64,000 nucleotides of DNA from Watersipora subatra (lineage: Eukaryota; Bryozoa; Gymnolaemata; Cheilostomatida; Watersiporidae): contig NC_088711.1 of assembly GCF_963576615.1 (NCBI RefSeq), positions 23,158,182-23,222,181 of the forward strand, in the 5' to 3' direction. This document shows positions 1-64,000 of this stretch, piece by piece. Position 1 is the stretch's first letter, and every line of letters starts with the position of its first letter. A program made the position numbers and the translations under genes. Under the pieces are notes generated by a model. That model was not told where the DNA came from. It worked only from the letters and a program-made list of their open reading frames with translations, and made no database searches.

Positions 1-210
1 AGACCACCATGTTATATAAGCACTAACCACACTATAGAACTACTGAAGACCACCATGTCAAATAAGCACTAACCACAGTAAAGATCTGTTGAAGACCACC
101 ATGTTATGTAAGCACTAACCTCAGTAGAGAACTACTGAACACCACCATATCATATGACCATTAAGATCCGAAGAGACTCGCGAAGACTACCATGCCATAT
201 AAGCACTAAC

Positions 211-237
<27 letters not shown>
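1..237. repeat. 46-bp tandem array copied from the DPYD exon 5 / donor junction
   Basis: Five units (1-46, 47-92, 93-138, 139-183, 184-229) plus the start of a sixth. In the minus-strand sense each unit is the last 27 bases of DPYD exon 5 followed by the first 19 bases of its intron. The unit holding the genuine junction is the innermost, with the donor GT at 210-209. Units at 93-138 and 184-229 keep the same donor context (CTGAG before GTTAGTG); units 1-92 are more diverged and the unit at 139-183 has lost the motif. The array continues past the left edge. Confidence 0.9.
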
Positions 238-11259
<11,022 letters not shown>

Positions 11260-12431
11260 GTCAGCTTCACTGTGTAGGGAAACAGCTCATTGGCTCTGCA
11301 ATACAAAACTGAGCTGTTAGGAACATACATGTAGGTGGGTGTAAAGCTGTAGTACAGTTGCGGGCAAATCTACTTGTTACCGACTTTTACACAACCACCG
11401 CTACCTGTCACTACATGTCACTACATTTACTCTACTTCTACACTCTACTGACATAACTAGGACTACATATCGGGCATGCTAAGCTGTTAAGCCCTGTCAG
11501 TTTCTATGTTAATTACCCTATTGGTCAAAGCACATCATTTGCACTAAAAGAGGCACACAACACAATGAAGCTATATTCAGGTGGTCACTGCTCCACATAA
11601 GTTGGAGTTACCAAACTATTCTGTTATCAAATCCATGGCTTCACAGCCAAAGATTTTATAACATAAGCGTAATCCAAAATAAGCTATATTTTCGCTAGAA
11701 CTATTTTGAAAATAATTTAAAGATGTCATAAAAATCACATGTTTACATTAATGTCATTTGACAATATTCAAAGCTATATAGAGCTTTCTATGAACAAGTA
11801 AACCTCTCAAGTACACATTCTACTCTAATTACCTCTCTCTATATATGCCTGTGTGAGAAATGATTGATGAGTCGTGTGTTATGATTATATGAATGTAGTA
11901 AACCAAAGGAAAGTAAAGAAAACTGCTACTTGAAGACGTGAGATGGGAACTTACTTACTACAAACTACTTATGAAATGCATCTTGGACTGCTTATGAGGG
12001 GCGGAGTTTAACTGCTATGCTATTATTCGTCAAAACAACCCATTTAGTGTATGATTGTCCAATCATATAAGAGCATGTACTGAAAAAGAAGACAATTCTA
12101 ACTTTCCAAAGTCAAAGATTGTATGAAAATGCCTACAAAACACCAGTGTTTATATGATGCATGATGAATGCCTTCTAGTCGTTAAATAATTAAACTATAT
12201 TCCTAAACTCGAGTTTGGCAGGTTTGTGATAGATTTTAATTAAATGATGAAAGTAGATCTATCAGCTCAAATATGCGAAACTTTGAAGTTTGTTGATAAA
12301 ATTAAGTGTCACCAATATGTACGCGTATATCTGCTTGGCAACCCATTTGTGTAATACTAAATTTACAGCTCAACTGAAGCTATAACACCCTTACCCCAGT
12401 TAATAGAGCATTTTCAAATTGTTGATAAAGT
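11260..12431. other. Upstream region of DPYD, no recognisable gene
   Basis: This is the 5' flank of DPYD on the minus strand and would hold its promoter and any 5' non-coding exon. A possible acceptor (CCCTACACAG) ends about 10 bp upstream of the ATG, so an upstream non-coding exon is possible. No coding region or repeat family was recognised. Confidence 0.4.
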
Positions 12432-12643
12432 AAATATATATGATATATATATATATATGATATATATATACATATATATATATATGATATATATATATAT
12501 ATATATATATATCATATATATATATATATATATATATATCATATATATATATATCATATATATATGATATATATATATATCATATATATATGATATATAT
12601 ATATATCATATATATATGATATATATATATATATTGCAATCTT
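12432..12643. repeat. Palindromic (TA)n / GATATATATC microsatellite
   Basis: About 200 bp of alternating TA with regularly spaced TGATAT and ATATCA variants, so the tract is self-complementary at many registers. Confidence 0.95.
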
Positions 12644-13137
12644 TATTATATATATCTATTTTTCTCAAAATTGGTCGTATAGATATTCGTTTATTCGTCG
12701 TTTTGATTGTCCAGCTATAGCTATTATTGTAGCACTACGCCTACACGTTACGAAGCCCCGGTTAGGAAATTTCGATCTAAGGTGTTATCATGTTTGATAT
12801 ACCGTAACCACACGCTAATTATTTTAGCAAAGCGCCCACACGTTACGATGTCCCTGTTATGAAATTCTTTTCGTAAGGTTCAATTACTAAATATGGGGTC
12901 AGATCCAATTCTTCTCACAAGGACATTTATAAGAAGAGCTTCGACATTCTCTCTCTCCGTTCGGTCAGACAAAGACAGTATTTTTGATATATCATTTTTA
13001 CATTTGCACCAGTACCGATTGTGTAGTTGTTTTTGTAGCGTTTTGTGTAGTTGAAATAAATTGAGAAAAAAATAAAAACAACTGTGAAGGTGTTCAAACT
13101 TGGTCAAACAACTGTAACTTTCAAACTTCATATGATG

Positions 13138-13760
13138 AAGAAAATGTTTTGTGCAGATCAATTAAGTTAAAAAAAATTAAATAGCCATAAAAAGGGTTTA
13201 GATGTAAATGTGAAATAATTAGCAAGTAATAGCTAAATTAAGTCTGTTTTGCTATGATTACAGTAAAATATGATTCAGTAATGATACAATTAATACGAAC
13301 TGAGAAAACTAAATAGAAAAATCCTAAATATGTTTAACTAATAATAACAATTCTTGCATAGAAGTGTGTGTGTATAAAAAGGTTACTGTTCCACCAGAAG
13401 CTGTCTGTCAAAACTTTAAACACGACGATACTGGTAATAAAAAGGTCTTTGCACAGAAATTTGATTTGTATTTAACATATAACAACATGTGCCATTCTAA
13501 CTTTCAAACTTCATATCATGAGAAAAATGTTTTGAGCAGGTCAAATAAATTTTAAAAAAATAAAACAATTATAAAAGGGTATAGATATAAATGTGAAGTA
13601 ATTAGCAAGTAATAGCTAAATTAAGTTGGTTTTGTTATGATTACAATAAAAGATCATTTGGTAATGATACAATTAATACGAACTGAGAAAACAAAATAAA
13701 AATCCTGAATACGTTGAACTAATAATAACAATTCTTACATAAAAGTGTGTGTGTGTATAA
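13138..13760. repeat. Tandem duplication of about 240 bp at 380-bp spacing
   Basis: 13138-13377 and 13521-13758 are close copies, both running from GAAAAATGTTTTG-like sequence through AGCAAGTAATAGCTAAATTA and TACAATTAATACGAACTGAG to GTGTGTGTGTATA. The sequence between them carries blocks of the retroposon head (AACATATAACAACAT). Non-coding. Confidence 0.75.
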
Positions 13761-13776
13761 AAAAATTACTGTTCCA

Positions 13777-14170
13777 TCAGAAGCTATCCATCAAAACTTT
13801 TCTCATTTTATGCAGTTTGAAAGTTAGAATGGCAAATGTTGTTATATGTTGAACATAAATCAATTTTGTTACCAAAAACTTTTTTATTACTCGGGCAACA
13901 CCGGGTAACACAGCTAGTGTATATATATATGTACACATATGTATATATATACTAGCTGTGCTACCCGGCATTGCCCGGGTAATAAAAATGTCTTTGGACA
14001 GAAAATTTATTTGTATTTAACATATAACAACATTTGCAATTTTAACTTTCAAACTACATATCATGAGAGAACTTCTTATATGTAACTTTTCAAACTTTAT
14101 ATCATGAGGAAAAAGTTTTGAGCAGGAATTAAAAATAAATAAAACAACTAAAAGTTTTCAAACCACTGTA
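13777..14170. mobile_element. Two head-to-head retroposon heads around a TA microsatellite
   Basis: A minus-strand copy (about 13790-13917) and a plus-strand copy (from about 13951) both begin ACTAGCTGTG followed by the CCCGG...CCCGGGTAATAAAA block and run into TTTGTATTTAACATATAACA. They meet at a TATATATATGTACACATATG spacer. Both lack the tRNA-like part. Confidence 0.6.
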
Positions 14171-14223
14171 TATTTAAAATTTTAAAACTGTCAGCGACAT
14201 ACGGTACATCTTTTTTTAACGTA

Positions 14224-14798
14224 CAGTGGAACCTCAGTTCTCGAACATAATCCGTTCCAGAAGGAAGTTTGAAAACCGAGTTGTTCGAGATCTGAAACAA
14301 TTTTTCCCATTAAAATAAATTTATGTAAATTTTAATCCGTTCCAAGGCAAAAAACAACTTTGGAAAAATAGTTTTTCAACATTTTACACTATAAACTATA
14401 CTGTATACCGCATACTATAAATAAATCCGTGTAGATATAGATCGTGTTTAATTTTATTAAAAGGTTTTCTATTTATGATGAGGGAAAAAAAACACAAGTA
14501 AACATTTCGCATGTTTGGCTTTTAAAGAAGAACCTTACTCCAAAACAATTTAGTGTAACTCGACTGTAGGGGTTATCTCCCTAACAAATTTCTTTGGTGG
14601 AGGAGACGGCGTTCCAGATGATTCCTCCGTTTTTGTATAGAATTTATGAAGCATAAAATACTTCTCCGTTTGTTAATGAATGTTTCCATGCTGTTTCTGA
14701 AGCTGTTCTAATTCAGATTTAATGAACAAATCTCAGAATCTTTGATCGAAAACCGAGTTGGTCAAAAAATGAAGCGTTCGAGAACCGAAGTTCTCTTG
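14224..14798. mobile_element. TA-flanked MITE (575 bp)
   Basis: The left end CAGTGGAACCTCAGTTCTCG and the inverse of the right end CAAGAGAACTTCGGTTCTCG are clearly inverted repeats, with TA outside each (14222-14223, 14799-14800). Internal AATCCGTTCC and GAAAACCGAGTTG blocks recur in both arms. No transposase frame. Consistent with a Tc1/mariner-pogo derivative. Confidence 0.75.
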
Positions 14799-14989
14799 TA
14801 TATAATCAGTACACAAATAATTTAATAATTAGCGAATAAATTAGCCCTAACCAAAACAGACGAATAAGCATCGCGTTGCATATACTTAGGTCCCAAAATA
14901 ATTCTTAACAGGAGCATCGTAACTCGTAGACGCAAGGCTAAAATAATTAGCACGCGCATGGTGTATCTGTTATATGAAAACATGATGGC

Positions 14990-15170
14990 ATTCTATGGCA
15001 TTCTAACTCAGTGGTAGAGCGTCCGGATAAGAATCTTGCCGATGCACTCGTCGTGAGTTCAAATTCATCGATACGCGAAACTTTAATTTTAAGATCTATA
15101 GCCTGAATGACACACATATCCACAGACATACTTTGAGAAATGTATATATATATATATATATATTTCTATA
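14990..15170 (+). mobile_element. tRNA-derived retroposon fragment
   Basis: A tRNA-like segment (AACTCAGTGGTAGAGCG as box A, GTGAGTTCAAATTC as box B) is followed by the AGATCTATAGCC ... ACTTTGAGAAATGTATATAT tail shared with 27005-27180 and 30108-30260. The clover-leaf is not complete enough for a functional tRNA. Confidence 0.6.
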
Positions 15171-15266
15171 GATATATATTGAAACTGACAGTAGCTGACA
15201 GCTAAGTACAAACTATGTTTTCAAAAAGTATCTGTATCAGTAAATAACACTAATTAACACTGTTAA

Positions 15267-16144
15267 AGGTTGACTTGCAACAAAATTCACATTACAGTTA
15301 ATTGATATCAAAAGATTCACCATGTCTTACTCTGTTGTGTTGTAGGTGCAAAATATGTGGGAATGTGATTACAAGCTCTTAAAAGCTAAAAAACGAACAG
15401 TTAATCGCAGCCACATGAGAACCCCGTAGTTTGGATTCTCTTTCCAAAACGGCTCAAATGTGACGTAGTTGTGGGAGATGGTTTCTGTTTACACTTTCAT
15501 GCAACCTTATTCATCGAAATATTTTCACAAATATACTTCATGCATTCGATAAAACCATGTCTATTGTTCTTACGCGTCTGTTTTATTGTCATTGTAATGC
15601 TGTCACTTTTAGCACTGATATCTTATAACTTACCGTAAAAATTTGTTTAATTTTTTAACCTTACCTCGAAGGAGTACATATCATTGTCTGATAATCATGA
15701 CGAGCCTGTTGGTCACTTGTGATAATCGAAAAGTGCTGCAAAAATTATTTGCGAAGTATTGGGTCACATGATCAGATTACGACTTGACGATTAGATCAAG
15801 CTGAAACAAAATTGTTAAGTAGCGAGCATCTATATTTGATATGGGGTCTTCAGTAAAACCCGAAGTGTTTGTCATAAACTAGTGCTACGATAAGTTACAT
15901 ATCGAGCTTTTTATTGGCCTTTCAATTCACATGAGAACATCACGTGACAAGACAATAACCAAACTGTAATGACTACGTCAGAGAAATAAACAGTTTCTAG
16001 TTTACGGCGGCTTTTTGTTTTTGAGCTTTTAAGAGCTTGTAATCACATTTCCACATATTTAGCACCTACAACACAACAGAGTAAGACATGGTGAATCTTT
16101 TGATACCAAATAACTGTAATGTGAATTTTGTTGCAAGTCAACCT
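15267..16144. mobile_element. TTAA family 1 element, copy b (878 bp)
   Basis: AGGTTGACTTGC / GCAAGTCAACCT ends with TTAA on both sides (15263-15266, 16145-16148). Uninterrupted, so a good reference copy. The ~130-bp inverted ends contain CACATTACAGTTA and the TTACTCTGTTGTGTTGTAGG block. Confidence 0.9.
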
Positions 16145-16148
16145 TTAA

Positions 16149-17439
16149 GAGCAGGTTAGGTCTGGTATGAAAGTACTAAACGAATTGTCATTTCCATATG
16201 ATTGTACTATATGTCACTCAGAAAAAACATCAGTTTGATTATCATCCATAAAATAGTATTTAGTTTGGTCTTCGATTATGTTAGTTCATGTAGAATCACT
16301 CAACGCTGCAATGCAATGAATGATAGCATTCTTCTCTGTACTTGTGTTCTTCTTGTCCACAACCTTTTCAGGTTTTGAAAAACACATCCAAAATCATGTT
16401 TAACACTGGTTTCTAATACATGTAATGTTTTTATATGGAAAAGTAGCTGATGCAATGTTAAATTTTAGAGTTGACTGTCTCATGACCTAAAAGATGCATG
16501 ACATAGACAGGGTCAAACTAGACTAAAATTTTACAAAATTTTACAATTTTACGAAATTATTAGAAAGATCGGAAATTGTTTATTATTGACCTGTGCTACT
16601 AATAATTGATAATAATGTATAATGTTTAGATAGGCACCTATTTCTAGAATCCAAAGTAACTTTTGATACCTGAGTATTGTACAAATCTCTATAGCTGCAT
16701 TGCTTTTAACTTGTTTGAATTTTGCAAAAACAATCAAATTTCACACTAGAGAATAGCCGTAGCGGTAATTAAAACATGACAGCGGTAAAATGAGAAGAAA
16801 ATTGATCTGACAACTTCCTTAATTATTCAAATCTAGAAAAACATAGTTTTTAGTCAATTTAGGAAATATTGGAGAAGCATCAAGGATAATATATTGATAA
16901 TGACAATGCAATTCTGAAAAGAAAACAGAGAACCAAAAAGACCAAAAAACACCAAAAAAGAAAACAAGAGTTGTCTGCACAATACTATAAGAAAAGACAA
17001 CTCTTTTTTGCAGTTGAACAGCTTTGGAATCATGCAGGATTAGTTTTTTTAGTCTGGTTTTATCTGCGGGCGATTGTGCTATGTCGGCAGGTCTTGTTAG
17101 AGTTAGTGTCGCGTTTGCACTAAATGGTTGTGAATATCCTAATCCAAGGATTTCATATGGAAATAAATTAGAAGAAAAGTGAACACTATAATATTTGCAA
17201 CTCTCAGGGTAGACTATATTTTAATAGAATTGGACTCATCTCATTTTTCATTTTATAGTGACACAACTGCATAACATGTCCAGGGCATAATGACACACCG
17301 CACAGAACCTAAAAAATTGAAAACGAACACATAAAATGCTTTCGACTGCAGGCGGCATCACCAACAAGCCTTAAATGTCCTTACATAAAACTTTCATAAT
17401 GCCTGTTCATGTACAAATCTTGCACGCCAAAAGGTTTTT
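16149..17439. other. Intergenic sequence, nothing recognised
   Basis: No gene, terminal repeat or tandem array was identified. A short A-rich run with repeated ACCAAAAA motifs occurs near 16930-16965. Confidence 0.4.
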
Positions 17440-17674
17440 CAAGTTAAGCTGATTTTTGTGACTGAGAAAGCCATAGATATAGTAAACCCTAGATATGCAA
17501 ATAATCAAAACAAGTGAGGCCTATAATTAGCATGACGCAACGTCATGGTGATGTGCAAAGCGAATCAGCTGATCTATTAACTCCTATTGACTTAGCACTA
17601 AAAACTGCTCAATTTTTCCATAGTTTGTGAATCTGAGACTGCATATTTTATTGAAAATATGTAAAACTTGTATA

Positions 17675-18916
17675 CAGTAATACTTCAACTTACGAGTGCC
17701 CTAACGTATGAGAAACTTGAGGTACGAGCCAGCTTTTAAGCAAGTTTTAGCACTAACATACGAGCCATGTTTGAGATATGAGCACATGAGTCAGTTGCCA
17801 AGTATGTCGGAGGTGTTTTATGAGAACAGCATCTCTCTGTATTTTTCAACTGCTCAGATTATACTTTTGTACCATGTTTTTTGTGCCGATTTTCAGTGCA
17901 GAATTATGTGAATTAAAAGTACCGTGCGTAGACCAAAAGTTTGCCAGTAAAAGGATAGATAATGCAAAGAAAAAGCAAATGATAACAATTGATATTAAAC
18001 GGAAAATTATTGAAAAATATGTATGCATTATTGAGCTAGCTCAGCACTATGACAGAAATACATGCACAATTATCAAACACAAGGATTGTATTCAAGGCAT
18101 TTAGTTTGCAAAAGGACTAACCATAGTTTCTAAACGACGCAGCGATCTTCACGACCACTGATGGAGAGACTGCTCAGGCTTTGAATAAAAGACAAACAAT
18201 TGGCCGGTGACTGCGTAACTGAAATGATGCTACGTAAAAAGGCCGGTGCTATCTATCAAGACTATAAAAAATAGTCATTCGGACAAGTTGGCTATTGGTC
18301 GTGCATTAACCCTTGGTGACGACACCTATGTTCATCCTGATAGCAACATGTTGAAAGGGCGACAAAGGCAAACGTCCTTAGATAGGTTTCTCTTAAAACG
18401 GCCAGCTGGTCGTTAGAGCGAAACAAAAGAAAAATTAGCTAACCAGCGAGAAACTTAAAACTATGAACGCCGAAGAAATTTTAATTACGTTAAGTTAAAG
18501 ATTAAAGTTTGCTTTTAGGTTTGCTTTTAAGTTTGTCTTTTATGACTTGGATAAAATCCAAATTTATCAAAGTCAACTGTTGTAATGAAGGATAACTTAT
18601 CTCTCCCTCTCTGGCAAATGCTAGCGTTAGCTGCTATTGTATGTATTTAATTTTACATTTTAATTAATCACATTTCCTTGCATTATTTTTTATTTGTTGC
18701 TTTTTGAAAGCATGTGGTAAGTTAGGACAATAACCAACATGTTCTTTCTGTTACAATATATTGTTTTGAGTGTTTTATTTGCATTTTTAGAGTATGGAAA
18801 CCAATCAATATATATTTAATTGTTCTATATATAAATAAATTGCACCAACATGCGAGTAAATTGACATACCAGCTCAGTCTCTGAACGCATTAAGCTCGTA
18901 AGTCGAAGTATGACTG
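17675..18916 (+). mobile_element. Pogo/Tigger-like element with broken transposase
   Basis: The left end CAGTAATACTTCAACTTACG and the inverse of the right end CAGTCATACTTCGACTTACG are inverted repeats, with TA on each side (17673-17674, 18917-18918). Inside, plus-strand fragments resemble the N-terminal helix-turn-helix of Tigger transposases: KKKQMITIDIKRKIIEKY then IIELAQHYDRNTCTI at about 17960-18103, and DKQLAGDCVTEMML at about 18190-18270. Stops and frameshifts separate the pieces and the DDE domain is missing, so it is dead. Confidence 0.8.
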
Positions 18917-19506
18917 TAATGACTTTGGATGAGAAAGGCAAGAATCTTACACACATGGTAATGAATAATACCAATGATTTAGAAACTTTTATTTTATTGA
19001 AAATACAAAGAGTGACCAAATAGAAATTAAACTAATAACAAACTAATGAATCAAATGATATTTAGAAGCAGTAAAGCAGGACCACTGTATTAAACACCCA
19101 TTAGACATGACTGAAAATAACTAGACGAGATAGTTTTTGTCTAAGGTTGGTTGAACTAGATTCCTGCTTTGAAGCGGCATAGTGTATTCTGATTTTAGTA
19201 CAGCGATTTACTATAGTTTTGAGTAGACTGTTGGCATGCACTGTACATGTAAAACCTTGATTGAGGTTATCTAATAAGACATATATGTTATTGTCTGTGA
19301 TGTTACTTGTTTAAAAGCTCTCTGTGTGATACTATAGCTCTCCATGTGTGAACGTAGGCACTTTTCTGCAGCAATACATATTCGGCCTATCAATCTGGTC
19401 ACCAATCCTCCTCTGTTTTAACTGATATTAGGGTTATGTCATCACTATTTCTACTTCCTACTACTTCTACATTGGTCAAGAACTTGATACACTCATCACA
19501 TTTGAG

Positions 19507-19917
19507 TTAGAAAAAATCCTCATTACCGAACTCCTCATCTTCACCTTCCTCAGCTTTTGTCTCTTCTTTCTTTTTCTTTCTAGCCAGAGAATGTAGCAGG
19601 AGTTGGCCAGTTTTTTCAGCCCTGCTCACATCCAGATCAATACAGGTAACATTGAGACTTGGTGTGATATCTGCTTTTATGAACAGTGCTCGAAGTGCAG
19701 ATCTAAAGCACTGCACATCCGGGTTATTGTTATAGCCACCCTTAGATCGTATTGTGGAAAACAGAATCTCAATGTGATCCTGGTTGATCTTAAAGTTTAG
19801 GAAGTAGTTGATGTAAGGGTACTTGCTGAAAAGATATTGGGCAATGCCATGTACAGATTTGGTTGCTGACTCAAAACCAATGACGGAAATGATGATGATT
19901 TTCCTATTATTTTCCAC
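19507..19917 (-). pseudogene. P-element/THAP9-type transposase C-terminal fragment
   Basis: An open frame of about 136 codons contains QDHIEILFSTIRSKGGYNNN, which matches the conserved C-terminal block of P-element and THAP9 transposases (DH-E-F-IR-GG-NNNP). It continues into FRSALRALFIKADITPS and ends in a Lys/Glu-rich tail with a stop at 19507. The N-terminal THAP domain and catalytic core are not found upstream on the minus strand before inverted-repeat sequence begins, so it is a truncated relic. Confidence 0.6.
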
Positions 19918-20267
19918 TAGCAGCTTTCAGCTTGGTGTCTTTAATCGGCATAGATAGCTTATGATATTGTTGAGAACTTCTTGTTTTGAGTTGAAGTTCT
20001 GTCTTGTTATAGGCAATTCAGGATATACCTAGGGTGTTGTGGTCTCTTCTGATGACATTCCACCAAGAATTTGGTCTTATTGTTACGTTTATGACTTAAA
20101 AACTAGCATGCCAAGCGTGCTTCCACTACTAAACTTATTGCTCAATTGAAGGCTTTGATGCTGTAATGCACATCACTACGACGTAACGTCGTGAAAACAA
20201 CAGCCAATTATAGGCCTCACTTTTGCTCCATTGTAATGATAGCTATTCGCCAATCTAGGGTTTACTA

Positions 20268-21642
20268 CCCTAGGACACTTATATTTCGTTAGTATTTAGT
20301 TTCGTGAGTAACTCACAGAGTAAAATTTCGAAGCAACTTAATTTCGCAGCTCTGATGAGTGCGAAAATATAGTGATGTGAAAATAAATGCAGTGGAACAA
20401 ACATAATTAGATTCCTCAGGTTAAGTTCACCGATAAAAAAAAATTTTAATTTGCGACTAGTTTGTAATTGTGAACCGCAGGTAGAATGGTGTGGGCAAGG
20501 TCGATAATGCAATTTGATCGCTTGCTGCCATTTGTTTCTTGGACTATCAACAGACCCGCTTTCACTGGGGCGGCTGGCCGGCTGAGCCGCCCCATCTTTT
20601 TGGGAATTTTTTTGTGGTAAGTACAGACCAACTCGGATAACTCGCCCTCAGATAAAATGTAACATTTCATCTCAAACACAAAGTCAACTCAAACGAATTT
20701 GTTTGGTCAGTTTCAACGCGATGATAAATTCCTTCAGATAACTCGACCTCAACATCATTTATTCAAAAAGTTATTTGTCCAACGGCCATGGACGCGGTTT
20801 TTATCGCTGTAGAATATCACTTCATTTCAAGCCATAGAGACAAACATCAACTTCTAGTAGTTCTTAGGCATCATTATTATCATCATCAGAGGCAAAATAT
20901 TTTTGTTAACGACTTTTATAAAAGTTTGCAGAAGATTAAGTTTTATTAAACACCCGCTTGGCCATGTCCCATCTAAAGCATAAAAGCCTCTGAATGAACT
21001 TAAAATAAAATCCGCAAAATTGATCTTGGTTAAAACGCTCAAAAGAAAAAGATGTCTTTTTTTCTGAGCGTTTTAACTGCGGTCATGTTTTCCCTATTTT
21101 AATTTAAAAATGTCTCGGCAGTCACATCACTTAAAACAAAACAAATCTCAAAAAATGACAAGTTATTGAAGAGGTGTCAGTGGTGAATCCAAACCTTTTC
21201 AGAGCCATGCTGCTTGTGTAGTACTGCGAGTGTCAGTGTGTCTTATTTTCTTTCAACACACGGTGCTCACTGCATTGATTGATGTCCCCAGCAAACGATA
21301 ACGCTACTAATGCATGTGCATTGACATCAAATTCCTATCATTATAAATCATTCTTAATGGGAAAATAATCATAATTAATTGCAAAATAATAACGTAATAA
21401 AATTTTGGCAGTCAAATTATTTTGTTGGTTTATATTTTAACGATGCTATGGTGGTCGTTAAAAACGTTAAAATAAATGTCGTTATAAAATTCCATTCTAC
21501 TGTATCAACGAACAAAGCTATTTAGTTTCGCTTTTTCGCTAGTTTGTTATGATAGTTTAGTTTCGCACATGAAACTTTCGCGAGAGGATGACACCGCGAA
21601 AACGCGAAAGTTAGATGCCGCGAATACATAAGTGTCCTAGGG
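20268..21642. mobile_element. TA-flanked inverted-repeat element with nested TCGGATAACTCG sequence
   Basis: Ends CCCTAGGACACTTAT and ATAAGTGTCCTAGGG are perfect inverses with TA outside each. Subterminal blocks rich in TTTCGC (AGTTTCG, CGCGAAAG) occur in both arms. Nested inside from about 20550 is a GGGGCGGCT...GAGCCGCCCC stretch, and from 20624 a copy of the TCGGATAACTCG family. Confidence 0.7.
20624..21120 (+). mobile_element. TCGGATAACTCG family, copy at 20.6 kb
   Basis: It follows TA and begins CAGACCAACTCGGATAACTC, then the shared blocks GATAACTCGACCTCAACATC, CCAACGGCCATGG, AACATCAAC and CTGAGCGTTTTAAC in the same order as at 27182, 30476 and (inverted) 42486. The right end was not found. 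Non-coding. Confidence 0.6.
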
Positions 21643-21690
21643 TATATCTATGGAGAAAGCTCATAAACATGTTTAAAGATAAGATGGCTA

Positions 21691-24600
21691 ATCAAAAGCA
21701 AACAAAATAATAATTTAGAGGTTGTTCTGTCTAGAAGAGATGGTACACATAACTATGGAATTGCACCAAAAATAAATGACCCAAAAGTCATCAACTTCAT
21801 AGAACCAAAGAGTTGATATAACAATAAAGCATTATGTGGTTGTGTCATTGACTCGGCTGCATTAAATGCAAGAAGTTAGTAATCGAGACAGATTACTAGC
21901 ATAAATATAAGTCTCAGTTATAGTAGTGACATTCACTAGATCTTTAGATTAGAACACGCAATAGTGAATCAATACTGATATTTATCCATGGTATGCCACA
22001 GACCAAGATCTGTCAATCTCATGAAATCCTTTTTTTTAAGAGCTGTCTTCTAAAAATGTTTGGCAGTTTAAGATGCTTTTCTATAGATGGTGTAAACTAT
22101 TACTTGTAAGTGGCTATGAGGAACTTTTACTCTGCCATTTGCTATGAATGACTAATGCAGTAAACTTATCAATAACCTGAATCATGTTCAAATGGAAAAA
22201 CTATGATCCATGATGATCAGAGCTCAGAAAGAGCCAGCATGATTACTTGCACGTGTTGGAGAGCTGAGCAAGTAGTAAATACCAGATGTGCAATTCATAA
22301 AGATAGTAGTCTCCATCCCATAACATGTGCCAACACAATAGATGAGGAGCATATCTACCTTATGTAACCCAATCTGTTACCTTTGCACCTTGATGAAGTA
22401 ATCAAGTACCACTGAATACCCATGACATAGTTGTACAGATGGATATTATATTATTATATTATATCAGTGTAATAATATAATTAGTGAAAGCCTAAATTCA
22501 GCAGCTTATAACTGATTTTTAGTTTTGTTTCAATCAGACTTGTTCAGATGTTAGGAGAAGCGCGCCTACAAAATTTCCCATTACAATTGCAATAGGAACA
22601 TAGAAACTGCCCGATGCTTTCATTTTTTGCATCGTAGGTATCTACTATGTATTGCGTAGACAGTGGTTAAAGTGCAGTTAGTAGTAACAGTTAAACACAA
22701 TATCGCATAAAGTGCATACTGAAAGAGACTAATATAAACTTAGTTTTAATATAAACCGTAGTATGGAAAATTTATTAATTACTGTATAAAAGATTTATAC
22801 CCCGGATCACCTACAAAAAACCTAAATATTTATTTATCTTTCAATTCTGTTTAAGTAACTACTCTATTTTTATATTTTAGCAATGATGTGTAGAACAATT
22901 TTAGTTTCACTGCATACCTCTCAGCTGATGCTTAACTGAGTTGGCTGCGAAAGGCTACTAGCACTATTAGGCTACAGCCAAATTAGCACTGAGGGTCCTA
23001 TGTGAGATGAGATTTTTTTTGGAATTCTGAGTGAGATAGGAGAAGTGGGCCATAGATCTTCAATTCACAAGGTAATTTGTTAAGTTGTCTGACTCGACAG
23101 TCTGATTGAATAGCTGAAAGAAATAGTAATAATAACAACGCGGCGAAACTCGCAAACTGTACAAATCAACAAACTTGGCAAAGATAAAGCTTTGACTGCT
23201 GAGAACATCAAGTATATCTTCTTGCAGTCTTTAGTTGTGATTATCTAATGAATCTGCCTAGGTATTATCGAGAGCATTGGGTGTGTAAATTGAACACTGA
23301 CAGTGTCTTGTGTAAATGTGCTAAGTTTTTGAGGTATCAAAACAATACTCCATATTTGAACATTTTTGTAAAAATAACTACCAGTGCTGTACAGAAATCA
23401 GAAGCAAATATTAAAGCAGTCAAAAATTTGAAAAAGCAATTCTTTTGAGGGATTTGAGTTAATTTTCAGCTGATTTTAAATGATTTCAATAAACACAGGA
23501 GATACTTCAAATTCGATTTAGAATGCAAATAGGTAACTATTTGAGACTTGACAAGCAACTCAAACTTTCATGAAATACATTCCCAGAAACTCTGTGTTCA
23601 TGGACACAGTTTTCTATTGCTTGTAGATGAAAGACAAAGTTGCTAGGATCTGGTCTGACAGACTGACTTTTTTGGAGTAATCGTGTTGACACTATTTGTA
23701 CGTAATTAGGTCACTAAGTCATTGACTCTGCTACCGTTTTGCAGGCCATACATAAACTCAAATTCTTCCTTTGCATTTTATTATCAGTTTATTACATTTA
23801 TTACCATCTAGCAGATAGATATGTCACTATTAATTTATTTTTGTTGCAAAATAGAGCATTCTAACTAACTGCAAATCTACACCATATTTCAGCATATCTT
23901 ATCTCAACGAATGATCTTTTCAAATCTTTGTACCTCCTTACTTTATCTATGGTAAATGTTTATTTTACATCAATTGAAGGTCTCAAAATCTTTCACTGTT
24001 TTTGTCCGCGTTTTTCAAAGTTACAGGTTTTAACCCATTTCAGCTTATGTGATACCAATGATATACAGCCCCCCCCCAGTTTGGGGACCGTACATCATGG
24101 GTGATACGAACAAATTGCATACAACTTTTAAGAATTATTTTGAAAATGTCATTGCTAGCTGCTTTAACAATTTTCTACCTAATATCCGTTCTCTTAGCAG
24201 AAAAGGTGTTTTAAACACCATAGGTCAAATCATTTATTTGAATTTGGTGGCTAACTGTTGCCCTTTTTTCTTCTATGATTGTTGTATAGCATTATTTGAA
24301 AAACATTTTGTTTGAAATAAATTTACCGCCAATAAAGTAATATATTTATTACATTGATAATTTATGTCATTATATCCTGATGAGATTCATTATATCTATG
24401 CTATTCCATTGAGCATAAACGAAACATGTACGTCTGATGCGCTTTCGATTGAAGCAAACGAGTTTATTTGATGGAATTGTAGCTATAAACATTGAGTGTT
24501 TGGTATTACATAAAAGGAGCGCTCTCAATAATTGATATACATGTACGTGTATTTATACATTAGATTTATTAATAGTTATACGGTCAAAAATTTAACTCCA

Positions 24601-24988
24601 GATAGATAGCATCAGAAGTTGCACATAAAGATTGAGTGCAGAACAACAAAAAGAACATGCATGTGAAATTGCACGTGCAGTTAATTTCCATAGTGCTTTG
24701 TTTGATGTGCCGTTGAACGTTATGCAATACGTGCGGTACAGTATTTCATTTCTATCGCACACGTTACCCCGACGTCAGTTCGCATCAAAGTCTGAGTAAC
24801 GCTGTATATTAGCAGTTCCAGTTCTTAGGCTAAGCGCACGAATAAAGAAAGCTTGAGCGTGATTGGGATAGTTTGTTATTGACACGTGACTCTTCATAAC
24901 GAATGCGTGTTCGAGCGATTACATTGTATTCATTTTATATCCAGCCTAGTGCTTAATCGTTTAGCTGTTGCTCACATGCACGGATGCG
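21691..24988. other. 5' flank of RETREG, no gene recognised
   Basis: Short unsupported reading frames only. An orphan transposon end, CAATGATATACAG followed by a run of C, lies at 24056 (see 56540). Sequence just upstream of the RETREG start (about 24780-24988) is likely promoter and 5' UTR; no TATA box was seen. Confidence 0.4.
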
Positions 24989-27900
24989 ATGGAGTCTACG
25001 CTGGCTTCTTCACAGCACTTGGGACCGTTTCAATTTATAAAACAATTAGATTCGTCTCCAGAAAACGCTCGAAGGCTTCAAGATATGCTGGAAGTATGGC
25101 TGAGCCCGTATGAAACAAAGTTACTGCAGCTGCAATCGCTTTTGGTGTGGACTCATCCTCTTCGCAGTTTCTTGGCAACAGCATTGGTCGTCATTGTATT
25201 AGGGTAAGTTTAATATAGCTAGCTTAATTTTTGTGGCTATCAGTAATCAGTTATATAGTTATCACTAGAAAAAATCGTTTGTTTTAACCCATTTTCACAT
25301 TAATTAATACTGTAATATTTAGGAAACTTATTAAAACGTATTTAGTAATCTAGTATTTATTAAGATCTAGTTGTGGGCTATGTTAGTATCATAAATATTA
25401 AATCATCATGTGCTATACTGATAGTTTTTTGTTTTTTTATTGCTTGTTTGAAGAACAGAATTAGAAGGTTAGCAGCTATCAGTAAATTCTAACTGATTTC
25501 AGCCATAGTTGTATGGAGTGTTGCAAAATGGTATTACAAGATAAATTTATTCGAATACTGTAATGTTCGATTTCACGTAATCTACGTAAAAGCTACAGAG
25601 CTTACAAGTGGGTGCTCCAGAGTTGGAATTCATGTAGACTGGTTACTTGCTTTAAAAAATGCCGAGCGCATAATTTATTAAAGGGCGGGAAGCATAAAAC
25701 CTATACGTACGCTGTACGAATTATCACACGCATACCAATGCAAGACTGTTACATAAAGCATGTTCTTCCGTCTTTTGTTTATAGACATTTTTCAGAGATA
25801 GTAAACAGCGCGAAGCGCTTTATTTATGTTGACGAACAGTTATGTAATAATTGTCTTTTGTTTATAGACATTTTTCAGAAATAGTAAACAGCGCGAAGCG
25901 CTTTATTTATGTTGACGAACAGTTATGTAATAATTTTCTCCGGAGTCCTTTGTTCATTCGACTGCAGAGCGATTTTCAGCCGCTATGCTGAACCAACTAA
26001 CAATTGACTTCATTGATGGCGTTAACCTGCTTACGTATAAAATTACATAATTTGGTCAGATTTTTTCTTGTTGCAGGCTGTTTACAGCCTTTGTTTCAAC
26101 TCGACCAGGGTAATTATAGTCAAGCAATCCCTATGGTATTGTTTACTACAATACTCCCTAAGTTCTGAGCTAAAGGTGTGATCCCCTTGTTGAGAGTGGC
26201 AGAGTCTTTCTCGAGCCAAAGCCTTCCATGAATGTTCATTTGCAAAAATTTTGAACTAATGTATATTGATTTTTCAGGGCTCTCTGTTCAACTCATGTGA
26301 TTGGCGCAGTGTGTTTCTTTTTGCTCACGATATTTTGGATAGATCTGTGGTGGTACGTGATATGGCCAACTATTCGAGTTCCAATTCCCCGAAATGAGGA
26401 ACAGGAGTAAGTTTATTCAAAGTTACTTGTTGATTATTAATTCTGAGGTCTCTGCATATAAATCGAAAACCTAACACCATAGGTCAGGTTATGCCTAATT
26501 TTAATTTTAGATGGGTGCCAGTGCACATCGATTTTCTCTCTGTAGCAGACATAGCGCACTATTCAGCACGCGCTATCATCATGTTTAGAACCTATGGCGA
26601 AGCTCTTTACAAACTGAGGCTGGAAAGAAGATCAGCTGTGAGTATTCCGAGTACTTTTAGTTTATTTTAAAATTTGTGTTACTAATATGGTCTTCAAATT
26701 ATACAGTATATGCACGTATATATACAACTAGCTGAACCACTCGGCATTGCCCTTGTAATAGAAGAGTATTTGGACAGAAAATTGATTTGTATTTAACATA
26801 TAACAACATTTGCCATTCTAACTTTCAAACTACATATCATGAGGAAAGTTTTTTGTCTTATAAACAATGAGAAGTAGTGAGAGTTTTGCTATTAGCCAAT
26901 TTAATAATGTGAGCGAACAGCTTCGCGTGACGTTATGCTATGACCCGCGTCATACGCAAAGCAGTTAGGTTTTGCTCTGATATAATGACTTATATTGGCA
27001 GGCTAGCAATTCGACTTCCGTAGTCTAGTCGGCAAGGCGTCAGACTGGTGAACGGCTTGGTCCGAGACCGAATCCTCTTCGGTATGGAATATGTATTCCA
27101 AGATTTTAAGATCTATAGCCGGATTTCCGACGACGACAGACTATGAGAAATATATATATTGATATAAGATATATGCATGTACAGTCAAACTCGGATAGCT
27201 CAAACGCATGGTAAACTCAAACAGATTTGTTTGGTTCGTTCCCACGCAATAATAAATTGCTCTAGATACCTCAACATCATTAACTCGAACAGATTTTTGC
27301 CCAACGGCTACCGAGACGGTCGTTATCACTTAAAGCACATAAATTATATAATTCTTTTATTATATATTTCAATACATCAGAGTCTTGGCTTTCGAATGAG
27401 CCTATATTCAATACACAAAGAGTAATAGAACTATGAAAAACAGGGTGTCAAAAGTATGTCCTGCAAAAAAACACTTGGTTCAGGTTCTCAAAATGTGATA
27501 TCACAATTATTATTTAGCCTTAGGTAGTTGATCGCTTTTTCTGCCGGTGAGGCTGCGCTTTTCTGTGACAATCCGTGCTGTTAAACCCAGAGAGCACTAA
27601 TAATAAACTAGGATTCTAGATAATCAACAATGCCAGGGATCTGACCAATACAAACACATGTTCTGGGTTAATTAATTATGCTTCAATAATTGTACTGTCA
27701 TTAATAAAGGTAATGAAATCACATCAATTAAATTGTGACCTGCGGTTGCGTTGGTTGCGTTGGTTGCGTTGCGTGGCCTATATGTCAATCGTGGCCTATA
27801 TGTCAATCGTGGCCTATATGTCAATCACACAATGCTTGAAACTAATTAGTCTCAGTCACTACCCTCAACATCACAATAAAATGAGAGAGCTAGTGCATAA

Positions 27901-30900
27901 TATCATCGGGAAAACATAGTATGGTGCTTGGAATCTGAGTTATTTATCATAGAAATAATCTGTACATGGAGAACTAATGTCACTGATTCCTTTGTCATTT
28001 TCATTGGTTCTCTGGAGTTTTCCTATCTTCGTCTGACACTAGCGTCATTATCGTAGTTGATAAATATAAGCGGTAAGCAATAAAATAGGCGGTAAGAGCA
28101 CACAACACCGCATATGAAAATTGTCACGTCACAATTTCCGAGCCTATGCCAGTAAACATTTCTGCGGTAGAGCTCTGGGGAAATCCTATAAACACCAACC
28201 AATGTCTGTCTCACCATGGCAAACAATAACTCATTTGAAAGCCAAGACTCTGATGTATTGAAATATACAATAAAAGAATTATGTAATTTATGTGCTTTAA
28301 GAATATCACTTTATTCCAAGCCATTGAGATAAACATCAACTTTTAGTAGTTCTTAGGTGTCGTTATTACCATTATCGGCAAAATATTTTTGTTAACGACT
28401 TTTCTAAAGGTTTGCAAAAAATCAAATATTACCAAATATCCGCGTTGCGTTAGCCCTTCGCAAACAATCAAAAGCAAGAGAGCCTTCGAATAAACTTAAA
28501 GGTTGACTTGCGACAAAATTCACATTACAGTTATTTGGTATCAGAAGATTCACCATGTCTTACTCTGTTGTGTTGTAGGTACAAAATATGTGGAAATGTG
28601 ATTACAAGCTCTTAAACGCTCAAAAATGAACAATTGATCGCAGCCATCACGAAACTGCCGTAGATAGGAATCAGTTTATTTTTTTGACCTAGTCATTATC
28701 TTTAGTTATTGTTTTGTCATGTGATGTTCTCACGTCATTGAAAGACCAATAAAAGGCTCAATATAAAACTTCTCGTGTCACTAGTTTATGACAAACACTT
28801 CGGGTTTTACCGAAGACCCCGTATCAAATGTAGATGCTCGCTACTTGACAGTTATGTTTCGGCATGGTCTAGTCGTAGTCTGTTCATGTGACCCATACTT
28901 TGCGAAAAATTTCTGCAGCATTTTTCGATTATCACAGGTGATCAACAGGCTCATCATGTTTATCAGACAATGATATGTACTCCTTCGAGCTAAGGTAAAA
29001 AATTAAACGAATTTTTACGGTAGATTATAAGATATCAGTGTTGTAAGTGACAGCATTACAATGACGATAAAATAGATGCGTAAGAACAATAGACATGGTT
29101 TTATTGAATGCGTGAAATATATTTGTGAAAATATTTCGACGAATGAGGTTGCATGGAAGCGTAAACAGAAGCCATCTCGTTCAATTATGTCCCATTTAAG
29201 CTGTTTTGAAAAGAGGTTCTAATCTGCGACGGTTTTGTGATGGCGGTGATTAACTGTTCGTTTTTTAGCTTTTAAGAGCTTGTAATCACATTGCCACATA
29301 TTTGGCACTTACAACACAACAGAGTAAGACATGGTGAATCTTTTGATATCAAATAACTGTAATGTGAATTTTGTTGCAAGTCAACCTTTAAAGTAAAATC
29401 GGCAACATTGATCTTGGTTAAAACGCTCAGGAGAAAAAGATATCTTTTTTCTGAGCGTCATAACGGCGATCAAGTTTTGCTATTTTTAACCTGAGTACAT
29501 CCTGGCAGTCACATCACCTAAAACAACAAATCTCAAGTGATTGAAAAATGTCTATACTTTCTAATAAACCTTTTTAAAACTTCACATCAGAGGCCCTTTA
29601 ACTTGCACCATGCAGTCTATGCTTTTGATTTATATATAATTTGTATATGTACATGTATCTACTGATAAATATATGCACTTGTGACAGTGCTCTGATGACT
29701 CGAACACTTTCGTTTGGTCCCGTGAAGTTTGAGTTATCTTAGTTTCACTGTATATACGCAGTACTAGCTGCGCTACCCGGTGTTTGCCTGGGTATTAAAA
29801 TCAGCTTATAAGCATTGAGAGATAATGAGAGTTGCCTGACACTCGCTATTCGCCTGGCACGTTGCCAATGGATAATTTGAGTAAGCTTACTAATAAGAGC
29901 TACTGCTTCTCATGACGTTACACCATCACTTTGTGTCTCTCATGATGTTACGCCATCACTTTGCGTCATGACGGAGAGCGGTAGTGTATTTGCTCCCATA
30001 TAGCGACATATATTGGCATGTTGCTATATGGTCTTTCACAGCACACTAGCTACTTACCCTTTTTTAGGCTCAGAAATAATAACGCATGATATCGGAGTCA
30101 TCAAGCTCTTGTGGCTAAATTGGTAAGACATCAAACTGGGAAACCGGAGGGTCTGAGATCAAATTTGCTGCGATACGGATTCTTAATACAAGATATTAAT
30201 TAATAGCTATAGCTGGACAGACGACAAACTTTGAGAAATATATATAGATATGCATGATCATATACAGTATATGTATCTATATGTATATACAGTGTAGGCG
30301 CCTAAATATACGGTGTATGCACCTATATAAGCAGTTTATGCATTTATAGATACAATCGATGTACCTATATATGAGTAAATGCATCTATCTCTACATTTTA
30401 TGCAACTATACATACGGCGTATGCATTGATATATGTATCATCATGTTTGCAGTGTATGTTTGCATACATATCTATATAGTCAAACTCGGATAACTCGCCC
30501 TCGGATAGCTCGAACGCATGGTTATCTCGAACGGATTTGTTTGGTCCGTTTCCACACAATGATAAGTTGCTTTAGATAACTCGACCTCAGCTTCATTAAC
30601 TCGAACAGTTTTTTGCCCAATGACTACCGAGACGGATGTTATCGCTTTAGAATATCACCTTATTCCAAGCCTTAGAGACAAACCTCAGCTTTTAGTAGTT
30701 CAAAGGCGTCGTTGTTGTTACCATCATCGGCAAAATATTTTCGTTAACAACTGTTTTAAAGGTTTGCAAAAAATCAAGATTTTCCAAACATCCGCTTAGC
30801 GATGGTCTTTCGAAGGCAAGGAAAAGCGAGGTAACCTTTGGATACACTTGAAGAAAAATCGGCAAAATTGATCTTGTTGTCTCGCAACTTAAAATTTAGC

Positions 30901-32548
30901 TATTTTTGTACCGATTATATACGTTACTAAAAATGTACGTTGTATCGACCTTCCGTAGTTTACATACTCGCTATTTGTTTTACATCTACATTCAGCTCGC
31001 TACTAGTTTATTCCAGCTGCTCAGAAGACTTTCCCAGCTACATTATGTTTTTGGATTGATTTGGTACCTCGGGCTCCACAATCATTAAATACGAACAAAA
31101 TCTTTGTTCATATAGAAAATCTTTTAACATTATTTCTTTTCAAATTAAAACATCTTTGTTTGTATGAATATTTTTCAATTTGTTATTTAATGTTTATTTT
31201 AATAGCGACATAGTATATTAACAAGCGCAAATTCCTTTCCTCAACAGACGAATTGACTGCACAGTTCGAATTGACTGCACAAAGTTATTATCAGTGCTCA
31301 CTTTGTGTATTAGCTTACACGCCTAGTAGCTTCTAGTAGCTTACATGCCTTTTCTTCTGAACCTAACCAATTAGTAATTCCTAAACTAGAAATTCCCCTG
31401 TCATACAGCCCACGACCAAAGTGATATTGGAAAAACAAAAGGGTACTGATAGTTGCGAAATGCAATATTAGCAGTCAAATGGCACTGCAGTGCCATAGGA
31501 TAACTGCAATGGTTGCTGTAATGTACTGGGTGTGGGTGTTATTATGTACAACAAACAGCAATAATGAAAGGAAAATATTATGTTTATATCTTACCCCTGC
31601 AATAGGAGAAATGCAATATTAGAAGTAAAATTCACTGATATTAGAATAACCAATATTATTAATATAGTAATACAGGAATAATAGAAAACCAATGCACAAC
31701 TTTGTTTACATTTCAAAACGGCATAGGAACCAATATCAAGAAGTTGTGATATTTATCTAGATTTTTAGAAAATCTATTTAACAAAACTATTTAGAAAAAA
31801 TAATAACAGTAACATATTGCCCAACATCGGTCACTATATGCTTTGATCTTGTAAATTCGAAAGACTATTCTTATAATTAGATCTTATAAAATAGAATAAT
31901 TAATCTTATAATTAAAAATCGTAATAATCTTATAAGAATCATTATAAAAATATCATCGTCATTTCCTTTACTTTCACTGCTTTGGACATTAGTTGGAATA
32001 CCAAAGTACTCAAAAGTTTCCAAAATGTCAGTTACTTTGAAATCGGCAAAAAAGAAACGATTTCTGTACTTCTACGTTAATTACAGAAATCTTCGGCAAT
32101 TTGCCAATGCTATAGACTGGTGAAATGTGCACTTTTTTTCGTGAAATGCGCATGACTTAATGGTTCTATTCTCTGTCGCTCGGCGTTTCGTTTGCCGGTC
32201 TTAATTTTGATAAAAATAAGGCTTGTCACGTTTTAATAACGATTTAAGGCCGAATTAATCTGTCTATTTATGTATAATCCAATCAGATGGGTAAGGTTTA
32301 GGAAATTTTCTACAAATAATAAAGACTTCGTAACATATTTAAATAGGTTTATATGTGTTTTGTATCGTTTCGATCAAACAATCGCTTCGCTAGTGTTTGG
32401 TCGTGGGATAATTTCACATTTTACAACAAACATTTGTAAGACTACTGTAAGATTATCTGTTAGATTATCTGTAAGATTTATCATGTAAGATTAAAAGTAT
32501 CAGTTATTCTTGACTCTCTTATATTTACATACACTTACAGACTTTGGG

Positions 32549-32586
<38 letters not shown>

Positions 32587-35500
32587 AGATAGATTTACAT
32601 TATCTTATTACATTTATAAATTTATAACTTTTGAAGTTTATAATGTAAGTTTTTAAAGTTTGTTGTGTTCTCGTTTTTATTTCATCTTGCATTTTTTAAA
32701 CATAATTTGAGTATCGCGTTTGAAGTTTAAACATTATTCATTTTCCTATCACTGTTATTATTACTTAGTTTCCAATCTTTATTAATATTAATTTTTGATT
32801 CAACTATTTTTACCAGAAATTGTTCTAATACAATTTCAACTACAAAATCTACCATATTCTGTCATAATTTTTTATTACTCTGTTAAATTCGTGTATTCTC
32901 AGAAGTTACACATTGTCTAATGCTTCCAAAGAGAAGAACCTTTCCTGCACAAAATCATTTCCTCATGGTATGAAGTTTGAAAGTCACAGTGGTTTGACAA
33001 AGTTTAAAAACCTTTACAGTTGTTTTTATTTTATCTGTTAATTTATTTCAACTACACAACACTTTTCTCATGATATGTAGTTTGAAAGTTAGAATGGCAA
33101 ATGTTGTTATATGTTAAATACAAATTACTTTTCTGTCCAAAGACTTTTATTACCCGGGCAATGTGTGTAGGACAGCTAGTATATATATATATATATACAT
33201 AGTATATACTGTATATAGTATATACTGTATATATATCAGGGTTGTGACGCATTAGAACTGCACTACGTCATTGCAGTGCAGTACACAGTAATTTTGCTGT
33301 ACATTACAACTTTCTAGTGTGTAGTAGACATTTACTGCAACTGTGCTCCCACTGCAATTCATGCATACTGTGAATGCGCATTCTTCAAAACCTAACCAGA
33401 TGTGCCTATACGTCGTTTTCTCTTCCAAGCTCATTGAGAGAGAAAGTGATACTTTTATGAATAACTGTGGGGCTCTCCTTATTCGTTATTCAAATTGAAT
33501 TTGACAGAACTTGCACCAACTTTACGAAAACTTGAAGGAAAAATTTAGTTGTGGGAAGTTTCTTACGTGATACGATGCAAAAACTTCACACAAATTATTT
33601 GTGTTGAGTGGAAATTAAATATAAAAAGGTTCATTCTATGCAAGATACTACTGTATATGCATTCATGTGTATATATATATACAAATATATATTCAATTTT
33701 ACAGATATATTTTGCAAATGGTTATGTATGATGTATCTGAAGCCACATACTGGAACCACTGCGTATATCTAATGACCCTGTGCCATTAGCTTAGTAACTC
33801 TTGGCCTGTAATCTAGCTGTTTGTTGCAGTTTGTTGCGATAATGTATGCCTACTCTGCCTGCCTCCTCGTCATCGGTCACTATTTTTCAGGCCGCGTCCT
33901 TGCCTTTATTTCATGTAAGTACACCTTTTCGATCTTATGCTCTGAGAATGGGCTAGTATCATTGCCTATGCCGCCTGTGCTTTGTGTTATTTTATCTTGT
34001 CAACTTCTTTTTAGGGACCTTCAGTGTTTGTCATTTGGTCAATTTATATCAACAGGCTGTATCCGATAACCCTACTCAAATAGGCCAATAGGTGCTAGTG
34101 TATGAGATCGCTTGCAAACCATTAGTTCTCTTAGGAGAGACTACATTTGTGTTTTTCGTAGTGTTTGCTGCTGTCGTGGTTCCTGCTGCAGTCTACCACA
34201 ACATCCTTCCTACGGCTTATGTCAGGGTCAAACCATATCTTATGGTTCTGTACAACAAGCTAAAGCCAATATTTGAGACAGCAAACAGGAGAATAATAGC
34301 ATTCCATCAGGGTGAGTTGCAAAGGTTTTTAATCATTCACACGTGATTGTCACATTTCAGTTTTCTCGAATGTGTAGATGGAAGTTTTACAAAATATAAA
34401 AGATTAAATTTAACGAGCTAGCAGTGAGAATTGCGATAAAGATTATAATTAACACCTCGATGAATGAGGAAAAAATTTACCCTCTCAGATAAGTATTCTG
34501 ATAGGAATAAGATTTTAAAATGAAAGTTATATGTGTAGAACTTATTTGAAATTATTCAACATTCTATGGTTGAGTCAAAATGGATGGCAGACATTGTCAT
34601 GTGAGTCATCTAATCCGTTCCTATGTAGAGAGGAGCTCCGATGATGATAACTCCGATGTCATCCCGTCAGATTTTCAATTCCTATTGGACAGTGATGAAA
34701 TCAACCCAGCTCCTCAAGGTTGGTTAGATGCATTCTTCCTACTAGCATAGAGAGTTAGTCGGCAATTAGTAGTGCATACTTGCAATGCTTCCTGTTTAAA
34801 CTAGATTATTCGAATGTAGCCATATTATTAATTTATCTAATGTATATTTGAGTAATTTTAAACCAATCGCACCAAAGTTTTTCCTTATTTCTATCAGAAG
34901 ATTATGATTACTGCAGCCACTCTGTTCATCGTAACTCTCACGTTTGTACCATGTCAATTATTCCTTTGTATTCAGAAAAGAAAATAAATCTGAAAGGAAC
35001 GTTATCCCCGGATGTTTCACATATGCCAGATTTTGAGAGGGTGTGTGACGACTCACAAAGGATGTTCATGCTGGATTTGGATGTGATGCCTAGCATGGAT
35101 GTTGTAGATAGATCCAGGTACTACAGTCTGCATGACTCTATTTAGCCTTTTCTCTTCTTGTTTATTATTAGTGTACTTTGTACCTGTAGCATCTGCCCCT
35201 CAAAGTTTGAACATCAGTTTGATAAATGTATAGGACATACAAGCTCATGTGAGTACGCTCTTTGGACATGGAATATAGAGCGGGTTGCCAAAGTAACATC
35301 AACTTTGACTACAAAAACTCAAAATCGACTTTTTTATTAGCATTCACTCACCAGAATCCTTCATAATGAATGAGCATCCTCAAGGCAATGGGGTATATGT
35401 GTATATATATATATACTCTACTGCATATATATATATATATATATATATATACTCTAATGCATATATACAAGTATATATACACCCTGGCTACAGACAGGAC

Positions 35501-38287
35501 TGTTTCGACTATTGAAGCCTCATCAGTGCCGCTCAAGGCAGGCAAAGGACACAAATCCCATTACCAATGAAATTTGACTTCCTGCCATGAAACAACTAAG
35601 TTGCCTCGCAGACTTTAAGAAAGTCAATGTGCTGACACCCGAGTGCTCAAATCACAAAATTGATGAGCTATAGAGATATATATATATTGGTATGTGTATA
35701 TATGTATGCATACATATGTATACATGTATATATATTTAATTAAACATATATATTCATTTCAAGCATTTCTGTTTGAAATGAAAATATTGCCAATAATGCA
35801 ATATATGTATATATAATCTATATATATATGTGATATACATATTACATTATTGGCAATAATTTGATTTTAAACAGCGATGTTTTCCAAATTAGGCCGTGCA
35901 AGACATAAAACAAAAAACCAACGGTGAGTCAATGAAATCAAATAAAACGGTTTGACATAGATATATACGAGTGTTTGAAATACATTTCACTAAGCAAATG
36001 GGTGCTAGGCAGAAGGTTGTTAAAGCAGCTAACGATGACATTTTCAAAATAATTGTTATATGTATGCATTTGTTCCTAATAACCTATAAACCTATTGTTC
36101 CCAAACCTATAATTGACGTGAGATAAACATTTAGCTTATGCAAAGTAAGAAGATGCAGTGGTATAACAGAAGTTTAATAGTGGTATTTATCAAGGACTTG
36201 TCTGGTCATCTTCTTAAATGTCTGTTCTGGCTGTTGGCTACTCGAGGAATATTGCTGGCAGTGAGTTTATGTTAGTAATTGAATTACCACTTTTACGGCT
36301 GCCTCTGTCTTTAACTTGTTGCCCTTCTAGTGTCACAAATATACAAAACTATTTTTTAAAAAAACCGTTATGGTGTTCCAGCTTTTAAATTTCAGGCTGT
36401 TTCACTGAATTATTTATAATGGATTTGTATTGTTTCTGCCGTCTTTCTTCAATTTTGATTGGCTATTGCCTTTTGATATTTTGAAGAAGCATCGTGACAC
36501 GATGTCAAATCTTTTATCACTGGCTTTGATTTTAATGCTGCTGGTGCATCCAATAATAGTTTTTTTATTCTATATTTTTGCCCAAAATGACTTCATACAT
36601 GGAAATCGTGCAGTGGAAATATTGCCACAATTATGTCAGCCGATGAACTTAAAAAGATGTCACTCAAATAATATTGGCAGCTGTGCACCTCATTGTCATT
36701 TCATTCATGGTTTAGTGTCTCTACCTTTTATGAAAAATTCATATTATCACATGATATGAGGCTGGTTCAATTCACGAAAACGGTTGCCTATTTTACTGAG
36801 ACAATCTTATCTGCCCTTCGGGTCTTGGATATCAGCTGTGTTATCATGTGTTGATGGTAAAGTTTTCTAGTAGGCTCGTGTCACTGTCCCATTGCACATG
36901 GCAACTGCTGGGAGTCCTGTCTGGCACTTTTACAAAGTCTAGCAACAAAACACATCTTGTAAGATTGTCTGTGCATTTCTGATGGTAGATTTTAAAAAGG
37001 AATTCTACAAAATACTTAATAGTTTATTTTTGTGTTTTGTAGATTATTTAAGGAAGTGGCCAGATTACGAGAAGAAGATGAAGACACTGACTCTGATGCT
37101 GACAGTTTGATGCTTGATAGCGAGCTCAGTCATGCTATAACACCATCAGCACATATGGGCCAGTCGGCATCTACAGTTCCATCAGCACCTGTACACCCGT
37201 CTACGGTTCCATTTACACCCACGATTCCATCAGCATCTGTGGACCTGTCAGAACGCGTGAATCTACCATCACCAAATGTGCCGCCAGTTCCTTTGGAGCC
37301 ATTAGCTCCCATACCTCCTTATATGCCACCTCGTGCTTCTAGGGCTTCAGCTCAGCCCGCAGGCCAAATAGGATTAACGCTTGATGCATTCACAGGAGCT
37401 GTCTCTCAATTTGCTGCAGGTCTGGCTATTAACGTTATAACTTTTTTCCATGCAATTAACTGGTCCATTATTATCATCCTCACCTGCTGGATCATGAGGG
37501 TTTCGCTATACCAGTTGCTCATACCTAAAACTCAATCTATTGAGACAAGAGTCACAAATATATTCTGTTGTCTGACTACAACTTTGTCATGTTGTACCGT
37601 ATGTTCTGGTTGGGTCACAGTCGCTCACTAGCAGCATCTTACCAAGTATTGATGTCATAGCAATCTCATTGACAATAATCCTTGCATTTTACACTCTCTA
37701 ATAGGTTGAATAGGCTTGCTGTGACATGCTATTGTTCGTCGTTGTTTAGAAACACAGTATGTTCAAGGGTTCTGGCTCATCAATTGATTTCGAGTGTTCA
37801 CCTCCTCACAGACTAGCAACCGTGTATTTAGATATTTTTCATGTGTACCAAGTTGTGTTTCATAATATAAATAGTTCTATTATCTGCCAAACTTAATTAA
37901 TGTCCCTAAACTTTTTTTTAATGAGATGTGTATTTTATAATATAGCTCATCTTCTGTGATTGAGTTGGAGCTTCGAACCTTTATTGTTGTGTTTAAAAAA
38001 AATAATCAAATTAGTAGCATTGTCTAAAGTGAACTTTGTCTTCTCCATTTTTGGTTCTATATGTAACAATCTTTCTTTGAGGTTCGCTTTAGATAGTAAC
38101 TAAGATGGCTTCTCCGTTTAATACTGCAGGAATGTTCAGTTCTATGCAAGCCGATCATGAGCTAAAGCAGGACCCGCCGGACAGGATTGCTGATGCCTCA
38201 ATCGACGATGATTTGGAGGGTTCACTCGCTTTCCAGGACAGTGATGAGTTTGACTATGAGATCATATCTCGAGATGAGCTCCGATAA
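24989..38287 (+). CDS. RETREG: Reticulophagy regulator (FAM134/RETREG family), complete
   Basis: RETREG proteins bend ER membrane and recruit ATG8/LC3 to drive ER-phagy. Exons: 24989-25203, 26278-26406, 26511-26637, 33830-33914, 34162-34311, 34629-34718, 34898-35117, 37043-37419, 38130-38287. Phases agree throughout, giving 516 codons, in the family size range. The reticulon-homology region has two hydrophobic hairpins: residues about 58-100 (FLATALVVIVLGALCSTH ... FFLLTIFWIDLWW) and about 158-195 (SACLLVIGHYFSGRVLAFIS, then VVVPAAVYHN). The C-terminal half is acidic, then Pro/Ser-rich. A LIR-type motif, FDYEIISRDEL, sits next to the C-terminus, matching DDFELL of the family. The exon 5 acceptor was chosen by phase and makes the second hairpin about three residues short. 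It is a co-orthologue of RETREG1/2/3; which one cannot be told. Confidence 0.9.
25771..25935. repeat. 83-bp tandem duplication in RETREG intron 1
   Basis: 25771-25853 and 25854-25935 are nearly identical, differing at about one or two bases. Each contains the inverted motif AGCGC-GAA-GCGCT. High identity suggests a recent duplication. Confidence 0.9.
26729..27180 (+). mobile_element. Composite retroposon with internal tRNA-like promoter
   Basis: It begins ACTAGCTGAACCACTCGGCA, continues TTGATTTGTATTTAACATAT, then GCGTGACGTTATGC blocks. A tRNA-like segment follows at about 27015-27075 (TAGTCTAGTCGGCAAGG as box A, GGTCCGAGACCGAATCC as box B), then AGATCTATAGCC and GACTATGAGAAATATATATA. AT microsatellite flanks both ends. 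Confidence 0.65.
27334..28296. mobile_element. TTAA family 2 element (963 bp)
   Basis: It begins AGCACATAAATTATATAATT and ends with the inverse ATGTAATTTATGTGCT, with TTAA on each side (27330-27333, 28297-28300). About 75 bp at each end, including CAGAGTCTTGGCTTTC, are inverted copies. A second copy is at 42938-45099. The segment at 27776-27832 has a short triple repeat (GTGGCCTATATGTCAATC). Non-coding. Confidence 0.85.
28500..29387. mobile_element. TTAA family 1 element, copy c (888 bp)
   Basis: AGGTTGACTTGC / GCAAGTCAACCT ends, TTAA on both sides (28496-28499, 29388-29391). The flanking host (GAATAAACTTAA ... AAGTAAAATC) matches the uninterrupted sequence at about 20995-21015, so the empty site is known. 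Confidence 0.9.
29763..30260 (+). mobile_element. Composite retroposon, longest copy
   Basis: It begins ACTAGCTGCGCTACCCGG, then TTAAAATCAGCTTATAAGCA and GTTGCCAATGGATAATTTG. A tRNA-like segment (TGGCTAAATTGGTAAGACAT, then GGTCTGAGATCAAAT) lies near 30110-30165, and the tail is AATAGCTATAGCTGGACAGA then ACTTTGAGAAATATATATAG. The tRNA-like part is internal rather than at the 5' end. Confidence 0.65.
30476..30880 (+). mobile_element. TCGGATAACTCG family, 3'-truncated copy
   Basis: From AGTCAAACTCGGATAACTCG through GGACGTTATCGCTTT-like sequence (GTTATCGCTTTAGAATATCA) to AAATCGGCAAAATTGATCTT. It provides the uninterrupted version of the site where the 27334 element inserted elsewhere. The region 30881-31408 after it shows nothing recognisable. 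Confidence 0.6.
31409..32407 (-). mobile_element. CCCACGACC inverted-end family, copy 2
   Basis: CCCACGACCAAA at the left and TTTGGTCGTGGG at the right. The internal blocks (TGGCACTGCAGTGCCAT and ATTAATCTGTCTATTTATGT) match copies 1 and 3 in reverse. Located in RETREG intron 3. Confidence 0.65.
32905..33185 (-). mobile_element. Retroposon head fragment plus AT microsatellite
   Basis: Minus-strand copy of the ACTAGCTG...CCCGGGTAATAAAA head running through AACATATAACAACATTTGCC, ending at a TA tract (33178-33235). A separate (TA)n tract preceded by ACTTTGGGAAATATATATAT lies at about 32538-32583. Confidence 0.55.
35401..35475. repeat. (TA)n microsatellite next to the hammerhead motif
   Basis: Two TA-rich blocks separated by ACTCTACTGCA/ACTCTAATGCA. 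Reading frames here are artefacts. Confidence 0.9.
35480..35680 (-). mobile_element. Small hammerhead-bearing retroelement
   Basis: The ribozyme is followed (in plus coordinates) by about 140 bp of non-repetitive sequence to GATGAGCTATAGAGATATATA, with TA-rich tracts on both sides. No reverse-transcriptase frame is present, so it is a fragment or non-autonomous unit; exact borders are uncertain. Confidence 0.45.
35482..35538 (-). ncRNA. Hammerhead ribozyme motif, type I, short stem III
   Basis: On the minus strand the conserved core is complete: CTGATGA at 35526-35520, GAAA at 35506-35503 and the cleavage triplet GTC at 35495-35493. Stem II is GGC/GTC with a 7-base loop (35519-35507). Stem III is the two-pair AC/GT form. 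Stem I is GCGGCA with TGTAGC (5 of 6 paired) plus an outer CCTT with AGGG, separated by a small internal loop. This architecture is known from Penelope-like elements and small retrozyme-type repeats in animals. It lies in RETREG intron 7 beside a TA microsatellite, antisense to the gene. Activity is inferred from fold only. Confidence 0.75.
35681..37042. other. Rest of RETREG intron 7
   Basis: Contains an AT-rich inverted pair (ATTGCCAATAATGCAATATA near 35790 and its partner near 35850). A 109-codon open frame at 36430-36759 resembles nothing recognised and has no splice or repeat support. Confidence 0.4.
38246..38287 (+). other. RETREG: LC3-interacting region of RETREG
   Basis: The last 13 codons encode EFDYEIISRDELR. 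An aromatic residue two before a hydrophobic (YEII), preceded by Asp/Glu and followed by acidic residues, fits the W/F/Y-x-x-L/I/V motif. It sits at the very C-terminus rather than 30-50 residues inside, as recalled for vertebrate members. Confidence 0.75.
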
Positions 38288-38600
38288 GAGTTTTAGACTG
38301 CAGATTTGCTTTTTATTTATTACGCTCACACTTCCTTCACAAAACATAGTTAACAACTGATATTCCATTACCAATAGTTGAAATTTGTACCATGAACGAG
38401 TCTTATTGTCTTATCCATCACTTTGTGCATCAGCTAGACCATCTTTAGTAATATTTTGTGCATTCTGAATGTTCCTAAAGCTTGTATATATATATATGTG
38501 TATATATCTTATTTTTCTGTGTTAGTCGTTTTCTTATTGCATTATGGAGCAAATCTGCTGCATATTCATCTGTGATTGGGCGCTTTCAAGTCCTTTGTTA

Positions 38601-38620
38601 CTATGGAATAAAATAAAGTT
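38601..38620 (+). terminator. Candidate polyadenylation signals of RETREG
   Basis: Overlapping AATAAA at 38607-38612 and 38612-38617, about 320 bp after the stop codon, a plausible 3' UTR length. Confidence 0.5.
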
Positions 38621-40803
38621 GCTTGCACCTACTGCTTCCTCATGCAATCGAGCTAGTAGAAGCAATGTTTTTATACCAAACTAGCTGCAATTCTCTTGGT
38701 TGATGTCAGTTGAGCTACCCACCTGCTCAGATAAAACATATCTTTAGCTATAGACCTATGTTTCCAGTCAAACACATGTGTGGCTTATCTAAAAACCAAC
38801 ATAAATTAAGTTGTTTTTTCTCTTGCATTTTTAGAAGTGAAGATTCCCTTTTACTCATTAGTATAACATCTACTGGTTACACTATTGGGTTTCAATAAAC
38901 CATGGTAATCGGATATTGCAAGCCACACTGTTCACGATATATTCTCTAAGTTATTTTCAAAGTATGATGTATGCTTTGATAGATTCATTCATATTGCTAA
39001 GGCCTTGCAGACTCTTGTACCTTAATCAATATTTGCACAAATCATGCATTTCAAGATAAAACATTTTTTCAACTTTCAAGCTCATAAAGATGAAGCATAA
39101 TTGGCGAAAAGCCGTTATAGATGTAGCTCAGTAAGTAGCAGAGTATTTGGTGAACACTTTGGAAAATGCTAATGTAGTTTTTTAGATGTTGGAAAAAAAA
39201 TACATGTAGCTACAGCGCACAAGTACGCATTGTTTTCGTTATGTTATGTTTGAACACGTTTCAAGTGTTTTTACGCAAATCTTGTGATCCATTTTTAGCC
39301 ATAAAATGGCATAAACAAGCAAATATTACTATTCTGTTACTTATTTCATTGTTGTTTACCAATCATAATTACTCTGCAATGATTAGAAAAGTGGAAATAC
39401 TTTGTCCAAAATAGTAATCCCTCTTTTACATATTATGAGCAATTCTTACTGTTGTATATGTGTTGGATGAGATTTGGAGTTTGCAATTCTTGTGTAGCAT
39501 AGAAAGTGATGTAAAACAGCATATGGTTGTCGTTACCACATCATTTGAACAAAGTTTTTCTTTGACCAAAGCACTAATTCATATTTTTAAAGTAACTTCT
39601 ATGATACCTACAAGACATGTTGAAGGACCTGCGATTGTTGTTTTCACAGATCAACTTCGTTTACCTGTTTCAACAGCTCCATATCTGTTGGGTTATCTAT
39701 TAGTGTAATTCTGTCAGCCTTATGTTTCTGTTATTGTGGAACAATCTGAGTAATCAGTACATAAAATGGTTTGAGTTAGAGTAGAAGTGGTACATGTTAA
39801 TAAAATGTACCACTTTGTACCCTAACTCAAACCATTTCAAAATGATTTTAAACCCAATGCATACATTAGCATAACTGTGTTGAAAGTGCTTTAGCACACA
39901 TACATTATTGCGGCAATGGTTATCTGTTTTCAATGATCAATGCAAGACTCACTATTGCTGAATTTGCTTTTTTGAGGAGTTAACTTCTGTTAGGTCACTG
40001 AATAGATGCAACTGAATACTCACCAATGAACATGCCTATTAATAAGCTTAATCTCACATCTACCTCAAAGCCCTGAAGCTATTGCAAAACTCTAAAGCTA
40101 CCTCAACCTACCTCCAAGCTCGACTATATAATATGTGAGCTACAGACACCTACCAAACAATCGCTAAGCCGAACCACATAGAGAGCACAACTCCAGCACT
40201 CTTGACAGCTGACTGATTCTCTGTAGGAAAATTGACAACACGCACTATTATAGCATAAGACAACTAAACATGTGAACCTAGTGCGGTCATTAGTCTGTTA
40301 GCTATTGGTGTGGAACGCAACTGGCGACAAGGTTGCTAATGTCTGCCTCTCCAACAGCTGATAGGTTTATAAATCAAGCTGTTGAAGTGAGATATATGCG
40401 AGGCAACTTATGTCAACAAGCTTCAAACTGAGCTATGCTAATTAATACACTGATGGTTTAACAAAATCTCACCTAAAATACTTGTCTAATTTAGTAATTG
40501 GAAACTTCACACGTTCAACACTACATGCTTTTGTTACTTGAAATTTTGTGCTCAACTCTATATGTATTATTAATATGGATACCTTGGCGCAACAATAAAT
40601 TGAAGATTAATTGAGCAGCTAGTGCGGTTTTTCATATAGACACTACCACAAATATCAAAGGCAATACATGTCTATTCAAAAAGGCTTACTCCAGCTTTAA
40701 AGAAAGGAACAAGCTGCTGATCAACAACAAATCTGAGATGTTTCATATAGTTGTATTTAGCTGTTTAAAGTGAAAATGGAGAAAAATCAAAGGAAAATTC
40801 AGT
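38621..40803. other. Intergenic between convergent RETREG and RPL37A
   Basis: No gene recognised. A small palindromic element sits at 39764-39837. No clear AATAAA for RPL37A was found on the minus strand just below 40804. Confidence 0.4.
39764..39837. repeat. Small palindrome / hairpin MITE
   Basis: AAATGGTTTGAGTTAG pairs with CTAACTCAAACCATTT and GTGGTACAT with ATGTACCAC around a 9-base loop, with a short unpaired bulge between. Confidence 0.8.
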
Positions 40804-43800
40804 TTAGTTCTCCTGCATTTCTCTCAGTCTTCTCACAGCAGATCGTACAGTAGCAGCAGCGGCAGTGCTACAATCAAACCAATGAAGATATAAATTTGAG
40901 AACTGCTACTGAATAGCACAAATTTGTCACCTCGATGCATCACAACGTAATTATGGAAACTGGCTGTTTGGGGATTACCAAACTCAAAATGACCACATTC
41001 ACAAACATAATCACCAACGATAAAAAGATCACAACCTTACATTGCTGTAATAAGATTTATTCCATCGAATATACTTATAAAGTTATAATCATGTATAAAA
41101 AGGGTGGTATCCAAGCATGTCATTGGCAATTTTTTGGATAATAATTTTGAATTTACACTAGATGAAAATGTGTTTACTAATATTCGATGGGCAAGTTTTG
41201 GATATAAAAACAAGTAGACGAATTACATGACACATAATAAAACTAAAGAAATAATGTAGCAAAACGAGACTGTCAAAGAAAAGTGCACACAAGAACAGCT
41301 GATGATATAAGTACTGCATAATACAATATATAATGGTTTAAAAAGCCAAGGTCGTCTTGACTTGCAACTAAATTCACATTACAGCTAGTTGGTATCCAAA
41401 GGTTCACCATGTCTTACTCTGCTGTGTTGTAGGGACAAAATATGTTGAAATGTGATTACAAGCTCCTAAAAGCTCAAAAACGATCAGTTAATCGCAGCCA
41501 TCACGAAAACGCCGTAGGTTGGAACTCCTTGCCAAAACGACTCAAATGGGACGTAGTTGAACACGATGGCTTTTGTTTACACTTTCATGCAACCTTATTC
41601 GTCGAAACATATTCATAAATATACTTCACGCATTCAATAAAACCATGTCTATTGTTCTTACGGGTCTATTTCGTCATCATGGTAATGCTGTAACTTTCAG
41701 CACTGATATCTCAAAACCGACCGTAAAAATTCTTTTACTTTTGTAACATTGCCTTGAAGCAAGCATGTATTCCCTGGTTGCAAGTTGGGCTGGCTAAGCA
41801 AGTTGGGGCGGCTAATGTTAGGCGGCTAGTTATGAGCATCTGGGGGTTTGGAGGGGCGCTGGTCAGCCCTCCTCAACAGTTTCTTTTCTGTAGGGCCTCA
41901 ACCGGGCATCTCATGTAAAGTTTTAAAAATTTTTATTGGAAAGTATAACATTTTTTCTATTATTTGAGATTTGCCTGTTTTAGGTGAAGTGACTGCCAAG
42001 ACATTTTCAGATTAAAATAGGCTAAACTTGACCGCAGTTGAAACGCTATGAAAAAATACATATTTTTCTTTTGAGCGTTTCAACAAAGATCAATTTTGCC
42101 GATTTTATTTCAAGTTCATACTAAGGTTTCTACGCTTTCGTGGGACTATTGCCAAGCGGATGTTTGTTAAAACTTGACCTTTTGCAAACCTTTATAAAAG
42201 TTGTTAACAAGAATATTTTGCCGATGATGATAATAATGACGCCCAAGAACTATTAAAAGTTGACGTTTATCTATATGGCTTGGAATAAAGTGATACTCTA
42301 CAGCGATAAAAACGGTTCCCATAGCCGTTGGGCAAATAACTGTTCGAGTTAATGCTGTTGAGGTCGAGTTATCTAAAGCAATTTATCATTGCGTGGGAAC
42401 GGACCAAACAAATCCGTGCGAGTTAACCAAGTGTTCGTGATAAAATTTTACATTTTATTCGAGGGCGAGTTATCCTAGTTTGACTGTACTTGGCCGCCAA
42501 AAATTCCTAAAAAGATGGGGCGGCTCAGCCGCCCCAGGGAATACGGGCCTGGCTCGAAGGAGTGCATATCATCGTCTGATAAACATGACGAACCTGTTGG
42601 TCACCTGTGATAGTAAAAAAATGCTGCAAAAAATGTTCCCGCAATTTGGCAGAAAGCATGGGTCACATGAACAGATTACGACTAAATGATTACACCAAAC
42701 TGAAGCGAAACTGTAAAGTAGCGAGCATCTATATTTGATAAGGGCTTGCCGGTAAAACCCGAAGTATTTGCTTTAAACTAGTGCTACGAAACGTTTAATA
42801 GCAAACCTTTTATTTCACATGATAACATCATGTGTCAAAACAACCACCATGCATGAGTATGTCAACGAAATAAAGAGATTCCAAAATACGGCGTTTTCGT
42901 GATGGCTGCGAGTAACTATTTGTTTTTGCGCTTTTAAAGCATATCAATTACATAAGTACTGTTTCAGCTTTATCAGGCTCTTCAATATCTTGGCCTTCAA
43001 ATGAGCCATTGCACGACATGGTGAGACAGACATTGTTGGTTGGTGTTTATAGGATTTCCCCAGAGCTCTACCGCAGAAACGCTCAATGGTATAGGCTCGG
43101 AAACTATGACATCACAATTTTCATATTCAGTGTTGAGTGCTCTTACCGCTTATATTTACCAACTATGAAAATGATGCTAGTGGCAGGCAAAGATAGGACA
43201 ACTCCAGAGAACCAATGAAAATTGTTTTATATGATTAACAACTCAAATTCTAAGCACTATACTATATTTTCCCGAATGATATTATGCACTAGCCCTCTCT
43301 TTATATTGTGATGTTGAGGGACACGACTGAGGCGAATTAACTTCAAGCAATGCGTGATCTCGCAAGAGTGCAATTTACATATAGTCCTAGGGCCACACTA
43401 CTGCAGGTCACAATTTAATCGAAGTGATTTCATTACATTTACCACCATGGGTGGTTAAAGGTTGACTTGCAAAAAAATTCACATTACAGCTACTCGATAT
43501 CAAAAGATTCACCATGTCTTACTCTGTTGCGCTGTAGGTGCCAAATATGTGGAAATGTGATTACAAGCTCTTAAAAGCTCCAAAACAAACAGTTAATCGC
43601 AGCCACACGAGACCGCCGTAGTTTGGATTCTTTTTCAAAACGGCTCAAATGTGACGCAGCTGTGGTAGATGGTTTCTGTTTACTTTCATGCAACCTTATT
43701 CGTCAAAATATTTTCACAAATATACTTCACACATTCAATAAAACCATGTCTATTGTTCTTACGCGTCTGTTTTATCGTCATTGTAATGCTGTGACTTTTA

Positions 43801-46800
43801 GCAGTGATATCTTATAACTTAACGTAAAAATTCGTTTACTTTTTTAGACTTAGCTTGAAGGAGTACATATCATTGTCTGATAAACATGACGAGCCTGTTG
43901 GTCACCTGTGATAATCGAAAAGTGCTGCAGAAATTATTTGCGAAGTATTGGGTCACATGATCAGATTACGACTTGCCGATTAGACCAAGCCGAAACAAAA
44001 CTGTAAAGTAACGAACATCTATCTTTGATACGGGGTCTTCGGTAAAACCCGAAGTGTTTGTCATAAACTAGTGCTACGAGAAGTTTTATATTGAGCCTTT
44101 TATTGGCCTTTCAATTCACATGAGAGCATCACGTGTCAAAACCATAACCAAATGTAATGACAACGTCAGAGAAATAAACTGATTCCGATCTACGGCGGTT
44201 TCGTGATAGCTGCGATCAACTGTTCGTTTTTTAGCTTTTGAGAGCTTGTAATCACATTTCCACATATTTTGCACCCACAACACAGCAGAGTAAGACATGG
44301 TGAATCTTTTGATACCAAATAACTGTAATGTGAATTTTGTTGCAAATCAACCTTGAACATCTAGGTTAATAGTTATTTGTTTAATTTTGTTGTAGAAGTC
44401 AATTGAATTAAATCAATAGTTGGGGTTGACTCACTGCACTCGAGGATTGTTCAGAATAGAGAAGCCTACTGTAAATAACTTAATTTGCTTATAAACTAGT
44501 ATCATACACAAAGTTATTAATTTAACTGTCCAATACACCTGTTTTATATTTTCTATATACTGTAATTTATTCGAATATAATATAAATATTATTTTTATAT
44601 TTTTTTTGATATTTAATTACTAATTAGTTATTAATCATTTCTGAATGGGACAAACCCTGCCATCGTATAAAACGATGTGATAATAATTACTATAAATGTT
44701 TAAAATGAACGAATGGATGAAAAAGCAAACTTTAACCAGCACCCGAAATCTATCAACCCAGAACATGTTTGTATTGGTCGGGCGTTAGCGCGATCACCGG
44801 GCATTGATCTAGAATGCTAGTTTATTATTAGCGCTCTCTGGGTTTAAGAGCACCGACTGTGACAGAAAAGCGCAGCATCAATGGCAGCGAAAGGGATCAA
44901 CAACCTAGGGCTAAATGATAATTATGACATCACATTGTGGGAACCACAACCATGTGTTTTTTTTTATTGCAGGACATACTTTTGACACCCTGTTTTTTAT
45001 AGTTCTATTATTCTTTGTGTATTGCATATAGGCTCATTCCGAAAGCCAAGACTGATGTACTGAAATATATGATAAAAGCACTTATGTAATTGATGTGCTT
45101 TAAGAGCTTGTGATCACATTCCCACATATTTTGCGCCTACAACACGGCAGAGTAAGACATAGTGAATCTTTTGATACCACATAACTGTAATGTGAATTTT
45201 GTAGCAAGCCAACCTTTAACAATTGGTCGCGAACAAAGAAAAATACATTTTCAGATGAAAAATTTTCATGTTTGCTCGAAATTACCTAGATTATTTTGAA
45301 TTGAAGTAATGATGGAGTAAGAGCCGTTTAGTTTGACAGAGTCCCGCATCAAAAACGCTTGCTTTTAACCTGGCTCTTAAAATCTGAATTTTTTGCATTT
45401 ACTTTTTTACAAAAAAATGATTTGTAGTTTTTTGTAAGGAATTTTGTTCCCTTTCAAATGGTGTATGATAAAACAATAAATTTCAGAGTGACTGCCAATG
45501 GGAGTAATTTTCATTGGTTAGTGTTGCAGCCTCTCAATATAACTTATTAGTTATATTATTATTATACTTATGATTAACTTATTAAAATTAGTTTACCTGT
45601 ATTCATAAGCTCCACCAGCAACAGCCTTTTTACAAGCTCGGCACTGCCAAATACCAACACAAGTCCTTTTCATGGCTTCCTGCAATACATCAAACAAGAG
45701 TAAAACCTGTAGAGGATATCGAATGAAACAGACATGGCGAATAGGATGTAAGAGAAGACTTTAGCTGGCTTAACGCTCAAATTTTTCAAACAAATGTGCA
45801 GTGTTACATTTTTTTTTGAAATTAAGGATTATTCCCTTCTTACATCGATGGCAGCATTACCTCAAACACTGTATGCAAATATCACAATGTATATGAGCAT
45901 GAAATCATGAGTGATTTGGCCAAACGGTTTTGTAGTAAACCAGGCAAGTTTGACATTTTGGAAATTCCATAAATTTTATTCACTGTCCATGGGCTGCCAT
46001 GAACAGAAATACCATTGCACTTCAGTTTTACTAATCAAACCCTTCAAACTGAAAGCTCTGTAAAGAATATTTCGTATGATAAACCAAATACATTAAACAA
46101 TACTTATGCACCGATTGGCTATCTAGAGCGACGGGGTTACCTCGACCAGTAGAGTATTAATAAAAGATATTAACGTGTTTCAATTTATACTAGATAATAT
46201 ATCCTATTCTTAGAAAACAATTCAACGAGCCTGGAAACAAGATTAAAAACTATTGGAAGTCGACAAAAATCAATGTCATGATGCTATATAAAACTACTGC
46301 GGAGTAAAATTGAGACAAATTCATAATAAGTCGCCCTTGACAGTGGTAGTAGTTGGCTGCGTCATAATATTATATGAACCAATCATAATAGATGTTATAA
46401 TATCACACACACTAATTCCACAGACAATTAAACCTAAAACAAATACGAATCTAGTGATACCAGCTTTTACCTTCAACCTCCATACCTGAGGAAATTACCT
46501 ACTTGACACTAGAATGAAAGTTAATCCAGCCAGCAGAAACAAATAATACTTAATAAATAATAGTATCAAATACAATAAAGTCTAGGATAAAAGTCAGCAT
46601 AAATAGTATCAAATATATTTTTTTATACAATAGATGCTCCTATAACGTTAATAATCCGTTCCAAGAACGTTCAAGGTATCGGAAATTTGCGTTATAAGAA
46701 ACTTACCATTACAACTAATATCTAATAAACATAAAAAAATGATTTTGCAACTGCAACAATATCAAACAGCCACACCATGTCTTCAAATTACCACGACAGG

Positions 46801-47514
46801 AGATACATCACTTTCCCAGCATCGTTTACTCCACTGAAAATTACTCAACCTGGTATGTTCCATGGTTTCCACAAACAACTTTTGGTCGTATTTGCAAAAA
46901 AACGGTTTAATTTGACAATATGTTTGTGATCTAAAAACTTCTATATTATAACATTGTTATATGGTAACGTAGTAACCTGTATGATAACAATATTGTACAC
47001 TTCAACAACACTGTAATGGCAATAAGAATGCATAAAAATCGTATTAGAATCGAATGCAAAGAACCAAATTATGATGCATATATGCCTCAGACCCGAAGCC
47101 TATTATGGACAGTACTACAATGTTATCTTACCTTCCCACAAAAGCTGCAAGTATATTTGCTGTGTTGAGTAACTTCCATCTTCTTGACCATTTTTCTAAG
47201 TGAAGCACCATACCTTGTGCCATATTTACCAGTGATTCCGACCTTTCGGGTTCGCTTGGCCTGAAATATCAGTTAAGTATGACCACAAAATACTTTCGGT
47301 TCGTTGAATTATTGAGGCACAATCCTACCCTAAATTGACAATCATTAGAAGGCGCAGAAGATAGTTTAGGTAACATGATAAATTACACTATCGTTACTCC
47401 AGGATACTATTGATATAAAAAAGTTTAACAACTCATTAAATTAATGCGAGATATAACGCATATAACTGATGTTCAGCGATTTTGTTGTGCCTAATTATAA
47501 CTTCGACGTACCAT
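40804..47514 (-). CDS. RPL37A: 60S ribosomal protein L37a (eL43), complete
   Basis: Zinc-ribbon protein of the large ribosomal subunit. Four exons on the minus strand: 47512-47514 (ATG only, then GTACGT), 47132-47260 ([20 protein letters not shown]), 45597-45679 ([18 protein letters not shown]) and 40804-40867 ([14 protein letters not shown], stop). Total 92 codons, the usual length. The four zinc ligands are Cys39, Cys42, Cys57 and Cys60 (CSFC and CRAC). The last intron, 40868-45596, is 4.7 kb because nested transposons fill most of it, while the other introns are shorter. A first exon coding for methionine alone is the expected arrangement for this gene. The start is a pyrimidine-rich leader, as in TOP mRNAs. 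Confidence 0.95.
41767..42544. mobile_element. GTATTCCCTGG-ended element with GC-rich ends
   Basis: GTATTCCCTGG and CCAGGGAATAC are perfect 11-bp inverted ends. Near the right end is GGGGCGGCTCAGCCGCCCC. The interior (to 42486) is an inverted copy of the TCGGATAACTCG family, whose left end CAGTCAAACTAGGATAACTC reads on the minus strand next to TA. Confidence 0.65.
42938..45099. mobile_element. TTAA family 2 element, second copy (2162 bp with insertion)
   Basis: AGCATATCAATTACATAAG at the left, CTTATGTAATTGATGTGCT at the right, with TTAA outside each (42934-42937, 45100-45103). The host GCTTTTAAGAGCTTGT is restored exactly when it is removed. It contains the family 1 copy 43459-44353, leaving about 1.26 kb of its own sequence. 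Confidence 0.85.
43459..44353. mobile_element. TTAA family 1 element, copy e (895 bp)
   Basis: AGGTTGACTTGC / GCAAATCAACCT ends, TTAA at the left (43455-43458) and a mutated TTGA at the right. Inserted inside the family 2 copy. Confidence 0.85.
45680..47131. other. RPL37A intron 2
   Basis: No coding sequence. A MITE-like end, ACAATAGATGCTCCTATAAC followed by AATAATCCGTTCC, occurs at 46627; its partner end was not located. Confidence 0.4.
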
Positions 47515-47545
47515 CGCGAATCTTGGCTGAAAAGGAAAAAGGGGT
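47515..47545 (-). promoter_or_regulatory. RPL37A: Pyrimidine-rich 5' leader (TOP-like) of RPL37A
   Basis: On the minus strand, CCCCTTTTTCCTTTTC (47544-47529) lies 14 bp upstream of the ATG. Such tracts at the cap site mark ribosomal-protein mRNAs under TOR-dependent control. The actual transcription start is not shown by the sequence. Confidence 0.5.
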
Positions 47546-47784
47546 GAAGAATGCTCCCGGCATTGATGCGCATACGACGTTCTACAATGATATTAATAAT
47601 ACGGAAACCAACGATGAATTTTATTATAAAAAAATAATGAAACATTTTTAAATTTCATTAATTTAAATTAATTATTTGACTTATTTGCGTGTTTCGATGT
47701 TGAAGAAGTTGATTTCAGCACCGGTGGACTAAATTGGGGGAGTGTCTCGCTACAACAGCCAGATTTCCGGCATCATTTCATTAC

Positions 47785-47790
47785 TATAAA
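47785..47790 (+). promoter_or_regulatory. PEF1: Possible TATA box of PEF1
   Basis: TATAAA at 72 bp upstream of the PEF1 ATG, in the 347-bp gap shared with RPL37A. Only a sequence match. Confidence 0.3.
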
Positions 47791-47861
47791 ATAAAAGTAC
47801 GAAATTTTTCTTCCTTACCTTATACAGATTTTAAGCAACAGGTTCAGTTGATCCAATAAAT

Positions 47862-50800
47862 ATGTCTTATGGATATGGTGTAAGTTCTGGCGTATATTCA
47901 CAATTGCTTAAATATCTTGCTGATTGGCGGCTCTATTCACCAAGCTACTTGTTAGAGTATTCACACCTGAAATTCAGCCAATTTCATTTGCCGTTGGATT
48001 AATTTTCACTAATAGTTATTAATTGATTTATGTAAATTTTTTAGGCTCCAGGTGGCTATGGTGGGCCTCCATCACAACCTAGCTATGGACAGCCACCACA
48101 AGGGGGTTACCCGGGAGGGTACCAAGGAGCCCCTCAATCTGGCGGCTATCCACCTCCACAGCCCGGATATGGGGGGTACCCGAATGTCGACCCACAGATT
48201 ATGGCTTGGTTTCAGGCCGTGGATGCTGACAGATCTGGCCAGATTTCAGCACATGAATTAAGATCAGCGCTCACTAATTCTAACTACTCGCATTTTAATG
48301 AAGAAGCATGTCGCCTTATGATAGGTAGGAATATGATGTTTTAGATTACTAGTTTTGTTGATGACCTTTTTCATTTGGTCTATTCTGCCGCTGTTGAATG
48401 CCACATTTCTGTGGCATGTTTTATGTTTATGTTTTTAATGGTTTTTGTTAGCTAAGCTCTAATGCTTATTTATCCAAAGGCTTACTAATGTTGCTGATTT
48501 TTAGTAATTGCAAGATTGAAATTTAAGAACATTTCAGAAATATTCACACATATTCACTGAGTCATCATTTGTGAAGTGCATAACTTTATTTTTTTATTAT
48601 AATCTTTGACTGTTTTTAGGGATGTTTGATAAAGATGGGAGTGGCACCATAAATTTAAATGAATTTCAGCAGTTATGGACCTATATGAATCAATGGAAAG
48701 GAACATTTGAGCGCATTGATGCCAACCGATCTGGTTCTATTGAGAGTCACGAGTTATGTGCAGGTAATCATATAACTTACTCCGCTATCACAATATAACC
48801 TGAACCTGTGAGCAGTGGTAATCTACACCTGCATTTTATTAACATGCATGATTTATGAAAGAATGAGCCTATATCTGGCTTATCAGGTTCATCAGGTGTT
48901 AAGAAAGTGATCACGTGTGTTAAGCTTGCTTGTCTCGCAAACTCGCGAATGTCTTGCTTTTTAATGTTTTCATGATATTGTGTAGATGGGTTGGGTAACG
49001 CTTTGGCCCATTCAGTTTTTACATATGTACTGAGTACAGTACATAATCATACAGTTGCCAACGCCTAATCATTCATATTATGTAACAGCAATTTGCTTGG
49101 AAGTAATATGTTGTTGGTCAACTGACTGCGATGTACGAGAAAAGGCGTAAAAATTATACAACTTTGGAGCTCGCAGATACTATTAAAAGCCGGTAGTGAA
49201 AAACCAGAATTTAAAAAAGCATTGGCAGATGTATTATCCCACGACCAAACACGAGCAAAGCAATTGTTTGGAGATTTATGATAAAGGCATATGTGCACGC
49301 AACCCCCGAAAAATTATCTGTTAACGCCACGATCAATTCCTTGTACCGAAATCTCATCAACAAATTCAACCACTTTTGTGTAGAGTCGTTTAAGTATAAT
49401 AATGATACAAAACACATATAAACCTACTTAAATATGTTACCAAGTCTTTGAAAGGTTACCGCAATATCTTAAAACTTACCCATCTGGACTTCGTTATCAC
49501 AGATAGAACTGTACCACTAACAGTAATTACCTTTATTTACAAATTACAAGAAACATGGACTGTTTTGTTACTACATGCACGGTATGTCAGTATGTGAATA
49601 TGTATATATTTTTTTCCATAAATGCAAACAAATAAATACAATAATATTCATGTTTTCTTTGCATTATGTTTGTATTTGCATAATAAAATGAGCTACTATC
49701 TATGCAACACAAAAGATCTGAATCGGATTATTTTTCAATTAGGATCGGTATATCGGATCGGTATCTGAATCGGCTGGTGAATTTAGAATCGGGGCATCTC
49801 TACCGTATACAATTAAATGGAAAATCGTTCAACACGCAAGGCCATACGACCCAGCCACCAAGCGTTGTAACCTGTGCATATCAGAAAAGTACATCATCCT
49901 CACAAAACCAGAAATGAGCTCACTCAACAAGCGTAACGAGCTAGCTTCCACATGCCGACATTCTACTAAATACACACTACGAAATGCAATTACATAGCTA
50001 TCAGTCGTTATAGTAATTACACCTCTCTTACATATATAACTCAGTTGGACCAAAACAATTTTATCTGATGATTGTCTGCGTAACAGACGTGAAACTAACA
50101 GTAATGAAGTTGTTTTTTATCTAAGGTTTTACATGAATAAATTTTATATTTAAGCTCTGACCACTCATTGAGCACTATCTGGCAACTTTAACACACTACA
50201 TTGGAATATATATATATATATATGTATATTACACAGCAGCTTGCCATTTTACTTCTAATATCGCATTTCTCCTATTGCAGGGAGAGATATAAACATATAA
50301 TCTTTTCCTTTCATTATTGCTGTTTGTTGTACATAATAACACCCAGTACATTACAGCTACCATTGCAGCTCTCCTATTGCACTGCAGTGCCATTTGACTG
50401 CTAATATTGCATTTTTCAACCAGCAGTACCTTTTCTTTTTCCATTATCACTTTGTTTGTGGGCTGTATGACAAGGGAATTTCTAGTGGTACAAATCCCAT
50501 TTAGTTTTATTATTAATAACGACTTAACATGCGTTGGTCGTCAGTATTAAATTGTAAGCAAGCTCTGAAGTTTCTATGAGTACTTGAATCCCTCTAAATT
50601 TTCCTTTGTTTACTCAATATTTACCAGAATATGAATGAATGGTAATTCTTTCTTCCCATACGCTTCAATTAAAAATACAGCAACTGATCAAAGTACCAAT
50701 CCGATTTAACATCCTCTACATATCAGCTAATTCAATCCTGATCTTTGGTGTTTTATGGTTTATTGCTTCTTGTATTACAAAGATTATGAATAAAGTGTGC

Positions 50801-51883
50801 ATTTATTTATTTGTTAATGTTTAAAAATTTGCAAAATTAATCTAATTTTATGTTATTAAATAGAAGTTTTACACATTAACCTGTGATTGGTTGTAATATT
50901 TTTTGACATTTTAAATGGGAATTGCGTCATTGTTAAATATTTCTTAGTGATAAAAACTTTCAGTTTATTATATTTCTTAGCTGGCTCAAATATTGTTGCC
51001 GTGCTCAATAGGGGATCGGTATAAAGTACCTGAAATGTCAGATTTATTTAAGGTCAGCTGATACTGATCCATGCACTCAACATCAATATTCTTACTGATG
51101 TCGGAAACAGGGTAGCACTAGTATTCATGGATTGATCTGAATCAGGCAAATTTTAATTGGCTTCTAACATAAACTAAGGCATTCACGTTTTGATGTTCAC
51201 TTGCCAGGAAACTTGAGTTTAACGGCTATTATTTTCGCTAGTTTAAATTTTCGTCATAGGTTTTGCGTAAGCGGTTTTTTATTGTTCATCGCACAAGAAT
51301 TGCATAATCTTGGTCACCCGCCAGCCAGTAAACGCTGCAGTGTTCGCAGCCTCATGTTTGGCACCTGGCCAAATAAATAAACTTATTCTCCAAGAAAGAA
51401 TGGAGCCCTATGTTCAGTATGAATAAGATCACGTGATAATTCTTGTTGTTAACTTTGCAGCATTCAATGAAATGGGTTACAGAGTTTCACCACAGTTTGC
51501 ACAGCTTGTATGCACTCGATATGACTACCAGGGTAGACGAGCACTCACACTGGACCTATTCATTCAGGTATGTTCCTCCTGGGCTGTAGGATATTGGTAA
51601 AGTATGTGCAAATGATGGTTCATATTTATGGTTTGTTCTTATACAAATGGAACTCTCTCACCTATGGGTTCTCGAGGTACTGCTTACATATAACAGTGAA
51701 TATTGAGTCAGCTCCTTAGTGTTTTACTAATCACGAAATGCTGACCCTAGTTTTTTTCTGCAGGCGTGTGTGTTAATGAAGATGCTGACAGAGTCATTCA
51801 AGCAGAGAGACTCGTCAATGGCAGGCACCGTACAGTTATCATACGAGGACTTCATGTGTTTAACGATGTGGAACAAACCATGA
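47862..51883 (+). CDS. PEF1: Peflin (penta-EF-hand protein), complete
   Basis: PEF1 is a calcium-binding partner of ALG-2/PDCD6 that acts at ER exit sites and in COPII/CUL3 regulation. Exons: 47862-47879 (MSYGYG), 48045-48324, 48620-48763, 51461-51567, 51764-51883. The phases agree, giving 222 codons. The N-terminal ~50 residues are Gly/Pro/Tyr/Gln-rich ([19 protein letters not shown]), as in peflin but shorter than the mammalian tail. Five EF-hands follow: loops [24 protein letters not shown] and [12 protein letters not shown] are canonical, while the fourth ([12 protein letters not shown]) and fifth ([10 protein letters not shown]) are degenerate, as expected for dimerising PEF proteins. 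The ATG is the first in frame, with a following GTAAGT donor. Sorcin or grancalcin are less likely given the NVDP-WF start of EF1. Confidence 0.93.
49238..50462 (+). mobile_element. CCCACGACC inverted-end family, copy 3
   Basis: It begins CCCACGACCAAACACGAG and ends TTTGTTTGTGGG. Same internal order as 4984-6100, with an extra central stretch. Located in PEF1 intron 3. Confidence 0.6.
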
Positions 51884-52171
51884 GAGTTGCAATTTTATGT
51901 GGGATTTGATAATCTCTAAGTCAGAAATGAACATTTGATAACTTATTGTTATTCCCTTTGAATGCAAATTTGCGATCATGCCAGAGATTACTTGTTAGTA
52001 CATTTTATATTATTACTATTAAATATATCAGTTTTACATGTTTAGAAAATTGAATATTTGGATATCAGCATTAGCACCAGAATATTGTCTGATTTAAGCT
52101 AACATATTAAAAAATACATATTTGCCAAGCTAAGGATACTTAATATTGATATGGAGGTACATGATTAGTCC

Positions 52172-55100
52172 TTAAAAACCTCCGAGTGGGTCGCCAAAAA
52201 GGTCATCATCATCCAAGTCTACTTTCTTGGTCTTGCCCTTAGTACTTCCTAAATCGGCAAACAAGTCATCTGCGAAAGAAAAGTGGATTGAGATAAGCAT
52301 ACATCAAATACCTCAACTTCACTCATTTTCTCAGTGCAGTACCGCTAAAATCCTATTGAGTTCAGTAACAAATAATGGAATATTTGCCTAAATCTTGTAT
52401 GGCAAGTGAAGCTCCAGTCGCAAGTTATTCAGCTGGGATATCCAGATAACGTGTGGTCATATAAATGCTTGTAGTTGACCCAGCACAACACGTAGATTGC
52501 TATAACAGCACTGACCTAAATATGGCATATTACAGTGCTTTCTGAACATCAACAGACATGAGAACCAATATTTTCTCAGCTGATCACACAATCATATTGC
52601 AAATGGCCATAGCATCAATGTCAAAGAGGGCTAACAACAAAGTCTCAATGCTGATGTCGGACCTGAGAACCCTGATGAAAACTTTAAGAATAAAGCAAAG
52701 AAGTTGTGTACACCTACCCATGTCATCATCGAGAGTCACCTTCTTAGTTGGTAGACTTTTTTTTCCTGCGGGTGCACGAACCTTCTTTTCCTTGCTCTTA
52801 ATATTTATATCAGCAAAAATGTCATCTCCGCCAAACAAATCCTCATCCTGCGTACAAAACATTGAAAAGCTTCAAAATTCGAAATGAGTGTCGAGTCTTG
52901 ACTGAGCTAAAACAAACACTAAAACTGGCTAATGCCAAACCAAATGCTGAGTTAGCAAGCTATTGACCAATCAGGCACCCGGTAAGATGTAGCAGCCAGA
53001 TGATGTCAGCGACGCTAACCTTAGTGAATGCTTTCTGCCTTTTGGGTTTCACAGGCTTTGATGCAAACAAGTCATCATCATCAAGGTCCTGCAAGTAAAA
53101 TCCACTAATGTACTCATATATTGAATAAACTGAGGCAAGATACAGTGACATATATAGACAAGTATAACATACTAGCGTTCATACGTAGAGTACAGCATAT
53201 ATTCTTTTATTGAACATACTAACACCAGGTATAGTCGTTAAAGTGTTGCAGGTTGAACCATAACACCAGGTATAGTTACTGCAGTGTTACAGGTTGAACC
53301 ATAATACCAGTGAATATAGTCATTACAGCGTTGCAGGTTGAACCATAATAACACCAGGTATAGTCACTGCAGTGTTGCAGGTTGAACCATAAAAACACCA
53401 GGTATAGTTACTGCAGTGTTACAGCTTGAACCATAATACCAGCGGATATAGTCATTACAGTGTTGCAGGTTGAACCATAATAAAACCAGGTATAGTCACT
53501 GCAGTGTTACAGGTTGAACCATATTAGCACCAGATATAGTCACTGCAGTGTTGCAGTTTGATCCATAATAACACCAGGTATAGTCATTACAAAGTTACAG
53601 GTTAAACCATAATACGCCAGGTATAATCACTGCAGTGTTGCAGGTTGAGCCATAATAACATCAGGTATAATCACTGCAGTGTTGCAGGTTGAACCATAAT
53701 AACACCAGGTAGAGTTACTGCAGTGTTACAGGTTAAACCCTAATACACCAGGTATAATCATTACAAAGTTACAGGTTAAACCGTAATACACCAGGTATAA
53801 TCCCTGCAGTGTTACAGGTTGAACCATAATACACCAGGTATGGTCATTGCAAAGTTACAGGTTAAACCGTAATACACCAGGTATAGTTACTGCAGTGTTG
53901 CAGGTTGAACCATAATAACACCAGGTAGAGTTACTGCAGTGTTACAGGTTAAACCCTAATACACCAGGTATAATCATTACAAAGTTACAGGTTAAACCGT
54001 AATACACCAGGTATAATCCCTGCAGTGTTACAGGTTGAACCATAATACACCAGGTATGGTCATTGCAAAGTTACAGGTTAAACCGTAATACACCAGGTAT
54101 AGTTACTGCAGTGTTGCAGGTTGAACCATAATAACACCAGGTATAGTCGCTGCAGTGTTACAGGTTGAGCCATAATACACCAGCTATAGTCACTGTAGTG
54201 TTGCAGGTTGAACCTTAATACACCAGGTATAGTCACTGCAGCGTTGCAGGTTGAATAGCAAATAGATTCTTACCAAAACAGGCTTTTTCTTCGCAGGTTT
54301 AGTGCTGGTAAACAAATCCTCATCATCAAATATATCCCCCACAGTTTTCTTAGAAGAAGATTGTTTAGCAGGTTTTACAGCAAATATGTCATCATCCGAA
54401 TCTCCGAGTGCAAAAGGATCTGCAGTCTTGTGCTCTATCGGTTCAGGTGATGAATAACCGTCTAACGGAGGAGGCTCCTCCAAGACCGGTGAAGGTGATT
54501 TATTAGGTTCAATCTTAATGCCATTGTTAGTAATTTCCTGGGTCTTCACCTCTCCATTCGAAATTGCATTATCTTTCTTAGCAATCAGGGCGCCGGGTTT
54601 GGTAAACAAATCATCGTCATCACTATCCAAGTTAGTTAGTGTTTTAACGTCGCTAGGAGGCAACAGTCGGTCAGACGATTTCAAGCTAGAATCTATAAAA
54701 TTGGGAGTTACCGATGCACTTGAGGGGTTATTGTCTCCATCGGGTTTTGGGTCATGGAGTGGTGGAACAGGTTTGGAGCTAAACAAGTCATCTGTGTCAC
54801 TGTCATCAAAGGGATCAACAGAAGGGGTTTTAGCTGCCTGACTATGACTGGTTTGAAGGCTACTAGAAACTGGAGGAATGTGAGTATCGATTGAATCTGT
54901 TGGTTCTGGAATGGTTGTGGGCTCAGCAGGTGCAAGAGCTTTTTCTCCTTTCTTACTGTATCTACTAGGAGGTTTCCTCTTCTGCTGAACTTTGGCTCGA
55001 GACTGCAAAAAATAGTTTTCTATGTAACACACCTGTAATCACTGATCTACTGATCTAAGCACAAAAGCTGCAAATGAGAGGTGAATGCTAAAGAAGAAGT

Positions 55101-58100
55101 ACACCAGTACCTTATTAAAGTTGTGTAACACCTTGGTATTTTCGGCAGGTATATCAAAACCAATAGCTTGTGGAACTGGTTCTTTCTTAGGAGGAGTGGC
55201 TCCAGGTATCATAGCTAGAGGGTTTATACCAATGGTTGCTTTCTTAGAAGGAGTGGCACCAGGCATCATAGCTAAAGGGTCTATACCAATGTTTGCTGGT
55301 AGCCTCTTGACTGCCGGACTTTTGATGGTGACAGAAGACGGTAGTTGTAATGGATCAGAGCTTTGAACGGTTTTTGCTGTCTCAGGCTCAGTACTTGGAG
55401 TAATTGCAGGTTTTTGAGATACTAGAGAACCGATACACTGGTAAGTTAGCTCTGACTAAGTACATCACATACAAGCTTAAAAATTGATATCGTGACAAGC
55501 CTCACACAAGTGCTCTCTGTACATTAAAGGTTGACTTGCAACAAAATTCACATTACAGTTATTTGGTATCAAAAGATTCACCATGTCTTACTCTGTTGTG
55601 TTGTAGGTGCCACATATGTGGAAATGTGATTACAAGCTCTTAAAAGCTCAAAAACGAAAAGCCGCCGTAGATTGGAATCTCTTTATTTCTCTGGCGTAGT
55701 CATGAAATTTGGTTATCGTCTTGTCACGTGATGTTCTCACGTGAATTGAAAGGGCAATATAAAACTTATCGTAGCACTAGTTTATGACAAACACTTCGGG
55801 TTTTACCGAAGACCCCGTATCAAATATAGATGCTCGCTACTTTACAGTTTTGTTTCGGTTTGGTCTAATCGGCAAGTCGTAATCTGATCATGTGACCCAT
55901 TACTCCGCAAATAATTTCTGCAGCACTTTTCGATTATCACAAATGACCAACAGGCTCGTCATGATTATCAGACAATGATAAGTACTCCTTCAAGCTAAGG
56001 CTAAAAAATTAAATGAATTTTTACGGTAAGTTATAAGATATCACTGCTAAAAGTGACAGCAATAAAATGACGATAAAATAGACGCGTAAGAACAATAGAC
56101 ATGGTATTATTAAATGCGTGAAGTATATTTGTGAATTATTTCGACGAATAAGGTTGCATGAAAGTGTAAACCGAAACCATCTAACACAGCTACGTCACAT
56201 TTGAGCGGTTTTGGAAAGAGAATCCAAACTACGGCGGTCTTGTGTGGCTGCGATTAACTGTTCGTTTTGGAGCTTTTAAAAAGCTTGTAATCACATTTCC
56301 ACATATTTTGCACCTACAACACAACAGAGTAAGACATGGTAAATCTTTTCATATCAAATAACTGTAATGTGAATTTTGTTGCAAGTCAACCTTTAAACAA
56401 AATCTTTCTTTTCCATCTACTTGCCTTGCCACTCAGATTCATAAACACACCGTAATTCACCAAATGTTTCCATATGACAGCAGCACCTGATGATTGCTTG
56501 GCTTACAGATTAATCACAGAATGCAATAATGCATTTAAGCAATGATATACAGCTCCCCAAGGATAGGCGATGGCTATCATATGTGCGGGTTAAATGATTG
56601 TTCCCTGTTCGGATTGTAATAGCCTGGGTTTCGGAGCTAGCACAATTCTCGCGGGGCGGTCACGTTGCCTTGTCAAGTTTTGGAAAACACGACTCGCTGT
56701 TATCGCTTCATTAGCTCATTCAGTCAGTAGACCCCGCGGTTCACAATAGCAAACCTTGAATTTCTACAATGTAGGGGTAATATCTAACCAAAATAATGGA
56801 TCCATGCAAAATAAAACATTTCAAATTACCTACTTTTACTAATTCTAAAATTGGTAAAGGTCGTAGTATATGCTTAAAATTGAATATAATTTACCCAAAA
56901 TGACCCGAACAATGGCCTTTTTTTCCTAGTTTTTGATTAATATTTTGCCACCCCTAATATAAAATGACAAAGTCTTTCATCGTTGTCACATTGTTTTACC
57001 TGGCCAATAAGATGGGACAGCAGGCAAAGCTGTGCAGTGTAGTTTTCATACTCAAAATCTAAATATAAAACCGAATTTGGGCTATTTTACGATTGTGACT
57101 ATTAATATCATGAATGCTTGTGAATGGCAACTGGCTGATCATAACGGTGACAATATTGGGATACTATATTTATTTGACAACAAGATGAATTCAACAGATC
57201 AGTAAAATAACCACTATGGTTCATAATATTTGTAAATTTACGAGGGTCTTTATTCAGCATATCTGTTTGTTAGGGTGCCGTGTTCGGGTTCATCCCAACA
57301 GAGCTCGATCATTAAGCCCCGCCCACATGGTAGCCGTCGGCTATCCTTGGGGGGCTGTATATCATTGATTTAAGCAATTCATGAATTGACAATAACCAAT
57401 GCTGTCTGAACAAATGTATGAAGAATTTTGGCAAGCTACATTATGTTACCAGTGTATTTACACTCTGTGAAGCTATATTACAAGTGTACATATACGTATT
57501 CTGTAAAGCTATATTACAAGTGTACATATATTCCATAAATCTATGGAACAAATGTATGCATACTCCATAAAGGTTCAGATAGAGTGAAAAGCCTCCTTCC
57601 TCACCTGCGGGTCGATTAGGTTTTCTCGTGTGTTTACTAGAGAAGAGGTCATCATCAGAAGAGTCAGAATCAAATAAGGTGGTAGCAGGAATGGATTTCC
57701 GTTTGGGTTTAGTAACTGTGCAATTGCAATTATTGCAGCAAATCAGGCAGTGGAAAAAGAAACAAGTCTGGTTGGTATGAAGCAAAGTTGATATAAAAAA
57801 GCCTGATTTTGTATCATGAATTCAGTAATCATCTTGGTCACCAGCTAACCTTTCTTGTTAATACATCAACTAGGAGAGCAGCACCATTCTCATGCAGTAA
57901 TCTTATAGTCATTTGAAAACAATTTCAGCAAAAATTGTGAAGTCGACGATTGCTAAGTTGGTAAGAAAAGGGTAAAATCAAACTGGGAAACAGATAAGCT
58001 GATTTGAATAAAAGTGAGAAGGTACAAAGAACAGCAGAATACCGGTTGAAATGCAACCACAGGGAGTTGTGGGTGATTATCTGAGTAGGAAAGATCAGAT

Positions 58101-61100
58101 TTATCCTGGTTGGGTTTGAAGAAATAGCAGAGCTGAGAAGCTATGGGTAAACCTAAGAGCTCAGAGGTTGATGACAATCACCTGTACAGGTGACACGGGA
58201 ATAAACTCTCTCAGCTAATTGCTTATCACAGAATATCAGAGAGAAAGTTTATGACTAATATGCGTAACTTACCTTCATTTGGTGACTTCTTTTTTAGCAA
58301 AGCAGAAGGGTCCATGCCACCAAACATGGAGACTGCCCCGGCAGGCCTCTTAGGCTGAACTGGTGCCGGAGGCTATGTGAAAGGAAACTTAGAATAAGCT
58401 GTGTACATGTACTTCCTAAGTAGCAAGGATAGTGACGCAGGAAGTAGGATAGTGATAGCTTACGTTAAAACAAATTATGAAAATTGTGAAACAGAAAAAA
58501 TGGGAATATAAAAAATGGAGTAAATTGAAGATAAAAACACACTGAAGATGGCAATAACTAACAGCCTCTAGACAGCCAATTTGCGTAGTTGTATCATACA
58601 CTAACCTCATCAAGGATTTCATCTTTGGCTTTGCTTTTGGGTGCAACATCCACTATATGTTCTACAATAAAAGCATACATTTTGTTACAACAAGCAGAAG
58701 GGAGACGACTAATTGTCAGAGTATCCTTCAAAACTTGATGACTGCAACACATCAATACGCTAGTTTAAAAAAGTATCATGAGAATAGAAGAATAAGTGGC
58801 AACAATCTTTAAAAAACATCTAATAAAAATTAAAGGAACAAAATTTGACAGCTGCCCTAACTTTTGCGATTTGAGAAAACTTAGCAAGACTTCATCTGAA
58901 TGAATCTGCTGCACTAAAACATAAGCTATGAAATACCAATGGATCGTTGATATACATACACATATAAAGCCACTGCACAAAATACAAACATTTCAACAAG
59001 CTGCACCCACACTGCGATATATTTGAAGACCTGGTATGTCTCAGTGAACATGTCATGACATACAGGGCTAAGGTATATCTTAGTGAATATGAGATACAGA
59101 ACTAAGGTATATCTTAGTGAATATGAGATACAGAACTAAGCTATATTGTAGTGAACATGACATACAGAGCAAGCTTACCATCAGTGTCGCTGTTATCAGA
59201 TGTGTTATCAAACAGGCTGGATGCCTGGTTAGTCCCAGATTTAGTGACCTCACTCACTGTTTCTTTTGGTAGAAGATCTAAAAACAATCAATACATAAGG
59301 AATGATATACAGCCCCTGGTGACCCTGTCAGTTAACAAAGAAGCGCACCAACTTCAGAGATTAAGCGTAGAGACGATTCAACATTATACTTTTATAAGAT
59401 ATTCTACTTGAGGATTTAGCCATTTTTTGAAGAAACTTCTAAACAAAATTGGAGAGACACAGTTTACATATGACTTAACAATGAGCGAATAGTGAGAACA
59501 GAATACAAGAGATTCGGTGGGCTCTTTCAAAAGAGCCAAAAACACAAGTGACTGGCCTAGAACTGATATAAAAGATTATTCTGATAATAGCACACTGGAT
59601 CCAACAAACGGCTAAGCTTCAAAGATGAACGCGTTTGAAAAAATTCATGGCACAACTTACCATCAACAGATTTGTTTTCTAGAGGATTTGACTTATTAGT
59701 AGACGGTTTAATATCCCTGCTGGTTGGAGGGGACACGGTTTTCTTTCCAGAAAATAGATCATCATCATCATCATCTGAATCATCAAACATACTAGCTGCT
59801 GTCTTAGATGGTGTTTGAGTAGCAGGCTTACTGACTGTTGTCTTGCTGGATGTTACAGGCTTGCTGACAGGAAGTGGGGAGTCCTCTTCATCGGATTCGC
59901 TAAATAATGAAGAGTTGGCAGGAGGAGGTATGATTGGAGGTTTGTTAACCGCTTCAGGTTTACTAGTTGCATCTGGTTTGCTTATATGAGAAGTGTTAGG
60001 AGCAGGCTTAGCGGCAAACATATCATCATCATTGTCGGAGTCTTCAAATAAGCCTTGGCTAGACGCTGGTTTGGCTGAGTCAAGTTTGCTGGATGCTGAC
60101 TGAGAGACCCCTGTAGAACCTTGAGCTGTCTTAGTAATAGGAGGCAATATCCCGACAGCATTATCATCTGAGTCCGAGTCACTGAACAAACCTTTAGAAA
60201 CAGTAGACTTTTTAGTTATGACAGGTTTACCGGAGGATTGCTGTTTTGTGGTAGCAACTGCAGGTTTGCTAGAGAACAGGTCACCATCATCATCGCTGTC
60301 ACTGAATAAGCCTTTACCGACCTTCTGGGTCGTGGTTACTGTCTTGCTTGGCTCTTTCTTGGCTGGAACCTCCCTAACTAACTCATTTTTAGCTGGTTCT
60401 TTTTTAGCTGGCTCCTTTTTAACTGGCTCCTTTTTAACTGGCTTTTTGGTCACTGGAGATGGTGCCCTTTCTGTATTAGCATCATCATCTCCAAACAGAG
60501 AGTCAGACTTGGAGACCTGAAACACATTTTGCCAAGTGGTGAAGGCGGATGCCTAAAATGAAGAGAATCTTTCCCTATATGCATAAACATAGTCAAATGG
60601 TGTCCAAAAAGGTTAACTTAATCCATGACAGAACCGAACTGTTTTAGAAACTCAGACCCAAATAAAGCTGTTATAAAACTTTGTACAAAAAGGTGAGAAT
60701 GTTAGAACTGCAGAATACAAAATATGCTTCATGCTCAATCACCTACTTCTGTTTATCCAGCTGCAACTATCCCCGAGAATGGAACAGCGTAGATAAGGTG
60801 AAAGTCGGATGAGGTGAAAGTCGGATGAGGTGAGAGTCGGATGAGGTGAGAGTCGGATGAGGTGAGAGTCGGATGAGGTGAGAGTCGAATGAAATGAGAG
60901 TCGGATGAGGTGAGAGTCGGATGAGGTGAAAGTCGGATGAGGTGAGAGTCGGATGAGGTGAGAGTCGGATGAGGTGAGAGTCGGATGAGGTGAGAGTCGG
61001 ATGAGGTGAGAGTCGGATGAGGTGAGAGTCGGATGAGGTGAGAGTCGGATGAGGTGAGAGTCGGATGAGGTGAGAGTCGGATGAGGTGAGAGTCGGATGA

Positions 61101-62508
61101 GGTGAGAGTCGGAAGAGGTGAAAGTCGGATGAGGTGAGAGTCGGATGAGGTGAGAGTCGGATGAGGTGAGAGTCGGATGAGGTGAAAGTCGGATGAGGTG
61201 AGAGTCGGATGTGGTGAGAGTCGGATGAGGTGAGAGTCGAATGAGGAGAGTCGGATGAGGTGAGAGTCGGGTGAGGTGAAAGTCGGATGAGGTGAGAGTC
61301 GGATGAGGTGAGAGTCGGATGAGGTGAGAGTCGGATGAGGTGAGAGTCGGATGAGGTGAAAGTCGGATGAGGTGAGAGTCGGATGAGGTGAGAGTCGGAT
61401 GAGGTGAGAGTCGGATGAGGTGAGAGTCGGATGAGGTGAAAGTCGGATGAGGTGAGAGTCGGATGAGGAGTCGGATGAGGTGAAAGTCGGATGAGGTGAG
61501 AGTCGGATGAGGTGAGAGTCGGATGAGGTGAGAGTCGAATGAGGTGAGAGTCGGATGAGGTGAGAGTCGGATGAGGTGAGAGTCAGATGAGGTGAAAGTC
61601 GGGTGAGGTGAGAGTCGGATGAGGTGAGAGTCGGATGAAGTGAAAGTCGGATGAGGTGAGAGTCGGATGAGGTGAAAGTCGGATGAGGTGAGAGTCGGAT
61701 GAGGTGAGAGTCGGATGAGGTGAAAGTCGGATGAGGTGAGAGTCGGATGAGATGAGAGTCGGATGAGGTGAGAGTCGAATAAGGTCAAACAATCACCTTA
61801 TTCGACTCTCACCTTATTCATGCACATTCTGTCTTTAGTTGGAAAGCGCATTAAAAAGGAGTGTTTTAAGTAAAAGTTGTGCATCGAAATAGGCAAAAGA
61901 TGAGAAACTAAGAGCAAGTAGAACAACGCAAACTTACTGTCCGTTCTTTAGCAAACAAATCCACACCTCCAAACAATGACACTCCACCAGCTGGCTTCTT
62001 GGTTGCACTAAAATAATAAAAAAACAAACATTGATAATGTTTTTTATAAATATGGCCTTAATAGATAGTCAGCTCTTCTAGTCAATTGTCTCCCCATGAC
62101 TCCCCAATGTAATGCAATCAAGAGCAGCCACCCTCTGTACAGTTACGAGACCCTCTGCATAGTCAAACATCTTTGTATTTTCTATAATATTATGATTAAT
62201 ATATTAATTAATATATTATATAATATTTTGTATTTTGTGTAATTATGACTAACTGTTCTGCTACTCCATATGCTCAATAAAACAATAATATCATGTCTGA
62301 AAGGGTCTCCACAACTAAGGACTGTGATCTTACAAGCAACACCACAGCTAACGGCTGTGGTCATACAAGTAACACTACAGCTATGGACTGTGGCCTGTCT
62401 CAACATCCAGAATCTTACCGTTTAATATCGGAATCCTTTCTGTAACTAATTGACTCGCTGTCCCCTTCTCCATCACTACCAAATAGTCCGGAAGCTACAG
62501 AGGCCTTC
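52172..62508 (-). CDS. WASHC2: WASH complex subunit 2 (FAM21), C-terminal tail (12 exons, 5' end outside window)
   Basis: WASHC2 links the actin-nucleating WASH complex to retromer (VPS35) and capping protein on endosomes. Minus-strand exons: 62419-62508, 61938-62007, 59661-60516, 59179-59277, 58606-58661, 58273-58372, 57605-57715, 55111-55421, 54274-55002, 53020-53088, 52718-52847, 52172-52269. Phases agree at all eleven junctions; about 906 codons. The tail has many LFa-type motifs (Leu/Phe-acidic-Leu-Phe): GLFSDSDDDGDLF, GLFEDSDNDDDMF, MFDDSDDDDDDLF, LFDSDSSDDDLF, DPFDDSDTDDLF, DIFDDEDLF, DLDDDDLF and others. PAGAVSMFGG/PAGGVSLFGG boxes and an Arg/Pro-rich QQKRKPPSRY stretch are also present. 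It ends DDDDLFGDPLGGF. The N-terminal globular head is beyond 64000. Confidence 0.93.
53221..54255. repeat. Minisatellite, ~42-bp unit, ~25 copies, in a WASHC2 intron
   Basis: Unit of the kind ACACCAGGTATAGTCACTGC then AGTGTTGCAGGTTGAACCAT. It fills nearly the entire 1185-bp intron between exons 54274-55002 and 53020-53088, stopping 19 bp from the splice donor. A higher-order block of several units (about 53690-53880 and 53925-54115) is repeated. Confidence 0.95.
55528..56392. mobile_element. TTAA family 1 element, copy f (865 bp)
   Basis: AGGTTGACTTGC / GCAAGTCAACCT ends with TTAA on both sides (55524-55527, 56393-56396). Uninterrupted. In the WASHC2 intron between exons 57605-57715 and 55111-55421. 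Confidence 0.9.
56540..57367. mobile_element. CAATGATATACAG inverted-repeat element (828 bp)
   Basis: CAATGATATACAGCTCCCCA and the inverse of the right end, CAATGATATACAGCCCCCCA, are long inverted ends. An ATTTAAG direct repeat flanks both sides (56533-56539, 57368-57374). The ends continue with AAGGATAG and GGGCGGGG-type sequence. No transposase frame. Isolated ends occur at 24056 and 59301. Confidence 0.75.
57465..57550. repeat. Short direct repeat, ~35-bp unit
   Basis: GTAAAGCTATATTACAAGTG-type units recur two to three times immediately downstream (minus sense) of the WASHC2 exon 57605-57715. Confidence 0.7.
59030..59165. repeat. 34-bp tandem repeat, about 4 units
   Basis: AAGGTATATCTTAGTGAATA followed by TGAGATACAGAACT, ending about 14 bp from the WASHC2 exon 59179-59277 donor. 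Confidence 0.85.
59661..60516 (-). CDS. WASHC2: WASHC2 exon with six acidic Leu-Phe motifs
   Basis: The largest exon in view (285 codons plus one base). It carries about six LF-acidic motifs separated by Ser/Thr/Pro/Lys-rich linkers, including a KKEP-type repeat (VKKEPVKKEPAKKEPAK) that looks like a local expansion. These motifs are the retromer-binding units of the family. Confidence 0.9.
60792..61785. repeat. 16-bp minisatellite, ~62 copies, in a WASHC2 intron
   Basis: Unit ATGAGGTGAGAGTCGG, mostly with A/G substitutions. It occupies about 70% of the intron 60517-61937. As 16 is not a multiple of 3 and the unit has no stop on the minus strand, it yields a 349-codon repetitive frame that is not a gene. 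Confidence 0.97.
61767..61813. repeat. Perfect 19-bp hairpin capping the 16-bp array
   Basis: GGTGAGAGTCGAATAAGGT (61767-61785) and its exact inverse (61795-61813) around a 9-base loop. The array orientation inverts here for one unit. Confidence 0.9.
62320..62405. repeat. ~30-bp imperfect tandem repeat, 3 units
   Basis: Units of the kind CACAGCTAACGGCTGTGG then TCATACAAGTAACA, next to the WASHC2 exon 62419-62508 donor. Each contains a small CACAGC...GCTGTG inverted motif. Confidence 0.7.
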
Positions 62509-62647
62509 CTATAAAACATCAACAGTTGTCTCAGTTTATAAACTTACACATCTCTTCAGAAGCATGCTACACAGCTGGTGAAACCATTTATTACATTTCA
62601 TTTTTGACTTTTTAAACTGTTAATCAGGCCTACTCTGAGTAGTTATC

Positions 62648-62770
62648 TCAAATTTAACTCATGTATTTATGGTATAATGTGTACTATAAATTTAACTCAT
62701 GTATTTATGGTATAATGTGTACTATAAATTTAACTCATGTATTTATGGTATAACGTGTACTATAAATTTA
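62648..62770. repeat. 38-bp tandem repeat, ~3 units
   Basis: TTTAACTCATGTATTTATGG then TATAATGTGTACTATAAA repeated three times almost without change, indicating recent duplication. Confidence 0.95.
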
Positions 62771-64000
62771 AAGCACAGGCAAGATGAAAATTGACTTAAA
62801 ATTTGGTTTAAAAACAAATTCTAAAACCAAAATAGAGATGATCCGCGCTTACGAAGATGTGAATTTGTGAATGATGTTACCCAAATTTACTGAAGTCATT
62901 TCACTGCGCCTACTGGATTATCAAAACCACTTTAAAATACTCCATATAACAATTATAGTAATTATTGCTTTCATACAAAACCCAACCTTGCAACTATTAT
63001 TTTTCCAGGTAAAGCAAGGCGAGTAGAATTGTTTTAACATATCACAAGCAGTTACCAGTATGTAAGCTTCCGTCTCCAGCAATTTTCAGTTTAATTAATA
63101 TAATCTAATAATCTTTAAAGAATAGAGAAAGCATAATATTATTATGCTTTATTATTCATCTTGAGATGTTGACTGATGTTCTAAAAAAAGAATCAAGGAG
63201 ATTGACCAAACAGAAGCTGAGATATAGCCAGCCAAACACAGGTCTACCAAAAAACAAAAGTGTTTTGGTAATCATCAATATATGACGTATGAAATCGACT
63301 TGTGTGCCATTGGTCAATTAAGCCAACTAATGCGCTCTCCTGTAACAATCACGGCGTTTTAATTGGTTTAATCCCTGGAAGTATAGAACAATCAAATTGG
63401 GCCTAACAATCATCGTTCCTAGAATTCCGAACCAGTCCCTCTGACGTGTAGATTAGTTTTAGCATAAAATAATTACACGCATCTATTATTTCGCAACATT
63501 TCGCTATCTTGCTAGTTCAGCTCAGTTTTGTTGTTCTCCTACTTAGCTTCCCTATTCAGACTCATCTTTAGCGTTGTTCAGATTTTTTAACTATAGCTAT
63601 TAAATACAATCAATTAAATCAATCATCAATCTCGGTTATCATTTGGAATTTTCTACAAATTATATTAGTTACATCATTTATTCTATACGCAGTTATATTA
63701 TTATTTTGTATAATATGCATTATGAATATTATATAAATCATAAAAAATAATCATACATAAAATAATAGATCAATAGAAAAATCAAAGCAAAAGTTATCGT
63801 TTTCTTTTCTTATAGCAAGAGCAGCACGGTCAAGTTAGTCTTTTTAAGATTATGGCTGTAGTGAACTTCCAGTCTGTTAATAGTGACGATAATCATGAAA
63901 ATCAACTGAATGCTCCAGTAGATACACAGTAGAAGAATGCTGCAGTAGATACACAGTAGAAAAATAATGAAGGAACAAAAAGTCCCATTCCTATTTCTTA
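62771..64000. other. WASHC2 intron or upstream exons not recognised
   Basis: No further WASHC2 exon could be identified with confidence. A 29-bp direct repeat (CAGTAGATACACAGTAGAA) occurs twice at about 63915-63963. Confidence 0.4.

What the first reader, a model, noticed from the sequence alone, without database searches (positions are those of the whole stretch)
35482..35538. Complete hammerhead ribozyme fold in a RETREG intron
CTGATGA, GAAA and GTC are correctly placed, with pairable stems I, II and a two-pair stem III, plus an internal loop in stem I. That combination is unlikely by chance and matches ribozymes of Penelope-like elements and retrozymes. It sits next to a TA microsatellite and is antisense to the host gene. 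An active ribozyme could mark a small self-cleaving retroelement family in this genome.
Basis: partly seen in the sequence, partly recalled or inferred. Interest (0 to 1): 0.8.

Follow-up and report, generated by a model that had tools for sequence, protein, structure and literature searches.

The report
Hammerhead retrozyme sharing Penelope start signals
The window holds a worn copy of a tiny jumping element built around a self-cutting RNA, and the rest of this animal's genome suggests that it moves by borrowing the copying enzyme of larger Penelope-like elements, whose start signals and landing sites it shares.

Summary
Window 35475-35543 (minus strand) is a type I hammerhead: 70.5 bits, E 1.8e-15, with a covariance model built from other copies. 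It lies in a 5'-truncated copy (~35480-35675) of a non-LTR retrozyme with 259-bp units, single or tandem. This copy is damaged: one mismatch in stem I, one G-U in stem II. New here: the retrozyme shares three features with Penelope-like elements (PLEs) of this genome. (1) A hammerhead. (2) Ends in (TA)n: 3' flank in 32 of 37 copies, and in 16 of 20 chosen without ribozyme or flank, against about 1% of control DNA. (3) A GCTC-N-GAGCAC module within 9 nt beyond the 3' ends of copies, absent from 30 LINE loci; the pattern was defined after seeing the sequences. This supports PLE enzymes mobilising the retrozyme, a link so far proposed from co-occurrence. The window also holds a PLE remnant (49806-50206) with a better hammerhead. 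Cleavage, circular RNA and PLE dependence are untested; PLE identity rests on a recalled query, motifs and weak fold evidence.

The parts
35480..35675 (-). 5'-truncated single copy of the 259-bp retrozyme (about unit 81-259 plus the 3' end)
   Evidence: 91% identity over 179 nt to the tandem unit of L051; relatives in the genome
35475..35543 (-). type I hammerhead ribozyme
   Evidence: covariance model R1 built without it: 70.5 bits, E 1.8e-15
35520..35526 (-). catalytic core CUGAUGA
35503..35506 (-). catalytic core GAAA
35507..35519 (-). stem II GGCU/AGUC, loop UCAAU; one G-U where the commonest family pair is G-C
35494..35503 (-). stem III (ACAG/CUGU, 2-nt loop)
35492..35493 (-). predicted cleavage site, between C35493 and U35492
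   Evidence: hammerhead rule (after NUH, recalled)
35487..35532 (-). stem I arms 35532-35527 and 35492-35487; G35530.A35489 mismatch (consensus U-A)
35643..35668 (-). second GCTC...GAGCAC module of the retrozyme, kept in this copy
35394..35479 (.). (TA)-rich flank on the retrozyme's 3' side
35676..35762 (.). (TA)-rich flank on the retrozyme's 5' side
49806..49997 (+). remnant of the C-terminal (GIY-YIG-like) end of a Penelope-like ORF, with stop codon
   Evidence: tblastn with PLE1 E 5.8e-17, PLE2 E 1.0e-18 (translation)
50052..50116 (+). hammerhead of the PLE remnant: stems I/II/III of 13/6/3 pairs; core from 50065, predicted cut after 50103
50154..50175 (+). GCTC...GAGCAC module of the PLE remnant
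50207..50222 (.). (TA)8 at the 3' end of the PLE remnant
26246..26410 (+). stretch of the host RETREG gene (reticulon-homology domain)
   Evidence: Pfam PF24456, E 2.9e-8

Best explanation
The feature is the ribozyme of a decayed copy of an animal-type non-LTR retrozyme that is most likely mobilised by the genome's own Penelope-like elements. Shown by sequence: 259-bp units, alone or in tandem; a type I hammerhead per unit; a preferred 3' end 11 nt past the predicted cleavage site, usually followed by (TA)n; variable 5' ends, often also in (TA)n; the same hammerhead, module and (TA)n layout in PLE-like families here. Inferred: transcripts of the units self-cleave; monomers are circularised by a host ligase; the PLE enzyme binds the GCUC...GAGCAC module and cuts a (TA)n tract, and the TA end pairs with the UAUAU just before the module and primes reverse transcription. 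Copying round the circle once or more gives single or tandem insertions with one fixed end and a ragged other end. The window copy is a dead or weak product, antisense to RETREG, with no sign of a host function.
For: Family: 40 matches from 40 scored of 108 candidates; 104 matches from 40 scored of 1283 candidates with a body-only query. Two or more units in 17 of 37 fetched loci, mostly at 259-bp spacing; 11 in a row at 259 bp on contig C5. Ribozyme: CM 70.5 bits in the window; HH9 E 0.0011 on L051; core intact in 18 of 20 body-selected loci. Target: (TA) run >=12 within 75 nt of the 3' end in 32 of 37 copies (36 loci plus the window; the query included some flank) and, without that bias, 16 of 20; of the 5' end in 22 of 36; controls 33 of 2557 window 75-mers and 34 of 4394 LINE-locus 75-mers. 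PLE link: 150 matches (150 scored of 892 candidates) to a recalled PLE-type RT query; near-identical 2400-bp tandem units with a 729-aa ORF and hammerhead, the array bounded by (TA)n; PLE1 ends in (TA)n at one of two sites in 13 of 14 loci checked (7 and 6). Module: two in the retrozyme unit (two or more in 7 of 20000 shuffles), none in 111,816 bp of LINE loci, one to three per locus in PLE1-6. Of 12 PLE tails fetched after the pattern had been noticed, 5 have it, including three further families; 6 of the other 7 run into (TA)n. At the five sites where both a genomic end and the continuing sequence are seen (retrozyme, PLE1 two sites, PLE2, PLE4) the end lies within 9 nt before GCTC. Parallel: the anole PLE protein starts RT internally in a stem-loop and prefers AT-rich targets (PMC11167929; part 1 of 4 of the text, and passages).
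Confidence: 0.75

Rival explanations
1. The 259-bp unit is an internal-deletion derivative of a PLE that lost its ORF and is still recognised by the parent enzyme, rather than a retrozyme that acquired the signals.
For: Same order of parts in both: hammerhead, UA-rich start, module, second module. Local similarity around the long PLE1 site (ATATGCTCC ... TTGAGCACTCT).
Against: Elsewhere blastn gives only 12-20-nt matches between the unit and 20 PLE loci, apart from a real retrozyme copy in L119. Ribozyme stems differ.
Confidence: 0.3
2. A LINE or another non-LTR retrotransposon mobilises the retrozyme, and the (TA)n flanks only reflect a fragile or permissive target.
For: LINE-type RTs are abundant.
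Against: The 30 LINE loci lack the module (111,816 bp, both strands) and hammerheads and are not enriched for (TA)n (0.8% of 75-mers). LINE 3' ends themselves were not mapped, and the loci were classed by eye.
Confidence: 0.12
3. It is satellite DNA spread by unequal crossing-over and gene conversion, with a ribozyme but without retrotransposition.
For: Tandem arrays of up to 11 units seen.
Against: Dispersed single copies and dimers on many contigs, mostly with different flanks, one preferred 3' end and ragged 5' ends.
Confidence: 0.05
4. A domesticated intronic ribozyme acting on RETREG mRNA, like the conserved hammerheads in amniote introns.
For: It lies downstream of a RETREG domain stretch on the same contig, and the family resembles Rfam HH9.
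Against: It is antisense to RETREG, so RETREG pre-mRNA does not contain it. The copy is truncated and damaged.
Confidence: 0.02
5. A chance match.
For: Rfam finds nothing at gathering score, folding energy is ordinary, and a stricter descriptor misses it.
Against: It belongs to a repeat family that keeps the core; CM E 1.8e-15.
Confidence: 0.01

Closest known systems
Metazoan non-LTR retrozymes (Cervera and de la Pena 2020, PMC7229834; seen: abstract, introduction, part of methods, part 1 of 3 of the results, discussion, and passages)
   Same: Type I hammerhead; unit within the published 150-450 bp (259 bp); dimers to long tandem arrays; G+C below 50% (46.7%); no long ORF (longest stop-free stretch 66 codons); dispersed copies.
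   Different: The parts read do not report (TA)n integration (the word microsatellite is absent), a preferred 3' end just past the ribozyme, or an RT-start module shared with PLEs; PLEs are proposed as helpers from co-occurrence and shared habits.
Penelope-like elements with hammerheads (anole Poseidon, PMC11167929, part 1 of 4 and passages; Adineta vaga Penelope, PMC3846280, passages)
   Same: Tandem copies, 5' truncation, hammerhead near the ORF/pLTR junction (anole), AT-rich targets, 3' 'tail' set by internal RT initiation (anole).
   Different: The retrozyme has no ORF and a 259-bp unit. The PLEs here end in (TA)n tracts and carry a GCTC...GAGCAC module not mentioned in the passages read. 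Published PLE hammerheads are called minimal, lacking helix III or loop contacts (PMC7761336, passages); those here show a short stem III.
Rfam RF02275 Hammerhead_HH9
   Same: Best Rfam match of an intact family copy, with stem I internal loop, stem II loop and short stem III aligned.
   Different: Below gathering score (21.7 against 52 bits).
SINE-LINE partnerships (recalled)
   Same: A short non-coding element sharing 3'-end recognition signals with an autonomous helper.
   Different: Here the helper is PLE-like, and the RNA carries a ribozyme and is probably circular.

Membership tests
Metazoan non-LTR retrozyme | type I hammerhead with conserved core and three helices | tested here: met
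   18 of 20 body-selected copies keep the core
Metazoan non-LTR retrozyme | short repeat unit (about 150-450 bp) in tandem copies | tested here: met
   259 bp; two or more units in 17 of 37 loci, up to 11 in a row
Metazoan non-LTR retrozyme | G+C below 50% and no coding capacity | tested here: met
   46.7%; longest stop-free stretch 66 codons, both strands
Metazoan non-LTR retrozyme | helix I-II tertiary contacts | tested here: inconclusive
   stem I internal loop and a 5-nt stem II loop are present and align to HH9; contacts themselves not tested
Metazoan non-LTR retrozyme | self-cleavage and circular RNA in vivo | not testable with these tools
   needs a cleavage assay and RNA data
Metazoan non-LTR retrozyme | target site duplications (when present) | not tested
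   (TA)n flanks would hide them
Penelope-like element (the roughly 2.4-kb elements of this genome) | telomerase-like RT plus GIY-YIG endonuclease in one ORF | tested here: inconclusive
   match to a recalled PLE query, best E 1.1e-7; motifs by eye; Pfam, NCBIfam none; C-terminal fold: I-TevI first but weak and tied; YIG...R...H aligned with the GIY-YIG domain of L060, E 0.013 but probability 3.3%
Penelope-like element (the roughly 2.4-kb elements of this genome) | tandem or partial-tandem, 5'-truncated copies | tested here: met
   L131: two full 2400-bp units and a 5'-truncated one
Penelope-like element (the roughly 2.4-kb elements of this genome) | hammerhead motif near the ORF/pLTR junction | tested here: met
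   PLE1, 2, 3, 5, 6, 7 and the window remnant by one descriptor; not PLE4, which a descriptor without a stem III rule did hit; PLE2 also RF00163 at 22.0 bits, E 0.0016, below gathering 34
Retrozyme as opposed to a PLE's own hammerhead (the 259-bp element) | no RT ORF in the element | tested here: met
   259-bp unit, longest stop-free stretch 66 codons

The most novel reading that the evidence does not exclude
Animal retrozymes are the SINEs of Penelope-like elements: a circular ribozyme RNA carries a copy of the helper's RT-start module, and a (TA)n-cutting PLE enzyme copies the circle from that point, which explains the tandem arrays, the single preferred 3' end and the (TA)n sites in one step. 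If so, the module is the recognition code that pairs each retrozyme with its helper.
Probability: 0.6. Interest if true: 0.85.

Novelty: new variant of a known kind. Interest (0 to 1): 0.72.

Why it matters
Who moves animal retrozymes is open: the 2020 paper calls PLEs 'a strong candidate' on co-occurrence and shared habits (PMC7229834, discussion read). A shared start module next to the shared ribozyme and target turns that into a test on a defined 259-nt RNA and a defined protein. It would also explain why retrozymes sit in tandem arrays, give a search signature for retrozyme-helper pairs, and offer a natural system that makes RNA circles and reverse-transcribes them. Eight searches of the open library listed no paper whose title or shown abstract start reports such a module; each shows only its top 10 to 20 rows, most subscription papers and preprints are not held, and I saw parts of five papers.

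Tried and rejected
Rfam at gathering score found nothing in the window or in seven fetched loci. A permissive Rfam scan of 401 bases gave 38 matches, none a hammerhead, mostly on the TA tracts. Viral-contig pattern scans: two empty; two short patterns gave 6 and 8 stretches that I did not examine. Pfam GIY-YIG search of the genome found one domain only. RVT_1 search: 150 of 11106 candidates scored; of the 30 loci cut out, the ORF ends printed showed no GIY-YIG-like end and no hammerhead, and I used them as LINE-type controls, classed by eye. A first recalled PLE query of another type gave no match (3 candidates). Whole-ORF structure prediction failed, so no fold search was made with it. The covariation test within the family is uninformative (101 of 500 shuffles reach the score). 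Comparison of PLE-like ORFs with one LINE RT gave nothing. PHROGs gave one weak family of unknown function. PLE2 ORF against PDB sequences: none; profile of the C-terminal domain: only matches at E 6.5 and above.

The divergence of ribozyme against body (2.6% against 6.0%, 47 alignments, L051 and short alignments left out) comes from loci found with a ribozyme query and is biased; the 20 body-selected loci are the fair test, though L108 and L109 share a flank. The 5'-end hot spots (unit 71-76: 7 of 37; unit 3-14: 8 of 37; 36 loci plus the window, L051 dropped) use BLAST borders; after correction for 259 windows the first stays at 0.005, the second at 0.06, and L042/L043 in the second share a flank, as do L036/L037.

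Dropped rows: one search left out L051 at both ends and L046 at the 5' end (stretch ends inside the array). Alignment A1 used 54 of 64 ribozyme instances (ten redundant ones left out by me); A3 used 27 of 63 non-window instances, damaged copies among them. The descriptor allows a mismatch at the base of stem II, added after I had seen the 50-kb site. PLE1 to PLE7 are my working labels, grouped by eye. No control was made for the five retrozyme loci with PLE pieces nearby.

Full report
What is there. On the minus strand at 35475-35543 the window holds the parts of a type I hammerhead: CUGAUGA, a 4-bp stem II, GAAA, a 3-4-bp stem III with a 2-nt loop, GUC and a stem I with an internal loop. The core pattern alone is not rare (5 seen, mean 3.7 in shuffles); a full descriptor, with limits set knowing the motif, hits once in the real window and once in 300 Markov windows. 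Rfam misses it at gathering score and scores it poorly (RF03152, 11.7 bits); folding energy is ordinary. These misses are explained below: the copy is damaged, and an intact family copy also scores below Rfam's cut-offs.

It has a family. The assembly (784 Mb, 239 contigs; unnamed) was searched with 91 nt around the site: 40 matches from 40 scored of 108 candidates, 85-100% identical. I fetched 37 stretches, which cover the 39 matches other than the window's own. They contain a 259-bp unit, often in tandem: 17 of 37 have two or more, mostly at 259-bp spacing, and contig C5 has 11 in a row at exactly 259 bp. A query from the unit's body, without the ribozyme, gave 104 matches from the 40 best of 1283 candidates, most of them 98-99% identical to it; at least this part of the family is young. 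In 20 loci from that list the core is intact in 18, a test not biased by selection on the ribozyme. A covariance model from 27 copies without the window finds the window site at 70.5 bits, E 1.8e-15, and nothing up to E 1 in 30 LINE loci. The intact copy in L051 matches Rfam HH9 at E 0.0011 in an 81-nt search, below its gathering score.

The window copy. It covers about unit 81-259 at 91% identity, lies between (TA)-rich tracts and is antisense to RETREG, whose domain stretch is at 26246-26410 (Pfam). Stem I has G35530.A35489 instead of U-A and stem II a G-U instead of G-C. It is best read as an old, weak or dead copy.

How copies end. The preferred 3' end reads ...GUC^UGUAGCAUGAG, then (TA)n. 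(TA) runs of 12 or more lie within 75 nt of the 3' end in 32 of 37 copies (36 loci plus the window; this query contained some flank) and in 16 of the 20 body-selected loci, and of the 5' end in 22 of 36; control 75-mers have 1.3% (33 of 2557, window) and 0.8% (34 of 4394, LINE loci). 5' ends vary, with two concentrations, unit 71-76 (7 of 37) and 3-14 (8 of 37). One fixed and one ragged end with tandem multimers fits reverse transcription started at a fixed point of a circular RNA; this step is inferred.

Shared parts. By one descriptor, hammerheads occur in PLE1, 2, 3, 5, 6 and 7 and in the window remnant, with different stem sequences, and in none of 30 LINE loci; PLE2's also matches RF00163 at E 0.0016, below gathering. 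The retrozyme's own model finds PLE hammerheads only weakly. After the hammerhead, PLE1 to PLE6 carry GCTC-N-GAGC(A/G)C, mostly followed by TCT or TTT, once or more; the retrozyme has two. I drew up this pattern after comparing retrozyme and PLE1-3; the 12 further PLE tails fetched afterwards show it in 5, including three further families, and 6 of the other 7 run into (TA)n, while L139 shows neither. Two or more occur in 7 of 20000 dinucleotide shuffles of the unit; LINE loci have none in 111,816 bp; the window has four pattern hits, one being this retrozyme, one the PLE remnant, and two one palindromic spot at 44833-44851. PLE1 ends in (TA)n at one of two sites in 13 of 14 loci checked, 7 and 6; the + strand copy in L117 does not. 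At the five sites where I can see both a genomic end and the continuing sequence (retrozyme, PLE1 i and ii, PLE2, PLE4), the end lies within 9 nt before GCTC; it cannot be placed more exactly because both sides read TA. The start-site sequences of retrozyme and PLE1 share ATATGCTCC and TTGAGCACTCT in the same order. PLE7 shows (TA)n ends but no module in the stretches seen.

A PLE in the window. 49806-50206 (+) is a 5'-truncated PLE: ORF end, hammerhead with a 13-pair stem I, module, (TA)n. PLE pieces also lie in 5 of 37 retrozyme stretches (no control made) and a retrozyme lies in PLE locus L119, as expected if both use (TA)n.

Mechanism. Best reading: read-through transcript, self-cleavage, circularisation (reported for animal retrozymes, PMC7229834), binding of the PLE enzyme to the module, priming by the cut (TA)n end on UAUAU, copying round the circle. 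The anole PLE enzyme starts internally in a stem-loop and cuts AT-rich DNA (PMC11167929), but there the start site is not homologous to the cut DNA, whereas here UA-rich RNA meets TA-rich DNA; whether pairing matters is open. The 2020 paper names PLEs as candidate helpers from co-occurrence and shared habits; I found no description of the shared module in my searches, which cover an open-licence library only.

Limits. One genome, unnamed; counts are lower bounds; LINE control loci were classed by eye from ORFs; the module is invariant, so its structure is not proven; no wet evidence.

Noticed in passing
window 49806-50206 (+): 5'-truncated Penelope-like remnant with a better-preserved hammerhead (stems 13/6/3 pairs), a GCTC...GAGCAC module and a (TA)n end; not part of the finding given to me.
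   Followed up: yes
L108, L109 (contig C6): Two retrozyme arrays whose 3' end stops at the second module and runs into the same A-rich, non-(TA) flank in both; perhaps a duplicated segment or a composite element.
   Followed up: no
retrozyme unit 71-76, 36 loci plus the window: 5' ends pile up just before the second module (7 of 37), as if reverse transcription stops or the second end joins there.
   Followed up: partly
L119 (contig C1) 363-544: A diverged retrozyme copy (81%) directly beside a PLE copy, with (TA) tracts on both sides.
   Followed up: partly
L117 350-382 and 678-709: Two further hammerhead types near a PLE copy, one with a palindromic stem III, hinting at more ribozyme-bearing families.
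   Followed up: no
window 19507-19923 (-): Fragment matching the TNP-like RNase H C-terminal domain (PF21789, E 7.3e-13), a transposase piece.
   Followed up: no
window 60796-61777 and 53222-54255: Large minisatellites: a 16-bp unit about 62 times and a 43-bp unit about 24 times.
   Followed up: no
Rfam families RF02275, RF00163: Hammerheads of both the retrozyme and PLE2 score about 22 bits, well under the gathering cut-offs, so gathering-level scans miss these families.
   Followed up: partly
PLE matches: Several PLE matches lie as inverted pairs within 1-3 kb.
   Followed up: no
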